Position numbers and translations under genes: made by a program. Below are positions 1-64,000 of a stretch of 64,000 nt of DNA, in pieces. Position 1 is the first letter of the stretch, and each line of letters starts with the position of its first letter. The notes under the pieces were generated by a model, which was not told the origin of the DNA, searched no databases, and saw only the letters and a program-made list of their open reading frames with translations. Source of the DNA: Saprospiraceae bacterium. GTDB lineage: Bacteria > Bacteroidota > Bacteroidia > Chitinophagales > Saprospiraceae. The stretch covers positions 1 through 64,000 of the forward strand of contig JAJCYI010000138.1 of NCBI GenBank assembly GCA_029263015.1. Direction: 5' to 3'.

Positions 1-28
1 ACCTGCCTACCGGCAGGCAGGTTTTTTC
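1..28 (+). terminator. Probable terminator of a gene left of the window
   Basis: CCTGCC and GGCAGG form a short stem around TACC and are followed by CAGG and a run of six T on the plus strand. This reads as an intrinsic terminator for a plus-strand gene ending before the window. The stem is short and the upstream gene is unseen. Confidence 0.45.
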
Positions 29-151
29 GTCAGACAAGGCAAAAAAAATTAGCATAGCCATAGCTACGGTCATTTTTTTTAACAAAGTATGGCGGAAAAA
101 GAGCCCGCCAAAAGTGTCGATTATTTGAGTTCACCTACTTACTATTCCAAA

Positions 152-186
152 GATCGGTCGGATTGCCTAAGCGGCAGTCCGATCGG
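152..186. repeat. Imperfect hairpin in the intergenic spacer
   Basis: CGGATTGCC and GGCAGTCCG pair around TAAGC with one mismatch, extended by GATCGG on both sides. A similar GATCGGA-rich hairpin lies at about 7825-7853. Apart from this and the two terminators, I see nothing in positions 29-228. Confidence 0.4.
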
Positions 187-228
187 CGACATTTGGTAAA
201 ATTCAAAAAAGTGTACGGCAGAGAAAAC

Positions 229-271
229 AAAAATAAAAAAAAGGCAAGAGGATTATCCTCTTGCCTTTAAA
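229..271 (-). terminator. Terminator of the TPR membrane-protein gene
   Basis: AAAGGCAAGAGGA and TCCTCTTGCCTTT form a perfect 13-bp stem with a two-base loop at about 240-267. On the minus strand it is followed by a T-rich run. It lies about 30 bp after the stop codon of the gene at 298-987, as expected for Rho-independent termination. Confidence 0.8.
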
Positions 272-297
272 AATTATTGGATTGTATTGAAATATTG

Positions 298-987
298 CTA
301 TTTCAGGCTAGTAATGTATTTGGAAGCTTCCCGTGCTTCATTAGAAGATGGGTAATCGCTTTTGATGCGTTCCCAAGCACTGAGTGCGTCTGGGTTGTTG
401 CCCAATTTTTGACTGAGCATGGCCACTTTTTTCAAATAATAAGGAGTCAATAAATCATTGTCACCAGCAGAGACAGCATCGTTGTAATGGCTCAAGCCTT
501 TTTCCAGTTCACCTTTCTCAGACCAAGCGTCACCAAGTGTGCCTTGTTTCATGATCGGCAACAGTTCCCCTTGCGCATCGAACTCTTCCAAGTAGGAAAT
601 GGCAGCGTCATATTGACCGAGGTTCAATGTGGAAATACCAGAATAATAAAGCGCCGCATTGGCCGCATTGGTACCGCTGTAGTCTTTTACGATGTCAGCA
701 AAACCAGGATACCCTCCGCCTGGATTGGCCAGTGCAAGGCCAAATGAATCACGCTGGAATTGATATTCTGCTTCAGCCATTTGCTCTACTACACCTGCTT
801 GACGAGGCTTCAAGTAAAGGTTGCTATATGCAAGATACCCCCCAACGATCAGCACGAATACGATGGCCCCGATCAGTATGGGTTTCTGGTTCTTCTCGAA
901 ATAGTCTTCCGCCTGACCTGTTACTTCCGTGATGTCAAGGAGTATTTCATCGTCTTTTTTCTTCTTGTTTTTCTTACGTTTAGCCAT
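298..987 (-). CDS. Membrane-anchored tetratricopeptide-repeat protein (YfgM-like)
   Basis: This 229-residue protein has a very basic N-terminus (MAKRKKNKKKKDDE), one transmembrane helix at about residues 37-57 (ILIGAIVFVLIVGGYLAY) and a C-terminal region of degenerate TPR helices (for example GTNAANAALYYSGISTLNLG and YLKKVAMLSQKLG). That layout matches the YfgM/TPR_21-type family: a single membrane anchor with an extracytoplasmic TPR domain. In proteobacteria YfgM is an ancillary factor of the Sec translocon and its chaperones; transferring that role here is inference. A hairpin terminator lies just downstream. The gene is separated from pdhA by another terminator, so it is probably transcribed alone. 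The start is the first Met of a sensible basic N-terminus; no Shine-Dalgarno sequence is evident. Confidence 0.8.
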   Translation of the reverse strand: MAKRKKNKKKKDDEILLDITEVTGQAEDYFEKNQKPILIGAIVFVLIVGGYLAYSNLYLKPRQAGVVEQMAEAEYQFQRDSFGLALANPGGGYPGFADIVKDYSGTNAANAALYYSGISTLNLGQYDAAISYLEEFDAQGELLPIMKQGTLGDAWSEKGELEKGLSHYNDAVSAGDNDLLTPYYLKKVAMLSQKLGNNPDALSAWERIKSDYPSSNEAREASKYITSLK

Positions 988-1109
988 TGAACAATGTCTT
1001 TATTAATTTCCAACAGGGAGTAACGGGATCTTCTGTTTCCTTCCTGCCAAATGTACCGTGTAAAAGTAAATTGCCAACTCCTATACGGTTGGGTTTTGAA
1101 AAAGTGGCG

Positions 1110-1117
1110 CAAAAGTA
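1110..1117 (-). promoter_or_regulatory. Candidate Bacteroidota -7 box upstream of the TPR gene
   Basis: The minus strand reads TACTTTTG followed by CGCC, matching the Bacteroidota -7 consensus TAnnTTTG. It lies about 125 bp upstream of the TPR-protein start. No convincing TTG -33 element is visible at the usual distance, so support rests on the -7 box only. Confidence 0.4.
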
Positions 1118-1155
1118 AGGAAAGTTGGAGAAATGTTGATCGGGGGATCGGGAAA

Positions 1156-1201
1156 AAGAAAAAGGGCTGCTAAAACCTAGTTTTAGCAGCCCTTTTTCTT
1201 T
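1156..1201 (-). terminator. Terminator of pdhA
   Basis: A long perfect inverted repeat (AAAGGGCTGCTAAAAC and its complement) surrounds a CTAG centre, with A-runs on one side and T-runs on the other, so it could work in both directions. It sits 43 bp past the pdhA stop codon. Confidence 0.85.
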
Positions 1202-1243
1202 CCTAAATTGTTGTAAAACCATCAGTAACACGGAGGTCTTTAT

Positions 1244-2293
1244 TTAATCCCTCATGTACGGATAATCATCTTGTTGATAATTGTCAGAATATAGCTCAGC
1301 TCCATCAGGGAAATCAGATTCTTCCGCAAATTTCACTGCATTGGTAATTTCTTCCTTGATCTTGTCTTTGATAGCTTGGATTTCGCCCTCGGTGGCAATT
1401 TTATTTTCGAGGATGGTCTTTTCAGTGACTTTGATCGGATCAATATCCATGTATGATCTCAATTCTTCCCTAGTACGGTAAGTCCCAGGGTCGGAAACAG
1501 AGTGACCTTTATAGCGATAGGTCTTTATTTCAAGAAAATAAGGCCCTTTGCCAGCACGGATATGCGCAACGGCTTTTTTCATAGCCTCATGGACCGATTC
1601 GGGTGTCATGCCATCCACTGCTTCGCTCGGCATTCCATAAGCATCTCCGAGTTTGTGAATTTCTTTGATATTGCTGGTACGCTCCACAGAAGTCCCCATT
1701 GCATAATGGTTGTTTTCGCAGATATAAAGCACGGGCAATTTCCAGGTCATGGCCATATTGAACGCTTCATGCAGCGCACCTTGACGGGCGGCACCATCAC
1801 CGAACATGGTCACACAGAGTTTATCGGTGCCTTTGTATTTTTCTGCAAATGCGATTCCAGTGCCAATTGGGATCTGTGCTCCAACAATCCCATTGCCCCC
1901 GAAGTAGCGGTTTTCTTTTGAGAAAAAGTGCATGGAGCCACCTTTGCCTTTGTTCACACCAGTTTCCTTTGCGTAAAGCTCGGCCATACAAGCGGAAGTG
2001 CTGCATCCTCTCCCAATAGCTATACCATGCTGGCGGTAGGCAGTCAAGACCGCATCTTCTGCTGTGATAGCTGATTCAATGCCAGCGGCCAATGCTTCTT
2101 GTCCAATATAAACGTGCAGGAATCCCCGGATTTTTTGCTGACTATAACCCAGCAATGCTTTTTCTTCAAATTTTCTGATCCGGAGCATTGACTCATACCA
2201 AGAGAGGTATTGATCTTTGCTGTATTTAGCTTTTTTAACAGTTGTTCTTTTTGGTGTGGCCTTTTTAGAGGCCGTCTTTTTTTCAGCTACCAT
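1244..2293 (-). CDS. pdhA: Pyruvate dehydrogenase E1 component, alpha subunit
   Basis: The 349-residue protein belongs to the thiamine-diphosphate E1-alpha family, which decarboxylates pyruvate and passes the acetyl group to lipoyl-E2 in the pyruvate dehydrogenase complex. Family features are visible: MLRIRKFEEK near the N-terminus, GFLHVYIGQEA, the ThDP-binding motif GDGAARQGALHEAF closing with CENNHYAMGT, and the regulatory-loop-like segment YRYKGHSVSDPGTYR. Length is normal for the two-subunit (alpha/beta) type. The first 25 residues are Lys/Thr/Ala-rich (KKTASKKATPKRTTVKKAK) and probably disordered, an extension seen in related Bacteroidota. No E1-beta or E2 gene is adjacent, so the subunits are encoded apart. 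A -7-like box lies 25 bp upstream and a strong terminator follows. Confidence 0.95.
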   Translation of the reverse strand: MVAEKKTASKKATPKRTTVKKAKYSKDQYLSWYESMLRIRKFEEKALLGYSQQKIRGFLHVYIGQEALAAGIESAITAEDAVLTAYRQHGIAIGRGCSTSACMAELYAKETGVNKGKGGSMHFFSKENRYFGGNGIVGAQIPIGTGIAFAEKYKGTDKLCVTMFGDGAARQGALHEAFNMAMTWKLPVLYICENNHYAMGTSVERTSNIKEIHKLGDAYGMPSEAVDGMTPESVHEAMKKAVAHIRAGKGPYFLEIKTYRYKGHSVSDPGTYRTREELRSYMDIDPIKVTEKTILENKIATEGEIQAIKDKIKEEITNAVKFAEESDFPDGAELYSDNYQQDDYPYMRD

Positions 2294-2317
2294 TTATTTT
2301 CAAATTTTATTTGGATG

Positions 2318-2325
2318 CAAAGTTC
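2318..2325 (-). promoter_or_regulatory. Candidate -7 box of the pdhA promoter
   Basis: The minus strand reads GAACTTTG followed by CATCC, one base off the Bacteroidota TAnnTTTG consensus, about 25 bp before the pdhA ATG. That would give a short untranslated leader, as is common in this phylum. A -33 element is not clear. Confidence 0.4.
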
Positions 2326-2340
2326 GGAAAGTTTTCCCTA

Positions 2341-2364
2341 ACCATTCACCATTCACCATTCATC
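2341..2364. repeat. Short heptamer tandem repeat (ATTCACC)
   Basis: About three copies of a 7-bp unit, CATTCAC / CATTCAT, lie between the pdhA start and the end of the next minus-strand gene. The same unit is expanded at 25978-26031. Confidence 0.7.
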
Positions 2365-2372
2365 AATCTAGG

Positions 2373-5192
2373 TCATCTCCCTGACCGCTCGATCTGCGTA
2401 GCGCTGGCTTGCTGAGTACCGAACATGTAAATATCCTGAATGTTGACGTGGGGGGGGCGGGTAGCAATAAAATAAATGGTTTCGGCAACATCGTTGGAAG
2501 TCAATGGCTGGAAATTTTCATAAACTTTGGCAGCTTTTTCTGTATCCCAGTCAAATCGAACACGTGCGAATTCAGTTTCCTCGACATGACCAGGAGCAAC
2601 TTGGCTCACCCGGATATTGTGCTTGTGGAGGTCTATGCGCATAGCCCGCGTGAGGGAACTAACGGCAGCTTTGGAAGCACAGTAAACATTGCCGCCAGGA
2701 TAAACTTCCGTGCCTGCAATGGATGATACATTAATGATGTGCCCTTTTTCCCGTTTGACCATGTGGGGGGAGATGGCTCGGGTAACGTACAATAAGCCTT
2801 TTACATTCGTGTCGATCATTGCGTCCCAATCTTCAAGGTTTCCTTCATGGATTGGCTCAAGTCCCCTAGAAAGGCCTGCATTGTTGATGAGTATGTCGAT
2901 GTTTTGCCAACCCTCTGGTAAACTATCCAATGCGTCTTTTACCGATTTTTGATCCCGCACATCAAAATTGACCGCACGGAAGGGCGTATTGTATTTTGTA
3001 GAAAATTCAGACGAAATTTCTTGGAGTCTTTCTTTTCGCCGACCAGTGATAATAACTTGATAGCCATTTTTTGCAAAAACCGCTGCTGTGGCTTTTCCAA
3101 TGCCAGAAGTCCCGCCGGTGATTAAGACCGTTTTGGTCTCTGTGCTCAATGATTGCACCTCTGCTTCCTCATTGAATTCCTCTATATCATCCATTGATTT
3201 TGGGCCCTCTATCGGATCATCCTCGAAATCAGGTTTTTGAGGAGGGGTGTCGGAAATTTCATTTTGGGGTATTTCAGCCGATTCAATAATTGATTCGAGA
3301 TTCTCTCCTATTTCTATAAAAGCGGCATCATTTTGCTCGGATTTCAACTCAGAATTGACGGCGGTCGCAATGGAGTAGAATTCTGCTGCTCTTTTCTTAT
3401 CTCCAAAATGATAATAAACCAGCGCCAAATCGTAATTGGCAAAGGGGTGGTTTGGGTGCAAAGCCAATGCCCGTTTGAAGTGCTTGATAGAATTCTCTGG
3501 CTCGTCAAGATGTTCGTTTAAAATGGTTGCCAGCACGTATTCGGCATCCGCGTTTTCCGCATCGTTTTCAATGGCCGTTTTAAAACATTCAGCTGCCTGT
3601 TTCTCTTCATTGTTAAAATGCCCAGCAATCAAAAGCCCCAACCGGTAATGAACATTTGGATAGGCCTGTTCACATTCTATTACTTTTTCAAAACACTTTT
3701 TTGCGCCATCAAAATCCTGTTGGTTTTCTGCCAATTCGGCCAACAAGAACCAGGCATCAGGATGCTTATTGTCCTGCTTAAGTAGCAATTCCAGTTGCGA
3801 TTTGGCTTTTTCTGCATCATTGGCGTACCTGCCAAGGGCATATGCATAATAATATCTAAGTGTCGTATTTTGTGAATGTTCTTCGACAGATGAAGCAAAG
3901 AGTGCAATGCCTTCTGGAATCTGCTTGTCTCGGAACAGCTCGACCGCTTCGTTGAGTATTTTACCAACATCAATTTTGTCGCTGATTGGAGGAGCTTCTT
4001 CCTCCATTTCAGGTTTAATAATATCTGAAAGCACTTCATTCTCGTCCAACCTTTGTTGGCTTAACTCCTTTTCTTCTGCTGAGAGGGCAACATTTTCATC
4101 TTCCTCATACAAAGAGTTGAAATCAATTTCATTCGGGTTTTCTGGGTCGTCAGTGACAAAATGGAATTCATCGATGTTGGAATCGTCAGTATCTGATTTT
4201 TCCAGAAAAACCTCATCCAGAATCGACAATAACTCATCATTTTCATCATCCAGTTTTTCTATTTCATTTTCTGTAAAATTGCTTGAGTGTTCCAATTTTT
4301 CTCTATTCCCATCCAATTCATCATTGCTCTCCTCCATCAATTTCTCTATAGGAACAGGCTGGACTTGTCCAGCTTCACCGGAAGGCTGGTGGCTATCAAG
4401 TAGGTCGATGCCTGGGATTTCTTTTAACACTTGCTCTGTGATTTCTTCATCCATCTCTTCCACGGAGACCTTCTGATCGATCTCAGCATTTTCAGCCATC
4501 AATTCTTCTGAAGATCTTTCTATCATTTCCACAAGCGAACGTTCGGTTTTTGCCTTGGATTTGGCCTTCTTCCTTTCCTTCTTTGACTGGAGTATAGCAG
4601 CGCCTTCAGGAATGGAATTGTCCGATGATTCCGTTCCGTTGGTTTGCCCAATGCTAGCGGTAAAATCTTCATGTTGTTGATATCCAATCCCTCTGATATA
4701 TCTTAAAAATTCCCCAACTTCAGCAGATATTTCTTTAACCACTGCGAGCTGCTCGTTCAAGTCTTCGTTCGGTTCCCGATTGCGTTTTTCCTTGCGTAGT
4801 TGCAAGTATCTTTCTTGCCAATAATTCATGTAATGGATAATATCGCCTACCCGTTCAAACTTGGTTTCTACCGTGATCGACCTCCCATCCTGGTCCTCGA
4901 CTTCTCCATTTGAAACGAGGGGGGTGAGCCTTTTTTCTTCGCTCCATTTATGTGCGGCATGAAGGGCTCCGTTCATGCAGCCAGTAGATTTCAGGAAATT
5001 ATCTGTAATCAATAAAATGATGGCACTTTCGATTGGCGCATCGGTACTGCCTATTTGCTCGGTGAGTGCTAAAGGATGTTTCTCAAGGATCATAGCCTCT
5101 TTCCCCTGTGCTTGCAGGGTAGCAGCGATATTCTCTGCAACGAGTTGGTTTTCAATGGAGTAGATGATGGTGTATTTGTTAAAGTTCGGCAT
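2373..5192 (-). CDS. TIR-like / TPR / short-chain dehydrogenase fusion protein
   Basis: This 939-residue protein has three parts. Residues about 6-130 resemble a TIR fold: [16 protein letters not shown], then [18 protein letters not shown], similar to the TIR stretch that normally reads SxxCxxEL. Residues about 200-400 are an acidic, Glu/Asp-rich linker. Residues about 400-610 hold TPR motifs ([54 protein letters not shown]). Residues about 686-939 are a complete classical SDR close to YdfG: cofactor motif [12 protein letters not shown], and catalytic VSS...YCASK. The SDR part probably oxidises a small hydroxy acid or sugar-type substrate with NAD(P); the substrate is unknown. The Glu that is catalytic in TIR NADases appears to be replaced (CMNG), so the TIR-like part may be a binding or assembly module (inference). 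Eight consecutive C on the coding strand fall inside the SDR end (2450-2457 on the plus strand) in frame. A large heptamer array lies directly upstream. Confidence 0.85.
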
Positions 5193-5225
5193 TGTTCAGT
5201 TTCTGAGTTTCTTAGAGTGATGAGT

Positions 5226-5555
<330 letters not shown>

Positions 5556-5556
5556 G

Positions 5557-6882
5557 TTACTCAACCATCTCCTTCACAAACTTGTCAAACTCCTCCACAA
5601 ATGCAGCATATTCGCTGGTGGCTGGGCCGTAAAACCCAGTGTGGATGCGCCTGACTTTATTGTCTTTGTCCAAAAAAACCATAGTTGGGTAGGAAAGGAT
5701 ATGGTTCAGCATGGGCAAGGCTTTGACTGCCTCTTTTTTGTCAGAACTGCCAGCATGGACAATTTCGTAAGGCATCCTAAATTTCTCCTTGTAGGTGCGA
5801 ATTATCTGGTTGGCTTTGTCCTTGTCCCTGTGCTTTTCAAATGACAGGGCAATCACGGCGAGGTCATCCATTTTGTTCTTGTGTAAATAATCCACTAAAA
5901 AAGTGGTTTCATCACGGCAGTTTGGACACCAAGTGCCGAGAATTTGAATGATTTTAGCTTTGCCTTGGTATTCAGGGTTGTCCAAAGAAATAGTTTTACC
6001 ATCGGGATTTTCAAAAGAAAAACTCAAGGTTTCATAGCCAGGCAAAAGGTAGGTCAGTGAATCGGGGTTGGTCAATGTGACGTGCTCATTCCGTTTTGCT
6101 TCCCAAGTGGTGACATAATGTTTGCCAGAGTAAAAAGCACCCGTTAAATTATTGTCATCCAGTATTTTACCTTCAAATAGAAAAGCGTGTGCGCCATCAA
6201 AAACAGAAAGCCAAAACTTGTCCGCCTGCACGGTTCCTTCCAAAAAACGGTAATCACCCGTTTCGGTCATAAATGTACCGGTAAGCCTATTGCCCTCCTG
6301 CTTAAAATCGCCAATGGCAGGGTAGGGTTCATCTTCATCAAGGCCGAAAGTTGCTTCCCATTTGCCTGTGAGGTCTGTTGAAGGCTCATTTTTAAGTGGC
6401 GTAAAACGGTAGGGCTTGCCTTGCGTTGCCACAAATGGAATAGCGTAGTTTTCCTTGTTCCGAACGACCCAACTGCCTTCGATTATATTGCCTGCAAAAG
6501 CCCCAGATATGTAAGAATCAAAAACTGGAAATTCGATGTGGATCGTATCTTGTGCGCGCGCTTTGCTTCGCCCAAAAGAAATGTGTTCCTTGGGCACCAT
6601 GATGCGTTCTTCTCCATTGATGATTTCAATATGGAATACCGAATCGTTGTCATAAACTACTTCAAAATTGAATGGGAGGATTCCTGGCTCAACATCCTGA
6701 AATTTCATATCAACCTTATCAGGCAATGGCTTGGCCTTTGGATTTAAGGAAACGAATTCAGGATTGATCTTAAGTGTCGCCCTCCATATGCCAGGGGGCA
6801 GGGCTGGGTAGGTGCCTTCAAAGACAATACAACCACTAATTGCCATGAGGGCCAACAATATTAGGATGGGCAGTTTGTTCAT
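5557..6882 (-). CDS. TlpA/ResA-like thioredoxin-fold lipoprotein
   Basis: The 441-residue protein begins with a lipoprotein signal ([10 protein letters not shown]; lipidated Cys at about residue 18). A long N-terminal region of about 270 residues, beta-rich and reminiscent of the DUF4369-type domains fused to Bacteroidota thioredoxins, is followed by a C-terminal thioredoxin fold at about 290-441. The active site is WCPNC in [15 protein letters not shown], and a cis-Pro region is seen at [10 protein letters not shown]. Proteins of this type are periplasm-facing thiol-disulfide reductases, acting for instance in cytochrome c maturation or oxidative repair; the partner here is unknown. The stop codon abuts the heptamer array. 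No neighbouring cytochrome genes are present. Confidence 0.85.
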
Positions 6883-7144
6883 TTGACCAGTAAATTGAAC
6901 AACGAATTATTATTTAAAATGATGGATCAATGAAAGTTTAAGGGGCTGAAAACCTTTTATTTACATAATTTATCCATCGTTATTCATTGTCTTTTGTTTT
7001 GTAATGCCCAAAATTATGAAAATGTTTTGGTAGTGCAATCTAATGTCATAATTTGTCACTTGCCAAAAGATGTGGTTAAAAGTAGAAGGGAATTTTCCAA
7101 AACCAACGAGCGCTTCTATAAATCATAAATCAACACTCAAAAAC

Positions 7145-7690
7145 TCACCTCGTCTTCTCTCCATGAAACTGCTCACGACTGTTTTGGAATAAAACATTGA
7201 ACGTAGTGAGGCTTCCGTAAATTCGGGTGATGTACTGTTGGAGGTTTACTTTTTCTTCGTCATTGAGGCCTTTGCTGGCATTGATCCGTTGCTCCATGAC
7301 CCGGAGGCGGTCACGTACCATTACTATTTTATGGAAAAATGACTCGATTGGAATTTCTTTAGACTGGAGGCTGTCGTCTTCTGGTTTGAGGATCATCGTC
7401 CCACCGACCCAACGATCACCAAGCGGTACTTCTTCGCTAATGTCCGACCACGCCCGCAGGATTTTCATCAATGATTTCTCGACTTCGTTGAAGGTCACGC
7501 CAGTTTCTGCAGTTACCGCTTCAATGACCTGCCACTTATCGTATTCTTTGCCGACCATTTTGATGCCGTAGGTCATGAAGCTGCATTCATAAGCTACTTT
7601 GTGCAATCGGATCACAACGCCGTCCCCATAAGCTGGGTGCTTTATTCTTGATCCTATGCCTAGTATTCCGTTGTTGGTTGAGTCACTCAT
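7145..7690 (-). CDS. Conserved hypothetical protein with an N-terminal SH3/Tudor-like motif
   Basis: I do not recognise this 181-residue protein as a named family. Near the N-terminus, GIGSRIKHPAYGDGVVIRL resembles the small beta-barrel motif (GxxVxHxxFGxGxV) at the C-terminus of UvrD/PcrA helicases, which contacts RNA polymerase or nucleic acid. The remainder is mostly predicted helical and charged (residues about 75-181), with no transmembrane segment or signal peptide, so it is probably cytoplasmic. It stands alone, with 260-310 bp spacers on both sides. A helical adaptor role is possible but unproven. Confidence 0.65.
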   Translation of the reverse strand: MSDSTNNGILGIGSRIKHPAYGDGVVIRLHKVAYECSFMTYGIKMVGKEYDKWQVIEAVTAETGVTFNEVEKSLMKILRAWSDISEEVPLGDRWVGGTMILKPEDDSLQSKEIPIESFFHKIVMVRDRLRVMEQRINASKGLNDEEKVNLQQYITRIYGSLTTFNVLFQNSREQFHGEKTR

Positions 7691-7900
7691 AATGGTTTAA
7701 TTTATTTTGCAAAAAACGGTTTTTGAATAGAAAAAATAAATACGCAATCAGTTTTTCATTGTTCCATAATCCTTTGAGTGTATAGCATTAAGCGGTATTA
7801 AATTCCTCAACTGGTACATTGATATCCGATCGGATGACTGTTCCGTCCGATCGAAGAGACATGATATTTCGACCCTGAAATACTACTAACCAAAATCATT
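7691..7900. other. Divergent intergenic spacer with GATCGGA hairpin
   Basis: The 308-bp spacer (7691-7998) separates divergently transcribed genes. It holds an inverted repeat (CCGATCGGA ... TCCGATCG, about 7825-7853), a promoter candidate at 7901-7929 and a heptamer-like tract at 7962-7996. I see no gene in it. Confidence 0.6.
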
Positions 7901-7929
7901 TTGACAAATAAGTCGAAGGACTACCTTTG
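7901..7929 (+). promoter_or_regulatory. Bacteroidota-type promoter for the GMC oxidoreductase cluster
   Basis: TTGAC at 7901-7905 and TACCTTTG at 7922-7929 are separated by 18-19 bases, a good match to the Bacteroidota sigma consensus (TTG, 17-23 bp, TAnnTTTG). It lies 70 bp before the first gene of the plus-strand cluster. Confidence 0.65.
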
Positions 7930-7961
7930 CGCCGAATTTACAGAAAAAACTAATTATTGGT

Positions 7962-7996
7962 AACTAATCACTAATCCCACCAATCACTATTCACTC
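7962..7996. repeat. Degenerate heptamer tract before a start codon
   Basis: Units such as ACTAATC repeat at about 7-bp spacing (ACTAATC ACTAATC, then CAATCAC, TATTCAC) and end 2 bp before the ATG at 7999. Confidence 0.55.
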
Positions 7997-7998
7997 AA

Positions 7999-9537
7999 AT
8001 GTACGATACCATAATGTACGATACCATAATAATAGGCAGTGGATTTGGCGGATCAATGGCTGCCCATCAGCTTGTAAATGCAGGAAAAAAAGTATTGATG
8101 CTCGAACGGGGCGGTTGGGTGAAGCGGGGCCCAGAAAATTGGTCGATGAAAGGGTCGCTGGAATTGACGCCTAATTATGATAAAAGCACGCCTTTGAAAG
8201 TTGTAAAAGGTGGGCATAAAAAAATAATGGGGCTATACTCCTGCGTGGGTGGGCCATCCCTTTTTTATGGTGGTGTCTCGTTCCGGTTTAGGGAAGGGGA
8301 TTTTGAAAAAAATGGAATTTTGGAAGGAAGGAATGCAACTGGTTGGCCGATCAATTATCATGATCTGGAACCATTTTACACCAAAGCAGAGCAGTTGTTG
8401 AATATTTCCGGTGAAAGTGGGATTGACCCGACGGAGCCTCCGCGTGGCAAACCTTTTCCACAAGGGCCACCCCCGTTGGCGGTTATTTCTCAAAAAGTGA
8501 AACGGGGGGCACAGCAGCTTGGCTTAAAGCCTTTTCAGTTGCCGCTGGCCATCAATTACGAAGACAAAAAACGGAATACCTGTGAAAGTTGCACCACCTG
8601 CGATACGTTTGCCTGTGCCATCGGTGCAAAAAATGACCTGGCAACGATGGTGATTCCCGACCTGATCGACAAGGGCTTGGAGCTTCAAAATAATACGGTT
8701 GTTACGCAGCTGAAATTTGAAAATGGAAAAATAAAAGAGGTAGTTGCGGTTGATAAATTGACAGGCAAAAAATTGACGTTTCAAGGTAAAAACATCATTC
8801 TTTCTGCTGGGGCATTGGGGTCGCCACATTTATTGTTATCGTCTGGTTTACAGGGAGTTAACCCTAGTGGAGAAGTTATTGGCCGGTATTTAATGCGACA
8901 TGTCAATTGCATCATATTTGGCATTTTTCCAGGCGTAGCTGATAAGGAAAACCGATTCCACAAACAACTCGCCATCCTCGATTATTACAATGGTCATCCT
9001 GGCGCAAAAATAAAGGGTAAGCTTGGTAGTTTGCAGCAAATTCCCACCCCTCCAATGGGGCTGGTTCAGAACGAAGTGCCGGGGCCGCTGGGAAAATTAT
9101 TGAGCCAGGGTGTTCGCCTGCTCACCGGTCTGTTGGCGATTGCCGAGGATCAACCTCAATTTTCTAATTCACTGACCATTGACCCCAATCAAAAAGATAA
9201 ATATGGATTACCGCAACCTGTCATCAGCCACGCGTATTCCAAGCGTGATTTGGCAGCGATAAAAGAGCTGATCGGCCCTGCAAAAAAAATTATGTCCAAG
9301 GCTGGGGCGCTGACACATTATGTTCACCACATCCGCACCTTTTCCCATGCAGTTGGCACAGTGAGGATGGGGAGCGACCCCAAAACTTCAGCTCTGGATG
9401 AAAATTGCCAATTTCGGGGAGTGGACAATTTGTTTGTGCTGGACGGCAGTTTCATGCCGACTTCTGCAGCAGTGAACCCTAGTTTGACAATTGCTGCCAA
9501 TGCGTTGCGGGTAGGGGAAATGGTTGCGAGGAGGTGA
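7999..9537 (+). CDS. GMC-family FAD-dependent oxidoreductase
   Basis: The 512-residue protein has the N-terminal FAD-binding dinucleotide motif GSGFGGSMAA (about residues 13-22) with LERGG at the second strand. It also has a cysteine-rich segment CESCTTCDTFAC at about 195-206, the C-terminal HAVGTVRMGSDP region and the closing NPSLTIAANALR typical of GMC oxidoreductases. These enzymes oxidise alcohols such as choline, sugars or sterols. Here it precedes a Gfo/Idh/MocA dehydrogenase, so a polyol or sugar-like substrate is plausible (inference). The start is unusual: 15 bp including the ATG are tandemly duplicated, giving MYDTIMYDTIIIGSG. The second ATG at 8014 gives the usual family N-terminus and may be the ancestral start. 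A promoter lies about 70 bp upstream. Confidence 0.88.
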   Translation: MYDTIMYDTIIIGSGFGGSMAAHQLVNAGKKVLMLERGGWVKRGPENWSMKGSLELTPNYDKSTPLKVVKGGHKKIMGLYSCVGGPSLFYGGVSFRFREGDFEKNGILEGRNATGWPINYHDLEPFYTKAEQLLNISGESGIDPTEPPRGKPFPQGPPPLAVISQKVKRGAQQLGLKPFQLPLAINYEDKKRNTCESCTTCDTFACAIGAKNDLATMVIPDLIDKGLELQNNTVVTQLKFENGKIKEVVAVDKLTGKKLTFQGKNIILSAGALGSPHLLLSSGLQGVNPSGEVIGRYLMRHVNCIIFGIFPGVADKENRFHKQLAILDYYNGHPGAKIKGKLGSLQQIPTPPMGLVQNEVPGPLGKLLSQGVRLLTGLLAIAEDQPQFSNSLTIDPNQKDKYGLPQPVISHAYSKRDLAAIKELIGPAKKIMSKAGALTHYVHHIRTFSHAVGTVRMGSDPKTSALDENCQFRGVDNLFVLDGSFMPTSAAVNPSLTIAANALRVGEMVARR

Positions 9538-9610
9538 GGTTTATAGGTTCTTGGTTCATAAATAAGTCATCCATTCTCAAGAGCATCGCTTTAGATATAT
9601 ATTTCGGAAA

Positions 9611-10618
9611 ATGAAATTTAAAAAAACAGACAAGAACAAACCTATCAACTTGGCCTTCCTTGGCTGCGGTGGCGTGACAATCAGGCATTCAAAAACACTG
9701 AAAGGGTTCAATAATGTGCGGTTGTTTTATGCTAGCCGATCAGAAGAGAAGGCTCGGCAATTTTGCCAGAAAAGGAAAGGGAATGGCCATTTTGCTTCTT
9801 ATGAAGCAGCTATATTATCAGCAGACATAGATGTGGTATTGATTGCTACCCCGCCTGATAGTCATTTGGAACTTGCTTTAAAAGCAATTCGTGCCGGGAA
9901 GCACGTTATCGTGGAGAAGCCCCCATTCTTCAAATCAACTGACTTTGACTTGGTAGCTGCTGAACGCAGTAAGACTGGTGTGCAAGTCATGGTGGCGGAG
10001 AATTATTTTTACAAGCCAGTCCTTAAAAAACTTCGGCAAATCCTTGCAACAGATGTTATAGGCGACATCAAATTCATGTATTTCAATGCTACCAAAACCC
10101 AAACTCAAGATGACTGGCGGAACGAAGGGAAAACGGTTGGCGGTGGCGCACTGTTCGAGGGTGGCATCCATTGGATCAATTTCATTTCCAATCTTGGTTT
10201 AAAAATCAAAAATATTACTGGATTTAAGCCACAAATTGCTGATAACCAATTGGAAAGGAGTATGCAAGTGGTGGCGAAATATGAAGAGGGGGCAATTGGA
10301 ACGATGCTTTACTCATGGGAAATAAATGCACTGATAAACGGATTGAGGTTGTCCAGAATCTATGGGACCAAAGGTTCGGTCACCTTTGAATCGAACGGTG
10401 TTTTTATTTTCATTCGAGGGAGGAAATGGAAATTTATCCTTCCAGGTTTTTCTGACATTGGTGGGTCTAAAGGAATGTTCCATGACTTTTTTGATGCACT
10501 TCGAAATGGCGAAGAACCTACTTTCAACTTAGCGCTTGCCAAGCGGGATTTGGTGCTCATTGAAGAAGCGTATGCCACTGCTGTATCCAACATCAAGGAA
10601 GTTCCAAAACTTCCTTGA
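9611..10618 (+). CDS. Gfo/Idh/MocA-family oxidoreductase
   Basis: The 335-residue protein shows the Rossmann motif LAFLGCGGVTIRHSKTL, the ATPPDSHLELALKAIRAGKH strand-helix, the family signature VEKPPF at about residue 103, and GGGALFEGGIHWINF in the catalytic half. Members reversibly oxidise sugars, inositols or related polyols with NAD(P). The C-terminal alpha/beta domain is complete and the length is normal. It starts 73 bp after the GMC gene and probably shares its transcript. Its last codons overlap a perfect hairpin that may end that transcript. The substrate is not deducible; myo-inositol-like polyols are one option given the CDP-alcohol transferases nearby. Confidence 0.88.
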   Translation: MKFKKTDKNKPINLAFLGCGGVTIRHSKTLKGFNNVRLFYASRSEEKARQFCQKRKGNGHFASYEAAILSADIDVVLIATPPDSHLELALKAIRAGKHVIVEKPPFFKSTDFDLVAAERSKTGVQVMVAENYFYKPVLKKLRQILATDVIGDIKFMYFNATKTQTQDDWRNEGKTVGGGALFEGGIHWINFISNLGLKIKNITGFKPQIADNQLERSMQVVAKYEEGAIGTMLYSWEINALINGLRLSRIYGTKGSVTFESNGVFIFIRGRKWKFILPGFSDIGGSKGMFHDFFDALRNGEEPTFNLALAKRDLVLIEEAYATAVSNIKEVPKLP

Positions 10619-10620
10619 TG
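10591..10620 (+). terminator. Perfect hairpin overlapping the end of the Gfo/Idh/MocA gene
   Basis: CATCAAGGAAGTT and AACTTCCTTGATG form a 13-bp perfect stem with a CCAA loop. It covers the last nine codons including the TGA stop. There is no T-run after it, so it may act as an RNA-stability or Rho-assisted element rather than a classical terminator. Confidence 0.55.
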
Positions 10621-10670
10621 TTCATGGAAAATGAAAGCGAACCCAACAGTAAAACAACAAATGCATTTCC

Positions 10671-10678
10671 TACCTTTG
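10671..10678 (+). promoter_or_regulatory. Candidate -7 box upstream of the 280-residue membrane protein
   Basis: TACCTTTG followed by CGCC matches the box used at 7922-7929 base for base. It is 69 bp before the next ATG. No clear TTG -33 element is present. Confidence 0.45.
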
Positions 10679-10694
10679 CGCCCCGAAAAATGAC

Positions 10695-10738
10695 CCCTGA
10701 ACCTAAAACCTAATCTCCTGAAACCTGACCAACTAAAA
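10695..10738. repeat. Degenerate heptamer tract before a start codon
   Basis: Units of about 7 bp built on CTGAACC / TAAAACC / CTGAAAC / CTGACCA fill the leader and end about 8 bp before the ATG at 10747. Confidence 0.5.
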
Positions 10739-10746
10739 AACATAAC

Positions 10747-11589
10747 ATGCAATTATTCATCGTACTATTGACTGGACTTTTTGCTGGGCTGCATACCTCT
10801 ACTTGGGGGATGTACAAGGATTCCCCGCACGAAGGTTTTGGCTGGGGAAAATATTTTCGCAGCACCATAGCCTCTCTCGTTTTTGCACCCTTTGTCTGGC
10901 ACATCACTGAACTGGAAGGTGATACCAGCCTGACTTTTGCCACTTCTATCTTCCTGTTATGGGGGACAACCTACGTTGCCGAGCGGGCTGTCATGGAGAT
11001 CTGGAAGACTTTCCTTCGCACTGAAGATCAATCTAAGTATTTCATTCCCATGCAGTTACACGTACTCGGCAGGGTAGTGGAGAGCAAGCGTGACCGCTAT
11101 ATCGCCGCTTTTTTCTATGTTGGAGGCATCGTGCTGGTGAGCTGGTTGTTGGTCACATTGTGGCGCAGCCATCAAGCTGGCGAGCTGAACTGGAATCCAT
11201 ACGTCATTCTGTTGTTCCTGAGTGTTGGTGGCTGGGTTTCCGCATTTGGGGGAGCTTGGAAAGATGCACCGATCGAGGGTTTTGAGACATTCAAATTTTT
11301 CCGGAGTCCTGCGGTTGCCTATTTCTGGGCATGGGTGGCAGCCAATTTGACTGATAATTTTGTGGTGATAACCTGTTGTAGCCTTGGGTTTACCATCGCT
11401 TGTATCGAAACTTATAAAACTTTCTTTTTCCCTAGCCGTCCTCGTGGAAAATTTCAAGGCAAGCCAATTTCGTTTCCTGAAATGTTGAAAGACCGCCAAA
11501 AATTCATTGCTGTTTTCGTTGCTGCTTGGATATTTCTTATCATCGCTGGGGTGATGGCCTTTATGGGACCACATGAAGGTTTGGTTTAA
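10747..11589 (+). CDS. Polytopic membrane protein with internal duplication, function unknown
   Basis: I do not recognise this 280-residue protein. It contains about seven or eight hydrophobic segments. It also has a clear internal repeat: GMYKDSPHEGFGWGKYFRS at about residues 21-39 and GAWKDAPIEGFETFKFFRS at about 169-187, each preceded by a hydrophobic helix and followed by another. This two-fold design resembles transporters or lipid-modifying membrane enzymes that arose by duplication. The conserved K-D-[SA]-P-x-E-G-F motif, with charged residues next to membrane helices, could line a substrate site (inference). It lies between a Gfo/Idh/MocA dehydrogenase and a CDP-alcohol phosphatidyltransferase, so a role with a lipid head group or its precursor is plausible. 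Confidence 0.75.
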   Translation: MQLFIVLLTGLFAGLHTSTWGMYKDSPHEGFGWGKYFRSTIASLVFAPFVWHITELEGDTSLTFATSIFLLWGTTYVAERAVMEIWKTFLRTEDQSKYFIPMQLHVLGRVVESKRDRYIAAFFYVGGIVLVSWLLVTLWRSHQAGELNWNPYVILLFLSVGGWVSAFGGAWKDAPIEGFETFKFFRSPAVAYFWAWVAANLTDNFVVITCCSLGFTIACIETYKTFFFPSRPRGKFQGKPISFPEMLKDRQKFIAVFVAAWIFLIIAGVMAFMGPHEGLV

Positions 11590-11650
11590 AGTAGTGCGGA
11601 TTTCCAAATCCGGCAGCAAAAAGTGCGGATTGGGAAATCCGTATTACTTT
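11590..11650. repeat. Pair of GCGGATT hairpins after the membrane-protein gene
   Basis: GTGCGGATTTCCAAATCCG is a near-palindrome. It is followed 14 bp later by GTGCGGATTGGGAAATCCG, a variant of the same hairpin. The tandem pair sits directly after the stop codon and probably acts as a termination or mRNA-end structure. Confidence 0.6.
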
Positions 11651-11675
11651 ACCCATTAAACACGCATTTTTTAAA

Positions 11676-12896
11676 ATGACCATTACTACCATCATCCTCC
11701 AATCGGACCACCCATCAGCTTATACCAAGGTGTATGGACTTTTGGTGATGGAACGGACTTTCCACGCACTGGAAAGGGCAGGAGTGAACACTGTATTGCT
11801 CCCTTATACAGAAGAAGAAAGGTTGCAAGATGTGATTAATAGGAACAAAGAATGGACGATACAATTTCAATTTACAGACAGTTTTAAGACTGCAATTGAT
11901 AAAATAGAAACGGGACTCCTGGTGCTGGCAGCCCCGTTGGTGATCGACCAAAAAATCCCTCATAAACTGATCGAAGAAGGGACTCGGCATGAAGGACAAG
12001 TTGCTGTGTCGGATAATCAGAATGCTGCTTTTTTTCCTGCAGGGTTTTTGAAAAAGACCAAAGCTATTCCTCGCACGGTTACAGATTGGTTGGACTTTGC
12101 AAAACGCGATGGATTCACTGTCAATACCATTGATTTTCAAGGACTTGCATGCCATACTGTTTTTGACAAGGAAGAAATAAAATCCGTCAAAAAAGCCCTT
12201 ATTCGGAGTCTCACCAAACCGACAGACGGTTGGGTTTCCCGAAATCTCAACCGACCCATTTCCACAAGTTTCAGCAGGGTGTTGGCCCATACACCGATTA
12301 CCCCTAATCAATTTACTGCTGTTACAGGATTGATCGGTCTTTTGACAGGGTTCTTTCTTGCTTTAGGGGGCTATTGGAATTATTTAATTGGTGGAGCTTT
12401 ATTTCATTTCACTTCGATTTTGGATGGTGTAGATGGGGAGTTGGCCCGCTTGAAATTTAAATCGTCGCCCTTTGGGCAATGGCTGGATACAATGGTTGAC
12501 AATTCATCTTATTTGATTGCTTTGGCGGGGATCGTCATCGGGATATACCGGAATGGCGCATCAGATGCAGTGCGGATTGCCGGCATATTGGCAGTTGTTT
12601 TTGTGGTATTGGCCTTGGTAAGTCTATACCTCTATTTGCTGCGGTTTAAGTCGGGCGGGACTTTGTTGAATGTTGAATATAGTTTTCAGAATGGCGACGG
12701 TTTTTTTAACCGCTTTATGCGAGTCGCAGCTGCTTTTGGAAAACGGGATTTATTTGCCTTGATCTTTTTGGGCCTTGCCATTATTGGTCAAATGCCAATG
12801 GCATTGGGATATGTGGCAATTATGGCTTTCTTTGTTTTTGTGTTTTCGGTTCAGGCACATTTCGGTGCAGCCAATAAGCGGAAAATTGAGGTCTAA
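11676..12896 (+). CDS. CDP-alcohol phosphatidyltransferase with degenerate nucleotidyltransferase-like N-terminus
   Basis: The 406-residue protein carries the full CDP-alcohol phosphotransferase signature ILDGVDGELAR, eight residues, GQWLDTMVDN (about 249-279), inside a C-terminal region of several membrane helices (about 210-400). The N-terminal 180 residues are soluble and begin TTIILQSDH...KVYGLLVMERTFHALERAG. This recalls the start of GT-A nucleotidyltransferases, but without the GxGxR nucleotide loop. The arrangement parallels the fused inositol-phosphate cytidylyltransferase / DIPP synthase. The enzyme should join a CDP-activated alcohol to a hydroxyl acceptor in the membrane and release CMP. 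The actual head group is unknown. A paralogue with the same architecture lies at 15654-16907. With a degenerate N-domain, the activated precursor is probably made elsewhere (inference). Confidence 0.85.
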   Translation: MTITTIILQSDHPSAYTKVYGLLVMERTFHALERAGVNTVLLPYTEEERLQDVINRNKEWTIQFQFTDSFKTAIDKIETGLLVLAAPLVIDQKIPHKLIEEGTRHEGQVAVSDNQNAAFFPAGFLKKTKAIPRTVTDWLDFAKRDGFTVNTIDFQGLACHTVFDKEEIKSVKKALIRSLTKPTDGWVSRNLNRPISTSFSRVLAHTPITPNQFTAVTGLIGLLTGFFLALGGYWNYLIGGALFHFTSILDGVDGELARLKFKSSPFGQWLDTMVDNSSYLIALAGIVIGIYRNGASDAVRIAGILAVVFVVLALVSLYLYLLRFKSGGTLLNVEYSFQNGDGFFNRFMRVAAAFGKRDLFALIFLGLAIIGQMPMALGYVAIMAFFVFVFSVQAHFGAANKRKIEV

Positions 12897-12970
12897 CTTC
12901 TTTACGAACAGTGACAAAACATATGTACATTTTTAGTACTTTTCTTTGAGCCTTGATTTACTTGAATCTT

Positions 12971-12994
12971 GACATTAGACATTAGACAATAGAC
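12971..12994. repeat. Heptamer tract (ATTAGAC)
   Basis: Three adjacent 7-bp units, ATTAGAC, ATTAGAC and AATAGAC, lie in the spacer about 30 bp before the ATG at 13026. Confidence 0.65.
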
Positions 12995-13025
12995 TTGTTT
13001 AACAATTAATGTCAAAAATCCAAAA

Positions 13026-13229
13026 ATGTTAGTAACAGAAAATAACCTAGCGGAAAAAGTAGGACGTGTTAGAAGACCGACCCATGTTGCCAAAAGGAAG
13101 CAAGTCCCACTGCCAAAAATTTCCATCATATCTTCAGAGCGGTATCCTCACCACGGTACCAATACCCAGCAGGTTGTAAAAAATGCGAATGCTTTCCATG
13201 AAGCGGGCATTCCCGTCAAACTGGAATAA
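13026..13229 (+). pseudogene. Truncated glycosyltransferase-like ORF
   Basis: This 67-codon ORF begins with a basic leader and then reads LPKISIISSERYPHHGTNTQQ followed by NANAFHEAGIPVKLE and a stop. A beta-strand, a His/Gly/Thr loop and a helix ending in AGIPV are typical of the first 50 residues of GT-B glycosyltransferases (group 1 type), where several hundred more residues should follow. Nothing homologous continues in the other two frames before the radical SAM gene. It is therefore most likely the 5' remnant of a glycosyltransferase cut off when the downstream genes arrived. A genuine short peptide cannot be excluded. Confidence 0.5.
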
Positions 13230-13289
13230 AACCCAAAAATTCAATGATTCACACCTCTCGCAGCAATCCGTTACAATCAGAAGATTTCT

Positions 13290-14336
13290 GTGAAACTCAA
13301 GTTCCCTTACCTGCTATACTTTTTTTTGGCAGGCAAACTTTTTTTTGACATTAATAAATTGAAAATGAAGAAAACATTGAAGATGATAAAGCATAAAATG
13401 ATGCCTTCTGGCCCATCTGCTGCCACGGTGCCTTTTATGGAGTATATCAAATACAATTTGTTCACCACTTTTACGCCCTCTTTCCCCCAGATTATCCAAG
13501 TGCAAACCATATACGGCTGCAATGCCAGGTGCGTTTTCTGCCCCATGGGGCGGGAAGACAACCGGATAAAAGGACGGATGAAGGATGCCACTTTTGAGCG
13601 CATTGTGGAAGAGGCGGTGAAAAACAATTGCAAAGTACTTAGCCCCTATTTGCAGAACGATCCTTTGGTGGACAAAAAAATGCATGAAAAAATCCAGCTC
13701 ATCCGGGATGTACGGGGCAGGAAAATGTTTCCAAAAGCCAAGATCATCACCAATGGGGGGCTGCTCACCGAGCAAATGGCATATAATCTCGTAAAGGCTG
13801 GCTTAGAGCAAATCGTGTTCAGTGTGCATGGTGTGGACAAACAGATTTACGATGGCATTATGCAGGGGCCAAAATTTGAAAAGGTAGTGGAGAACATTGA
13901 AAGGTTGGTCAGAATAAAAGATGAACTGGGGGCCAAGCACCCCAAAATCGAAGTCTGGGCAGTTTTGACCAAAGAAGTGGAAGCACAGTTGGCCGAAACC
14001 AAGGAGTTTTGGAAATCCCGGGGCATATCTTTCAAAGGCCGTCAACTCGACAACCGGGCCAACCCTGATATTATAGACACCTCCGAAATGGCGAATGATG
14101 ACTTGGAATGGAAATACGCCCATTACTGCACCATCCCGTTTTGGCGGGCTTGGATACTCCACAACGGGGACATGGTGCTGTGCTGTGTGGATTGGGAACG
14201 GACCAATGTTTTTGGAAATATCCATGACAATTCCATTAAAGAAATCTGGAACAGTGCGGGCTATAAGCAGTTCCGAAAAAAGATGAAGGAAAGGGACATA
14301 GCGGGGACTTTGTGCGAAAATTGTCAAGGGACTTGA
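13290..14336 (+). CDS. Radical SAM protein with SPASM-like C-terminus
   Basis: The 348-residue protein has the radical SAM cluster motif CNARCVFC (CxxxCxxC) at about residues 75-82, the MGRED region after it and TKEVEAQ in the barrel. A C-terminal auxiliary-cluster region contains CCVDWERTNVFGNIHDNSIK and a final CENC. Such SPASM enzymes use S-adenosylmethionine to modify peptides, sugars or lipids by radical chemistry. The first 25 residues from the GTG at 13290 are hydrophobic and Phe-rich; the ATG at 13365 (MKKTLKMIKHKMMPSG) is an equally good start. It lies 61 bp before the flippase-like gene and likely shares a transcript with it. The substrate is unknown, but its place between two CDP-alcohol transferases suggests a lipid head-group modification. 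Confidence 0.82.
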   Translation: MKLKFPYLLYFFLAGKLFFDINKLKMKKTLKMIKHKMMPSGPSAATVPFMEYIKYNLFTTFTPSFPQIIQVQTIYGCNARCVFCPMGREDNRIKGRMKDATFERIVEEAVKNNCKVLSPYLQNDPLVDKKMHEKIQLIRDVRGRKMFPKAKIITNGGLLTEQMAYNLVKAGLEQIVFSVHGVDKQIYDGIMQGPKFEKVVENIERLVRIKDELGAKHPKIEVWAVLTKEVEAQLAETKEFWKSRGISFKGRQLDNRANPDIIDTSEMANDDLEWKYAHYCTIPFWRAWILHNGDMVLCCVDWERTNVFGNIHDNSIKEIWNSAGYKQFRKKMKERDIAGTLCENCQGT

Positions 14337-14397
14337 CGAGCATTTTTTCAAAGTTCTTTGCTTTTTTTGAACCTGATAAACGCATCCATATATATTT

Positions 14398-15372
14398 ATG
14401 AACAAGTTCAGGTGGTTGGGCATCGTGGGAATATTTTTATTGATATACCTGGTCTATAAGTTCGGTTTTGACAAAATCGTCACGAATCTGGCCTCGCTCA
14501 AATATTATTTACTGCTCATTTTTATCCCGTCAGTATGTACGCTGTTGGCCTCTGGATTGGCTTTCAGGCGGTTGCTGGCCCACTTGGGGGAAAAGGTTTA
14601 TTATTGGACGATTATCCGCATCAAAATAATAGGCACCGCTTTCGACCGGCTCTTGCCCCTCAGTTATATCGGGGGCGATTCTGTGCAATATTTTCATTTC
14701 AAAGAAAAAATGCCCGCCATGAACTCAGCGAGTGCCCTGATTATTGACCGGGCCATAAACGTTTATGGCAGCCTGATCATGATGTTTTTTTCGGCTGTTT
14801 TTTTGGGTTTGAAATTCGACGTTGTCCCTCTCTGGGTGGAGATCATGCTCCCCGCCACTATTTTGTTGATAATAGCTGGATATACCTTTTTACTTTTTAA
14901 AAGCAGAAAGCGTTTTTTTGTGACTGCCGCCAAATTTATCAACAAGATCAACTTTAAAAAGGAAGGCTTGCTGAACCTCCTCGGAAAGGCAGAAAACCTG
15001 AACAACAATATTTCGGGTTTTTTCAAAACAGGGAAAAACACTTTTCTTTTTGTCCTTTCCATGCACCTCACGGGACGGCTGATGGGCATTATTGAAATAT
15101 GGCTCATTATGCTGGTCATGGGGCTGGGCAACATGCCCGAACTGGCCTTTGTCATGGCAGGGCTGACCAGCCTGCTGGTCTCCGTTTTTGTGATTATACC
15201 CGGTCAGATTGGTTTTATGGAAGCATCTTACGGGGTGATATTTATGCTGCTTGGCTATGATCCTGAGATCGGGGTCAGTGTGCAATTGGTCAGAAGGCTG
15301 CGGGTCATTATTTGGATATGTATTGGCCTGTTACTGGTCAATTTGGGGAAAGATGTGAAAAGGGCTATTTAA
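14398..15372 (+). CDS. Flippase-like integral membrane protein (LPG_synthase_TM / UPF0104 family)
   Basis: The 324-residue protein has about eight transmembrane segments. It shows features of the lysylphosphatidylglycerol-synthase transmembrane (AglD/UPF0104) family: RLLPLSYIGGDSVQYFHFK near residue 77, a DRAINVYGSL helix, and the closing GQIGFMEASYGVIFMLLGY. Stand-alone members often sit in clusters for polar lipids or polysaccharides and are thought to move or modify lipid-linked intermediates; none of that is shown directly here. It follows the radical SAM gene closely. Its last codons and stop lie inside the left arm of a 277-bp inverted-repeat element, so its 3' end may have been reshaped by that element. 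Confidence 0.82.
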   Translation: MNKFRWLGIVGIFLLIYLVYKFGFDKIVTNLASLKYYLLLIFIPSVCTLLASGLAFRRLLAHLGEKVYYWTIIRIKIIGTAFDRLLPLSYIGGDSVQYFHFKEKMPAMNSASALIIDRAINVYGSLIMMFFSAVFLGLKFDVVPLWVEIMLPATILLIIAGYTFLLFKSRKRFFVTAAKFINKINFKKEGLLNLLGKAENLNNNISGFFKTGKNTFLFVLSMHLTGRLMGIIEIWLIMLVMGLGNMPELAFVMAGLTSLLVSVFVIIPGQIGFMEASYGVIFMLLGYDPEIGVSVQLVRRLRVIIWICIGLLLVNLGKDVKRAI

Positions 15373-15640
15373 TTCACGTTACTTTAAGACTTTAGACATT
15401 AGATGCTGAATGCCTGAAAAGAAGCTTGGTTAAAGGTCTTACAGCATTTAATTAAAAATATAGTACCCCTTCAAAACTGGGTCGTAAATCCGGGCTTGTG
15501 ACAGAGGAGAATATATATTCTCCTCTGCTGGCTGCCATTATATTTTGAACGGCTACAAATGTATTGTAAGTGACGGGTTCAATCGCTTGGTCTGAATCTA
15601 ATGCCTGACGGTCTAAAGTCTTAAAGTAGAATTAAATAGC
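15364..15640. mobile_element. 277-bp inverted-repeat element (MITE-like)
   Basis: The left arm at 15364-15397 and the right arm at 15611-15640 are inverted copies of about 30 bp, including a perfect 17-bp core (ACTTTAAGACTTTAGAC and its complement). The left arm has four extra bases. Inside lies a perfect 26-bp palindrome (CAGAGGAGAATAT and its complement) at about 15499-15524, and there is no ORF. The left arm includes the stop codon of the flippase-like gene; the right arm ends 13 bp before the next ATG. It looks like a non-autonomous element or a large regulatory hairpin; no transposase is present. Confidence 0.6.
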
Positions 15641-15653
15641 AAATTTAAAAACT

Positions 15654-16907
15654 ATGAAGGACCAACCAATCAAAACAGCTTGGATAGATGCCCGCCATCC
15701 CATGAGCAACAAACAGCTCTGGGGCCTGACCATGCTGGAAAGGAACATCCGGGAACTGGACAAATTGGGCTTTGAAAAGGCTGTGGTTCTGGCGGCAGCG
15801 GGCGATAGCCCCTCACAGCATTTTTGCCACCGGCTACCGGAGACCATTGCTGTTTCCTTTGTGAAACCAAACCCGGCCAATGATTATGAGTCATTGATAA
15901 GTCTGCTGCATTCTTCCAGCACGCCCATACTTGCCCTGTACGGTAATGCATTGAACGACCAGCGGATTATTTCCCGGCTCATACAATCAAGCCCTTATGT
16001 GGCGCTGGCTCCTTCCGACAATTTCAACCCTGCGGCGGCAGCCTGTTTCACCAAGAACGAAACAGCCCTCCTCGAAGCCAGCGATGGGATGGATTTGATG
16101 GGCATCATCAAAAAAGGGCTGGACGGAAACCTATTCCCAAGTTTTGATTTTGCTCGTTTTAATCCTTATGTCAAAAGCCTCAGAAGGCAAATACCTCCCT
16201 ATTTGATCCAAGTGGAAACCCCGTCAGATTACGGGGATGCCAATAGGTACTTGAAACTGACCGTTCACAAGGGCACCAATGATTTTGTGGCAAAATACAT
16301 CCACCCGCCCTTTGAATTTGGCATAACCAAACTCCTCGCCACCACGCCCGTCATCCCCAACCATGTCACTTTTTTGGGCATCGCCCTGTCTGCTGTCACC
16401 GTATATTGTTTTGCAACGGGCCACCTCCTGTTGGGTGTGGTCTTGGCCGCCACCAAAGGGATACTGGATGGCGTGGACGGCAAGCTGGCTAGGTTCTTAC
16501 TGAAATACAGTAAATTTGGCGACCTGCTCGACCATGTGAGCGACACCATTTTTGATGCGCTTTGGTACCTTGCCCTGGGCTGGTTTTTTTCACAGGGAGA
16601 TTGGTCGTCCCCTGCCGCCTGCTATACCATGATTCTTTTTGTCTCCTATTGGGTAGAGCGGATTGTGCCGGGCCTGTTCAAAAAAATCCATAAGTACGAA
16701 ATTTATGATTTCAGCCCCATTGATCGGTTCTCCCGCCTGATAGGCAGCCGGATGAACAACAATGTTTGGCTATTTCTGATTGCCACCCTCTTCGGGTATG
16801 CACGGCCAGCCTTTTATTTTATCAGTATATGGATGTTGGCCACTGCTACCTGGCATACTTTCCGGCTTGCTTATGTCACCTTGGCCAAAGTGGGGCGGAA
16901 GGATTGA
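15654..16907 (+). CDS. Second CDP-alcohol phosphatidyltransferase with degenerate N-domain
   Basis: The 417-residue protein has the transferase motif ILDGVDGKLAR, eight residues, GDLLDHVSD (about 266-294) within a membrane domain. An N-terminal soluble domain starts KTAWIDARHP...WGLTMLERNIRELDKLGF. The pattern xxLERxxxxLxxLG matches the paralogue at 11676-12896 and the nucleotidyltransferase start, again lacking the nucleotide-binding Gly loop. It should transfer a phospho-alcohol from a CDP carrier to an acceptor alcohol. To the eye its codons are more G/C-rich than those of rarA or of the first copy, consistent with separate acquisition. Two such enzymes could make two related head groups, or act in sequence (inference). 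Confidence 0.85.
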   Translation: MKDQPIKTAWIDARHPMSNKQLWGLTMLERNIRELDKLGFEKAVVLAAAGDSPSQHFCHRLPETIAVSFVKPNPANDYESLISLLHSSSTPILALYGNALNDQRIISRLIQSSPYVALAPSDNFNPAAAACFTKNETALLEASDGMDLMGIIKKGLDGNLFPSFDFARFNPYVKSLRRQIPPYLIQVETPSDYGDANRYLKLTVHKGTNDFVAKYIHPPFEFGITKLLATTPVIPNHVTFLGIALSAVTVYCFATGHLLLGVVLAATKGILDGVDGKLARFLLKYSKFGDLLDHVSDTIFDALWYLALGWFFSQGDWSSPAACYTMILFVSYWVERIVPGLFKKIHKYEIYDFSPIDRFSRLIGSRMNNNVWLFLIATLFGYARPAFYFISIWMLATATWHTFRLAYVTLAKVGRKD

Positions 16908-17400
16908 TAGGCCGGAGGGGGACTCTGTATCTAAAGTTTACGCTCATATTTCCAGTATGCTGATTAAACCACAGGGCACACGGAAGAGGCACAGCTTTTT
17001 TATGACATATATTTATTGAGTTTATTTTTTTGGTTTCTTGACAGTTTTGGTGGTAGGATTGCGAGGATATAAATCCTCGGCTGTCAGGGGCTTTGCAACC
17101 TGTTGGAATACAGTTGGTTATGCAAATGACAGAGAAAAATTTACATCCTCTGACCTCCAAAAACACTCTAATTGTCAAAAAGCCATTTTTTTAGACTGAG
17201 TAGCCTCTGTGGTTGGATGAGCACAAAAGGAACATGAGCCAAAGTTTACGAGGTTGTTAGGAATTTTGGGTTAATTCTTTGCCATTCAATTTCATCCACC
17301 CACATTTTATGGAAATGGTTGGGCAGCACTGATTTTTTATGGAATTTCAACCCTTGATTCGCATATTTTATGAACCATCCCCAGTTTCAATTCAAAAAAT
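16908..17400. other. Intergenic spacer before rarA
   Basis: I see no convincing gene in this 493-bp stretch. The open frames here start inside the preceding gene or overlap it and have no family features. A short palindrome (CGAGGAT ... ATCCTCG, about 17062-17079) is the only structure noted. Confidence 0.6.
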
Positions 17401-18675
17401 ATGAAACCACTTGCTGACCGCATGCGCCCGACCACCTTGGAGAACTATGTTGGCCAAAGCCATTTGGTTGGTGAAAGTGCTGTTTTGCGGAAAGCGATCA
17501 AAAGTGGTAATCTACCTTCCATGATACTTTGGGGCCCTCCAGGTGTTGGAAAGACCACCTTGGCAAATATTATCTCCTGTCAACTGGATCGACCATTCCA
17601 TGCGTTAAGTGCGGTAAATTCTGGAGTCAAAGATGTTCGGGAAACGATCGAAAAGGCGAAGAACCAGCGGTTTTTCAATGCGCCAAACCCCATTCTTTTT
17701 ATTGATGAAATACACCGGTTCAGCAAGTCTCAGCAAGATTCGTTGTTGGGTGCAGTTGAGAAAGGGGTTGTCACCTTGGTTGGTGCCACGACAGAAAACC
17801 CAAGCTTTGAAGTCATCTCGGCATTGTTGTCCCGTTGCCAAGTTTATGTATTGCAACATTTGTCAAAAGATGAATTGATGGGGCTGGTTGATCGGGCATT
17901 GTTGGAAGATGAATATTTGTCGGGGATGGAGGTTGAAGTTCAGGAATATGAAGCGCTATTGATGTTTTCGGGGGGCGACGCTCGGAAGTTGTTGAATGTT
18001 TTGGAGTTGGTTTGCAATTTGAAAAAAGAGGATGAAAAGCTGTTGATTAGCAATAAGTTGGTTGAAAATTGCATTCAGCAAAATTTGGCGATTTATGATA
18101 AAACAGGTGAAATGCACTATGACATAGTGAGTGCATTCATCAAGTCGATGCGTGGCAGCGATCCCAATGCAGCAGTTTATTGGCTGGCACGGATGATCGA
18201 AGGAGGAGAGGACATTGTATTCATCGCACGACGGATGATTATTTTTGCTGCTGAAGATATAGGCTTGGCCAATCCAAATGCCCTGTTGATGTCAACCACC
18301 TGTCTTGATGCGATTCGAACAGTAGGCTTGCCGGAAGCGAGGATTATTCTTTCGCAGTCAGTTGTTTATCTGGCCACTTCACCCAAAAGTAACACGACCT
18401 ACCTAGCTATCAAAAAAGCCCAGAAAACAGTCCGTGAAACTGGCAATTTGCCAGTTCCATTACCTCTTCGCAATGCACCCACCAAATTGATGAAAGACCT
18501 CGACTATGGAAAGGACTATCGGTATGCGCACGATTTTGAAAAGAATTTTTCTGACCAAGAATTTTTACCAGAAGAAATAAGTGGGAATAAATTCTACGAC
18601 CCTGCAGCCAATGCTCCGGAACAGCGAATCAGGCTATGGTTAAAGGAGCGGTGGGAAGATAAGTATGGCTATTGA
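17401..18675 (+). CDS. rarA: Replication-associated recombination protein A (AAA+ ATPase)
   Basis: The 424-residue protein matches RarA/MgsA, the bacterial relative of Werner-interacting protein and of clamp loaders, which acts at stalled replication forks. The sequence shows LADRMRPTTLENYVGQSHLV, Walker A GPPGVGKTT at about residues 45-53, Walker B ILFIDEIHRF, sensor 1 VGATTENPSFE, arginine finger LLSRC, and the C-terminal MRGSDPNAAVYWLARMIEGG with AAEDIGLANP typical of the family. Length is normal. It stands alone with long spacers on either side and starts at an ATG with the expected N-terminus. Confidence 0.95.
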   Translation: MKPLADRMRPTTLENYVGQSHLVGESAVLRKAIKSGNLPSMILWGPPGVGKTTLANIISCQLDRPFHALSAVNSGVKDVRETIEKAKNQRFFNAPNPILFIDEIHRFSKSQQDSLLGAVEKGVVTLVGATTENPSFEVISALLSRCQVYVLQHLSKDELMGLVDRALLEDEYLSGMEVEVQEYEALLMFSGGDARKLLNVLELVCNLKKEDEKLLISNKLVENCIQQNLAIYDKTGEMHYDIVSAFIKSMRGSDPNAAVYWLARMIEGGEDIVFIARRMIIFAAEDIGLANPNALLMSTTCLDAIRTVGLPEARIILSQSVVYLATSPKSNTTYLAIKKAQKTVRETGNLPVPLPLRNAPTKLMKDLDYGKDYRYAHDFEKNFSDQEFLPEEISGNKFYDPAANAPEQRIRLWLKERWEDKYGY

Positions 18676-19310
18676 TAATTGCTTTCCTAAAATTAAAATT
18701 AAAAACTGATTTGCCCTAATATTGTTTTCACATTTATCGAGCTATGATTTAAGCCAATTCTCAATTATTAATTCTCAATTCTCAATTAACCAAACACATT
18801 GGCATAAGAATTGCCCAAAAAAATTCTATCCTCCAAGGTTTTTCTCCCCCCTGTCAGATTTTCCCCTGTAATTTTTTTAAGACATGCTGCCTAACAGGCA
18901 ACATACAAGAACTTGAACAAATAACTATTGATGAAGATTTTTTACTTCTCTTCAGTTTTAGAAATACAGCTCCATGTTGAGCGTATTCTTTGTTTTATAC
19001 CCTTTTTATTTCGCAGGAACCTAGTAATAAACCCCAAGTAAATGGCCAAAAGGCATAGCTCCTTTTATTACAGGTCCTAATATATTGTTGAAGCAATCCT
19101 CCCTAAACATAATGATGAATTGTCCATCATTGTGACTGGCTGGTTTTGCTCACTCTTACTGTAATTACAAGTGTTGCGGGAATGATTGAGAGGTTGCGAG
19201 AAGACACTTCATTAGGGATCAAAAAGAAATTATTTGAAAAATATAATACTGGAAAGAATGATTTCCAGTCAAATTAATAAAAGAAATTTTGGGTTTATAG
19301 TGTTTTTTTC
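18676..19310. other. Long intergenic region between rarA and the 2106-residue surface protein
   Basis: The whole spacer runs 18676-19443 (768 bp). A degenerate AATTCTC heptamer tract lies at 18755-18788 and a structured hairpin at 19311-19357. I found no supported gene; the only longer minus-strand frame (19219-19413) is Lys/Arg-rich with no recognisable features and overlaps the hairpin. Confidence 0.6.
18755..18788. repeat. Heptamer tract (AATTCTC)
   Basis: CAATTCT / CAATTAT / TAATTCT / CAATTCT units repeat at 7-bp spacing about 80 bp after the rarA stop codon. Confidence 0.6.
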
Positions 19311-19357
19311 GGGCAGCCTTCTCGTCCCGTATTTTACGGGACGGAAATGCCCTTTTT
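19311..19357 (+). terminator. Two-tier hairpin with T-run in the leader of the surface-protein gene
   Basis: A perfect 9-bp stem (CGTCCCGTA, TTT loop, TACGGGACG at 19323-19343) is enclosed by GGGCA at 19311 and TGCCC at 19348, then TTTTT. This fits an intrinsic terminator or attenuator lying 87 bp upstream of the ATG at 19444. If the gene's promoter is further upstream, it would control read-through; which is true is not visible. Confidence 0.5.
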
Positions 19358-19443
19358 CTATTTAAGCCCATTGGTCCCTCCCACCTTAAATGCTTTAGTT
19401 TTCTAAAGTCCACATACTTAAATCATTTTTAAAAAAGAAAATT

Positions 19444-22400
19444 ATGTACAAATCCAACCTTTACACAAAATTGATACTCTTGGTATCTTTCATGGTGTTG
19501 GGCTTCAGCTCGGCTTATGCACAGCTTGAGATGAAACTACAACTCATGGATGATGACACTTGGGGTGTATATGTTACGCCAAACGGTGTTTCACCTGACT
19601 CTTCGACCATTACTGGATCGGGTCAGGTTACGGTAGTTATGCCTACTGGCTTTTCATGGTCGGGGCTGACGAGCGTTAGCGGTTTATGGCAACAAAATGC
19701 CACCGTTACTGCTCCTGCTGAAGACCCAACCAGGGATTACGTTTCGTATGGTTTGCTTCAAGCAGAGCCAACCTATCCTATTTTTTATCAAGCTGGTGTG
19801 GAAACATTGCTCTTTACCTTCAACAGGGACGGGGCTTGTCCAGATACCATGCACTTAATAGATTGTGGGACACCTACTGAATCAGATCCTTTCTGTCCAC
19901 CCAACTCGGTGAACTCTAACCCTGGTAATGACCTTCAGGTAATACAGTTTAGTCCAAGTTTAGTTTTTTATAATTATACTGACAATTATGCACCATCGGC
20001 CTGGAGCTGTCACGATTGTGATGGGGATGGCATCTTGAATGGTTTGGAAGATTCAAACGGTAACGGTGTATTTGACGTCGGAATTGATACCTCTGCATTG
20101 TGTGATCCCTGTGATCCGATTCATGTAGAATCGGCTACCTTGAATTTTGTGGATGGATTTGATGCAATTTGTGCTGGCGATGTTATTGACACGGCTTATA
20201 TGACCGTTGATATAGTAGGCGGCTGGTCTCCATATACTGTTTTGTTGGACAACGGTACAACCATTGATTCATTTTTTCTTTATGAAACAGGTGATACAAT
20301 CGCAGTGGTGCCAACGGCATCTACTGTTTATACATTAGATATTGTCATTGACTCGTTCCTTTGTGCTATTGCGCCAGATTCGATGTTTGGCTCCATTAGT
20401 ATCGAAGTACACGGGCCAATATCGATTACGTCTGATCCAGCACCAGATCCGAATGTTGAATGTTCGGAAGATGGGACATTCTTCTTGGCTTCAGCAGCAA
20501 ATGCTGGCCTTGATGGTACTATTTTCTATAAGTGGCAAATCAGTACAACTGGCCTTGGTGGTGCATATGGTGATGTAAATGATGGCCAGGTCTATGATGG
20601 AACAGATACAGATTCCTTATCGATCGATCCGATAGCAGGGCTTCATGGAAGTTACTATCGGATGAAGATTTGGACCGAACAGTGTGATACTGTATTTTCA
20701 ACTGGTGCACTGCTCCAGGTCGAAGGTCCAGTTTCGGCGACTGTCGATCCTGTAGATTTTGTGGTTTGTGATAATTCAACGGCAACCTTCTCAGCTGCTG
20801 GTGCCAATGCAGGCGCAGTAGGTACACTACAATATCAGTGGCAGATAAATGATGGGGTAAATGGTTGGTTAGATGTGCCTTCAGGCAACGAACCAGCTGG
20901 TGTTACCTATAGCAATGCCACTACTACTAATTTGACAATCAATAATGTAGATGTAGGCATGGATGGCTGGCTGGTAAGAATGGCCATTTATACCAATACT
21001 TGTAATAGGGTATTTACATTGGATGCTACAATTGATGTAGAAGGTCCAGTTACAGTGACCAATCATCCTGACGACGTGTCAAATTGTGCTGGAAATGAAG
21101 TGTTCTTCATTACAAATTACACCAATCCGGGAGGAGGAATTTCTACTTCTTTCTGGCAAGTGAATGATGGTTCTGGTTGGGTAAATATCTCAAACGGAGC
21201 TGGTGTCTATTCAGGTATTACTGATACTGATACTTCAACTGTAGCGACTGATACTTTGACCATTACCAATGTACTTGGTTTGAATGGTAACCAATATCGT
21301 CTGTCCATTGAGACAGGAACTTGTACTACCATTTACTCAAATGGGGCGACCCTTGACGTAAGTGGAAATGTAACATTTACACAAGAACCACCTTTTGCGC
21401 CTATTAATATATGTGCAGGCAACGACACTATTATTGTGGCTTGTGCAACGATTCCACAAGGAACTTTTTTCTTCTCTTGGGAATACTCAACTGACGGAGG
21501 TGCAACATGGGATTCACTGACCATTGGAGCGGATCCGGTTTACGACCAAAGCTCAAACGGTGCGACCATGTCAAATGGATGTGATACTTTGATTATCAAT
21601 GATGCAACGGGTCTCCAATATACTTGGTACCGTGCAGTAGCAACCGCTTCTGACTGTATCAATGTTGAATCAACAGAAGCACGATTGATTGTGGAAGGTC
21701 CACTTTCTGTGAACACCAACCCATCAGATACATCAATCTGTTCTGGTGATCCGGTTGAGTTCAACGCTTTGATCGATAATGCTGGTGATACTTCGACAGT
21801 CTTGTTGTACCAGTGGCAATATTCTCCTGATAATGTAATTTGGGTTGACATCATAGGTGGCGTTTATAGTGGTGAAAATTCCAGTACACTTGTTATATTG
21901 GATGTAGCTGGATTGCACCAATCGCATTATCGTATGGCTACTTCAACAAGTGATTGTGGATTTATTTATACAGCTTCAGCCGAGTTGTTGGTTGAAGGGC
22001 CGATCACAGTAACTACAAATCCTCAGGATGTTAACTTGTGTTTCAACGATGGGGCTACTTTCACTTCCACAGCAGATCCTGGATTCTCAGGTACACTGTC
22101 TTATCAGTGGCAAGTAAGTTCTGACGGTGTGAACTATTCCGATATTGGTGCTGGCACCGATGGTGGGGTTTACAGTGGTTATACTACTACGACTCTTACA
22201 GTTAGTAGTGCAACTGGTCTTTACAATCGCAGCTATCGCTTGGCATTCTCAACTGGAGAATGTTCCAGGTTGGTTTCTTCTTCAGCCGAATTGATTGTAC
22301 AGGGTGAAGTCACTATTACTGACCAGCCTGATGATATTACGGAATGTTCTGGTGATGAAGTTTTCTTCCAGGTTGTTGTTTCTGATGCATCCCCAGATTT

Positions 22401-25400
22401 TGCTGGTGATACTACTCACCTTATTTACCAGTGGCAAATGAATGATGGCTCTGGTTGGGTTGATTTGACAAACGGATTGATTGCTTCTGGAGGTGATGGA
22501 GTAAATGGAGTGACAACAAGTTTCCTAACTCCATTTGAAACTGCTGGAATGGATAATAACCAATTCCGTGTGCTTGTATGGACTCAATACTGTGATACTT
22601 TAATTTCATCGGCAGCTACTTTGTTCCTCGAAGGACCATTGTCTTTCACACTGCAACCTATTGATACTTCACAATGTGAAGGTTCAGGCGTTTCGTTTAC
22701 TTCAACAGCTGTGAATGCTGGTCTGGCTGCTATTAGTTACAACTGGCAGTATAGTAATGACGACGGTATTAACTGGTCGAATTTGACCAATGGTGGCGAC
22801 TATACCATCGCAGGGGCAACTACCACTACAATCACTTATGACACAGTAGGTTATGACTTGAATGCTGACCGGATTCGTTTGGCGGCATGGACAGCATTTT
22901 GTGATACTATTTATTCAGAATACGCACAGTTTGAAGTAGAAGGGGACATCAGGGTATCTGTTGATCCTGTTGACGTGACCGCTTGTTCTGGCGATCCAGT
23001 ATGTTTCGATATTACAACTGAAAATGATGGGGCTGGTAGCATCTTCTACAGATGGCAGTTTTCAGCTGATGGTTCAACTTGGTTTGATCTTTCAAACTCA
23101 AGTACCTACAATGGCACTGGTACCAATACTATGTGTATAGCTGATATTTCAGGACTTGATTCTTTGCAATACCGTTGCCGTATCAATACTGCACAATGTG
23201 CGATAGAATATTCAGCTGCTGCATTGTTGGTAGAAGAAGGACCTATCACATTTACCGACCATCCTGATGATATTACGCAGTGTTCTGCTGAAGCCGTAAC
23301 CTTTGAAGGTTTGGCAGGTATTCAGGCTGGTAACTCTGGAACAATTTCTTACCAATGGCAAGAATCTTCAGATGGAATTAATTATACTGACATAGTTGCT
23401 GCTGGTGCTCCTGGTTATGCAGGATTTACCACAACGACATTGACTGTCGTAAATGTGGCAGGCTTAAATGGATGGCATTACCGCTTGGTAGCAACAACAG
23501 GTGTTTGTACGGAAGTATTCTCGTTTCCAGGAGTGCTGAATGTAGAAGGACCACTTTCCGTTTCATTACAACCAGTTGGCATACAGAACTGTGATGATGC
23601 AGAGGCATTGTTCCTATCTCAGATCACCAACCCAGCCGATCCTCAGAACTTACAGACTGAGTACCAGTGGCAAATACTGCTGCCAAGTGGCACATGGGAA
23701 GATTTGACAAATGGTGATTCTTGGAACGGCACCAACATCGTTGGTGGTGCAAATAGCGATACACTTTTGATTACACCGCTTTCAGGACTGAACGGTGCAT
23801 ATGTTAGGATGAAGGGTTGGACACAAACCTGTGATACTTTGACGACAGACAGTGCTTTGATCGCAGTTGAAGGTCCGTTGACTTTCACCGACCAACCTGA
23901 TGATGTGACCTTGTGTTCTTCATCTGCCGTACAATTTACAGTTGCTATCGATAATGCAACCGGTGTAGGTACTGCTCAGTACCAGTGGGAAGTTTCAGTG
24001 AATGGCTTCGTCTGGGCTGACCTTACGAATACTGGAGTCTATACTGGTGTTACGACCAATCAATTGACGATCAGTAATACCACGGGATTATACAATTATA
24101 AATACCGCTGTAAGATACGAACAGGAACTTGTGAGTGGACATTCTCAACACTTGCACAATTGTTTGTGGAAGGACCTATCAACATTGACACTGATCTAAC
24201 GGATCAAACGATCTGTAGTAATGTTGGTATCATTCTCGATTCAGAGATTTCATTGCCTGCTGCTTCTTCTGGAGCATTAAACTTCCAATGGCAAGTAAGT
24301 GATAATAGTGGTAGTTCTTGGGCCAATTTGGCAGATAACCAATCTACTGGAACTACAGGTTCATACAATGGTGATGTTACAGGAAGTGGTACATACTTCG
24401 GCGTAACAAGTGAAGACCTGAATATTTCACTGGTTGAAGGTTTGAATGGGTACATGTACCGGATACTCATCTGGACAAGTACTTGTAACGATACGACGTT
24501 TGAAATGACCTTGACGGTTGAGGATGCATGTTTCACTGGAACTTGCGACTTTGACCTCGATGGTGATGATAATGATACCGATCTTGATGATGACAATGAC
24601 CAATTGACAGACGTTTGGGAGGATTACCTCACGGTAAATAACGTTACCGACAGTTGGTTCTACCTCGAAGAAGCGTTAGGTCTGGTATCGCCAGTAGGTA
24701 ATGCAGGTTCACCAAACCTAATCGATTATAGCAATTGTGATAGTGATTCTGACAATGACGGAACATTGGACAACCAGGAAGATCCTGACGGTGACGAAAT
24801 CAATAACGGTGAAGAAACCGATGGTGATGGCGTCTTTGACGGTGATCCACTTGATCCTTGTGATCCTGTTCTTGGGCCTACATGTATCGGAATCCAACTT
24901 GCGATCGACGTTTACCTGCAAGGTGGGCATATTGGAAATTCAGTCTCTTACCCTGAACCAATGCGTGCTGATCTAAGGGACGACGTTGACTTCCCAATCG
25001 GTGAACCATATACAGGTATTGTAGATGATCTTGTTCCTTCCAATGTTGACACACCATTTGTTCACGTTGCTGACGGTGGTTTGGAAGTAATTGATGGAAA
25101 TGGTGCATCTATCTTACTTGTTGGTGGCCAAGATGCAGTTGTTGACTGGGTATTCGTAGAATTGCGTTCTTCAACCAACTTGGACAGCGTTATCACTACC
25201 CGGGCAGCATTGTTGCAAGCCGACGGTGACATTGTTGACATGGATGGTGTATCCGACCTTGGATTCATTAATGCTCCGGCTGGACCTTACTACGTAGTGG
25301 TGCGGCATAGGAACCACTTGGGGATCATGACGTCAGAGGCACTTGATCTTAGCCCTATCGTAACTGTAGTTGACTTTACAGATCCATCCACTTCGACTTA

Positions 25401-25764
25401 TGGAGATTTTGGACAGGTTGCGGTCAATAGCTTCAATTACTTATGGGGCGGTGATTTCAACGCCAACGGCCGTACTGTTTATCAAGGGCCGTTCAATGAT
25501 ATTAATTACTTGTTTGCTGATATTGTAATAGATCAGACGGAAAAATTCCTCGATCCAGCAAGTCCAGATTATGATCCAGATTACGACATAATCGCTAACT
25601 GGATCAGGTTGGGGTACATGCGTTCGGATATTAACCTGGACGGGAAATGTATCTACCAAGGGCCTTCCAACGACCGTGCAATGATGCTCTTTAACACTAC
25701 GTTGAGCCATCCATTGAACAGTGGAAATATCGCCAACTTTGTAATTGAAGGAATACTACCGTAA
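19444..25764 (+). CDS. Giant secreted surface protein with 13 Ig-like repeats
   Basis: The 2106-residue protein starts with a signal peptide (residues 1-26, ending SSAYAQ). Residues 27-200 are beta-rich, followed by a Ca-binding-like DCDGDGILNGLEDSNGNG segment. From about 322 to 1692 come 13 tandem Ig-like units of about 100-130 residues. Each opens like GPxxxTxxPxD, has a Cys in the first strand, a central YQWQ...SxDG or NDGS motif and a YR(L/M/C) strand, and ends LxVEG. Residues 1695-1813 are Asp-rich TSP3-like segments. Residues about 1814-2106 form a C-terminal module shared with the giant protein at 30927-40349, holding two DxNxxG...YQGPxND motifs. It is probably exported and surface-displayed, acting in adhesion or matrix building (inference). 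No canonical YPNP-type T9SS tail is seen. A strong terminator follows. Confidence 0.9.
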   Translation: MYKSNLYTKLILLVSFMVLGFSSAYAQLEMKLQLMDDDTWGVYVTPNGVSPDSSTITGSGQVTVVMPTGFSWSGLTSVSGLWQQNATVTAPAEDPTRDYVSYGLLQAEPTYPIFYQAGVETLLFTFNRDGACPDTMHLIDCGTPTESDPFCPPNSVNSNPGNDLQVIQFSPSLVFYNYTDNYAPSAWSCHDCDGDGILNGLEDSNGNGVFDVGIDTSALCDPCDPIHVESATLNFVDGFDAICAGDVIDTAYMTVDIVGGWSPYTVLLDNGTTIDSFFLYETGDTIAVVPTASTVYTLDIVIDSFLCAIAPDSMFGSISIEVHGPISITSDPAPDPNVECSEDGTFFLASAANAGLDGTIFYKWQISTTGLGGAYGDVNDGQVYDGTDTDSLSIDPIAGLHGSYYRMKIWTEQCDTVFSTGALLQVEGPVSATVDPVDFVVCDNSTATFSAAGANAGAVGTLQYQWQINDGVNGWLDVPSGNEPAGVTYSNATTTNLTINNVDVGMDGWLVRMAIYTNTCNRVFTLDATIDVEGPVTVTNHPDDVSNCAGNEVFFITNYTNPGGGISTSFWQVNDGSGWVNISNGAGVYSGITDTDTSTVATDTLTITNVLGLNGNQYRLSIETGTCTTIYSNGATLDVSGNVTFTQEPPFAPINICAGNDTIIVACATIPQGTFFFSWEYSTDGGATWDSLTIGADPVYDQSSNGATMSNGCDTLIINDATGLQYTWYRAVATASDCINVESTEARLIVEGPLSVNTNPSDTSICSGDPVEFNALIDNAGDTSTVLLYQWQYSPDNVIWVDIIGGVYSGENSSTLVILDVAGLHQSHYRMATSTSDCGFIYTASAELLVEGPITVTTNPQDVNLCFNDGATFTSTADPGFSGTLSYQWQVSSDGVNYSDIGAGTDGGVYSGYTTTTLTVSSATGLYNRSYRLAFSTGECSRLVSSSAELIVQGEVTITDQPDDITECSGDEVFFQVVVSDASPDFAGDTTHLIYQWQMNDGSGWVDLTNGLIASGGDGVNGVTTSFLTPFETAGMDNNQFRVLVWTQYCDTLISSAATLFLEGPLSFTLQPIDTSQCEGSGVSFTSTAVNAGLAAISYNWQYSNDDGINWSNLTNGGDYTIAGATTTTITYDTVGYDLNADRIRLAAWTAFCDTIYSEYAQFEVEGDIRVSVDPVDVTACSGDPVCFDITTENDGAGSIFYRWQFSADGSTWFDLSNSSTYNGTGTNTMCIADISGLDSLQYRCRINTAQCAIEYSAAALLVEEGPITFTDHPDDITQCSAEAVTFEGLAGIQAGNSGTISYQWQESSDGINYTDIVAAGAPGYAGFTTTTLTVVNVAGLNGWHYRLVATTGVCTEVFSFPGVLNVEGPLSVSLQPVGIQNCDDAEALFLSQITNPADPQNLQTEYQWQILLPSGTWEDLTNGDSWNGTNIVGGANSDTLLITPLSGLNGAYVRMKGWTQTCDTLTTDSALIAVEGPLTFTDQPDDVTLCSSSAVQFTVAIDNATGVGTAQYQWEVSVNGFVWADLTNTGVYTGVTTNQLTISNTTGLYNYKYRCKIRTGTCEWTFSTLAQLFVEGPINIDTDLTDQTICSNVGIILDSEISLPAASSGALNFQWQVSDNSGSSWANLADNQSTGTTGSYNGDVTGSGTYFGVTSEDLNISLVEGLNGYMYRILIWTSTCNDTTFEMTLTVEDACFTGTCDFDLDGDDNDTDLDDDNDQLTDVWEDYLTVNNVTDSWFYLEEALGLVSPVGNAGSPNLIDYSNCDSDSDNDGTLDNQEDPDGDEINNGEETDGDGVFDGDPLDPCDPVLGPTCIGIQLAIDVYLQGGHIGNSVSYPEPMRADLRDDVDFPIGEPYTGIVDDLVPSNVDTPFVHVADGGLEVIDGNGASILLVGGQDAVVDWVFVELRSSTNLDSVITTRAALLQADGDIVDMDGVSDLGFINAPAGPYYVVVRHRNHLGIMTSEALDLSPIVTVVDFTDPSTSTYGDFGQVAVNSFNYLWGGDFNANGRTVYQGPFNDINYLFADIVIDQTEKFLDPASPDYDPDYDIIANWIRLGYMRSDINLDGKCIYQGPSNDRAMMLFNTTLSHPLNSGNIANFVIEGILP

Positions 25765-25856
25765 TGTGGACTGAATGAAACGGTGTTTTAATAAAACAAC
25801 GTTTTCATTTCCGATTATACAATGATTTTCCGGATAACTCCGGGTTATGAAACTTT

Positions 25857-25892
25857 GGCCGCACCTTTTAAAGGTGCGGCCATTTGTTTTTT
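25857..25892 (+). terminator. Terminator of the 2106-residue surface-protein gene
   Basis: GGCCGCACCTTT and AAAGGTGCGGCC pair around one base and are followed by ATTTGTTTTTT. It lies 93 bp past the stop codon. Confidence 0.9.
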
Positions 25893-25977
25893 GGATCAAG
25901 GGTTTAAGGGTTCTTGGTTTTTGGTTTTTAGTTCTTGGTTGTGACTGCATCGTAATTGGGAAATATTTTACTAATAC

Positions 25978-26031
25978 CCATTCACCATTCACCATTCACC
26001 ATTTACCATTCACCATTCATCATTCATCATT
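25978..26031. repeat. Heptamer tandem repeat (CATTCAC)n
   Basis: About eight units of CATTCAC / CATTTAC / CATTCAT run up to the stop codon of gldC (minus strand). The unit is the same as in the small array at 2341-2364. Confidence 0.9.
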
Positions 26032-26033
26032 TT

Positions 26034-26387
26034 TCATTTTTCACTCTTCAAAACCCCTGTTTTTTCACCAAAATACTGAACGAACTTTTGCATATCGGTT
26101 GCCATCACATTGTTTTGAGTAGCCTTAAAGTAGGTGTCCGCCAAGGCCCGTAACGTCTGGAAGAAAAAACGATCCATTTCGTTGACCTGCATTTCGTTTG
26201 TCCAAAGGTCTATTTTTATAGTGTCCAAAGTTTCACGGTCAAAAAGGGAAAGAAGGAGCGCCTTACAGTGTTGGGGCTTGTCTTTGTTGGCACTGTCGTC
26301 AGCATCCCATTCTATTGCCACTGGCACATTGGATTCGTTAAGGCCAATGTTGATCCTTATTTGTGATGATTTACTTGGTTTGTCCAT
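26034..26387 (-). CDS. gldC: Gliding motility protein GldC
   Basis: The 117-residue product starting at MDKPSKSSQIRINIGL fits GldC. Family features are the N-terminal SQIRINIGLNESNVPVAIEW, the central KIDLWTNEMQVNEMDRFFF and DTYFKATQNN near the C-terminus. GldC is a small soluble protein found with the Bacteroidota gliding/T9SS machinery and supports gliding; its precise action is not settled. An open frame extends upstream to 26483, but those 32 codons run through a hairpin and have no family resemblance, so I chose the ATG at 26387. It follows the NAD(P)-binding protein gene with a hairpin between them. Several T9SS cargo proteins are encoded nearby. Confidence 0.88.
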   Translation of the reverse strand: MDKPSKSSQIRINIGLNESNVPVAIEWDADDSANKDKPQHCKALLLSLFDRETLDTIKIDLWTNEMQVNEMDRFFFQTLRALADTYFKATQNNVMATDMQKFVQYFGEKTGVLKSEK

Positions 26388-26441
26388 ATCTGAATAATTG
26401 AAGGTTTGGTTTGAGCTGTAAAAGAATGAAATATTTAGTCC

Positions 26442-26474
26442 AAAGGTGACCCCTTTCCAAAAGGTGTCATCTTT
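26442..26474. repeat. GGTGACACC-family hairpin upstream of gldC
   Basis: AAAGGTGACCCCTTT and AAAGGTGTCATCTTT form an imperfect stem (two mismatches) between the stop of the gene at 26480 and the gldC start. It is a variant of the perfect hairpin at 50481-50514. Confidence 0.65.
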
Positions 26475-26479
26475 ATACA

Positions 26480-27172
26480 TCATTGCCCTGCATCGACCTC
26501 CTCGGCAAGCTTTTGCAGCCAGTGGGAGGGGTAAATATGTGCTCCTTTTTTAAGACCCTGGGCAGCACCGATCATGGCTTTGGCAACAATATCTGCTTCG
26601 ATGGGTCTGTATTTGGAAAGCAACCCACCAGTAAAGCGGTCAAATACTTTCCCGATTTTTCCGGCCAGTTTTTCTCCAAACCTGTTTTCGTTGCGTTCAC
26701 CTAAAAGGACCGAGGGGCGGAAAATATGAGTTGCCCAAAAGTCAAGCTGCTGCACTGCATTTTCCAATTCACCTTTTATTTGGCTGTAATAAAAACGGGA
26801 GTTGATACTGGCCCCGACGGAAGACACCAGCAGTAATTGGTTGGCACCGTTCTTATGGGCCATTTTTGCTGCGTTCCAGTTATATTCATAATCCACTTTC
26901 CGGAAAGCCTCTTTGCTGCCAGCTTTGGCCATAGTGGTGCCGAGACAGAGGAAAAGGTCATCCCCTCCGACAAGTTGATGCCATTTGTCTGGTTGGTCAA
27001 AATCAATCTGGTGAACTTCCAATTTCTCGTGTTCGAATGCCAAAGGTCGTCTGGTAAATGCAATTATCTTTTGGTAGGCCGGATCCAAAAGCAGGAATTG
27101 GAGAAGGTGTGAGCCGACCATTCCGGTAGCCCCAAATAGGAGTGCCGTTTTATCGTGTTTGTGGATTTCCAT
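26480..27172 (-). CDS. NAD(P)-binding Rossmann protein (TIP30/HTATIP2-like)
   Basis: The 230-residue protein has the dinucleotide-binding motif ALLFGATGMVGSHLL at the N-terminus, LFLCLGTTMAKAGSKEAFRK, LLLVSSVGAS, the YYSQIKGELE segment holding the YxxxK-like pair, and THIFRPSVLLGER. These are typical of small atypical SDRs annotated as NAD(P)H-binding or TIP30-like oxidoreductases. They bind NADPH; a substrate is usually unknown. It lies between a secreted-nuclease gene and gldC on the same strand. A terminator hairpin separates it from the nuclease gene. The start fits the family, with the motif beginning at residue 10. Confidence 0.85.
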   Translation of the reverse strand: MEIHKHDKTALLFGATGMVGSHLLQFLLLDPAYQKIIAFTRRPLAFEHEKLEVHQIDFDQPDKWHQLVGGDDLFLCLGTTMAKAGSKEAFRKVDYEYNWNAAKMAHKNGANQLLLVSSVGASINSRFYYSQIKGELENAVQQLDFWATHIFRPSVLLGERNENRFGEKLAGKIGKVFDRFTGGLLSKYRPIEADIVAKAMIGAAQGLKKGAHIYPSHWLQKLAEEVDAGQ

Positions 27173-27203
27173 TGTTTTGTGGGAAAAATTGGTCTGGTAA
27201 AAT

Positions 27204-27236
27204 AGAAGCGACGCTTTTTAGAAAAGCGTCGCTTCT
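27204..27236. terminator. GAAGCGACGC hairpin after the endonuclease-family gene
   Basis: AGAAGCGACGCTTTT and AAAAGCGTCGCTTCT form a near-perfect 15-bp stem. It lies 9 bp after the stop of the minus-strand gene at 27245. The exact reverse complement of this 33-bp sequence occurs at 29040-29072. Confidence 0.8.
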
Positions 27237-27244
27237 CGAATCGG

Positions 27245-29014
27245 TTAAAGCTTGATGATTTTTGATATGGCAATCCCGTTTTTGGTTTTCATTTTTAAGA
27301 AATAAATACCAGGAGCTTGTTGGGAAATGTCGAACCCGATTGAATGCTGGCCATGCGTAAAAGATTCTTGCCAGGATATTATAGTCCTGCCCGTGGGGTC
27401 GAACAGGTAGAAGTCAATTTCCTGACTGTTTTTTATTCCAAAATCCAAAGAAAAATATCCAGGGTTCGGATTAGGTGAAACTATCAGATCTAAAGCAAAT
27501 GCATCATCGGTCGTTGCCAAGGGTTCTAGAATCATTGATAAGTCCACAACTTTAGGCAAGTGATCAGATGCTGCTGCAACATCAAATGATTGTAAACCAT
27601 ATTGATTGAGCCTGGCTTGGGACATGGAAGAGGTTTCGAGGGTGAATGTATTTTCGACTTGTAAATACTCTGAAGTGATATGGTAATCAATTCTGGAAGG
27701 AGGGAAACTACTGAAATCGTTGCGCCACGTATAAGCGAGCCTATCATCAGAATGTCGGCTTATGACATCTTGCAAATCACTGCCATTGGAATTCATCGGT
27801 CCACCTTGTCCGAATTGACCTGTGTTTACAATTTCACCAGTGAGAAGCGTGGTCAATTGTTGCTGTTCCCCAACCAAATTTAAGTCGCCAGATAAAACGA
27901 ATGGAGTAAATTCTGGTAGATCAATTATACCACCGGGTGTTTTGGCATCTAAGATGAATTGAACAAATGCATCTGCCTCAAGCTGACGCTGATAATCATT
28001 GTCACAACATCTAAAATGGGCATTGATAACCAATAGGTCGAAACTGTCTATGTTATTGGGGATATCAATCAAAGAGGCAGTTAGTCGGTGGCCGGGAAAT
28101 ATCGACCAACTTTGTAGGATAGGGTAGCGTGATGCGGTCACGTTGCCCTGATCGAGTTTTACGGCATTCCAATTTTGAAAATTTCCGAGCGGGACGGAGG
28201 CATTCATAAAAGTTGCAACTTGTGAAGCATTCATGTCCCAGCATTCATTGAAAGTAACAATGTCAGGCATTAAAAGACCAACTATTTTGTCAAAAATAGG
28301 TTTGCGGTCAAAGTCATCGAGGCCAGTGTTCAAAGTGTTCCAAGAAAGCAGTCGGATTGCTGATTGGTTTTCTTTTTCAAGCTCGATCAACTCAAGTTGT
28401 TGCGAAGGGCTGTCATCAAAAAGATAAGTGAACACAATGCCATTTTCAGGCATCACATCACCTGATTGGCCAGTTTCGTCTTTCCAAACAATGCTGACAC
28501 CATTGGCATTGAACAAGCTGAAACCTGCATTGGATAAAGCACTCAGGTCGAGGGAAATTTCAAAAACAGTATTGGTCACGGTCGGTTGGTGACGGAATAT
28601 CAAATCGTTGAGCGACATAAAACCCTGGCCGCTTGGCAATTTATAAAATGCTTCCCTTTCGCCCAGCCTCACTTCCAGGTCGACACCGATCCCATTTAAT
28701 GAAGTGCCAGTGTTGGGGTTCAAGTCAGTATCGAGATGGAGGGTAAGCTTGTGGCCTTCGGTCAGGCCGAATTCATCTTTTACTTCAATTTGTAAAAAAA
28801 GATGGTTTTCGTCATTGGCTACTTCAAAACGGAGCAGGTCAATATTGTCCCCGTCACCTGTAGCATCAGTGATTTCGATGGCCTCAGCTGTCCAGTCATC
28901 AAATTGACTGTCAATGACAATGGGAAGAGATTGAGAAAATAAGATGCCAGTATTTAGCAGAAAAATAAAGGTGTAGATAAATGCTGAACCTATGAAGTGG
29001 AATATTTTCCTCAT
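27245..29014 (-). CDS. Secreted endonuclease/exonuclease/phosphatase-family protein with T9SS tail
   Basis: The 589-residue protein has a signal peptide (residues about 1-28). An N-terminal beta-sandwich follows at about 30-210 (VIDSQFDDWTAEAIEITDAT), similar to CBM9/DOMON-type domains. An EEP fold lies at about 220-500: RLLSWNTLNTG, FNECWD for the metal-binding Glu, NAHFRCC, SGDLNLVGE, RIDYHI and SDHLPKVVDL are the expected catalytic motifs. The C-terminal 80 residues are a T9SS type A sorting domain (LIVSPNPNPGYFSLDF ... ISQQAPGIYFLKM). The enzyme is probably exported and cell-surface attached, degrading nucleic acids or phosphodiesters to gain phosphate or nucleosides (inference). It is bracketed by two inverted copies of the same hairpin. 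Confidence 0.88.
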   Translation of the reverse strand: MRKIFHFIGSAFIYTFIFLLNTGILFSQSLPIVIDSQFDDWTAEAIEITDATGDGDNIDLLRFEVANDENHLFLQIEVKDEFGLTEGHKLTLHLDTDLNPNTGTSLNGIGVDLEVRLGEREAFYKLPSGQGFMSLNDLIFRHQPTVTNTVFEISLDLSALSNAGFSLFNANGVSIVWKDETGQSGDVMPENGIVFTYLFDDSPSQQLELIELEKENQSAIRLLSWNTLNTGLDDFDRKPIFDKIVGLLMPDIVTFNECWDMNASQVATFMNASVPLGNFQNWNAVKLDQGNVTASRYPILQSWSIFPGHRLTASLIDIPNNIDSFDLLVINAHFRCCDNDYQRQLEADAFVQFILDAKTPGGIIDLPEFTPFVLSGDLNLVGEQQQLTTLLTGEIVNTGQFGQGGPMNSNGSDLQDVISRHSDDRLAYTWRNDFSSFPPSRIDYHITSEYLQVENTFTLETSSMSQARLNQYGLQSFDVAAASDHLPKVVDLSMILEPLATTDDAFALDLIVSPNPNPGYFSLDFGIKNSQEIDFYLFDPTGRTIISWQESFTHGQHSIGFDISQQAPGIYFLKMKTKNGIAISKIIKL

Positions 29015-29039
29015 TTATTATTGCAAATTTCAAGAGCCA

Positions 29040-29072
29040 AGAAGCGACGCTTTTCTAAAAAGCGTCGCTTCT
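29040..29072. terminator. GAAGCGACGC hairpin after the amidase gene
   Basis: This is the exact reverse complement of 27204-27236, with a 15-bp stem and TTCTA centre. It lies 24 bp past the stop of the amidase gene (minus strand) and just upstream of the endonuclease gene. Confidence 0.8.
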
Positions 29073-29095
29073 GAGGTTTTGGATAATTTGCAAAG

Positions 29096-30316
29096 TTACC
29101 AGTTTTCGACTAACCCTTGGAATAACCAATCTGCGAGCAACTGTCTGTTTCTTGGGACAATGATCCTTTGCTGGTCGGTGGGATGTCGGATATTACCAAT
29201 TTCAATGTATGCGGAAGTTACTTTTGTTTCGCGGAGCATGTGAAGGTCTCTCGAAGTTACACTGCCATCATACCCTCTGCCTTTGCGGTATTTTTTATAA
29301 TTGGCTTCCATGCTCTTGTGCATTTTGGTTGCCAGTTTTTTGCCATTTGGGTCGTCAGGATGATAATAAAAATATAGATCGGTTTGATTCCCCTTACCTC
29401 GTGAATCCACATGGATAACAATCAGTTTTTGTTCTTTGACCCCTTGTTTTTGGTGTTTGTCAAATAGCTCATTGATGGCGTCTGAACGCTGGAATAAACG
29501 TGGCTTCTGAGGACTTGGAACGACTAGATTCCCCCAGGTAACTTCGTCATTGTCGCAATCAAGATATTCTATATCACGTATGCCATCATTGGGGTCGCGG
29601 GTAATCATGTATGCGGTGGCACCGTGCGCAATTAGGTTACGGACAAGCCTGAGCGACACGTCATAAGCATATTCATCTTCACAGAGTTGGTGTTTTCCTT
29701 TTTTGGCAATGGCACCGGGGTCCGGGCCGCCATGACCACTTTCTATGTAAAATACTTTCCCTAGCAGTTTTTGGGATTTCAGTGGCGTATAAGCATATTT
29801 TTTCCCGAAAATGGGAAAGTTGCGACCAGATACTGGCTTAGTGGCCAGGCCATTGGTTTGACTGATTATTTTAGAGGGCTTTTCTTCTATGATGGGAATA
29901 TCATCAATTGGGCAATTGAGCAGGTGATAGGGCACCCAAAGGATTTTGTCTTTTTTAAAGGACTTTTCACGGTAGCCATCTTGGAGCATCGAATCATTGT
30001 ATTTTTCGATTTCCTTTGCAGTATTCCAGTCGTCAATGCCAACAGAGGAACGGATGGTCTTGCCGTTGTATTTGTAAACAAGGATCGGCAATTGATACTT
30101 AACACCGATCTTTAATGGAGATCCATTTTTAAGGTTGTTTATATCATAAAACTTGGAATGATTGCAAGAGTGAGCATCCAGTTTATATCGCCTCAACAAG
30201 GAATAGACACCATCTCCAGGCAAGGCGGTCGCTTTGTGGTAAGTGGCTTCGCCAGCCGTAAGAGAAATGCTCAGTTGGGCAAAAATTAAGACGGCAATCA
30301 ATTTAAAGAAGTTCAT
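29096..30316 (-). CDS. N-acetylmuramoyl-L-alanine amidase
   Basis: From MNFFKLIAVLIFAQ this is a 406-residue exported protein; an upstream Met 15 codons earlier gives a poorer signal peptide. After the signal come two LysM-like stretches (about GDGVYSLLRRYKL ... KIGVKYQLPI and a second ending ILWVPYH). The C-terminal half (about 190-400) is an Amidase_3 domain: VFYIESGHGGPDPGA with the Zn-binding His, the Glu in CEDEYAYDVSLRLVRNL, IVIHVDSRG where SxHxN is usual, and AYIEIGNIRHPTD with the catalytic Glu. It should cleave the amide bond between MurNAc and the stem peptide during cell separation or wall turnover. The family usually reads SIHxNA where this protein has VIHVDS, a modest divergence. 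Confidence 0.85.
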   Translation of the reverse strand: MNFFKLIAVLIFAQLSISLTAGEATYHKATALPGDGVYSLLRRYKLDAHSCNHSKFYDINNLKNGSPLKIGVKYQLPILVYKYNGKTIRSSVGIDDWNTAKEIEKYNDSMLQDGYREKSFKKDKILWVPYHLLNCPIDDIPIIEEKPSKIISQTNGLATKPVSGRNFPIFGKKYAYTPLKSQKLLGKVFYIESGHGGPDPGAIAKKGKHQLCEDEYAYDVSLRLVRNLIAHGATAYMITRDPNDGIRDIEYLDCDNDEVTWGNLVVPSPQKPRLFQRSDAINELFDKHQKQGVKEQKLIVIHVDSRGKGNQTDLYFYYHPDDPNGKKLATKMHKSMEANYKKYRKGRGYDGSVTSRDLHMLRETKVTSAYIEIGNIRHPTDQQRIIVPRNRQLLADWLFQGLVENW

Positions 30317-30470
30317 TTCACCGAAGTTGTTGTGGCTGTTTGTATGTCTTACTTCAGGCACGAAATTATTGAAAGGCTACAATTTTGCCAAGTTTTGACC
30401 TTGATTCTAATCTGGGCATGGAATGAACGGATCGGCGATAAGTAATATTCTGTGCAGTTGGGCCAAATAA

Positions 30471-30880
30471 AAGAGCCGGCCAGTTACCTGGCACGGCTTC
30501 CAATTCTCCCTCTCATAAGTTCTTTGGTTTACTTAGGTCTCAGGGTTCAGGGTTTTGAGAAAGAGCCAACCGAAAGTGACTGTCGGTATGGCTTCCAATT
30601 CTCCCTCTCATAAGTTCTTTGGTTTAAATAGGCTTCAGGTTTACAATAGTCCGTGCAGGTTTTCAATAATCTAAAATGTTAGATAATTATTATTTTGTAA
30701 GATCCTGTTAATCAGCATGTTGAAAAATAATTCTTTATTTTTCTTTATTTTATAACTAATTGACAATCAATTAATTATAAAACCTGCACGGACTATTGGT
30801 TTAAAGATTTTGAGAAAGAGCCAACCGACAGTAACTGTCGGTATGGCTTCCAATTCTCCCTCTCATAAGTTCTTTGGTTT
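30471..30880. repeat. Triplicate hairpin-plus-tail repeat
   Basis: Three units share AAGAGCC, a variable short stem-loop, GGCTT, and an identical 36-bp tail (30495-30530, 30590-30625, 30845-30880; it begins GGCTTCCAATTCTCCC and ends TTCTTTGGTTT). The stem is GGCCAGTTACCTGGC in unit 1, ACCGAAAGTGACTGTCGGT in unit 2 and ACCGACAGTAACTGTCGGT in unit 3. Stem changes keep pairing while the tail stays fixed. On the minus strand the hairpins lie downstream of the giant-protein gene, so tandem transcription-end structures are likely. Confidence 0.85.
30644..30798. mobile_element. MITE-like element, copy 1 (155 bp)
   Basis: Perfect 20-bp terminal inverted repeats beginning CAATAGTCCGTGCA enclose A/T-rich non-coding DNA. 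The element is flanked by GTTTA on both sides, a probable 5-bp target duplication. It is inserted between units 2 and 3 of the hairpin repeat. A second element with the same 14-bp ends is at 56820-56984. Confidence 0.8.
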
Positions 30881-30926
30881 ATTGGAGTATTGGCCCGTAG
30901 GAACCAATACTCCAGTAAACCGTCCC

Positions 30927-33900
30927 CTATGGCAATTTAACTGTGAGTATGTAATTGGCTAAATGATTCATATTTTCTGCTGACCCCAATATGCTGTGGA
31001 AAAGGATTTTGGCTTTGTCGTTATTAGGGCCTTGGAATATCGTATAAGTATCTAAGTTGACATCATAAGTTGTGTAGCCAAAACTGACGTAATTGGCCAA
31101 ATTGTCAACATTGTCAACATCGGTCATTATGTGGAACAAAATGAAGATTACATCATTTGTCGGGCCTTGGAAAATAACATTTCCATTACTGTTTACATCT
31201 CCAGGCCATAATGCCAATTGGTTGTTTTGGTCAGCCGCAGCGAAGTTGTCCCATAAGTCTGCATTAGGGGCAACAAAATCAATAGGAGGGGAAAATGGCG
31301 ATAATATGATAGAATTACCAGTAGCAACCCCAAGGTGGTTTCTATGTTTTACCGAAACAAAATAAGAACCACTAGGAACTTGGCTAAAAAATACTTTGGA
31401 GGTTCCATCCATATCTGTTACGGTGCCATCTTTTTTCAATAGGGCTGAACGAGTAGCAATGACACTGCTAGGGTCAATAGGAGACCGCAATTCTATCATT
31501 ACCCAATCGATTACTGCGTCAGGGCCAGTGGAGGATAGCACCCCTGGGTACAATATCTCCCCCCCTCCTTCGCCCACGTGGTTGAAATTTGGGAGGTCGG
31601 TATAAGGTTCTTGTATTGGGATCAAGTTGCCTTCACGAAGATCATCCCGCATGTCTTGACTGCCAATATTATCCATGACGGCTCCGTGCAATTTCATTTT
31701 TACATCAACGACAACACCGACACAGGAAGCATTGACCAATGGGTCGCATGGGTTTCTTGGATCACTTTCCCCTGGGCCATCCACCATGCCGTTTTGATTT
31801 AGGTCTTCAACCCCATCATCAAGTCCATCATCATCGGTATCTGAATTTAGGGGATCGGTTTCTATTCCAAAGTCGTATGCTCCGTCATGGTTGGCATCTT
31901 CCACACCATCACTGATGAGGTCGTCGTCGCTATCGGTATCCAGCCATCCTGTTTCACCTTCATCGGTTGTGCCATTACCATTTTTATCTTCGAGGTTGTC
32001 AGGGATGAGGTCATTATCACTATCGGTATCAAGGAAATTAGGAATGCTGTCGCCATCGTCATCTAAATCCGGTTCACCGTTAAACTCACCAAAAGTACCA
32101 TCGGGATTTATTCCTCCATATGCGCTATTTCCCGCATCTCCAGAATCTTCTGGCCTTCCATCGTCTGTTGCACCTTCTCCATCGGTAAATATAGTTCCAA
32201 CCTGATTGTCATCGAACCCGTCAGAGTTGCCATCTGAGAAATTATCTATTTCACCGTCGTTGTCAATATCCAACGATGCATATCCAATTTCGATAATGTC
32301 ATTTATATTGTCGTTGTCGCTATCTGTGTCCAAAAAATTTGGAGAGCCATCTGAATCAGCATCGCCTCCATTATAGGCTGTACCATCACCGTCATCATCT
32401 TCGGGTTTGCCATCTTCCGTTGCTCCATCTGGGTCTGTTGTGATTAAGCCTGTGGTTTCATACTGATCATTGAAACCGTTGTTGTTCACATCTGTAAATT
32501 CACCCGCATCGATAATACCATCTCCATTTGTATCAATACCTCCAGATTCAATCAGGTCGGGAATACCATCGTTGTCGCTGTCCAAATCGTAAAAATTGGG
32601 TATTCCATCCCCATCAAAATCAGGGTTAAATCCACTGCCACCTCCCATATAACTCCCATTGTTGTGAGAGACCAATATATCCCCAGATTGATCGATACCA
32701 AAAGCGGTGTCGTCATCAGGGTCATAATAATCGGAGAAGCCGTCACCATCTGCATCCAAAATACTTTCGGCAACGCCGGGTAAAGGATATTCTATGACAC
32801 CGTTTCCATCTGTATCCATGCCCCCTGCTTCAATCAGGTCAGGTATGCCATCATTGTCAGAATCAAGGTCAATATAATTGGGTACACCATCACCATCTAC
32901 ATCTGTGATGGGGCTGGTAGGATCAAAATTGCTTGAAGCTATTTCACTGGGATCGTTCGGGTCTCCATCAAAAACGTTGGCAAGACCATCATTGTCTATA
33001 TCCCAATCAGGCGTACCATAAGTGTCCACAATGCCATCGCCATTAGCATCGGTGAAGCCCGCTTCGATAATATCGGGTATTCCGTCGTTGTCGCTGTCAA
33101 GGTCTTGGGAGTCAGGTATTCCGTCGTTATCCGTGTCAGCAGTTCCTTCAACAACATCTGGTATGCCGTCATTATCGTCATCAAGGTCAAACGGATCAGG
33201 TAGCCCGTCCTCATCTGCGTCATTGTCGTTGAATAGTGTGATGGTTTGCATTTGAGAGACGCTGTTTCCACAATAATCTTCCAAACTCCAGCGCCTCAAG
33301 ATGTAACCGACACAGCCATTTACATTTGCCCAATCGTCCACGTAAGTGGCTTCGAGGCCAGTGACGCAATTGTCGTATTCGTCCAAAACGTCACCTGTAA
33401 TGTTTAGGTCATTTTCATCGGTCAAACAAGTAATGGTAACATCAGCAGGAACAGTGAATGAGGGTGGCATTGTATCCAGTAGAGTATAAACTTGAACCAA
33501 CGTAGTTTCATTTCCACATTCATCCTGTACATGGAATGTTCGGGTATAGATGGTATCGTTTACACAATCGAAAAGAAACGGACTGTCGGTCACAGTCAAA
33601 GGTGTTGAATTGTCACAATTGTCTTTTCCAACTATTTCCACACCAATTGTTGGAATGTCTGGAATACTATTGCAATCCACAACTTGGTCGAAAGGAATAC
33701 TGCCTTCAACAACCAAATAAGTTAAATCTTCAATCAGGTGTGTTCCATCATTGTACTCCCATTCTTCTATATGTACTTGAAATGATCCTGTGGTCAAATT
33801 TTCCACTCTTAAGACTCCTTCCTCGTTTCCGTTCATGGTAATTCCTCCGAAAACTACTACAGGGTTGTGGTAAGTGTGGGCGAGATTGACAGTCACCAAA

Positions 33901-36900
33901 TTATCATCAAAAGAAATTTGTCCGATCTCTCCAATCACCTCCCCATCATTGTTGTAGAAGTCACCAGCCCCATCCATGGCCATGTAGCCCACCGTCTCAA
34001 AACCATGATTTATTTCAGGGTCAAAAGAGTCTTCTTCTTGCAGGAATACATTTGCATTTGTGCTGTTCAAAGAATTGATTCTCAGTGTGATAGGGTTGTT
34101 TTCATTGTTGGTTTGAGGGGTGCCGATAAAGCCGGGAGAAGGGTAGGGCTGGTTAAAGTTGATACTTGCTGAACTGCTGCTCAACAGGGTAGTGCCTATT
34201 TCAAAAGGAATATTGTCTATGTTGACACCTTCCTCAACGGCGATCCAGGCTACACTTTCCACAGCGTGGAGGTCATCTTCGTTTTCCTCTTCCTGGACCC
34301 TTAATTGGAACTGGGCAGTTGAAACATTTCGCAACCTGGCATTCACCGTAATACTATCATTGTTGGTTACGATCTGGGCAAACACGACCGGTTTGCTGGC
34401 GAACTGGATTGGAAAACCAATGGTCTTCCAACGGTGCGATACATTTTCCATAACACCTGCCACCATTTTTGTACCATTCGGCAAGGTGTAAACCCTATAG
34501 ATGTCAGGAGCAGTTTGGTCTTCTATACTGATGGCCTGTTGTTCTGATACATTATTGCCACAATAGTCGCTAGCCGTCCACGTACGAAAGCGTGTGTAGC
34601 TGTAAATAGAGCAACTATCTGCTTCACCTTGGTTAGTCGCTTCGTCCAGCCCCAAAGTCACATTTTGGCAGTTTTCCCAGGCATCTACAATTGGTGGCAA
34701 GGGTACTTCGTCGTCACAAGATATTACAATATCACCTGGGGTATTTTGTAAAACTGGAGGCTCGGTGTCGGCTAAGTCGATGGTGACCATGGCAGTTGCA
34801 CAACAGGTCGATCCATTATTGCATACTGTATAAGTGAACGCATCTGTTCCGCAAAAAAACGAGTTGGGCGTATAGACAAACTCACCGTCAGCATCCAAGT
34901 CGAGTGCGCCATTTGTTGGTGGAACGGCAATGGAATAAGTTGGATTAATCAGGTTTAAGTCATTTAGATTTACATAATCATAAAACAAAAATCCAGGACA
35001 TGCCGAACCATATAAGTCGTCTTGCGGCTGTGGAATTCCAGAAACCCTTTTTTCCACTTCTGCAGAATAGGCCCACCCTAAGCAAGGAGATCTTCTTGCT
35101 TTCCTCCTGAATTGGGTACTTAATGAAATGAGGATTGGTGTATAAGATTCAGCCGTTGCACTTGCAATTTCTGTCCAAGCTGTCCAACCTCCTGCACCAT
35201 CGTCTTCTCTTATTTCCCATTGATATTCTGTTGAACCAGCGAAGCCACCAGAGGGAGCCGCATCGGTTGTCATTTGACTGCCAGGACCAGCACTACAAAG
35301 GTTTTCTTCACCTGTAAGGGTTCCGCCACCAGTGAATGTTGAAACGATGGTGATCGAAGTGTCAACCAATCCAGTACAGAAGTTTTCCGTAATAATCAGG
35401 GATATGTTTTTATCACCACCGGTACTATATGTCACCAGGTGTGGTCCTGCGCCGAATGCAATGACAGGGCTTGCGCCAGGGCCAAAATCCCATGCATAGG
35501 TTGGAGGCCCGACCCCCGAAGGAATTGCTTCGACGGTGAAAAAATCATTATTGCAAACTTCGGTAGCTGACAATTGAATACTTGCAGTTAGACTTCCAGG
35601 ATCGGCTAAACTGATATTTCCCCAAACTTGTTCGCACTCGCCATTTTCATACCTCAGCCACAGTTCATAAATGCCTGCGGAGAGACCCGTAATATTTATT
35701 GGTTCTGTGTACCAGGTCGTCCCGCTATCAATACTTGCTTCTACAACAGTCCCTGCTGGGTGGGAGGTATTCACTTGGATTACTCCATCGCCAACGGCAC
35801 AATTGGTTGGATCAGTGACGTTTATAGCAGTTACTACTATTTGGGGTCGAACATCAAAGTCCATGGTGCTGACGCCTACACAGCCATTTATGGTGACTAT
35901 TAATTCTGTCGTCACCTGAGTTGAAGCGACCGCGGACGGGATATTGTACGTGACCGAATGTGGACCAATGCCTGTGGCTGTATTTGGAATGGCATAAGTG
36001 CCAAAGTTCCATTGATACGTTGCTCCTGCGCTTTCATCCTGGGCCTCATAGTCGTAACTCACCCATTCACAAATAAAACCATTGACTTCCGTTGGATAAT
36101 TTGAAAATGTAGGTGCAGGTAATATTCTGACTTCTTTAATAATAACATTGGTGTTGATCCAGGCTGCACAAGGCGCTCTTCTTGCCTGGCGTCTGTACCA
36201 AGTTGTTTGGGTAATAACTCCAGGATCGTATTCTTCAGAAGTTGCCCCCGGTACAGGAATCCAGAGGAGGCCTCCATCAAGGCTTTGTTGCCATTGGTAG
36301 GTCAAGACTCCATCTATCCCACCAGATGGTGCAGCGATACTAGCCATGTTAAACGGATCATAATCACCGCAAACTGACTGGTCACCATCCAGTATGCCCC
36401 CTGATGTATAATTCATTACCATCATTTTGGTGATGACATTTGAATATTCAAAATTCATACAAGGCAATCGCCTGGCGCCTCTTCGGAAATAAGTAGTCAG
36501 GATAACTGTAGTCGGGTTAAATGTTTCAGCATTCCCTCCTGGTATCAATGTCCAGGTAATACTATCAGTACTTTGCTCCCATTGATATTGATTGGCACCC
36601 CCAATCCCCCCAGAAGGAGCTGTGATGCTTGAAATCAGATCGGGGTCGAAACTGCCACAATTGCTTTCTTCTCCAGCAATGATACCTGCCTGGGTATAAT
36701 TGACAACTACTAATTTTTCAACAAAAGAAGAGAAAATATAACCGGTGCAGGGTGAACGCCTTGCCCCCCTTCGGAAATAGGTGGTCTGGGAAATGAAAGC
36801 AGGGTCATAAGTTGTACTTGTTGCCCCTGGAACATCAACCCATGTTATGGTATCGGTACTTTGTTGCCATTGGTGTTCCAATGAACCACCAACGCCACCT

Positions 36901-39900
36901 GAAGGTGATATACTTTCTGTGATTAAAGAAGGATCATACCCATTGCAAAACTCTTCCTTCCCATCAACTGCTCCTGCATCCGTGAAATTTTCTGTTATCG
37001 CTTTTTGGATAGTATTGGAATAAACCCATGCCAGACAAGGAGCTAATCTGCCCCCTCGCCTGTACAGACTTGTGGCCGCGATCATAGGCGGATCGTAAGT
37101 GATGGTAGTTGCTCCAACTATATCAACCCAAATGACACCATCAGTGCTCGCCTGCCATTGGTATTCCGTTGTGCCGGCTCCACCGCCACTTGCAGGTGAT
37201 GTTGAAGAAATGATCGATGGGTCAAAATTGCTGTCGCACGAACTTTCATTGCCACTTAATATTCCTCCGTCATCATGGTTGGCCGAGCTATTTACAGTGA
37301 TGATTTCATCAAACATGCAGCCAGATGAGGTTTCCACATTTACAGTATAAGTTCCTGCATACAAATTGGTGCGGTCGCCATCGTTCCTGGCCATATCAGC
37401 TATTTGGTCAGCTGTCATTCCAAAGAGCTGATAGCGCACATCATCGAGGTATCCCCTATATCTGGTGCTTCCACTGTTTAAAACGCTACCCCCAAAGCTC
37501 CCACCGATACCTCCATTATTTCCGTGGTTTTTTACAGTCGAATAAGAAGTAACTTGGGTTGCGCTTGGCACACCATCCAAGTAAACCGTGAAGTTGCCAT
37601 TGTCAAATACTGCAGCGATATGATGCCATTGCCCATCATTTGGTAATATATGGGTCTCATCATAGTAAAGTGAATTTCCGCCGTTTCTCACCCCAGCCGA
37701 CAACTTGTCGTTGTTGAGTCGAATGGCCATCCCTCGACCGCCGGTTGAGCCACCTTCATCGAATATAGTTTGGATGCCTGATAGATTGTTTGGCCGAATC
37801 CACATACCAACTGTTAAGGCGGTAAAGGATTGTTCCATGAAGCCGTTGTCAATCGAATACCTGATTCGGGTAGTACCATTAAAATAGGCAGAATTGCGCC
37901 CTTCTATCTGGTCTGTGGGGTAGGTCAATGTACCTTGCATTATATTCGAATGGTTCAAGTTTCCTGATACATCATCTGTTGACCCTTCGTATGTCCAATT
38001 GGCGGTTAGAGGCATGTCCGACCAAATAAATGAAAATGGTGCATCGGTGCTGACAACTGTTAAATCTATTTCGCCACCACCTGAACCACAATTTTCATCA
38101 ACCACTGTATAAGAAGTTGCAAGTGAACCGCTGCAATCGTCATCTTCACAATCCACCAATCCGTCATAATCATCATCCCTGCCGTTGTCACATATTTCTT
38201 GATTGCATATTGGTTGCAAGTTGGCGTTGGGTACGATGTTCCAACTGCCTGAAGAGGGAGTACGCCAATGAACTTGGAAGTGATCTCCTCCCCCTCCCTC
38301 TTTGTGTAAAAGTTCAGTGTAATACTTTTTGCCAGCCTCTAGGTAAATACTGCCTGAAGTCTGGGAAGCATATTTATTATGTTCTGTAATATTTGTCCAT
38401 CCGTCAATGTATGCAACTAATGATTTGTTATTAAAAGTCGAATCAGTACTTAGATAGAACAAGACATCGTCATCTCCGGTCACGTTGAACGTATAATTGC
38501 CTGTAAGAGAAGGAACTATATATCCAAATGCTCTTGATCCAAAGTTATTTCCAATATTGATAGGGGCTTGGTAATTAGTAATCAGTCCACTGTAATCATA
38601 ATTGTTTGGGAAATCTGGATTCCATAACAATTCCCTCAGGTCATTGGTCGAAATGCCATCCCATCTCTGATATACCAATCCGTTGATGCCGCAGTCTTTT
38701 GTGGGTAAGCAATCTGTTCGGGTCAATGAAACAGCATCAATGGCCATACCGACATTGTTCCGGTCATTGATAAGTGCAAAGCTCCCGATAGGGTCTGTTT
38801 CATTATAAATAAATGTGTAAGATAGTTTTGTCCAGCTCAGATTATTGAAGGAAGTGGCCGAAGGCACAGACCATGCAAATACTTCCCTGTACCCGCTGCC
38901 AAAATCAAGCCCAAGGTTTAACACACCAGAAAGTTGTGGTTCAGAATAGCCATCGGGCAATCCGCTTCCATTTAATGAAGCGGTCCATGCAGCAGCATAC
39001 AAACAAAGGGTGTACGATTGGCCATTTTCTAATAGAAGGTTATCTGTAAAATCAACATTTGCGTGCCATTCATCATTATTATCGGCCAACCAGATGAAAT
39101 GATCTCCCTCGGGGTTGTTCACTGCGTCAGCTTGGTCATCCAAGTAAAAGAAATAATTCGATGAAATATCTGATTCGTAAGGTTCAATAGAATAATAATC
39201 TCCATCAACTAAGGCAGCAGCATCAATCCCTTCAATGGAATAGTTAAATGATGAGACATCGTTTTGCTCGTATCCACCATTTGGTAAAAGGTTATCAGAA
39301 CAGCCACAGGTCAGGTCGAAATTGTTGCCGCCCAAAGGATCAATAATGCTAAAACAGAAATCGTCCACGTAAAGCCGGCGGCTGGACGAACCGGTTTTAT
39401 AAGCTCCCACATCTGCATAGATTGCATTGGGGGGCGCGATTCCCTTCAAAGAGAAATAAGCGTAATCTGTTACTTCTGGTAAAACAGGCTGATAAACTGT
39501 ATTGATGAGGTTGTTACTGGCATCCCTCCAATCAATAAATATTTCGGCATAGGTGGGTGCATTGATGCCTGCTTTCGCATAAACATTTAGTTCATAATCT
39601 TGGTTAGGGAGTATACTGAGTCTTTGATAGATATTAGTGCCGTTGCTAATCAATTCAGCGGCATTGACGCCACTATTTGGATCATTAACAATGCTCGCTG
39701 ATCCTGAGCCGAACCAATTGCTGAAATCATTTTCAAAACTTGTATTTTGAATTAAAATACATTCCCCAATAACGGGGACGATCTCCTCTAAACAAAACTC
39801 ATCCACTGTCAGTGTGCCGAATCCGAATTGGGTTGCATATATTTCAACAGTCACTGCACCGGTAGGAGCGATAGCTGAGACTTTATGCTCGGTATAAGTG

Positions 39901-40349
39901 GATGTAAGTACTGAAGTGTAATTGTCTGACAGTAAGTTATTTGAACTGTCATAAAAGGCAATACCTATTCCTGTCCACCAGGTGGAACCAGCTCTTTTAG
40001 CGAATGCAGAGACTGTGTAAATATTACCTTCAGTAATACCTGATTGGAATTGGTAAATGTTGGAAGCGAAGGTGTTGATTAATGCAGCATGGGTGCCGGC
40101 GTATGCGTCAGTTGTGCTGGTGACATTACCAGATACAAACCAATTGGATAATGATGCATCGAATTCTGGATTTTGGATAAGGATACAAGGTGGCGGCATG
40201 GGCATAAATTCTTCGGCCAGGTCAGGGGCCTGAGAATTTTTGCTGGCGTCGGTGGCGTTTTCAAAGCCATCAGCTGCCACAGGTTGAATGAGACAAAACA
40301 ACCAGACTAGTGCTGTGAATATGTTACTCCTGGTTGTAAAAAAGTTCAT
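30927..40349 (-). CDS. Giant mosaic surface protein (CBM-like, PA14, LamG, Ig-like, TSP3)
   Basis: About 3140 residues from MNFFTTRSNIFTALVWLFC, a signal peptide; an in-frame Met 11 codons upstream exists. Numbered from that upstream Met, the domains are as follows. Three carbohydrate-binding-module-like segments at about 65-560 (PEFDASLSNWF, TSFENDFSNWF). A PA14 domain at about 564-720 (GLVYQRWDG, YTFNVTGDDDVLFYLS). A LamG/concanavalin-like domain at about 790-950 (WHHIAAVFDNGNFTVYLDG). Ig-like units at about 1040-1420 with YQWQ...STDG and RRGARR...PC, and another near 1700. PKD-like domains between. A cadherin-like unit and HYR-like units near 1780-1930 and 2190-2380. Two lectin-like segments at 1957-2190. 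Long TSP3-type DxDxDGIPD repeats at 2384-2850. Finally the C-terminal module (about 2887-3151) shared with the 2106-residue protein. A role in adhesion and glycan binding at the surface is likely (inference). Confidence 0.9.
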   Translation of the reverse strand: MNFFTTRSNIFTALVWLFCLIQPVAADGFENATDASKNSQAPDLAEEFMPMPPPCILIQNPEFDASLSNWFVSGNVTSTTDAYAGTHAALINTFASNIYQFQSGITEGNIYTVSAFAKRAGSTWWTGIGIAFYDSSNNLLSDNYTSVLTSTYTEHKVSAIAPTGAVTVEIYATQFGFGTLTVDEFCLEEIVPVIGECILIQNTSFENDFSNWFGSGSASIVNDPNSGVNAAELISNGTNIYQRLSILPNQDYELNVYAKAGINAPTYAEIFIDWRDASNNLINTVYQPVLPEVTDYAYFSLKGIAPPNAIYADVGAYKTGSSSRRLYVDDFCFSIIDPLGGNNFDLTCGCSDNLLPNGGYEQNDVSSFNYSIEGIDAAALVDGDYYSIEPYESDISSNYFFYLDDQADAVNNPEGDHFIWLADNNDEWHANVDFTDNLLLENGQSYTLCLYAAAWTASLNGSGLPDGYSEPQLSGVLNLGLDFGSGYREVFAWSVPSATSFNNLSWTKLSYTFIYNETDPIGSFALINDRNNVGMAIDAVSLTRTDCLPTKDCGINGLVYQRWDGISTNDLRELLWNPDFPNNYDYSGLITNYQAPINIGNNFGSRAFGYIVPSLTGNYTFNVTGDDDVLFYLSTDSTFNNKSLVAYIDGWTNITEHNKYASQTSGSIYLEAGKKYYTELLHKEGGGGDHFQVHWRTPSSGSWNIVPNANLQPICNQEICDNGRDDDYDGLVDCEDDDCSGSLATSYTVVDENCGSGGGEIDLTVVSTDAPFSFIWSDMPLTANWTYEGSTDDVSGNLNHSNIMQGTLTYPTDQIEGRNSAYFNGTTRIRYSIDNGFMEQSFTALTVGMWIRPNNLSGIQTIFDEGGSTGGRGMAIRLNNDKLSAGVRNGGNSLYYDETHILPNDGQWHHIAAVFDNGNFTVYLDGVPSATQVTSYSTVKNHGNNGGIGGSFGGSVLNSGSTRYRGYLDDVRYQLFGMTADQIADMARNDGDRTNLYAGTYTVNVETSSGCMFDEIITVNSSANHDDGGILSGNESSCDSNFDPSIISSTSPASGGGAGTTEYQWQASTDGVIWVDIVGATTITYDPPMIAATSLYRRGGRLAPCLAWVYSNTIQKAITENFTDAGAVDGKEEFCNGYDPSLITESISPSGGVGGSLEHQWQQSTDTITWVDVPGATSTTYDPAFISQTTYFRRGARRSPCTGYIFSSFVEKLVVVNYTQAGIIAGEESNCGSFDPDLISSITAPSGGIGGANQYQWEQSTDSITWTLIPGGNAETFNPTTVILTTYFRRGARRLPCMNFEYSNVITKMMVMNYTSGGILDGDQSVCGDYDPFNMASIAAPSGGIDGVLTYQWQQSLDGGLLWIPVPGATSEEYDPGVITQTTWYRRQARRAPCAAWINTNVIIKEVRILPAPTFSNYPTEVNGFICEWVSYDYEAQDESAGATYQWNFGTYAIPNTATGIGPHSVTYNIPSAVASTQVTTELIVTINGCVGVSTMDFDVRPQIVVTAINVTDPTNCAVGDGVIQVNTSHPAGTVVEASIDSGTTWYTEPINITGLSAGIYELWLRYENGECEQVWGNISLADPGSLTASIQLSATEVCNNDFFTVEAIPSGVGPPTYAWDFGPGASPVIAFGAGPHLVTYSTGGDKNISLIITENFCTGLVDTSITIVSTFTGGGTLTGEENLCSAGPGSQMTTDAAPSGGFAGSTEYQWEIREDDGAGGWTAWTEIASATAESYTPILISLSTQFRRKARRSPCLGWAYSAEVEKRVSGIPQPQDDLYGSACPGFLFYDYVNLNDLNLINPTYSIAVPPTNGALDLDADGEFVYTPNSFFCGTDAFTYTVCNNGSTCCATAMVTIDLADTEPPVLQNTPGDIVISCDDEVPLPPIVDAWENCQNVTLGLDEATNQGEADSCSIYSYTRFRTWTASDYCGNNVSEQQAISIEDQTAPDIYRVYTLPNGTKMVAGVMENVSHRWKTIGFPIQFASKPVVFAQIVTNNDSITVNARLRNVSTAQFQLRVQEEENEDDLHAVESVAWIAVEEGVNIDNIPFEIGTTLLSSSSASINFNQPYPSPGFIGTPQTNNENNPITLRINSLNSTNANVFLQEEDSFDPEINHGFETVGYMAMDGAGDFYNNDGEVIGEIGQISFDDNLVTVNLAHTYHNPVVVFGGITMNGNEEGVLRVENLTTGSFQVHIEEWEYNDGTHLIEDLTYLVVEGSIPFDQVVDCNSIPDIPTIGVEIVGKDNCDNSTPLTVTDSPFLFDCVNDTIYTRTFHVQDECGNETTLVQVYTLLDTMPPSFTVPADVTITCLTDENDLNITGDVLDEYDNCVTGLEATYVDDWANVNGCVGYILRRWSLEDYCGNSVSQMQTITLFNDNDADEDGLPDPFDLDDDNDGIPDVVEGTADTDNDGIPDSQDLDSDNDGIPDIIEAGFTDANGDGIVDTYGTPDWDIDNDGLANVFDGDPNDPSEIASSNFDPTSPITDVDGDGVPNYIDLDSDNDGIPDLIEAGGMDTDGNGVIEYPLPGVAESILDADGDGFSDYYDPDDDTAFGIDQSGDILVSHNNGSYMGGGSGFNPDFDGDGIPNFYDLDSDNDGIPDLIESGGIDTNGDGIIDAGEFTDVNNNGFNDQYETTGLITTDPDGATEDGKPEDDDGDGTAYNGGDADSDGSPNFLDTDSDNDNINDIIEIGYASLDIDNDGEIDNFSDGNSDGFDDNQVGTIFTDGEGATDDGRPEDSGDAGNSAYGGINPDGTFGEFNGEPDLDDDGDSIPNFLDTDSDNDLIPDNLEDKNGNGTTDEGETGWLDTDSDDDLISDGVEDANHDGAYDFGIETDPLNSDTDDDGLDDGVEDLNQNGMVDGPGESDPRNPCDPLVNASCVGVVVDVKMKLHGAVMDNIGSQDMRDDLREGNLIPIQEPYTDLPNFNHVGEGGGEILYPGVLSSTGPDAVIDWVMIELRSPIDPSSVIATRSALLKKDGTVTDMDGTSKVFFSQVPSGSYFVSVKHRNHLGVATGNSIILSPFSPPIDFVAPNADLWDNFAAADQNNQLALWPGDVNSNGNVIFQGPTNDVIFILFHIMTDVDNVDNLANYVSFGYTTYDVNLDTYTIFQGPNNDKAKILFHSILGSAENMNHLANYILTVKLP

Positions 40350-40382
40350 AGTTCGGTAATTGGAAAAAAGTAAAGGGTGCAC

Positions 40383-40789
40383 AGCATGGCAGCATGCCTG
40401 TTCATTTTTTCTTTTTTTCTTTTGTAAGTGAGTAAGTCCGTTTATTAACTTGGCTACAATAGGGACTAGGGTAGTTAGGTGCTATTTGACTCTATGAAAG
40501 GGGAGGTGGTTTTAAAATGAAAATGAGAATGGAAGGTTCTGAAGAGGAAGTGAAATTAGTATGGGTGTTCAATAACATAGCGTTGTTTGTTAAATTTTAA
40601 AAATGTGTTGTTGAATACGTGATGATGTCCGCAGGTCGAATTCAAAATGTGGATGCGGTGAAATACAAAGGGGGGAATCTTAAATGAGGGAGATTAAAAA
40701 ACGAGGAGAGGTAGGTTAGCTTATGCCCAACAATTGTACCAAATTCTTATACTCCATGATTTAGTGGTACAAGCATTGTTACGTGATTT
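40383..40789. other. Intergenic spacer upstream of the giant gene
   Basis: No gene is apparent. A short palindromic stretch around GGCAGCATGCC (about 40388-40398) and T-rich runs are the only features; the leader of the minus-strand giant gene must lie here. Confidence 0.55.
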
Positions 40790-40842
40790 AATTAGAAAGC
40801 CCATGTCAATAGTAATACTGTTATGACAAGGGCTTTCTAATT
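40790..40842 (-). terminator. Terminator of the T9SS protein gene at 40865
   Basis: AATTAGAAAGCCC and GGGCTTTCTAATT pair perfectly over 13 bp, extended by TGTCA / TGACA, around an A/T-rich loop. It lies 22 bp past the minus-strand stop codon. Confidence 0.75.
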
Positions 40843-40864
40843 AAGGGAAATATTAGTTATAAAA

Positions 40865-41932
40865 CTATTTTACAGCTTCAAATTTTTTGAAGCCGGATCG
40901 ATTGCCACCATTTTCTTTAAATATTAGAATATAATTACCAGGATTCAAGTTGGCTATTTCTATTTTTTCAAAAACACTATTGTTGGCTGAACCTGTCCAA
41001 ATTTGCTTGCCCTGCATGTCGAATATTTCAAAATTGCCAGAAAACGGCTCGGGGAATTCAATGTTCAAGTATTCTTTGGCAGGATTTGGGTAAACCTCCA
41101 TCTTTATAGAGTAAGCTTCCTCGGTGCCAGTAAAAAATTCTTTTAGCCAGGTGACTTCCCTGTTTCCAGAGGCGGGGGTGTATTGTAGTTGTACTACTGG
41201 GAATCCATTATTGTTATCGATTGCCCACCAATTGAAATTGATAACTGTCTCAGGTGCCGTGCTCTGCAAGAAACTCCAATTGCCACTGCTCAAAACAAAC
41301 ACCTCATTGGAAGTTGTTTCGGTTTCCGATGAGCGGATGGTTTCAAACGTACCCGTCGGGGTGGTCATCATGCCGTAAGCATCAATTTCGACTCCGCGGT
41401 CAACAGTTGTAACTAACCGCACACTATCAAATGATGGGAAACCAACGTCACTTCCAGGCACCTGTGCAAATTGAGTAATGGTTTCTGTATAGCTATCGCC
41501 ATAAGTAGCAGGGAAGCGGATAAGACTTTGGCCGGGTGCAAACTCCAGTTTGCCTTGAATGCTTTGGCCTAGATAAATGAGTTCTCCCTCAATGCCGATG
41601 ATTTCTATTTTTTGGTCATCCATAATCATGTATGCATAAACAGAAGCATCCACTTCAGAGGTTAGGTTGGCGGTTGGGAATGAAGCGGAAAAAGGAGTAT
41701 CATTTGGATCAAGGAATACGAAAGTAGAGGAAACGCCATCTGCTAATGAACTGAAATCCCAGTCAATGTTCCCAACACCTCCTTCCAATATGGCGGGGTC
41801 TGGATTTTCATCAATTGTTTGTTGGGCTATAACTCCCGTTGGGGCTATGTCATCTGCATTGATGGTGATTTGGCCTTGAGCAATAAAAATAGATAGGACC
41901 ATAATAAAAGTGAGTAAAAAGAACTGTTTCAT
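40865..41932 (-). CDS. Secreted protein with T9SS type A sorting domain, function unknown
   Basis: The 355-residue protein begins with a signal peptide (MKQFFLLTFIMVLSIFIAQG, cleaved near residue 20). It has a beta-rich central region of about 250 residues without recognisable catalytic motifs, and ends in a typical T9SS type A domain (SIKMEVYPNPAKEYLNIEF ... IANLNPGNYILIFKENG). It is therefore expected to cross the outer membrane by T9SS and be attached to the surface or released. Central motifs such as TPTGTFETIRSSETETT are common in Bacteroidota secreted proteins of unknown role. It is flanked by a terminator and stands as a single gene. Confidence 0.85.
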   Translation of the reverse strand: MKQFFLLTFIMVLSIFIAQGQITINADDIAPTGVIAQQTIDENPDPAILEGGVGNIDWDFSSLADGVSSTFVFLDPNDTPFSASFPTANLTSEVDASVYAYMIMDDQKIEIIGIEGELIYLGQSIQGKLEFAPGQSLIRFPATYGDSYTETITQFAQVPGSDVGFPSFDSVRLVTTVDRGVEIDAYGMMTTPTGTFETIRSSETETTSNEVFVLSSGNWSFLQSTAPETVINFNWWAIDNNNGFPVVQLQYTPASGNREVTWLKEFFTGTEEAYSIKMEVYPNPAKEYLNIEFPEPFSGNFEIFDMQGKQIWTGSANNSVFEKIEIANLNPGNYILIFKENGGNRSGFKKFEAVK

Positions 41933-42206
41933 TTAAGATCATTTTTGATGTTGTCGGATCGCTGATTTTCTTCAGGAATCCGAATAAATAAAATGCATAG
42001 TATTAATTGTTTCGATTGTTTTGGGTCTGCCACAAACTTAGAGGTTTTTTATGCTATCCTTTTCACACATTCGACTAATCAATTAAACACCAACCGACAA
42101 TTGTCTAATTGAACTTATGCCATTTGCCAGAACCTATGGTGAGTAAATCAGTTGGTGGTATTTTTATCCGATTAGGCAGACAAGTTTGTATTGACCGATA
42201 ACTTGA

Positions 42207-43361
42207 ATGAATGTTCAATCCCATATGTTTGTGTCTCGGTTCAAATTTATTTCGCAGATAAATTATTTCATTATCAACAAGGCCCAATTTATACCAAATA
42301 TCCACTTCCTTCCTGTATTTTTTGCACGATACCAAGTTAGGAATTTGACTCCTGCCCAAACTGATGACTTGTTGGCAAACGGATGGTTCCGCAATGATCT
42401 CCATGTCTATTCAACATTGGGACGGTACATCGATAATGAATGGAAACCATGCCTCATGCTAAGGGTATGTTTGAATGGGTTTCAATGGAAAAAGAGGTTG
42501 CGGAAGATATTGCGCCTGGGCGGCCAAAAATTCGAGGTGAAGATTTGCCCATTTGTTCCACGTCCAGCCATAGAAACACTTTGGCAAGAATATAAATCGA
42601 AAGTCCACCACTGGGGTAGTGTTCCCAGTTTAGCTCAACATCTTTTTAAGGGGCAGCTTCCATCTGATTTCAATACTTACGAAGTAGGAGTTTATTTTGA
42701 AAATAGATTGGTGGCATTCAGTATTTTTGACAAGGGTTCTGTCTCTGCAGCTTCGCTGGAAGCTGCATATGATGTACAGTTCAGCAAGTATAGCCTTGGG
42801 ATATACACGATGTTGCTTGAGATTGAATATTGTATTAATCAAAACAAGGACTATTACTATCCAGGGTTTTACCCTCGCAACTCTCCCATGTTTGATTATA
42901 AGTTGAGGCCAGGCGGGATAGAATTTTTCAGGCTTAAAAAAGGCCAGTGGGTTTCTTGGGAAGAAAGGGAATCATCGGATTGGTTGTTGGACGAGGTATT
43001 CCGTAAGTTGCGTTTGCTGCAACATGAGCTTCATGGTGATTTCGTCAATGGTTCCATCAAGGCTTTTAACAAAATAAATTACCCTACCGGGAACATCACT
43101 TTATCGGACTACAATTTTCTACTGGTTTTGGAGAGAAGATTGGATGATGGCTCATTAGAAGTTTATCAGATCGCTTGGGATGTTTTGAAAGATAAATTTA
43201 TCCTTTTCCAAAACAAATGTATTGGCGAATCGGAGCATCCAAGCAAAAAAGGGAAAGCCTATGCAGATTTGATCAATTCACCTTTTCAGATAATTGGTAC
43301 ATATCGGGAAGAGAGTGGATTAATAGGGTGTTTGAAAAATGAATGGTCAAATAGTGTTTGA
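42207..43361 (+). CDS. Arginyl-tRNA--protein transferase family protein (ATE-like)
   Basis: The 384-residue protein contains the core of the ATE C-terminal domain at about residues 160-250: RLVAFSIFDKGSVSAASLEA, AYDVQFSKYSLGIYTMLLEI, EYCINQNKDYYYPGFYPRNS, PMFDYKLRPGGIEFF. These segments match arginyl/leucyl-tRNA-protein transferases (Ate1/Bpt), which add an amino acid from tRNA to the N-terminus of target proteins. The N-terminal Cys motif of the full family is not evident, and about 120 residues follow the core, a tail not present in short Bpt proteins. Function as a true transferase is therefore probable but not certain. The start at 42207 is one option; the upstream sequence is in a different frame and has no motif. 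Confidence 0.75.
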   Translation: MNVQSHMFVSRFKFISQINYFIINKAQFIPNIHFLPVFFARYQVRNLTPAQTDDLLANGWFRNDLHVYSTLGRYIDNEWKPCLMLRVCLNGFQWKKRLRKILRLGGQKFEVKICPFVPRPAIETLWQEYKSKVHHWGSVPSLAQHLFKGQLPSDFNTYEVGVYFENRLVAFSIFDKGSVSAASLEAAYDVQFSKYSLGIYTMLLEIEYCINQNKDYYYPGFYPRNSPMFDYKLRPGGIEFFRLKKGQWVSWEERESSDWLLDEVFRKLRLLQHELHGDFVNGSIKAFNKINYPTGNITLSDYNFLLVLERRLDDGSLEVYQIAWDVLKDKFILFQNKCIGESEHPSKKGKAYADLINSPFQIIGTYREESGLIGCLKNEWSNSV

Positions 43362-43709
43362 AATAGAACTTAAAGGTTTATGGAAAAAATTCGCTTTTTA
43401 GTCTGTTTATTTGGTTAGACAGCTCATTGGACAAACCATTTAAGGATTGAGATGTTGGTAAATGGTTTTAAGCCAAGAAATTTTTCATCTGAAATTGAAT
43501 TAATTTTTCTTTAAAAAAAACTTATTTGTAAATTTTACGTTACCTTTAGGTATGCAGCATATAGAAACAACACTTTTTTTCATTCCCACCTTATATCTTT
43601 CCATGTTAAATGATAATGTTTTAACCAAACGGTTTGGGTGACTTTTATTGTAATGTTCGATCTGTAATGCTGAAATTGTGTACCTGAAATAATCTAAAAC
43701 GCTGAATTT
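43362..43709. other. Intergenic spacer
   Basis: I see no gene or strong structure in this 348-bp A/T-rich stretch; a minus-strand frame overlapping its end has no recognisable features. Confidence 0.55.
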
Positions 43710-44063
43710 ATGGAACAGGAATATTTTGAAAAAGCACTTGATTGGGTAAAAAAAAGGGGTTTTTCTAACATTAAGGCCAACCATGAGGACTACGAGACCC
43801 CGGCACATTATTCAAGACAGGGCGATAGTGAAGATCAAATTATACCCGATATATCGGGCTTGAAGACAGGAGGCAAAAGTTATATTGAAATAGCTACAAA
43901 GACCGATATGGTTCACGATAGGGTATCGAAATGGAAACTTTTGAGCCTCATGGCAGCGAGGAAAGGCGGTAAGCTTTACTTGCTCACACCAAGAGGCCAC
44001 AAGCGGTTTGCGGAGGAGTTGGTCAAAGATTACAATGTAAATGCTGAAATCAAGAGTATATAA
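43710..44063 (+). CDS. Small conserved hypothetical protein, possible nuclease-like fold
   Basis: I do not recognise the 117-residue product as a named family. It is soluble and basic, with the order QIIPDISGL, KSYIEIATKTD, KWKLLSLMAARKGGKLYLLTP and GHKRFAEELVKDY. An Asp on a strand followed by a strand carrying Glu and Lys, then a helix and a LYLLTP strand, is reminiscent of the PD-(D/E)xK nuclease or Holliday-junction-resolvase fold. The spacing here is E-x-x-x-K rather than E-x-K, so a degenerate or non-catalytic member is possible. It lies just upstream of the sigma-factor gene but has its own spacing (120 bp). Confidence 0.65.
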   Translation: MEQEYFEKALDWVKKRGFSNIKANHEDYETPAHYSRQGDSEDQIIPDISGLKTGGKSYIEIATKTDMVHDRVSKWKLLSLMAARKGGKLYLLTPRGHKRFAEELVKDYNVNAEIKSI

Positions 44064-44105
44064 ATCTCAATTTTTTAACCTTTTCATCCAGAAAACTCAT
44101 GTGAA

Positions 44106-44137
44106 TTGCGGATAATAATTTTAAAAGGCTATCTTGC
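44106..44137 (+). promoter_or_regulatory. Candidate promoter of the sigma-factor gene
   Basis: TTG at 44106-44108 and TATCTTGC at 44130-44137 are 21 bases apart, close to the Bacteroidota consensus apart from one base in the -7 box. It lies about 46 bp before the ATG. Confidence 0.5.
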
Positions 44138-44183
44138 GCCGCTTTTTAGAAAAACAATTCACTTAAGTTTTTTAAAATAGGAA

Positions 44184-45050
44184 ATGAGAGCTTTAATTAT
44201 TACACAGTCCATTACCCGGCGGGACGCTAAATCGCTGGAAAAATACATGACGGAAGTATCCCGTTATGATTTGCTGACTCCTGAACAGGAAGTTGATACG
44301 TTTCGCAAATTCAAAGCTGGAGATGAAGATGCATTTCAGACCATCGTCAATGCTAACCTCCGATTCGTAATTTCCGTTGCCAAACAATATCAACACTGTG
44401 GCCTTTCTTTAGGGGACCTTATTAATGAAGGTAACCTTGGCCTATTGAAAGCAGCACAACGCTTCGATGAAACCAAAGGTTTCAAGTTTATTTCTTACGC
44501 AGTTTGGTGGATACGCCAGAGCATTTTGCAGGCTGTGGGTGAAAAATCACGTAAAATTCGTGTTCCTTTCAACCACCAATCCAACTTGATGAAAGTTCTC
44601 CGTTCGAGGGATCATCTTTTGCAACACCTTGAACGTGAGCCAAGTATCAAAGAAATTGCGAAGGAAGTGGAAATGACAGAAGATGCCGTAGAAAGATGTT
44701 TGGCAACAAACAATCACTGCGGCTCACTGGATGCACCAGTACAAGATGGGGAAGACACTAGTTTGACCTATTTCTTGGAAGATGAAGCTGTACCACGTCC
44801 TGATACGAAAGTAGCACAGGTCGAATCCTTACAAAAAGAAGTACAGATGCTTTTGAATGGCCTCCAGCCAAATGAAGCAGAAGTACTTTCCATGTATTAT
44901 GGAATCGGAAGGGAGCGCCCTTGCGGTCTTGAAGAAATCAGTGAATTGATGGGCGTTGGTAAAGAACGTGTCCGTCAGATCAAGTACAAAGGATTGAAAA
45001 AGTTGCAGGCAAAGATCCAAAACAAAGGATTGCACTTTAGCCTTAACTAA
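44184..45050 (+). CDS. RpoD-like sigma-70 family RNA polymerase sigma factor (divergent)
   Basis: The 288-residue protein has the compact Bacteroidota RpoD layout without the long region 1.1. Region 1.2 is at SLEKYMTEVSRYDLLTPEQE. Region 2 is at NLRFVISVAKQYQHCGLSLG, NEGNLGLLKAAQRFDETKG and FKFISYAVWWIRQSILQAV. Region 3 starts at REPSIKEIAKEVEM. Region 4 has the helix-turn-helix LEEISELMGVGKERVRQIKY. It should bind core polymerase and recognise TTG/TAnnTTTG-type promoters. Several stretches differ from the very conserved housekeeping RpoD of the phylum: RVPFNHQSNLMKV instead of RLPLNQVGSLNKI, and YYGIGRERPCGLEEI instead of FGIGVEHPMSLEDI. This could be a second, RpoD-like sigma rather than the principal one. 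A clear terminator follows. Confidence 0.88.
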   Translation: MRALIITQSITRRDAKSLEKYMTEVSRYDLLTPEQEVDTFRKFKAGDEDAFQTIVNANLRFVISVAKQYQHCGLSLGDLINEGNLGLLKAAQRFDETKGFKFISYAVWWIRQSILQAVGEKSRKIRVPFNHQSNLMKVLRSRDHLLQHLEREPSIKEIAKEVEMTEDAVERCLATNNHCGSLDAPVQDGEDTSLTYFLEDEAVPRPDTKVAQVESLQKEVQMLLNGLQPNEAEVLSMYYGIGRERPCGLEEISELMGVGKERVRQIKYKGLKKLQAKIQNKGLHFSLN

Positions 45051-45078
45051 TTACTGAAATTTATTTAATGATATAAAA

Positions 45079-45111
45079 GTTGACTCTCCAAACGGAGGGT
45101 CAACTTTTTTT
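45079..45111 (+). terminator. Terminator of the sigma-factor gene
   Basis: GTTGACTCTCC and GGAGGGTCAAC pair with one G-T around AAAC and are followed by seven T, 28 bp past the stop codon. Confidence 0.9.
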
Positions 45112-45195
45112 ATTTATGACAATCTGAAATCAAATCAACTTTTTCAAAAGTATTGAAGGATAAGCAACTATTGATAGGATTGAAAAAAACTGGCA

Positions 45196-45221
45196 TTGAT
45201 TGGTTTACTTCCATATCTTTG
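45196..45221 (+). promoter_or_regulatory. Candidate promoter of the aspartate kinase gene
   Basis: TTG at 45196-45198 and TATCTTTG at 45214-45221 (15-bp spacing, slightly short) match the Bacteroidota -33/-7 pair. It lies about 100 bp before the ATG at 45320. Confidence 0.45.
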
Positions 45222-45319
45222 CCATGTTTTTATAAAGCATATTGCTGTTTGACCGTTGGCGTTACATGCCGACGGTCAATCGTTTTTTTAGGTGTAACTT
45301 GAAGCAATTTATTGCACGG

Positions 45320-46618
45320 ATGAACAAAAAGATCAAAGTTTTCAAATTCGGTGGCGCATCAATAAAAGATGTTGATAGCGTGAAAAATGCTGCTGCCATT
45401 CTGCAAGGATTCAAAAATGATCCACTGCTCATTGTAGTTTCGGCAATGGGTAAGTCAACTGATAAGCTGGAAAAAGTAGTAGCGGCATATGCCGGAAAAA
45501 AAGGGGATGCAGGAAAGTTATTTGAAGGTTTCAAGAATTGGCATTATCGTGTGATGTCTGATTTGTTTGATGAAAAGGACTCCGTTTTTGATGAAGTGAA
45601 CGATTTGTTTGTATCTGTTGAATGGACATTAGAAGAAGAACCTCATGTTAATTATGATTTCATATATGACCAGATTGTTCCTGTTGGAGAACTTGTTGCA
45701 TCCAAAATAATAGCTTCTTACCTAAAAATTACTGGTTTGCCTGTGCAGTGGTTGGATGTTAGGGATGTTATTCTCACTGACGACATATATCGGGAAGGTT
45801 GGGTGCAATGGGACGAAACCATGGCAAATACGATGGCCAAAGTCCATCCCATCCTAAGCAAGGGAGGCATTCTGATGACGCAAGGATTTATTGGTGGGAC
45901 AAATGAAAATTTCACGACAACCTTAGGAAGGGAAGGGTCCGATTATACCGCTGCAATATTTGCGTACTGCCTCGGTGCAGAAAGTATGACTATCTGGAAG
46001 GATGTACCTGGAGTGCTGACAGCAGATCCCCGCCTGTTTGAAAATGTAACAAAACTCGACCGCCTTTCATATAAAGAAGCCATTGAAATGACTTATTATG
46101 GCGCAAAGGTAATCCATCCTAAAACGATCAAGCCTCTCCAAAACAAAAGCATCCCACTTTATGTCAAGTCATTTATTAGTCCTAATGAGGAAGGCACTTT
46201 CATTGGTCATGAGGCGGAGGACACCTATCCTCCGATGGTGGCCGTAGAAAAGAACCAAGCCCTTATTCATATTTCGACACGTGACTTTTCATTTGTAGCT
46301 GAACACCATATCAGTTATTTGTTTACCAAAATAGCAGAGTTCCGATTGCAAGTGAACCTCATGCAAAACACTGCAATCAGTTTTGCCGTATGCGTCAACA
46401 ACATTGACAATAAAATTCACCAATTTGCTGAAAGCATTGAAAAAGACTTCAAAGTTATTATTGACAGTGAAGGACTTGAACTGATAACTGTTCGTCATTA
46501 CATGCCGCAAACACTCGAAATGCTTCGGAGAGGAAAGATTATCCTGGTTGAGGAACGGATCAGAAGTACAGTACAAATGGTGGCAAAAGAAGTGCCCCGC
46601 ATGGAGAGGAAGAGTTGA
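45320..46618 (+). CDS. Aspartate kinase
   Basis: From the ATG at 45320 (MNKKIKVFKFGGASIKD) the product is 432 residues, the length of a monofunctional aspartokinase. The motifs are KFGGASIKD for phosphate binding, LLIVVSAMGKSTDKLE, TTLGREGSDYTAAIFAY, WKDVPGVLTADPR, and then a C-terminal ACT-type regulatory region (about 300-432: MVAVEKNQALIHIST, LITVRHY). It phosphorylates aspartate at the entry of lysine, threonine, methionine and diaminopimelate synthesis. An open frame extends 26 codons upstream, but the family N-terminus supports 45320. It faces prfB tail to tail with only 5 bp between stops and no evident terminator. Confidence 0.93.
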   Translation: MNKKIKVFKFGGASIKDVDSVKNAAAILQGFKNDPLLIVVSAMGKSTDKLEKVVAAYAGKKGDAGKLFEGFKNWHYRVMSDLFDEKDSVFDEVNDLFVSVEWTLEEEPHVNYDFIYDQIVPVGELVASKIIASYLKITGLPVQWLDVRDVILTDDIYREGWVQWDETMANTMAKVHPILSKGGILMTQGFIGGTNENFTTTLGREGSDYTAAIFAYCLGAESMTIWKDVPGVLTADPRLFENVTKLDRLSYKEAIEMTYYGAKVIHPKTIKPLQNKSIPLYVKSFISPNEEGTFIGHEAEDTYPPMVAVEKNQALIHISTRDFSFVAEHHISYLFTKIAEFRLQVNLMQNTAISFAVCVNNIDNKIHQFAESIEKDFKVIIDSEGLELITVRHYMPQTLEMLRRGKIILVEERIRSTVQMVAKEVPRMERKS

Positions 46619-46623
46619 TCTGA

Positions 46624-47725
46624 TTATCCATCTTCCTTGCTTCCCTCAACTGCTTTATCCATCAAAAACGCTTTTAGGAAACCGTCAATGTCACCATTCA
46701 AAACTTTATCGGGATTATTTACTTTAAAGCCAGTACGGAGATCCTTCACCCAGCGGTCATCGAGCACATAGCTACGGATTTGACTGCCCCATTCATTTTT
46801 CATTTTCCCTGCTTCGACCTTGCCCTTAGCCTCCCGCTGCTTTTCTAGTTCAGCTTCATAAAGCCGGGACTTCAGCATTTGGATTGCTTTCGCCCGGTTT
46901 TTGTGTTGGGATCGCTCTTGTTGGCATTCGGCCACTATTCCGCTTGGCAAATGACGTACTCGAACTGCGCTTTCGGTCTTGTTAACGTGTTGCCCGCCCG
47001 CCCCACTAGCACGGAATGTGTCCCATTCCAAATCGGATGAATTGATTTCAACCTCGATGCTTTCGTCGATCATAGGATGTACAAAAACAGAAGCAAACGA
47101 AGTCATACGTTTGCCTTGCGAGTTGAAAGGGCTGATCCTCACCAACCGGTGAACACCATTTTCACCTTTCAATAGGCCGAAAGCATATTCACCACTGATT
47201 TCAATGCCGACTGACTTGATACCCGCAGTATCGCCGTCCACATGGTGAAGGGTGGAGGTTTTAAAATTATTCTTCTCAGCCCACATAACGTACATGCGAA
47301 GCAGCATGGAAGTCCAATCGCACGCTTCCGTGCCGCCAGCACCAGCATTTATTTCCAGGATAGCATTGAGTTCGTCCCCGGGTTCGTTGAGGGTAGAGCG
47401 GAATTCGAGGTCTTCAATAGCCTCCATGGCTTTTTGATACTGAGCCTTGACCTCCTCCTCAGTGGCCTCCTCTTCTTTTTGAAATTCGAGTAATATTTCA
47501 GCATCTTCAACCATGCTTTTTACTTGCTCGAATTGTTCTACCCAGCGTTTGTTGAGCTTAATGACTTTGAGGATGCTTTGTGCCCGTTCTGGATCAGACC
47601 AGAAATTGGGGTCGCCAGCAAGCTGTTCTTTTTCTTCAATGATTAAAAGCCGGTTAGCGACGTCAAAGATACCTCCCTAACAAAGCCAACCTATCTTTCA
47701 ACGCAGCGAGTTGTTCGGTGGTCAT
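46624..47725 (-). CDS. prfB: Peptide chain release factor 2, with programmed +1 frameshift
   Basis: The full gene starts at the ATG whose A is at 47725. Twenty codons (MTTEQLAALKDRLALLGRYL) run to an in-frame TGA at 47665-47663. A +1 shift at CTT-TGA-C enters the long frame, giving about 366 residues, the usual RF2 length. The body has the SPF tripeptide (RISPFNSQG) that reads TGA/TAA and the GGQ loop (GAGGQHVNKTES) that triggers peptide release. The upstream GGGAGG three bases before CTT TGA is the stimulatory Shine-Dalgarno-like element. This is autoregulation: when RF2 is scarce the ribosome pauses at TGA and shifts frame. The gene is next to lysC-type aspartate kinase in convergent orientation. 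Confidence 0.95.
47662..47677 (-). promoter_or_regulatory. prfB: prfB +1 frameshift signal
   Basis: Minus-strand sequence GGGAGGTATCTTTGAC: an SD-like GGGAGG, a TAT spacer codon, the slippery CTT and the TGA stop followed by C. It differs from the classic RF2 site only in the first G/A order of the SD-like part. Confidence 0.95.
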
Positions 47726-47914
47726 AACAGTTTTTATTTTAGAAAATAATTGGTTGATTGTTAATTGATTATGTTGTTAAATGGAACTAGATAATTTAGG
47801 TTCGCTGCCAATTTTATCACCGTTCAACAATTTACCAATTTCGACAATCAAACAATTTGATTAGGTATTGCGGTATTGGGTATTAATGTAATAGAAATGT
47901 TCAATATCCCAATA

Positions 47915-48805
47915 CTAAAGCACTTCAATATAAAAGATCAATTCTGAATCGCCAGGAATATTAGCACCTGCTCCGGCTTTGCCATATCCTAACTCGGAAG
48001 GTACAAACAGGACTGCTAGGTCGCCACTTTTCAAAAGTGCCACACCTTCGTCCCAACCTTTGATTACACGACCTGCTCCAAGCGGAAATTGAAAAGCCTG
48101 CCCTCTTTTGTATGAGTTGTCAAATGATTTGCCATTGGTCAGTGCCCCATAATAATTAACGGAGACTTTTTGACCTACTTTCGTTGCAGGGCCATCGCCT
48201 TCGGTAAGCACCATGTATTTAAGGCCAGAATCTGTTGAGGTGATTTTACTCTTCAACTGTCCACTTGTATATTGAGCTGCGATTTCTGTCACCTTCGCGG
48301 CAACTTCGGATTCTCGGGCCTTACTTGCATTTGCCAGTTCTTGTTGCTCCTTTTTTGCCTCAGCCTGTTCAGCATTATATGCTTCTGCTGTTTTGAATTC
48401 CACCAAGACAATATCGTAATGCAAGTTCTTTGTGTTGGCAAATTTTGGATTTTGTCTCATTTCCTCGGTAACAGGTAAGTTAACTGTAATACTGTCACCG
48501 ACATTCATCACTGAAATTGCATCATAGACAGGATTTGGCTTACCCGATTCTTTCATTTTTACCAGTTCTTCGTTGGTATAGATTAAGACCGGCATGAGCC
48601 TGTTCTGTTGCCTGGTCGAAGTTTCCAGTACTCCATCGACAAAGGCATAGATGTGTGCAAATGCATAATCACCTACCGCAGGTTTGTCGCCGCTTGGTGT
48701 ATTGTGGCGAATAACCTCATAACCATTAGGGGTTACATTATTTTGCTCGGAGCAAGATGAAAAAGCAACAACTGTAAAAAGCAATAAAAAAGATAATAAT
48801 CTCAT
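47915..48805 (-). CDS. FKBP-type peptidyl-prolyl cis-trans isomerase, lipoprotein
   Basis: Starting at MRLLSFLLLFTVVAFSSCS (ATG at 48805), the 296-residue protein has a lipoprotein signal with the Cys at about residue 18. The open frame reaches 16 codons further upstream into the neighbouring gene's end but gives no signal. Residues about 30-150 form a first, degenerate FKBP-like part (YEVIRHNTPSGDKPAVGDYA). A helical, Glu/Ala/Lys-rich segment follows (about 150-185), then a C-terminal canonical FKBP domain: VSVNYYGALTNGKSFDNS, FQFPLGAGRVIKGWDEGV, VPSELGYGKAGAGANIPGDS. It should help proline-limited folding of exported proteins. It overlaps the open end of nrnA only if the upstream start is used. 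Confidence 0.88.
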   Translation of the reverse strand: MRLLSFLLLFTVVAFSSCSEQNNVTPNGYEVIRHNTPSGDKPAVGDYAFAHIYAFVDGVLETSTRQQNRLMPVLIYTNEELVKMKESGKPNPVYDAISVMNVGDSITVNLPVTEEMRQNPKFANTKNLHYDIVLVEFKTAEAYNAEQAEAKKEQQELANASKARESEVAAKVTEIAAQYTSGQLKSKITSTDSGLKYMVLTEGDGPATKVGQKVSVNYYGALTNGKSFDNSYKRGQAFQFPLGAGRVIKGWDEGVALLKSGDLAVLFVPSELGYGKAGAGANIPGDSELIFYIEVL

Positions 48806-48842
48806 TGATCTGTTATTTGGGCCGAGATGTTTTTTCTCTCGA

Positions 48843-49856
48843 CTATATTTCATTGTTTAAAAGTGCATCTTTATAATCTGGTAAAATGGATTTGAATTTT
48901 TTAACAGTTGGCCGGAGGCCAATGTAAGAATATCCACCAGAAGCATTTTTATGACCTCCGCCCTTGAAATGTTTTCTAGCGATTTCTTGAACGGAAAATT
49001 TACCTTTAGACCGTAAGGATAGTTTGGTGATCGTTGGTTGTTCGTGAATGAAAACGGCCATCACTACATCTCTCATTTGCAATAGATAATTGACCAGCCC
49101 TTCTGTATCGCCCCGCTGAATGTCAAACATGTCATAATCCAACTTTGTGAGACACATGATAGCAGTCCGGAACTCAGGGAGCACTTCCATCCTGTTGTTG
49201 AGAACGTGTCCGATCAGCCTCAAATGCTTTTCATCGAGGCTATTGAATACATGATCCTGGATTTTTGTATCATCCACACCTAGTTCAAGCAAATCCCCAA
49301 CCATCCTGAATACCTTGGGTGAAGTTGAGTATTTAAAAGAGCCAGTATCAGTAAGAATACCAGTGTAAAGGCACTCAGCCACCTGGCGATCTATCAATTT
49401 TTCATCGTCCAGCAGACAGATGAAATCGTGTACCAACTCACTCGTACTGCTGGCAGAAGTATCGCTCAGGACATAATCAGCAAATGGTTCGGGAAAGAGG
49501 TGATGATCTATCAGGATTTTTTTACAACGTAAGGGTGAAATGATTTCCCCCATCCTATCAATCCGTTCCAATGAATTGAAATCGAGACAAAAGATCAGAT
49601 CAGCTTTCACCAACTGTTCTTTTACCTCTTCCTTAGAGGTGTCATAGACCATGATGTCATCTGATCCAGGCATCCAACCAAGGAAACCTGGAAACTCCGA
49701 AGGAACTGCCACTCTCACAGTATGCCCCAATTGTTCAAGATAGTGACGAAGGCCAAGGGTAGAACCGATGGCATCGCCGTCAGGGTTTCGGTGCGAAGTG
49801 AGTACAATATCTTTCGGAATAGCAAGTAGCGTTTTTAGCTCTTTGATATTTTCCAT
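48843..49856 (-). CDS. nrnA: DHH-family phosphoesterase, NrnA-like oligoribonuclease/pAp phosphatase
   Basis: The 337-residue protein has the DHH motifs: TSHRNPDGDAIGSTLGL with the first metal ligands, FCLDFNSLERIDRMG, KILIDHHLFPEPFA as the DHH box, and ASSTSELVHDF. A C-terminal DHHA1 domain ends KHFKGGGHKNASGGY. This order and length fit NrnA, which degrades very short RNAs and dephosphorylates 3'-phosphoadenosine 5'-phosphate. It is the first gene of a two-gene minus-strand unit with the FKBP lipoprotein (38 bp spacing from the chosen FKBP start). It is divergent from ndk, with both promoters in a 187-bp spacer. Confidence 0.92.
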   Translation of the reverse strand: MENIKELKTLLAIPKDIVLTSHRNPDGDAIGSTLGLRHYLEQLGHTVRVAVPSEFPGFLGWMPGSDDIMVYDTSKEEVKEQLVKADLIFCLDFNSLERIDRMGEIISPLRCKKILIDHHLFPEPFADYVLSDTSASSTSELVHDFICLLDDEKLIDRQVAECLYTGILTDTGSFKYSTSPKVFRMVGDLLELGVDDTKIQDHVFNSLDEKHLRLIGHVLNNRMEVLPEFRTAIMCLTKLDYDMFDIQRGDTEGLVNYLLQMRDVVMAVFIHEQPTITKLSLRSKGKFSVQEIARKHFKGGGHKNASGGYSYIGLRPTVKKFKSILPDYKDALLNNEI

Positions 49857-49923
49857 AATAGCGTTCCGAAATAGGGCGGCGAAGTTCCCAAAAATTACAT
49901 TTATTCCAAAATTAATGCGGCAG

Positions 49924-49956
49924 TTTGAACAGAAAACTCCTGAATGTTTACTTTTG
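49924..49956 (+). promoter_or_regulatory. Promoter of ndk
   Basis: TTTG at 49924-49927 and TACTTTTG at 49949-49956 are 21 bases apart, a very good Bacteroidota promoter. The leader to the ATG at 50044 is about 80 bp. Confidence 0.65.
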
Positions 49957-50043
49957 CGCCCGTTTTAAAAAAATAGATTGAATTTATTCTCTCATCATCA
50001 CCGACTCAAAAACTAATAACTCTAAATTAAATAACTCAACAAC

Positions 50044-50466
50044 ATGTCAGGAAACAGAACTTTTACGATGATTAAGCCCGATGCCGTTGGCGCAGGCCAC
50101 ATTGGGGCTATCCTAAATGATATTGCAGCTGCGGGATTCAAGATTGTGGCCATGAAAATGACCCAATTGACCTCAGCAAAAGCAGGAGAATTTTATGCAG
50201 TTCACAAAGAGCGCCCATTTTATGGTGAACTGGTGGAGTTCATGTCTTCGGGGCCGATAGTGGCAGCCATTTTGGAAAAAGAAAACGCAGTGGCCGATTT
50301 TCGCACACTCATCGGCGCAACCAACCCTGCCGACGCAGCTCCGGGAACTATTCGTGCGAAATACGCCAAATCTGTTGGCGAAAATGCGGTGCACGGTTCC
50401 GATTCCGATGATAACGCAGCCATTGAGGGGGCTTTCCACTTTGGTGGGACGGAGGTGTTTGGATAG
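50044..50466 (+). CDS. ndk: Nucleoside diphosphate kinase
   Basis: The 140-residue protein is a complete [20 protein letters not shown] at the start, [46 protein letters not shown], and the catalytic histidine in [20 protein letters not shown]. It transfers the gamma-phosphate from ATP to nucleoside diphosphates by a phosphohistidine intermediate and keeps NTP and dNTP pools balanced. Own promoter and perfect hairpin terminator suggest a single-gene unit. Confidence 0.97.
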
Positions 50467-50480
50467 GAGATGGGTGAAAA

Positions 50481-50514
50481 AGAGGTGACACCTTTCCAAA
50501 AAGGTGTCACCTCT
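50481..50514 (+). terminator. Perfect GGTGACACC hairpin terminator after ndk
   Basis: AGAGGTGACACCTTT, loop CCAA, AAAGGTGTCACCTCT: a perfect 15-bp stem 15 bp past the ndk stop. It lacks a strong T-run after it. The same sequence theme recurs at 26442-26474 and 54397-54413. Confidence 0.75.
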
Positions 50515-50538
50515 GAATTCGGTCTGGTCTTTTACTTC

Positions 50539-51426
50539 CTACTGCCTCACTATTTTCTTCACCACGTTCCCCAGCCTCAGATAATAGATGCCAGGGGGCA
50601 GGCTGCTCATGTCAACTTGGTTTTCCTTCCCCTCCATGACCGGCCTGCCATAAGCATCCATCACTACGTAGTTCTCCGTTATTTCTTTTTCGAAGTACAG
50701 GTGGCCGCTGGTCGGGTTGGGATATACCTTCACATCGGGCTCGTGTGTTTCGGTGGTGCCCACTATTACCGTGGCCGTGCAGGGGCTGAACGATGTCCCC
50801 TGCCTTACGAAAGTAAGCAGCAGCCCAAATGCCGTATCCTGTCCCAACCCCTCGACCTGTTCAAGCCGAAAAAAACCAAAGCCATAGAAATCGGCCAGAT
50901 AGGTGGAATAGGTAGAATCCTCCGCCATGCACGATGTCAGATCCAATGCCCCTTCTTCCTCTTTCCAGAACTCGGTTACCATCGGCAACATGTGCGAAGT
51001 AAGGATGGTGCCCGTCCGGCAATAACTGTTGATGAACTGAGCCTTGTCCCAACTGACCGTTATGGGCTGGTATTTTGCATGCACAAAAAAGGCCATCGGT
51101 TCTACATTTGGTAAGCAATTATAAGTAGGGTGTACAGAACCTTCTGCATGGCCTATGATCTTTTTGGACAAGACCATTTCTCCCGAAAATGAACTAAAAT
51201 CAAAATAACGCGCTGCCCGGACTTCAAAAACGCTGTCAAAAGGTGTGTCAATATCCAGTTCCCCAAATTGGGGGTTATAGTCAACATTTGCCTCAAGGTC
51301 ATGCCCAACAACCACCGAATCCCTGTTTCCCAGAGCATCCTCAAAATAGATGGTGGTTTCAAAAAAAGCTGTTTGTTGGCAGAGGCCCAGCAGGGGCATA
51401 AACAAGAATAGGATTGTTTTTTTCAT
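50539..51426 (-). CDS. Secreted T9SS cargo protein, duplicate copy A
   Basis: From MKKTILFLFMPLLGLCQQ the product is 295 residues; the open frame extends 27 codons upstream through a hairpin and is rejected as start. A signal peptide is followed by TAFFETTIYFEDALGNRDS and a beta-rich domain. It contains four or five Cys (YNCLPNVEP, NSYCRTGTIL, SCMAEDSTYSTYLADFYGFG, SPCTATVIVG) that may pair. A T9SS type A tail ends the protein (VKVYPNPTSGHLYFEKEI ... MSSLPPGIYYLRLGNVVKKI). The function is unknown. The neighbour at 51535-52407 is a close paralogue, with stretches such as the tail and ADFYGFGF identical. Both may act with the adjacent metallopeptidase at the cell surface (inference). Confidence 0.82.
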   Translation of the reverse strand: MKKTILFLFMPLLGLCQQTAFFETTIYFEDALGNRDSVVVGHDLEANVDYNPQFGELDIDTPFDSVFEVRAARYFDFSSFSGEMVLSKKIIGHAEGSVHPTYNCLPNVEPMAFFVHAKYQPITVSWDKAQFINSYCRTGTILTSHMLPMVTEFWKEEEGALDLTSCMAEDSTYSTYLADFYGFGFFRLEQVEGLGQDTAFGLLLTFVRQGTSFSPCTATVIVGTTETHEPDVKVYPNPTSGHLYFEKEITENYVVMDAYGRPVMEGKENQVDMSSLPPGIYYLRLGNVVKKIVRQ

Positions 51427-51465
51427 GTCTATTGTTTTATAAGGTTTTCGACTTTTTCTATAAAA

Positions 51466-51503
51466 GATGGGGGCACCACGCTTGTGGCGTGATGCCCCCA
51501 TCT
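51466..51503. terminator. GGGGGCACCACG hairpin between the two paralogues
   Basis: ATGGGGGCACCACG and a nearly complementary CGTGATGCCCCCAT flank CTTGTGG and form a long imperfect stem. It lies 30-70 bp downstream (minus strand) of copy B and upstream of copy A, so it may separate the two transcripts. Confidence 0.55.
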
Positions 51504-51534
51504 GCAATGCCCGACCTTGACTATTCGTGGATAC

Positions 51535-52407
51535 CTAATACTTCACTATTTTCTTCACCACATTCCCCAACCTCAAATAGTAGATGCCAGGTACCAGATC
51601 GTTCATGTCAGCCGGGTTTTCCTTCCCCTCCATGACCGGCCTGCCATAAGCATCCATCACTACGTAGTTCTCCGTTATTTCTTTTTCGAAGTACAGGTGG
51701 CCGCTAGTCGGGTTCGGATATACCTTCACGTCTTCCTGATAGGTTTCGGAGGTGCTCACTATTACCGTGGCTGTACAGGGGCTTATCGATGCCCCTTGTT
51801 GCAAGAAAGTAAGCAACAGCCCAAAAACGGTATCCTGCCCCATCCCCTCAATTTCTTCGAGGCGATAAAAACCAAAGCCATAGAAATCGGCCAGATAAGT
51901 GGAATAGGTAGAATCTTCTGCCATGCACGATGACCGTTCCAATGCCCCTTCCTCGTCTGTCCAGAATATAGATACCTGCGGTAATAGGTGTGAAGTAAGT
52001 ATAGTGCCCGTCCTGCAAAAACTGTTGTTGAACTGGTTTTTGTCCCAACTGACCGTTATGGGCTGGTATTTTGCATATACATAAAAGGTGATCGGTTCTA
52101 CGGCAAGCAAACAGTTATAAGCAGGGTGTACCATTTCTGCGCTGCCAATGATCTTTTTGGACAATATCTGAAAACTGACATCTAGATAATGTTCTGCCCG
52201 AACTTCAAAAACACTGTCAAACGGTGTATTTATGTCTTGCTCTCCAAACTGGGGATTGAACTCAATATTTGCACCAATATCGTTCCCGACAATGATCGAA
52301 TCCCTGTTCCCGACAGCATCTTCAAAGTAGATGGTCGTTTCAAAAAAAGCTGTTTGTTGGCAGATGCCCAGCACGGGCATAAACAAGAATAGGATTGTTT
52401 TTTTCAT
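51535..52407 (-). CDS. Secreted T9SS cargo protein, duplicate copy B
   Basis: The 290-residue protein is a paralogue of the protein at 50539-51426. It has the same signal peptide start (MKKTILFLFMPVLGICQQ), the same TAFFETTIYFED opening, the same Cys positions, and the same T9SS tail (VKVYPNPTSGHLYFEKEI ... YYLRLGNVVKKIVKY). Differences cluster in the middle (for example the stretch around AEHYLDVSFQILSKKIIGSA) and before the tail. This is a tandem duplication. Only 2 bp separate its start from the stop of the metallopeptidase gene, so the two are probably co-transcribed. Its function is unknown. Confidence 0.82.
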   Translation of the reverse strand: MKKTILFLFMPVLGICQQTAFFETTIYFEDAVGNRDSIIVGNDIGANIEFNPQFGEQDINTPFDSVFEVRAEHYLDVSFQILSKKIIGSAEMVHPAYNCLLAVEPITFYVYAKYQPITVSWDKNQFNNSFCRTGTILTSHLLPQVSIFWTDEEGALERSSCMAEDSTYSTYLADFYGFGFYRLEEIEGMGQDTVFGLLLTFLQQGASISPCTATVIVSTSETYQEDVKVYPNPTSGHLYFEKEITENYVVMDAYGRPVMEGKENPADMNDLVPGIYYLRLGNVVKKIVKY

Positions 52408-52409
52408 GT

Positions 52410-54014
52410 CTATTGTTTTATAAGGTTCGCAACATGGATTCCCCCTTCGAACTCAAACACCACTGAATTTGCACCAACAAGCCAGTCCCCGATGTTCAGG
52501 CTCACTTGCTGTCCGTCCCCGATGCCAAGGCTGTACTGAGCCACAAGGCCATACCCGGTTGATGAACTTGAGTGTACTCCGTATATGTTCAGGTCGCCAA
52601 TCGAATTCAGGTCGAAATCAATGCTCACGGAATTGGTCGCAGGGTTGGGCGACAGGTTCTTGAACTTGAAGTTTGGGGGTTGTGGGTCATCCTGGCCAAT
52701 GCTACATGGGGGTGGTAATGTAAATGTCAATCCTTCCGTGTCGGTGTCACCACAATCGTTTTGTACTGTCAGGGTAATGGTATAAGTTTTCCCGGTCTCA
52801 AACCCAACAGGCCAATTTCCCCCAAAGGTCGGCCTGATGCAGTATTTTTTTGCTTCGCCAGATATATGGCCTGTATTAGTAATGGTGCTCCCGTATTCAT
52901 CGGTGATCTGTATATCGTAAAGGCTTTCGTTAAAACTGCTACTGAGGTAAAAACAAGTAGGGCAGTCCAAGGTTTGGGCCAATGTGGGTATGGTTCCGAT
53001 ATTTGCCTTGGGGGGTGGGCAGGCACCCCCTACACCTGCGACATAGTCGCACATATTGTCCGATAGGTCGGTTAGCATCCTTGTGATCTGGCAGGGGGTC
53101 AAAGCAGAATAAATGGGGTTGATAGAGAAACCGCCATAAGACATCAGGTTGTTGTTCTGGTTTACTGCTTCACAACAAGGGGCCGTTGGGTCAAATAGGC
53201 TTGCATCGCAGGCATTTTGCCCGTTGTACTGGTTGTGTGCTTCATCATTGAGCCAGCACGCCGAACCTGAAACGTCAATTGTGCCGTCACCGTCCGCATC
53301 CCACTCCCAACTGGGATCCCAAGTATCATCACAACCATCTCCATTATTGGCGAGGAATACATGGCCTAGACTAAGGACATGCCCCATCTCATGGTTGAGC
53401 GCACCTCCACCAAAATTTTCTATAGCTATATTGTTGCTATTATTAGATCCAAACCCATTGGGGCCTGCGGCGACATTGGATATGAAAATGTTGACCTCGG
53501 AAGTTCCGTTAGTGATATAACCATTGAATTCAGAAAAATTAATTCCTGTACTTTGAGCATCAGTATCGCAATGGATTTCCACACCGCTGAGCACATAACG
53601 TACCGGGACACATTGAGGTGTAGTTACCTCGGCATCGTGTTGCGCTGCAAACCATTGGCCTTCGCCATTATTGCTCATCACCTCAAGGAAGGTATTGGCA
53701 TCTTGGATCATGTCTTCTGCCAATTGGAAAGCGTTTTGTGGCGATAAATCTCCTTGCACTCCCGGCACCGTTGCTATTTCTCCTTCACAGTTGTCGTCCA
53801 AAAAGAAATGCACGTTTACGTTGATATAGACAAAGGTGCAGGTCTCTTGCACAAAGCTGATGTCGAAACAAATGTCAAGTGCGGGAGGCAGCGGACCGGT
53901 CAGTTCTTGTTCCATTTCAGGTGATAGCCCACATACGAAGTGATCATCGCTCTGGGCAAAAATTGAGGAAGTCATCAGCAAAGATAATAAAATGGGAAAA
54001 AATGATTTTTTCAT
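52410..54014 (-). CDS. Secreted zinc metallopeptidase (metzincin, M43-like) with T9SS tail
   Basis: The 534-residue protein has a signal peptide (MKKSFFPILLSLLMTSSIFAQ). A pro-region-like segment follows. The zinc motif HEMGHVLSLGH at about residues 210-220 (HExxHxxxxxH) and NNLMSYGG as the Met-turn place it among metzincins, close to M43/pappalysin-type. The usual Gly eight residues from the first His is Ser here. A Cys- and Asp-rich insert lies between (GDGCDDTWDPSWEWDADGDG). A PKD/Ig-like part follows (about 330-440), then a C-terminal T9SS domain (KFKNLSPNPATNSVSIDF ... IHVANLIKQ). It is probably a surface or secreted protease. It is first in a unit with the duplicated small T9SS proteins, so those might be substrates, inhibitors or partners (inference). 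Confidence 0.85.
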   Translation of the reverse strand: MKKSFFPILLSLLMTSSIFAQSDDHFVCGLSPEMEQELTGPLPPALDICFDISFVQETCTFVYINVNVHFFLDDNCEGEIATVPGVQGDLSPQNAFQLAEDMIQDANTFLEVMSNNGEGQWFAAQHDAEVTTPQCVPVRYVLSGVEIHCDTDAQSTGINFSEFNGYITNGTSEVNIFISNVAAGPNGFGSNNSNNIAIENFGGGALNHEMGHVLSLGHVFLANNGDGCDDTWDPSWEWDADGDGTIDVSGSACWLNDEAHNQYNGQNACDASLFDPTAPCCEAVNQNNNLMSYGGFSINPIYSALTPCQITRMLTDLSDNMCDYVAGVGGACPPPKANIGTIPTLAQTLDCPTCFYLSSSFNESLYDIQITDEYGSTITNTGHISGEAKKYCIRPTFGGNWPVGFETGKTYTITLTVQNDCGDTDTEGLTFTLPPPCSIGQDDPQPPNFKFKNLSPNPATNSVSIDFDLNSIGDLNIYGVHSSSSTGYGLVAQYSLGIGDGQQVSLNIGDWLVGANSVVFEFEGGIHVANLIKQ

Positions 54015-54414
54015 GGTTGATTTTTTTAGTTAAATGATGAATAAATTAGTTTCAATTAAGGGTTGTGGATCTTCTACACCTACCAAATTAATAAAGGGCA
54101 GCAAGTAACCCGTGCCCATAGGGGACATTACCAGTATTTTATTTAGAGGCAAATGATTTGGTGCTTGGGCAGGTGTTTACCGCGCACCGGAAAATCCATG
54201 ACAGGATTAATAAGCAGTAGTCTTGGGTGTAAATGGTCAGGATTTTCAAACATCCGATAATTTGTGTGAAAATTCTGTTTGGGTGTCTTATTCTAAAATA
54301 TTAGCCAAAAATACCCCCCCCCCCTTCGATATTTCCAAGCGGAAAATGTTAAATCCTCAAAATTTTTAATGTTTCATTTGAAGTTGAAGGTTAAGCCAAA
54401 GGTGACACCTTTGA
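54015..54414. other. Intergenic spacer with an 11-base poly-C tract
   Basis: Between two minus-strand genes lie 400 bp without a gene. A run of eleven C occupies 54314-54324 and a short palindrome CAAAGGTGACACCTTTG occupies 54397-54413 at the stop of the amylase gene. Homopolymers of this length are prone to slippage or to sequencing error. Confidence 0.7.
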
Positions 54415-56142
54415 TTATTTCCCAAGCAAAACGATTGCATAATCCGTGTCAATGACCACCCTGCCCGACTCGACCTTCACCTTTTCACCAGAATAATAAT
54501 CAATAAGTTCTTTTCCATCGGCAAATAAACCATTGACTTCTATAGTTTTTTTGCCTTTGGCTAAATCAAGTCCAACAATGACCTTGTCTGTATATTCACC
54601 ATTTTGATAAACCCTTTTGAAAAAATAAGGAGTTTCTGAAATCATTTCATGTAGTCCTGCACCGACTGCTGGATGGGATTTGCGGAACCGGCCCAACCGT
54701 TGCCAGTGGGACAGGACATTTTTTACGGCATGGCCATTTCTCATTGTATTGTTTTCGATTTCATCCCAGTTCATGAACGAGCGCAAAGTTGCATCGCCAC
54801 CTGTATTTTCAATAATGAGTGACCGGGCCGTTTCGTCCCCGTAGTAAATTTGCACGGCGCCAGGACATAGCAGCAGTTTTGTCCCTGCTTCAACGGGCAT
54901 TTTCCTTTCCTTGTCTAAAGGGCTTCCGTCGTCGTGAGAACTAATATAATTGACGATGCTCTTGCCTTTGAGAGGGCCGCTAAGTTTAGCCGAATAATCA
55001 GAAAAAATGCTTTCAGGGCTGTGGTGCCCATCGGTTTTGAATCCAAAATTGACAAGGCTGGTCATGCCATTTGCAAAATAATCTACATTTTGATCGCCAA
55101 TATCAAATTGACGCCCAGTGGCAATATTGTAATTGTAAACCTCACCGACCATGTAAAAATCATTCTTGTCGAGTACTTTGTCAGGATGGGTTTCTTTCCA
55201 TTCCGCGAACGCGATATCCACTTCTTCCCGCAACTCTTTCCAGACTGATTCCTCTGTGTGTTTGGCAGTGTCGACTCGGTAGCCGTCCACGCCAAATTTT
55301 CGAATATAATCGGTGAGCCATTTCATAATATAAAAACGCGGTGCACGGGGATGGCCCGTTCTTTCAAAAAACGCATCGAGTTCTTTCAGTTCCCTGTCGA
55401 GCCGACCTTCGATTTTCCATTTTTCTAACAAAGATTTAGGGAGGCCAACTGCCGAATTATTTTCTGTTTTGATGTCTGGGAGGTTTTCCACCAGCGTACA
55501 ATTAACGGTTGTGGTGTAACTTGTAAATGCACATTTTGGGCCTGTTCGAACCCAATCATTTGGCCAAACTGGGTCGAGCCCAGTTACCGGACCAGTATGG
55601 TTGATTACTACATCCAGTAATATACGGATGCCATGCGCATGGGCTGTTTCGACAAGTACTTCGAGGTCTTCTTCTGTTCCAAAATTAGGATCGAGCACTG
55701 TCCAATCCTGTGCCCAATAACCGTGGTAGCCATATGTTGCTCCCGTACCTTCGTCCACCACGCCCTTGTTTTGCTCAACAACAGGGGTGAACCAAAGAGC
55801 CGTTACCCCAAGGTCGTCAAAATACCCTTCCTCTATCTTTTGGGTAATGCCTTTGATGTCGCCTCCCATCATTCCCCTCAAAAAGGCGGTTTCTTTTGAT
55901 CGACCAAAATTCACATCATTGGATGTGTCGCCGTTATTAAAGCGGTCGGTCAGCAAAAAATATATATTGGCATTTTCCCAAACAAAAGGAGCTGTCTGTT
56001 TGACAGGTGGAAGTTGGTTTGAGACTTCTGTTTCATCCCTGTTTGCTTTGTCGTCAGTTGGTCTGAAATTAGAACAACTACTGAAAGAAATGAAAACAAG
56101 CAATAAGAAGTTGGTGAGAAGGTTAGTCCGATTCATAAACAC
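54415..56142 (-). CDS. Alpha-amylase-family glycoside hydrolase (GH13), lipoprotein
   Basis: The 575-residue protein starts with a lipoprotein signal (LLLVFISFSSCS; Cys at about residue 23). The GH13 barrel carries its four conserved regions: LLDVVINHTG at about 180, GYRVDTAKH at about 289 with the nucleophile Asp, GEVYN at about 331 with the acid/base Glu, and NYISSHDDGSP at about 404 with the transition-state Asp. NANIYFLLTDRFNNGD and DLGVTALWFTPV are the usual entry motifs. A C-terminal beta domain follows (about 500-575). It should hydrolyse alpha-1,4-glucans such as starch or glycogen at the cell envelope. No SusC/SusD pair or other starch genes are near, so it is not in a classical polysaccharide-utilisation locus within the window. 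Confidence 0.93.
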   Translation of the reverse strand: MFMNRTNLLTNFLLLVFISFSSCSNFRPTDDKANRDETEVSNQLPPVKQTAPFVWENANIYFLLTDRFNNGDTSNDVNFGRSKETAFLRGMMGGDIKGITQKIEEGYFDDLGVTALWFTPVVEQNKGVVDEGTGATYGYHGYWAQDWTVLDPNFGTEEDLEVLVETAHAHGIRILLDVVINHTGPVTGLDPVWPNDWVRTGPKCAFTSYTTTVNCTLVENLPDIKTENNSAVGLPKSLLEKWKIEGRLDRELKELDAFFERTGHPRAPRFYIMKWLTDYIRKFGVDGYRVDTAKHTEESVWKELREEVDIAFAEWKETHPDKVLDKNDFYMVGEVYNYNIATGRQFDIGDQNVDYFANGMTSLVNFGFKTDGHHSPESIFSDYSAKLSGPLKGKSIVNYISSHDDGSPLDKERKMPVEAGTKLLLCPGAVQIYYGDETARSLIIENTGGDATLRSFMNWDEIENNTMRNGHAVKNVLSHWQRLGRFRKSHPAVGAGLHEMISETPYFFKRVYQNGEYTDKVIVGLDLAKGKKTIEVNGLFADGKELIDYYSGEKVKVESGRVVIDTDYAIVLLGK

Positions 56143-56262
56143 TGGTTATTTTCCCGATTTAATATCTTATGTAACATTAAGGAATGGCAGGCAGGTTTTG
56201 AGGTGTTCTACAATATTCCAGCTTGTTTATTTGGACTACAAATCGTTTTAAACAAATGAAAA

Positions 56263-56745
56263 TCAGTTCTTTGTGTTGGTTGCCCGCAGTAGTTGCTTCA
56301 ATAAAGAAATTTGCCCTAAATGGTAAATGTCATGCTGGATAACACCAATCACCAGGAATCTGTATTTTTTATCTAGTAAAAATTCCGAGTCCAAAAAAGC
56401 ATCATCCCTGGATTCCAGTTCAGCGATCAAAACCTGTTGGAGTTGGCCAAATTCTTTTTTAGCATTTTCCCAGGCTTCTGCATCTAAGTTTTTTAAGGGG
56501 ATCCAGTTATCAGCATCGGAATCTTTTGCCCGGAAATCAGCATTGCCTTGCAGTCTTATGGTCAATGATTTTCGCCACTTAATCATATGGAAAAGCAGAC
56601 GTGCAATTGAGTGGCCATTGCCAGGAACGGCCAGTGCTTCTGCTGGCGTGATATCATTAACTATTTCTTCAAAATTATTGCCGTACCATGGAATGCCGTC
56701 ATAGAAATCTTTGCATTCTTTGATGAGCTGTTCGATCGTGGTCAT
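56263..56745 (-). CDS. DinB-family protein
   Basis: The product from MTTIEQLIKECKDFYDG (ATG at 56745) is 160 residues; the longer frame to 56790 adds a leader unlike the family. It has the four-helix DinB fold with metal-binding His positions: GNGHSIARLLFHMIKWRK at about residues 43-60 and VIQHDIYHLGQISLLKQLL near the C-terminus. DinB/YfiT-type proteins bind a metal and several are thiol (bacillithiol or similar) S-transferases or hydrolases. The substrate cannot be told from sequence. It is a single gene between the amylase and a MITE-like insertion. Confidence 0.85.
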   Translation of the reverse strand: MTTIEQLIKECKDFYDGIPWYGNNFEEIVNDITPAEALAVPGNGHSIARLLFHMIKWRKSLTIRLQGNADFRAKDSDADNWIPLKNLDAEAWENAKKEFGQLQQVLIAELESRDDAFLDSEFLLDKKYRFLVIGVIQHDIYHLGQISLLKQLLRATNTKN

Positions 56746-56819
56746 AATAAAATGGTATTGTGCCAGGAGCTTGAAAAGGAAAATTGCCAATTCTAATAAT
56801 CCGAAGCTTTAACATAAGT

Positions 56820-56984
56820 CAATAGTCCGTGCAATATTTTTTGGAATCAAAACAGATATTTTAAATCAATTTATATTTCATTGATTATCAGGTTGTTTAT
56901 TTAGGAGGTAACTTTAAGTTACCTCCTAAATTGGTTTTTGCAGCTAACTGATTATCAAGTAGTTAAAAAATGCACGGACTATTG
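56820..56984. mobile_element. MITE-like element, copy 2 (165 bp)
   Basis: Termini CAATAGTCCGTGCA and TGCACGGACTATTG are the same 14 bases as the ends of the element at 30644-30798. The element is flanked on both sides by ATAAGT, a probable 6-bp target duplication. Inside is a near-perfect palindrome (TTAGGAGGTAACTT, one base, AAGTTACCTCCTAA at 56901-56929). The interior otherwise differs from copy 1. There is no ORF. Confidence 0.82.
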
Positions 56985-57078
56985 ATAAGTTAAAGTTGCC
57001 ATGAATTTTGATTGGGAACGTGATTTGAGAAATAATGGATTTTGGACTTCGTTTTCAACAGGACCAAAAGCTTAAATA

Positions 57079-57270
57079 ATGAATACTAACACAAAATTTG
57101 AACAGGCAGCACGCCGCCGAAAGCACTTTGCGATTTGGATTGCGATTTTGCTGCACCTCTCTGTGTTTGCAGCGATCTCTTCACAAAAAGACCTAACATC
57201 GTGGCTTCCCGATTTTATTAAAGAACTGTTTGATAAAAATGGTGCTGATGTACCGATTGCCAATTTGTAA
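57079..57270 (+). CDS. Small single-pass membrane protein, hypothetical
   Basis: The 63-residue product has a basic N-terminus (TKFEQAARRRKH) followed by one hydrophobic helix (FAIWIAILLHLSVFAAI, residues about 17-33) and an amphipathic tail (SWLPDFIKELFDKNG). The positive-inside pattern and sensible start suggest a real small membrane protein. I do not recognise a family. It lies alone between DinB and the deoxynucleoside kinase, near the MITE-like element. Similar short proteins often accompany larger complexes, but no partner is visible. Confidence 0.5.
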   Translation: MNTNTKFEQAARRRKHFAIWIAILLHLSVFAAISSQKDLTSWLPDFIKELFDKNGADVPIANL

Positions 57271-57353
57271 TATCAGGGGTCAACCGCCAGGTGAGATTCA
57301 GGGAACGGGTATCACTCAAATTAAAAATATCAGCCTAGGTTTTTGATTGCGTC

Positions 57354-57391
57354 ACCTGACCCCTGACTCCTCAAACCTGACCCCTGACCCT
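57354..57391. repeat. Degenerate heptamer tract (CCTGACC)
   Basis: Units CCTGACC, CCTGACT, AACCTGA and CCCCTGA repeat with a period of about 7 between a small ORF and the end of the kinase gene. Confidence 0.55.
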
Positions 57392-57395
57392 TGTC

Positions 57396-58037
57396 TCAAA
57401 ACAAACCATGAAGCTCTGCACGTACTTGGTTTACAATTTCACCCAAGTCTTCTGGATTGTTTTCAAAATCAACATCGTCAGAATTGATGACCAAAAGCCT
57501 TCCTTCTTTATAACTTGAAATCCATTTTTCGTAACGTTCGTTCAACTTTTTCAGGTAGTCGAGACTCATACTGCCTTCATAATCCCTTCCCCTCGCTTGG
57601 ATGTGGGAGACAAGGGTAGGAATCCCGGCCCGCAAATAGATCAGAAGGTCAGGGGCTTGAATTTGAGAAGACATTGTTTCGAATAGGCTGAAATAATTTT
57701 CAAAATCCCGAGTAGTCATTAGCCCCATATCATGTAAGTTTGGGGCGAAGATATAAGCATCTTCATAAATGGTACGATCCTGAATAATGGTGTTGTCACC
57801 TTGAAGGATTCCAAGGACTTGTTGGTAGCGATGGTTCAAAAAGTAGATTTGGAGGTTGAACGACCAACGTTGCATATCGAGGTAAAAATCAGCGAGGTAG
57901 GGGTTGTCCTCGGCACTTTCAAAGTGAGTGCCCCAATCAAAATGCTTGGCCAATTTACCACATAGAGTTGTTTTCCCTGCGCCAATATTTCCGGCGATGG
58001 CAATGTGTTTCACAATGGGTTTGTTTGATGTTTCCAT
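57396..58037 (-). CDS. Deoxynucleoside kinase
   Basis: From METSNKPIVKHIAIAGNIG (ATG at 58037) the product is 213 residues, typical of bacterial deoxyadenosine/deoxyguanosine kinases. Visible motifs are the P-loop GNIGAGKTTL, YLADFYLDMQRWSFNLQIYF, the ERS-like QDRTIYEDAYIF and the LID segment ARGRDYEGSM. It phosphorylates deoxynucleosides for salvage. A longer open frame begins 18 codons upstream but its first residues do not match the family. The gene is divergent from gatC with about 180 bp between them. Confidence 0.9.
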   Translation of the reverse strand: METSNKPIVKHIAIAGNIGAGKTTLCGKLAKHFDWGTHFESAEDNPYLADFYLDMQRWSFNLQIYFLNHRYQQVLGILQGDNTIIQDRTIYEDAYIFAPNLHDMGLMTTRDFENYFSLFETMSSQIQAPDLLIYLRAGIPTLVSHIQARGRDYEGSMSLDYLKKLNERYEKWISSYKEGRLLVINSDDVDFENNPEDLGEIVNQVRAELHGLF

Positions 58038-58216
58038 GAAAAAATTCCTGTTGTCACAACGAGGCGCTAAAGTAGGAAGATGGGTGGGCATTGATGAATG
58101 GTGGAAGGTGAATTTTTCAACAATGGCAGACTAAATAATAATGAAATGGTCAAGTTCAGATTCCCAAAAAAACCATTTCCTCCATAAAACGTATCCAATC
58201 ATCTAAAAAAAGTAGA

Positions 58217-58507
58217 ATGACGATTGACCGAAAACTAATTTTGAAACTCGAAAATCTGGCAAAGCTGGAATTGTCCGAAGAAGAACGGACAAAACTGAGG
58301 GGCGATTTGAACAACATTCTTTCCATGGTCGAAAAATTGGAAGAATTGGACACTACTGGCGTCGAACCATTGGTTTATGTAAATGAAGAAGTAAACAAGG
58401 TTCGCAATGATGCAATCAATAATCAGGTCAGCCAAAAAGAAACAATGTCAAATGCTCCTGACCACGATGGAACATATTTCAAAGTCCCCAAAGTCCTTAA
58501 GCAGTAA
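58217..58507 (+). CDS. gatC: Aspartyl/glutamyl-tRNA amidotransferase subunit C
   Basis: The 96-residue protein matches GatC: LENLAKLELSEEERTKLRGD, LNNILSMVEKLEELDTTGVE, PLVYVNEEVNKVRNDA and the C-terminal YFKVPKVLKQ. GatC bridges GatA and GatB in the complex that converts misacylated Glu-tRNA(Gln) or Asp-tRNA(Asn) to the correct amide form. Its partners are not adjacent, as is common in this phylum. It starts at a plain ATG without an SD sequence. Confidence 0.93.
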   Translation: MTIDRKLILKLENLAKLELSEEERTKLRGDLNNILSMVEKLEELDTTGVEPLVYVNEEVNKVRNDAINNQVSQKETMSNAPDHDGTYFKVPKVLKQ

Positions 58508-58655
58508 ATGATGAAACTTGAAATTGAGAAATCAGAAATTTAACAGCACTTGGATAATGCAATTTGACAATTTCCAATTTCTAAAATTCTTTAATAATAG
58601 ATTGAAATATGATCGTCTTCGACCTTTATTTTCAATCATTCATAGTCAATAGAAA

Positions 58656-59369
58656 ATGCAATCAATCATTTCGGTAAGAGAGCTATCAAAAATCTATTAC
58701 ATGGGTCTCAATGTGGTGAAAGCCTTACAAAACATTGACCTTGATATTCATAAAAATGAATACGTTGCCCTGATGGGAGCGTCTGGTTCAGGGAAATCGA
58801 CGCTCATGAACCTAATTGGTTGTTTGGACACACCAACTTCAGGTACTTATTTTTTAAATGGGCAAGATGTAAGCAAGATGGTAGATAACGAGCTGGCAGA
58901 AGTGCGCAACAAGGAAATCGGGTTTATCTTTCAGACCTTCAACTTGTTGCCCCGACTATCGGCCTTAGAGAACGTGGCATTGCCACTCGTTTACAGTGGA
59001 TTGAACAAATCAGAACGGCTGGTCAAAGCCGCCCATGTTCTTGAACAAGTCGGCCTTGCCGATCGTATGGAGCACAAACCGAACGAACTGTCAGGTGGCC
59101 AGCGCCAGCGCGTGGCGGTTGGAAGGGCATTGGTGAACGACCCGTCCATAATCCTTGCCGACGAACCAACTGGCAACCTTGATTCCAAAACATCACTTGA
59201 AATCATTGGGTTGTTTGAAGAAATACACGCAGCGGGCAATACCATTGTGCTGGTAACGCACGAATCCGATATCGCTGAATATGCACACAGGGTGGTCCGC
59301 CTTAAGGATGGCAACGTGGAATATGACATCGTTAATCAAAACCCAGCGTCGGTTCTGCAACCAGCCTAA
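58656..59369 (+). CDS. ABC transporter ATP-binding protein (LolD/MacB type)
   Basis: The 237-residue ATPase has Walker [10 protein letters not shown] at about residues 40-48, the Q-loop [18 protein letters not shown], the signature [15 protein letters not shown], Walker [16 protein letters not shown] and the H-loop VTHESD. The [19 protein letters not shown] insertion and overall length place it in the LolD/MacB/FtsE-like group, which powers lipoprotein release or export with FtsX-type permeases. No permease is adjacent, so the partner is encoded elsewhere. It is 29 bp before the adenosyltransferase gene and may be co-transcribed with it. Confidence 0.92.
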
Positions 59370-59370
59370 C

Positions 59371-59398
59371 TGCCAACTGTAAACTGCTAACTGTAAAA
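59371..59398. repeat. Heptamer tract directly before a start codon
   Basis: CTGCCAA CTGTAAA CTGCTAA CTGTAAA: four 7-bp units ending at the base before the ATG at 59399. Confidence 0.7.
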
Positions 59399-59950
59399 AT
59401 GGCATTTAAGATTTATACCAAAACTGGAGATGCTGGAGAGACCGGGCTCTTTGGTGGGCAACGATTGCCCAAAAGCCATTTGCGCATTGATGCTTATGGT
59501 ACGGTAGATGAGTTGAACACTTATATCGGACTGCTGAGGGATGTTGTTAAGAATGAATTTTACCGCAACGTTTTAAAAGAAATACAAGACCGCTTGTTCA
59601 CCATTGGCTCTAACCTTTCCACCGACCCCGCCAAAAATCTTGACCCACCTGATATTACCACTGATGACATACAACTGCTTGAAAAGCAGATAGATGAGAT
59701 GGAGGATAGTTTGCCACCTCTTAAAAATTTTATCTTGCCAGGAGGGCATTCAACTGTTTCATTTTGCCACATCGCCCGCACAGTTTGTCGACGTGCAGAA
59801 CGGTTGACGGTGGGCCTTCATTTAACAGAACCAGTCGAACCATTATTGCTGCGTTACCTCAACCGCCTTTCTGATTATCTTTTTGTCTTAGGCAGGAAAT
59901 TGGGGAAAGATTTGGGAGCTGATGAGGTGATCTGGACACCTCGGAAATAA
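59399..59950 (+). CDS. Cob(I)yrinic acid a,c-diamide adenosyltransferase (PduO type)
   Basis: The 183-residue protein matches the PduO/CobA2-type ATP:corrinoid adenosyltransferase: IYTKTGDAGETGLFGGQRLP at the N-terminus (ATP loop), RIDAYGTVDELNTYIGL, FILPGGHSTVSFCHIARTVC, RRAERLTVGLHL and RYLNRLSDYLFVLGRKLG. It attaches 5'-deoxyadenosyl to cobalamin, making coenzyme B12. No other corrinoid genes are near, so it probably serves a B12-dependent enzyme elsewhere using imported cobalamin (inference). Confidence 0.93.
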   Translation: MAFKIYTKTGDAGETGLFGGQRLPKSHLRIDAYGTVDELNTYIGLLRDVVKNEFYRNVLKEIQDRLFTIGSNLSTDPAKNLDPPDITTDDIQLLEKQIDEMEDSLPPLKNFILPGGHSTVSFCHIARTVCRRAERLTVGLHLTEPVEPLLLRYLNRLSDYLFVLGRKLGKDLGADEVIWTPRK

Positions 59951-60325
59951 TTTTTTGTTCACCTGTTCGATTCATGTAACTGGAAGTTGTACTTCCGATT
60001 ATCCCAAACCCAGAAGTACAACTTCTGTTTACCTTCACATTTTAGCTTGCCACAAGCGATAAAACCAATTGAGTATCATTGAGTCCATTCCGATAGGGGG
60101 AAGTGCCAAAAAGTGACGCTCATTAAAAAGCGTCACTTTGGAACAAAATGAACTTGTGGGCCAGTAAATTCAAAAAACTTGGCAGTACGTTCCGCCACCC
60201 CTTTTCATTTTCCTAACTTTGCATCCCGTAACGAGAACTTAGAATTGATAAAAGTAAAAAGGCAAAAAATGGAACACCGATCCTAACTTTTGCCTTTTTA
60301 CTTTTGCCTTTTTACTTCATTTCAA
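59951..60325. other. Intergenic spacer with three inverted repeats before pyrG
   Basis: No gene is seen. The structures are the hairpin GAAGTTGTACTTC / GAAGTACAACTTC (59983-60025), probably the terminator of the preceding gene; AAAGTGACGCT / AGCGTCACTTT (60110-60139), related to the GAAGCGACGC hairpins; and AAAAGTAAAAAGGCAAAA / TTTTGCCTTTTTACTTTT spanning about 60249-60305, just before the pyrG start. Confidence 0.75.
60214..60221 (+). promoter_or_regulatory. Candidate -7 box of the pyrG promoter
   Basis: TAACTTTG followed by CATCCCG matches the -7 consensus; the nearest TTG is too far (about 32 bp), so the -33 element is uncertain. The transcript leader would contain the 18-bp inverted repeat at 60249-60305. 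Confidence 0.5.
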
Positions 60326-61927
60326 ATGGCTAAATACATCTTTGTTACGGGCGGCGTAACTTCTTCATTAGGCAAAGGCATCATTGCCGCTTCCCTCGCA
60401 AAACTCCTCCAGGCGAGGGGCTTTTCAGTGACCATCCAAAAATTTGATCCATATATTAATGTGGACCCTGGAACCCTCAATCCCTATGAACATGGCGAAT
60501 GCTATGTTACGGACGATGGCGCTGAGACCGACCTTGACCTGGGGCATTATGAGCGTTTCCTCAATACGCCGACCTCCCAGGCCAACAATGTAACCACAGG
60601 GAGGATTTACCTGACAGTGATCGAAAAAGAACGGGCAGGGGATTACCTCGGTAAGACTGTTCAAGTGGTACCACACATCACCGATGAAATCAAGCGACGC
60701 ATCCAGTTGCTCGGCAGCAATAATGAATACGACATTATAATTACTGAGCTTGGGGGTACGGTCGGAGACATTGAGTCGCTGCCTTATTTAGAGGCACTGC
60801 GCCAATTTCGGTGGGACTTGGGGAGTGATAATTGCCTCACCATCCATTTAACACTCGTCCCGTATTTAAGCGCAGCTAAAGAACTGAAAACCAAACCAAC
60901 ACAGCATTCTGTTAAAGAATTGCTCAATACTGGGATCCAACCTGACATACTCGTGTGCCGCACCGAGCACCCACTTGGAATGAATTTGAAAAGAAAGATA
61001 GCCCTGTTTTGCAACGTCGATGTCGGTTCTGTGATCGAAGCGATCGACGCAGAAACAATTTACGATGTGCCGCTCCTGATGGCCAAGGAAAACCTGGACA
61101 CTACGGTGATGCAAAAACTGAGGATTCCCGACCGTAAAGCTCCAGACTTGACTGCTTGGAAAGGCTTCCTTGGTAGGTTGAAAAACCCGGTGAAGAGTAC
61201 AAGGATCGGACTGATTGGCAAATACCATGAGTTGCAGGACGCTTATAAATCCATTTTTGAATCATTCATCCATGCAGGTGCAGTCAACGAATGCAAGGTC
61301 GAAGTGGTGCCGATCCACTCAGAGACTTTGGAGGGAGACCAGGGTGAAGTGGAAAAAAAGTTGATGGACTTGGACGGCATCCTGATCGCTCCGGGATTTG
61401 GAGAAAGGGGAATAAAAGGAAAAGTCAATGCCATACAGTATGCCCGTACCACTGGGATGCCGTTTTTTGGTATTTGTCTGGGTATGCAATGCGCCGTGGT
61501 TGAATATGCCAAAAATGTCCTGAACCTGCCGTGCGCTTCTTCCACAGAAGTCAATCCAGAGACTGAAAACCCAGTGATTGACCTGATGCCCGATCAGAAA
61601 AAGATCACAAAAAAAGGAGGGACGATGCGGCTCGGTGCCTATGTTTGTGATCTTAAAAAAGGCTCAAAATCATACAATGCCTACCGGAGTCCCAAAATCA
61701 GCGAACGCCACCGCCATCGTTATGAATTTAACAACAAATACCTTGACCTTTTTAAAAAATCCGGCATGACGCCAACAGGTATCAACCCCGATACAGGATT
61801 GGTAGAGATTATTGAGATCCAAGACCACCCCTGGTTCGTCGGGGTGCAGTACCACCCAGAGCTGAAAAGTACGGTCGAAAAGCCACATCCGTTGTTTGTG
61901 GCTTTTGTTGATGCTTGTTTGAAGTGA
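60326..61927 (+). CDS. pyrG: CTP synthase
   Basis: From MAKYIFVTGGVTSSLGKG (ATG at 60326) the product is 533 residues; the 12 upstream codons come from a repeat. The N-terminal synthetase half (about 1-265) has FDPYINVDPGTLNPYEHGEC, DDGAETDLDLGHYERF and ELGGTVGDIE. The C-terminal class I glutamine amidotransferase half (about 290-533) has the catalytic Cys in GICLGMQCAV and the His-Glu pair in QYHPELKS. It makes CTP from UTP, ATP and glutamine. The 18-bp inverted repeat in the leader could take part in regulation, but no known pyrG attenuator motif is recognisable. Confidence 0.97.
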   Translation: MAKYIFVTGGVTSSLGKGIIAASLAKLLQARGFSVTIQKFDPYINVDPGTLNPYEHGECYVTDDGAETDLDLGHYERFLNTPTSQANNVTTGRIYLTVIEKERAGDYLGKTVQVVPHITDEIKRRIQLLGSNNEYDIIITELGGTVGDIESLPYLEALRQFRWDLGSDNCLTIHLTLVPYLSAAKELKTKPTQHSVKELLNTGIQPDILVCRTEHPLGMNLKRKIALFCNVDVGSVIEAIDAETIYDVPLLMAKENLDTTVMQKLRIPDRKAPDLTAWKGFLGRLKNPVKSTRIGLIGKYHELQDAYKSIFESFIHAGAVNECKVEVVPIHSETLEGDQGEVEKKLMDLDGILIAPGFGERGIKGKVNAIQYARTTGMPFFGICLGMQCAVVEYAKNVLNLPCASSTEVNPETENPVIDLMPDQKKITKKGGTMRLGAYVCDLKKGSKSYNAYRSPKISERHRHRYEFNNKYLDLFKKSGMTPTGINPDTGLVEIIEIQDHPWFVGVQYHPELKSTVEKPHPLFVAFVDACLK

Positions 61928-61982
61928 CCCTCAATATCTGAACTTCTTGGAAGCTCCAAAACTTCCAGGAAGGTGGATGTTA

Positions 61983-62022
61983 AAAAACCGGATATTCTAC
62001 ATATTGAATATCCGGTTTTTTA
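61983..62022 (+). terminator. Terminator of pyrG
   Basis: AAAAAACCGGATATTC and GAATATCCGGTTTTTT pair perfectly around an 8-base loop, 56 bp past the stop codon. Confidence 0.92.
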
Positions 62023-62112
62023 TTGGCAAGGTGACAAACATTACAGGAGATAGGCGTTTAACCTGTTTACTTTTCGCTTATTTTTGATGTTAATATAATT
62101 GAATACCTTTTT

Positions 62113-64000
62113 ATGAAAATACCAGTAATTACAACCCTTCTGGCCTTAGTTTTCACCCCTCTTCAATCCCAAAGTTTTCAAAGGATCAATGCACCGGTCG
62201 TCCACGATGGAACAGAAATCCTTAGCCCATGGACCGGTGGAGTCAGTGCTCCGCAATGGTCAAAGGTTGATTTGAACGGTGATGGAAAAATGGACCTCTA
62301 TGAATTTGACAGGGATGGATTTATCCATGTGCCATTTTTGAATGTTGGCGATGCTGGAGAAAGCAAATATGTATATGCTCCCCAATTTGCTCCAAATTTT
62401 CCCATTGTCTGGAACTATGTTCTGTTAAGGGATTATAATAATGACGGGGCGATGGACTTTTTTGGCCACGCCAATAATGAAGGTATTCCTGGCTTCAAAG
62501 TTTTTAATGGTTCCTTTGAAAACAACCAATTGGTGTTTGAGCGGGAAGAATTTCCCCATTGGATATTTGATGTAATTACAATCCCAACTTCGAATGGAGG
62601 GTACACGAACCTGCAAGTGGCCAATGTCAATTACCCCGCTATTGATGATATTGACGGGGATGGGGATTTAGATATTTTGGAACTCGACCTGAATTCAGGC
62701 TTTCGGATAGTCTATTATAAGAACCTTGCCCTGGAACAAGGGTTCACCACCGATACCCTCATTTTTACACGGGAAGATGATTGCTGGTTGAGGTTGTTCA
62801 TTCCAACTTCCACAACCATGTTCAATCTCAGTGGCGACCCAGATACTTGTGCTACCGGGCTTTTTGCCCCAGAAGAAACGGAAAGTGAAAAGAATGGTGG
62901 GCTACATGGAGCCAGTACGCTTTGCACTTTCGATGCCGACAACGACGGTGATATGGAGGTGCTGTACGGCGACCTGAACTTTCCCCAAGTCATGTATGCT
63001 TTCAATAATGGGACGCCAGATCAGGGCTGGGCAACTGAGCAGGATGTAACTTTTCCAAGTTACAATGTACCTATTGACATGCCTGATTTTCCAGCAACTT
63101 TTTACCTTGATTTCGACAATGATGGGTTGCGGGACTTGCTGGTTTCACCAAATGAATTTAACGTTAGCCCCGATCAGGAAGTTTGGTTTTATAAAAACAT
63201 CAATTCAAACGAAACACCACAGTTCAATCTCACCTCAAAATTTGCTATCGTTGACAATATGATAGACTTAGGCACAGGTGCACAACCTGCCTTTTTTGAT
63301 TACAATGCTGATGGGTTAATGGATTTTGTAGTTGGGAGTTTTGAGACAAAACAAACCACGGCTACTTCCAGGGAATCGTCTCTCCACCTTTATGAAAATA
63401 CAGGTACCGCTACTGATCCTAAATTTGAGCTGGTGGACGACGATTGGCTCAATTTCCGTCAATTTTCTTTATTGCCCGATCAGAACAAAAGGTTTGCCTT
63501 TGCACCAACATTTGGGGACATCGACCAAGATGGGGATCAAGATTTATTGGTGGGTGAAGAAAAAGGTTTTTTGTTTTTTATTGAAAATATCGCTGCGCCT
63601 AATAATCCACCAGAATGGGGTCCTGTAATTCCGCAATGGAAAGGAATTGACGTCGGGGTTTATTCTACCCCATGTATTTTCGATATAAATAAAGACGGCC
63701 TTGAGGATTTAATAATTGGTGAAAGAAATGGCAATATCAATTTTTTCCCAAACCAAGGCGACCTGGGTAGTCCCGATTTTCATGATGACCCTGACGAGGC
63801 GCCTAATAATAAAAGGCTTGGATTTATTACTACAATTCAACAGGGCACCACTAATGGCTTTTCATCGCCGTTAATTCTTGATTTTATGGACACGGTTTAT
63901 TTGGTTTCTGGATCAGAATCAGGATTTATTGAAGTTTATGAAGTGGATGAAAATAAACTGGAGGAAGGAGATACGTTTAATTTAGTAACCAAACAATTTG
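62113..64000 (+). CDS. FG-GAP/VCBS-repeat secreted protein (5' part, runs off window)
   Basis: An open frame starts at ATG 62113 and continues to the window end (at least 629 codons). It begins with a signal peptide (MKIPVITTLLALVFTPLQSQ). At least six FG-GAP/VCBS-type segments follow, with DxNxDG or DxDxDG calcium-binding loops: VDLNGDGKMDLYEF, DYNNDGAMDFFG, DIDGDGDLDILEL, FDADNDGDMEVLYG, FDYNADGLMDFVVG, GDIDQDGDQDLLVGEE and DINKDGLEDLIIGE. These fold as beta-propeller blades, as in integrin-like and many Bacteroidota surface proteins. It is likely exported and adhesive or scaffold-like; a T9SS tail would lie beyond the window. A terminator for pyrG separates it from that gene. Confidence 0.88.
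   Translation, partial: MKIPVITTLLALVFTPLQSQSFQRINAPVVHDGTEILSPWTGGVSAPQWSKVDLNGDGKMDLYEFDRDGFIHVPFLNVGDAGESKYVYAPQFAPNFPIVWNYVLLRDYNNDGAMDFFGHANNEGIPGFKVFNGSFENNQLVFEREEFPHWIFDVITIPTSNGGYTNLQVANVNYPAIDDIDGDGDLDILELDLNSGFRIVYYKNLALEQGFTTDTLIFTREDDCWLRLFIPTSTTMFNLSGDPDTCATGLFAPEETESEKNGGLHGASTLCTFDADNDGDMEVLYGDLNFPQVMYAFNNGTPDQGWATEQDVTFPSYNVPIDMPDFPATFYLDFDNDGLRDLLVSPNEFNVSPDQEVWFYKNINSNETPQFNLTSKFAIVDNMIDLGTGAQPAFFDYNADGLMDFVVGSFETKQTTATSRESSLHLYENTGTATDPKFELVDDDWLNFRQFSLLPDQNKRFAFAPTFGDIDQDGDQDLLVGEEKGFLFFIENIAAPNNPPEWGPVIPQWKGIDVGVYSTPCIFDINKDGLEDLIIGERNGNINFFPNQGDLGSPDFHDDPDEAPNNKRLGFITTIQQGTTNGFSSPLILDFMDTVYLVSGSESGFIEVYEVDENKLEEGDTFNLVTKQF

Follow-up and report, generated by a model that had tools for sequence, protein, structure and literature searches.

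Two giant proteins encoded on opposite strands of the window, the whole 64,000-nucleotide stretch of Saprospiraceae DNA analysed here, end in a similar module, raising the question of what this module does on proteins that, as the initial annotation had claimed, carry no T9SS tail; no T9SS tail model matches either of them. Outer-surface sorting, anchoring or a dockerin-like role had been offered as options, and these are addressed here by computing homology, predicted folds, loop conservation, gene order, co-occurrence and sorting-tail distribution. The relevant features are:

19444..25764, plus strand: protein 1, an open reading frame of 2106 aa
19516..20013, plus strand: ND, the N-terminal domain of protein 1 (residues 25-190), a predicted cohesin-like nine-strand beta-sandwich
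24853..25761, plus strand: X-dockerin-like module of protein 1, beginning at the DPCDP entry and closing with the final LP
24883..25443, plus strand: X-module-like Ig-fold half of that module (VDWVxVELR ... VRHRNHLG; model residues 5-191)
25453..25500, plus strand: calcium-type loop 1 of protein 1, DFNANGRTVYQGPFND, then a helix
25627..25674, plus strand: calcium-type loop 2 of protein 1, DINLDGKCIYQGPSND, then a helix
30927..40382, minus strand: protein 2, 3151 aa counted from GTG
30930..31754, minus strand: X-dockerin-like module of protein 2
31152..31199, minus strand: calcium-type loop 1 of protein 2, DVNSNGNVIFQGPTND, read from the sequence
31017..31064, minus strand: calcium-type loop 2 of protein 2, DVNLDTYTIFQGPNND, position 6 being T, not G, read from the sequence

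A module shared by two giant proteins

Protein 1 consists of a signal peptide, ND, Ig-like repeats, a short DxDxDG stretch and the C-terminal module, the signal peptide and Ig-like repeats being assigned by eye. ND is a second key part of this protein, absent from the initial annotation. Protein 2, in which an ATG lies 11 codons inside the GTG start and ahead of the signal-peptide-like stretch, consists of a signal peptide (by eye), PA14, laminin-G, HYR and Ig-like domains, a DxDxDG stretch and the module; no ND was found in it. The module is indeed common to both proteins, with 38% identity over 313 aligned residues (E 2e-70), and both copies contain what had been described for it, namely an entry of the type CDP..C(I/V)G, a pair of D-x-N-x-x-x...(Y/F)QGPxND repeats and an LP end; the G in the repeat motif as first given is replaced by T in repeat 2 of protein 2. 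Two details required correction: the range 30927-31722 proposed for the minus-strand copy is not divisible into whole codons, and the claim that the rest of the two proteins is unrelated was too strong, as Ig-like repeats outside the module are weakly similar between them (best E 4e-7, ~25% identity).

A profile scan of all 80 loci, on which the counts below for module position are based, detected 112 carrier frames, fragments among them; a motif list covers fewer, 85 frames from 68 loci. Whether the module is always C-terminal had been posed as a check, and mostly it is: it ends within 20 residues of the protein end in 100 of 107 end-closed frames and is internal in 8/112. It belongs to no Pfam, NCBIfam or PDB sequence family above threshold, PDB sequence searches returning no matches or chance-level ones, and in an alignment of 75 modules (73 of 78 eligible modules plus the two from the window) Pfam detected weak Ig-type matches only (Y_Y_Y in 13, best E 0.0016). 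No sorting tail was found on these 75 module ends, which match none of TIGR04183, TIGR04131, Por_Secre_tail or CHU_C (0/75); proteins were picked for this alignment that stop close to the module, which ruled out tails longer than ~60 residues from the start. Internal-module carriers, left out of this alignment, were scanned apart with NCBIfam models only, and none of seven ends carries a tail (in the eighth, L083, the locus stops before the frame does).

The module could itself take the place of T9SS tails and sort or anchor giant proteins at the outer surface, which we regard as very unlikely. Its terminal position, the signal-peptide-like starts of carriers, judged by eye, and the lack of a known sorting tail on all 82 carrier ends scanned are compatible with such a role, and T9SS type A and B sorting domains (TIGR04183, TIGR04131) are likewise C-terminal on Bacteroidota surface proteins. 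However, the module is also present in Thiothrix-type gammaproteobacteria, and SprA, the T9SS translocon, was found in 11/11 Bacteroidota tested and in none of the three gammaproteobacterial genomes bearing the module. In addition, stand-alone signal-peptide-plus-module proteins exist that have no cargo, some modules are internal, and the predicted fold is closest to that of a dockerin dyad. A T9SS sorting domain was therefore rejected, given the missing tail-model match, the hosts in which T9SS was not found, and the stand-alone and internal modules.

Predicted fold of the module

Structure prediction of the two motifs, suggested at the outset, yielded calcium-type loop-helix repeats of a dockerin-like kind. 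The module model (pLDDT 93.4, pTM 0.91) consists of an Ig-like domain on two such repeats. In VIA-align its best eight rows without exception represent X-module/type II dockerin dyads, with 146-152 residues aligned at Z 7.0-8.3, a moderate match for module and, below, for ND, as Z 7-8 is typical on this scale even for models without a clear match. Seven of these eight rows extend to model residue 297, and the row that follows them drops to Z 5.6. Foldseek also ranks an X-dockerin first, weakly (E 0.025), with no match at E 0.001 for either the module or the ND model. The predicted model thus has two D-x-N-x-D calcium-type loops, each followed by a helix, as in dockerins, and an Ig-like module directly N-terminal to them, with a structural match of moderate Z over the whole length, as in the dyad.

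Loop positions are conserved across the 75 modules, at D 75/75, N/D 74/75, D/N 73/75 and D/E 74/75 in repeat 2 and D/N 75/75, N/D 57/75, D/N 70/75 and D/E 73/75 in repeat 1, where the first position is N in 41/75; the loops presumably bind calcium. The long-form module, the type present in the window, does not match Pfam Dockerin_1 (0/75). Of the nine short-loop relatives that were scanned, one (L028, 28.2 bits) exceeds the Dockerin_1 cut-off and two more match below it, and in three further frames Dockerin_1 is detected above cut-off immediately behind the Ig-like half. The dyad rows, the conserved loop positions and the Dockerin_1 matches of short-loop relatives are the reasons why a dockerin-like module fits.

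The X-module/type II dockerin dyads of cellulosomes (CipA/ScaA, CipB; PDB 2b59, 4fl4, 5m0y, 4u3s) resemble the module in that an Ig-like domain precedes two loop-helix calcium-type repeats and in that the position is usually C-terminal; the receptor of the cellulosome dyad resides on cell-surface anchor proteins. Differences are substantial: identity in structural alignments is 12-16%, the long form has no Dockerin_1 match, and the Ig-like half comprises ~190 residues versus 98 in CipB. A four-residue insertion, present in both module loops, has a counterpart in the type II dockerin of Acetivibrio cellulolyticus ScaA, for which passages of PMC5141474 describe it in the first loop. Unlike cellulosomes, the module occurs in Gram-negative hosts, and 7 of the 112 carrier frames, when scanned, revealed no glycosidase and, in place of cellulases, domains of adhesin or repeat type (cadherin, Ig, VWA, GEVED, CshA and Sortilin-Vps10 repeats).

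ND as a candidate receptor

The ND model (pLDDT 92.6) contains nine strands, and its fold is predicted to be cohesin-like. Cohesins account for 38 of the best 50 VIA-align rows, a GH20 N-terminal domain (Z 8.4) being tied with them (8.7); in Foldseek endoglucanase chains come first and the first cohesin is at rank five. In its predicted nine-strand beta-sandwich and cohesin-rich rows ND may resemble type I and II cohesins (PF00963); it differs from them at the sequence level. ND does not match PF00963, hhalign detected no profile relation to the Pfam cohesins of the genus genomes (E 0.28), and a PDB sequence search gave none or chance-level matches; lacking a Pfam or profile match, ND is not filed as a member of the cohesins. 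hhalign of module against ND returned nothing. The ND alignment comprises 69 of 89 domains plus that of the window, and copy number per protein ranges from one to several, up to at least five (L128), a further resemblance to cohesins.

Gene order links the two families in one direction. An ND frame begins within 600 nt downstream of 52/92 carriers, versus an ND-only frame upstream in 3/51, and clustering at 70% identity leaves 37/73 versus 3/42; the counts derive from the 112 carrier frames, fragments included, of which the clustered version keeps 111. No adjacent ND is found beside 40/92 carriers, and proteins 1 and 2 of the window have none next door. Sorting tails are distributed asymmetrically. 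On 39 ND-only ends, 24 of them directly downstream of a carrier, T9SS-A was detected on 17, T9SS-B on 2, CVP-CTERM on 8 and IPTL-CTERM on 1 (E 0.01), leaving 11/39 without a listed tail if family counts do not overlap. These are 39 of 42 ends, two with runs of N and one 75-residue fragment having been dropped, from 27 loci that include some near-identical species pairs. In the window's own genome a T9SS domain scored above cut-off on 7 of 10 ND-only proteins tested.

ND without the module was observed in 0 genomes of two 60-genome samples, and both together in 18 and 22, with an ND profile built partly from the same loci, the sensitivity of which may differ elsewhere. The module without ND occurs in 10/28 relatives (nine viewed, one locus each, are short-loop or divergent forms), in 2/24 of the Thiothrix family, among them a long-form case (L151 in G085), and in 26/27 of a Bacteroidota-wide sample (nine loci viewed, of which L173 looks long-form).

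ND and module might nevertheless have no affinity for one another and be two domains with a structural or adhesive role in surface proteins that are expressed together. Both reside in large repeat-rich surface proteins, the cohesin match of ND is at the fold level only, and mirror-tree analysis gave no specific signal (r 0.227 for module versus downstream ND, 0.214 versus own ND, confounded by relatedness). We consider this unlikely, as gene order is one-directional, sorting tails are found on the ND side and not on the module side, samples from two phyla show ND only in genomes that also bear the module, and separate searches returned matching predicted folds, dockerin-like and cohesin-like.

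A proposed docking system

We judge it likely, with some reservation, that the module is an X-module/type II dockerin-like plug with ND as its most probable receptor, that unanchored carriers dock on anchored ND proteins and that proteins with both domains are adaptors. The Ig-like domain would stabilise the two calcium-loop-helix repeats, which would bind a cohesin-like receptor domain, most likely of the ND family. Giant carriers secreted without an anchor would dock in this way on ND proteins held at the surface by whichever anchor the lineage uses, a T9SS type A or B tail, CVP-CTERM or IPTL-CTERM. Proteins combining ND and module, such as protein 1, would connect a distal carrier to a proximal ND anchor, and because adaptors provide this link surface chains could form. 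Receptor domain plus docking module, or receptor domain plus surface anchor, is likewise the arrangement of adaptor and anchoring scaffoldins. Of the options first raised for the module, the dockerin-like one fits and T9SS sorting is unsupported, while anchoring is probably indirect, via a partner protein that bears the anchor.

Most known cohesin-dockerin pairs belong to cellulosomes, and few known contacts between proteins are as strong. We propose that ND and module constitute a sequence-divergent, non-cellulosomal cohesin/X-dockerin-like system. A broader form of this proposal, which could as readily prove wrong as right, is that of an unrecognised kit for head-to-tail chains of giant adhesins in Gram-negatives of two phyla, each module binding the ND of the next product and the last link being anchored, with adhesion as the presumed purpose; its receptor, ND, appears to have no detectable sequence in common with known cohesins. 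Literature searches with the motif strings YQGPNND and HRNHLG gave no match, none was found on Thiothrix and dockerin or on Bacteroidetes dockerin, type IX secretion or C-terminal calcium-binding domains, and among the papers listed on cohesins and dockerins (Bacteroidetes, T9SS, host genera, X-module, three domains of life) no description of the pair was seen in titles and opening lines of abstracts. Thiothrix-type filaments are common in activated sludge. If correct, a divergent pair would explain how giant adhesins without anchors are retained on the surface of Bacteroidota and of such filaments, give functions to two domain families unnamed in the libraries searched and supply new orthogonal building blocks.

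Alternatively, the partner of the module could be the ordinary cohesin of Pfam type (PF00963), abundant in the genus, with matches in 39/60 relatives and, in the window's own genome, 14 matches in one scan and 22 in a later one. Co-occurrence with the module is weak (both 22, module only 5, cohesin only 17, neither 16; Fisher p 0.03, phylogeny ignored). We hold this to be highly improbable, as no PF00963 match was found in 10 of the 14 genomes with the module that were tested, the three gammaproteobacteria among them, and 17/60 relatives have cohesins without the module; on this distribution Pfam cohesins were rejected as the main partner. In the window's own genome, nine contigs contain cohesin and Dockerin_1 in one open frame, suggesting that the cohesins of this genome may be served by separate dockerins.

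The C-terminal module and its predicted fold

The shared C-terminal module and the two giant open reading frames of the initial annotation were confirmed, with 313 residues aligned at 38% identity (E 2e-70). The accompanying statement that the remainders of the two proteins are unrelated is too strong: module aside, they have weak Ig-like repeats in common, though nothing stronger. No Pfam or NCBIfam family, and no PDB entry by sequence search, matched the module above cut-off. The features concerned are:

19444..25764 (+), window protein 1, 2106 aa, N-terminal domain (ND) and C-terminal module
19516-20013, ND of window protein 1, predicted cohesin-like
30927..40382 (-), window protein 2, 3151 aa, module without ND

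AlphaFold2 predicts the module to be one compact unit (pLDDT 93.4, pTM 0.91), an Ig-like sandwich followed by two loop-strand-helix repeats. An X-module/type II dockerin is ranked first by Foldseek, weakly (E 0.025), and in structural re-alignment of the Foldseek list ranks 1-8 are all X-dockerin, with Z 7.0-8.3 and nearly the whole dyad covered, the next entry having Z 5.6. As the re-alignment tool cautions that a best Z score of 7-8 is often reached by models with no true relative, the gap to the next entry and the full coverage bear the weight of the X-dockerin match. Where calcium ligands would be expected, residues hardly vary in repeat 2 and are fairly well conserved in repeat 1. In the long form of the module, the window type, each loop is four residues longer than the 12-residue dockerin loop; PMC5141474 describes a type II dockerin whose first loop carries a four-residue insertion, and likens the X-module to carboxypeptidase D domain II (1qmu), a structure also found in the module's re-alignment (Z 4.9). 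Short-loop relatives have canonical-looking loops, and among nine of them Dockerin_1 matched one above cut-off (L028, 28.2 bits vs 22.9) and two below, six being unmatched. By coordinate comparison, Dockerin_1 also matches above cut-off immediately C-terminal to the Ig-like half in frames of genomes G007 (contig C11) and G018 (C37, C39).

Distribution, position and the question of T9SS sorting

The window's own genome contains nine module matches by one sequence and ten by profile, at least six of them long-form carriers; among 60 relatives the module is found in 27 and 28, respectively. In the same genome, a 144-codon open frame (L052:8385-8816, contig C224) encodes a partial module missing its upstream half, possibly a remnant. 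Scanning of genome contigs yielded at least 569 confirmed candidates, from which 80 loci were taken. Their hosts are Bacteroidota (Saprospiraceae, Chitinophagales, Spirosoma, Runella, Emticicia, Flectobacillus, Flavobacterium, Lewinella) and the gammaproteobacteria Thiothrix fructosivorans, Thiofilum flexile and one Thiotrichaceae MAG; 24 of 60 Thiothrix family genomes sampled have the module. Gammaproteobacterial modules form a single group in an unrooted tree (support 100/99; 17 rows, at least three duplicates), a pattern compatible with one transfer. The Thiofilum genome G061 has 25 module matches in 3.8 Mb. Genomes G016, G018 and G047 each have at least 36-41, with ND absent, Pfam cohesin nearly absent and the short-loop form in the single locus viewed per genome. 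One module-bearing contig (L133) is labelled Williamsia sp. (MAG); the contig is probably misassigned.

Scanning these 80 loci with a profile detected 112 module frames, 107 closed at their end. In 100 of the 107 the protein ends within 20 residues of the module, while seven continue for 168-1009 residues; with L083, cut by the locus end, the module is internal in 8/112 frames. In most of these, DxDxDG repeats of thrombospondin-3 type come next, and six (L077, L084, L086, L087, L090, L093) then share a similar cysteine-rich end (mostly ..GDxCGPC..), matched by no sorting model. The window's genus and G015 also have the module as a protein on its own, about 260-320 residues long and beginning with a signal-peptide-like stretch; such proteins often stand in tandem. 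At L039-L045, such proteins, mostly tandem, adjoin a conserved gene whose start looks twin-arginine-like by eye; close by at L039, L041, L043 and L044 is a giant protein with two ND copies, at L044 with an end reading like a T9SS type B tail. SprA, of the T9SS translocon, is present in 11/11 Bacteroidota tested and was not found in 3/3 module-bearing gammaproteobacteria tested. Given the stand-alone and internal copies and the occurrence of the module in gammaproteobacteria where SprA was not found, at least some members of the family are unlikely to serve as T9SS sorting domains.

ND as candidate partner

ND was first noticed in a Thiothrix carrier (a module-bearing protein), whose N-terminal domain is like that of window protein 1. 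An ND profile matches 29 of 112 carrier frames, N-terminally in those viewed, as well as separate proteins beside carriers. ND has no sequence match in Pfam or PDB. Its model comprises nine strands (pLDDT 92.6, pTM 0.89). The cohesin idea was set down ahead of the structural search, in which re-alignment gave cohesins as 38 of 50 rows listed (by our count; best Z 8.7), tied with a GH20 N-terminal domain (8.4). In Foldseek's own order endoglucanase chains lead and the first cohesin is 5th, none better than E 0.001, and profile comparison found no relation between ND and the cohesins of these genomes. The model suggests that ND is cohesin-like at the level of fold only.

Among the 60 relatives, 28 have the module and 18 have ND, always together with the module; among 60 Thiothrix family genomes the corresponding numbers are 24 and 22, again with ND never alone. 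In a Bacteroidota-wide sample of 198 genomes, the module occurs in 27 and ND in one, the window's genome. Module-only relatives (9/10 viewed, one locus each) have short-loop or divergent modules, as do most of the nine Bacteroidota-wide loci viewed, L173 being an apparent long-form exception; of the two Thiothrix family genomes with the module only, one is a further exception, the module in G085 (L151) being of the long form. Thus ND largely tracks the long form, with L151 and L173 as exceptions. For the short form, either a different partner or no partner at all has to be assumed. The occurrence of Pfam cohesins across genomes follows that of the module poorly. In the window's genome, Pfam cohesin and Dockerin_1 (in some cases below cut-off) share large open frames on C46, C55, C77, C124, C128, C160, C189, C205 and C210, which by sequence we take to be a second, separate cohesin/dockerin set in the genus.

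Gene order also associates ND with carriers. Where a carrier is followed by at least 900 nt of sequence (92 cases), an ND frame on its strand starts within the next 600 nt in 52; where at least 900 nt precede it (51 cases), an ND frame lies upstream in 7, only three of the seven being non-carriers; after clustering at 70% identity the values are 37/73 downstream vs 3/42 upstream. The start of ND falls at residue 24-81 of the open frame in each of the 56 downstream frames found, the place it would have behind a signal peptide. Several loci (L110, L120, L125, L130, L136) have the order module, ND plus module, ND without module. At L128 the protein encoded after a carrier has at least five copies of ND, and on own-genome contig C198 a 2862-codon ND-plus-module frame precedes ND with a T9SS tail.

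Sorting domains were detected on ND proteins lacking the module. At E 0.01, 39 such C-terminal ends (24 directly downstream of a carrier) matched T9SS type A in 17 cases, type B in 2, CVP-CTERM in 8 and IPTL-CTERM in 1, as per-family counts that possibly overlap. At 0.01, 0/75 module ends matched any NCBIfam model, and in seven carriers whose module is internal no end matched a sorting model. In the window's genome, 7/10 ND-only proteins tested (an eleventh, cut, was left out) have a T9SS domain above cut-off, four type A and three type B, including some with two or three ND copies. The CVP-CTERM ends, an NCBI putative sorting domain, belong to Runella, Spirosoma and relatives (e.g. L119, L121, L123, L125, L130, ends by look); this signal may be linked to the ND/module system.

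A putative docking system

The simplest model is that module and ND constitute a cohesin/X-dockerin-like pair. Carriers' modules would dock on ND, the ND protein being held by whatever anchor the lineage has; proteins with both, such as window protein 1, would act as adaptors, and window protein 2, which has the module and lacks ND, would form a distal part. No ND anchor adjoins either window protein; candidates are located elsewhere in the genome. Seven carriers scanned contain domains of cadherin, Ig, VWA, GEVED, CshA and Sortilin-Vps10 type, and window protein 2 contains PA14, laminin-G and HYR, domain types which make adhesion or matrix building a likely purpose of the carriers. The window also encodes:

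27245-29014 (-), endonuclease/exonuclease-like protein, its end by eye similar to T9SS type A tails
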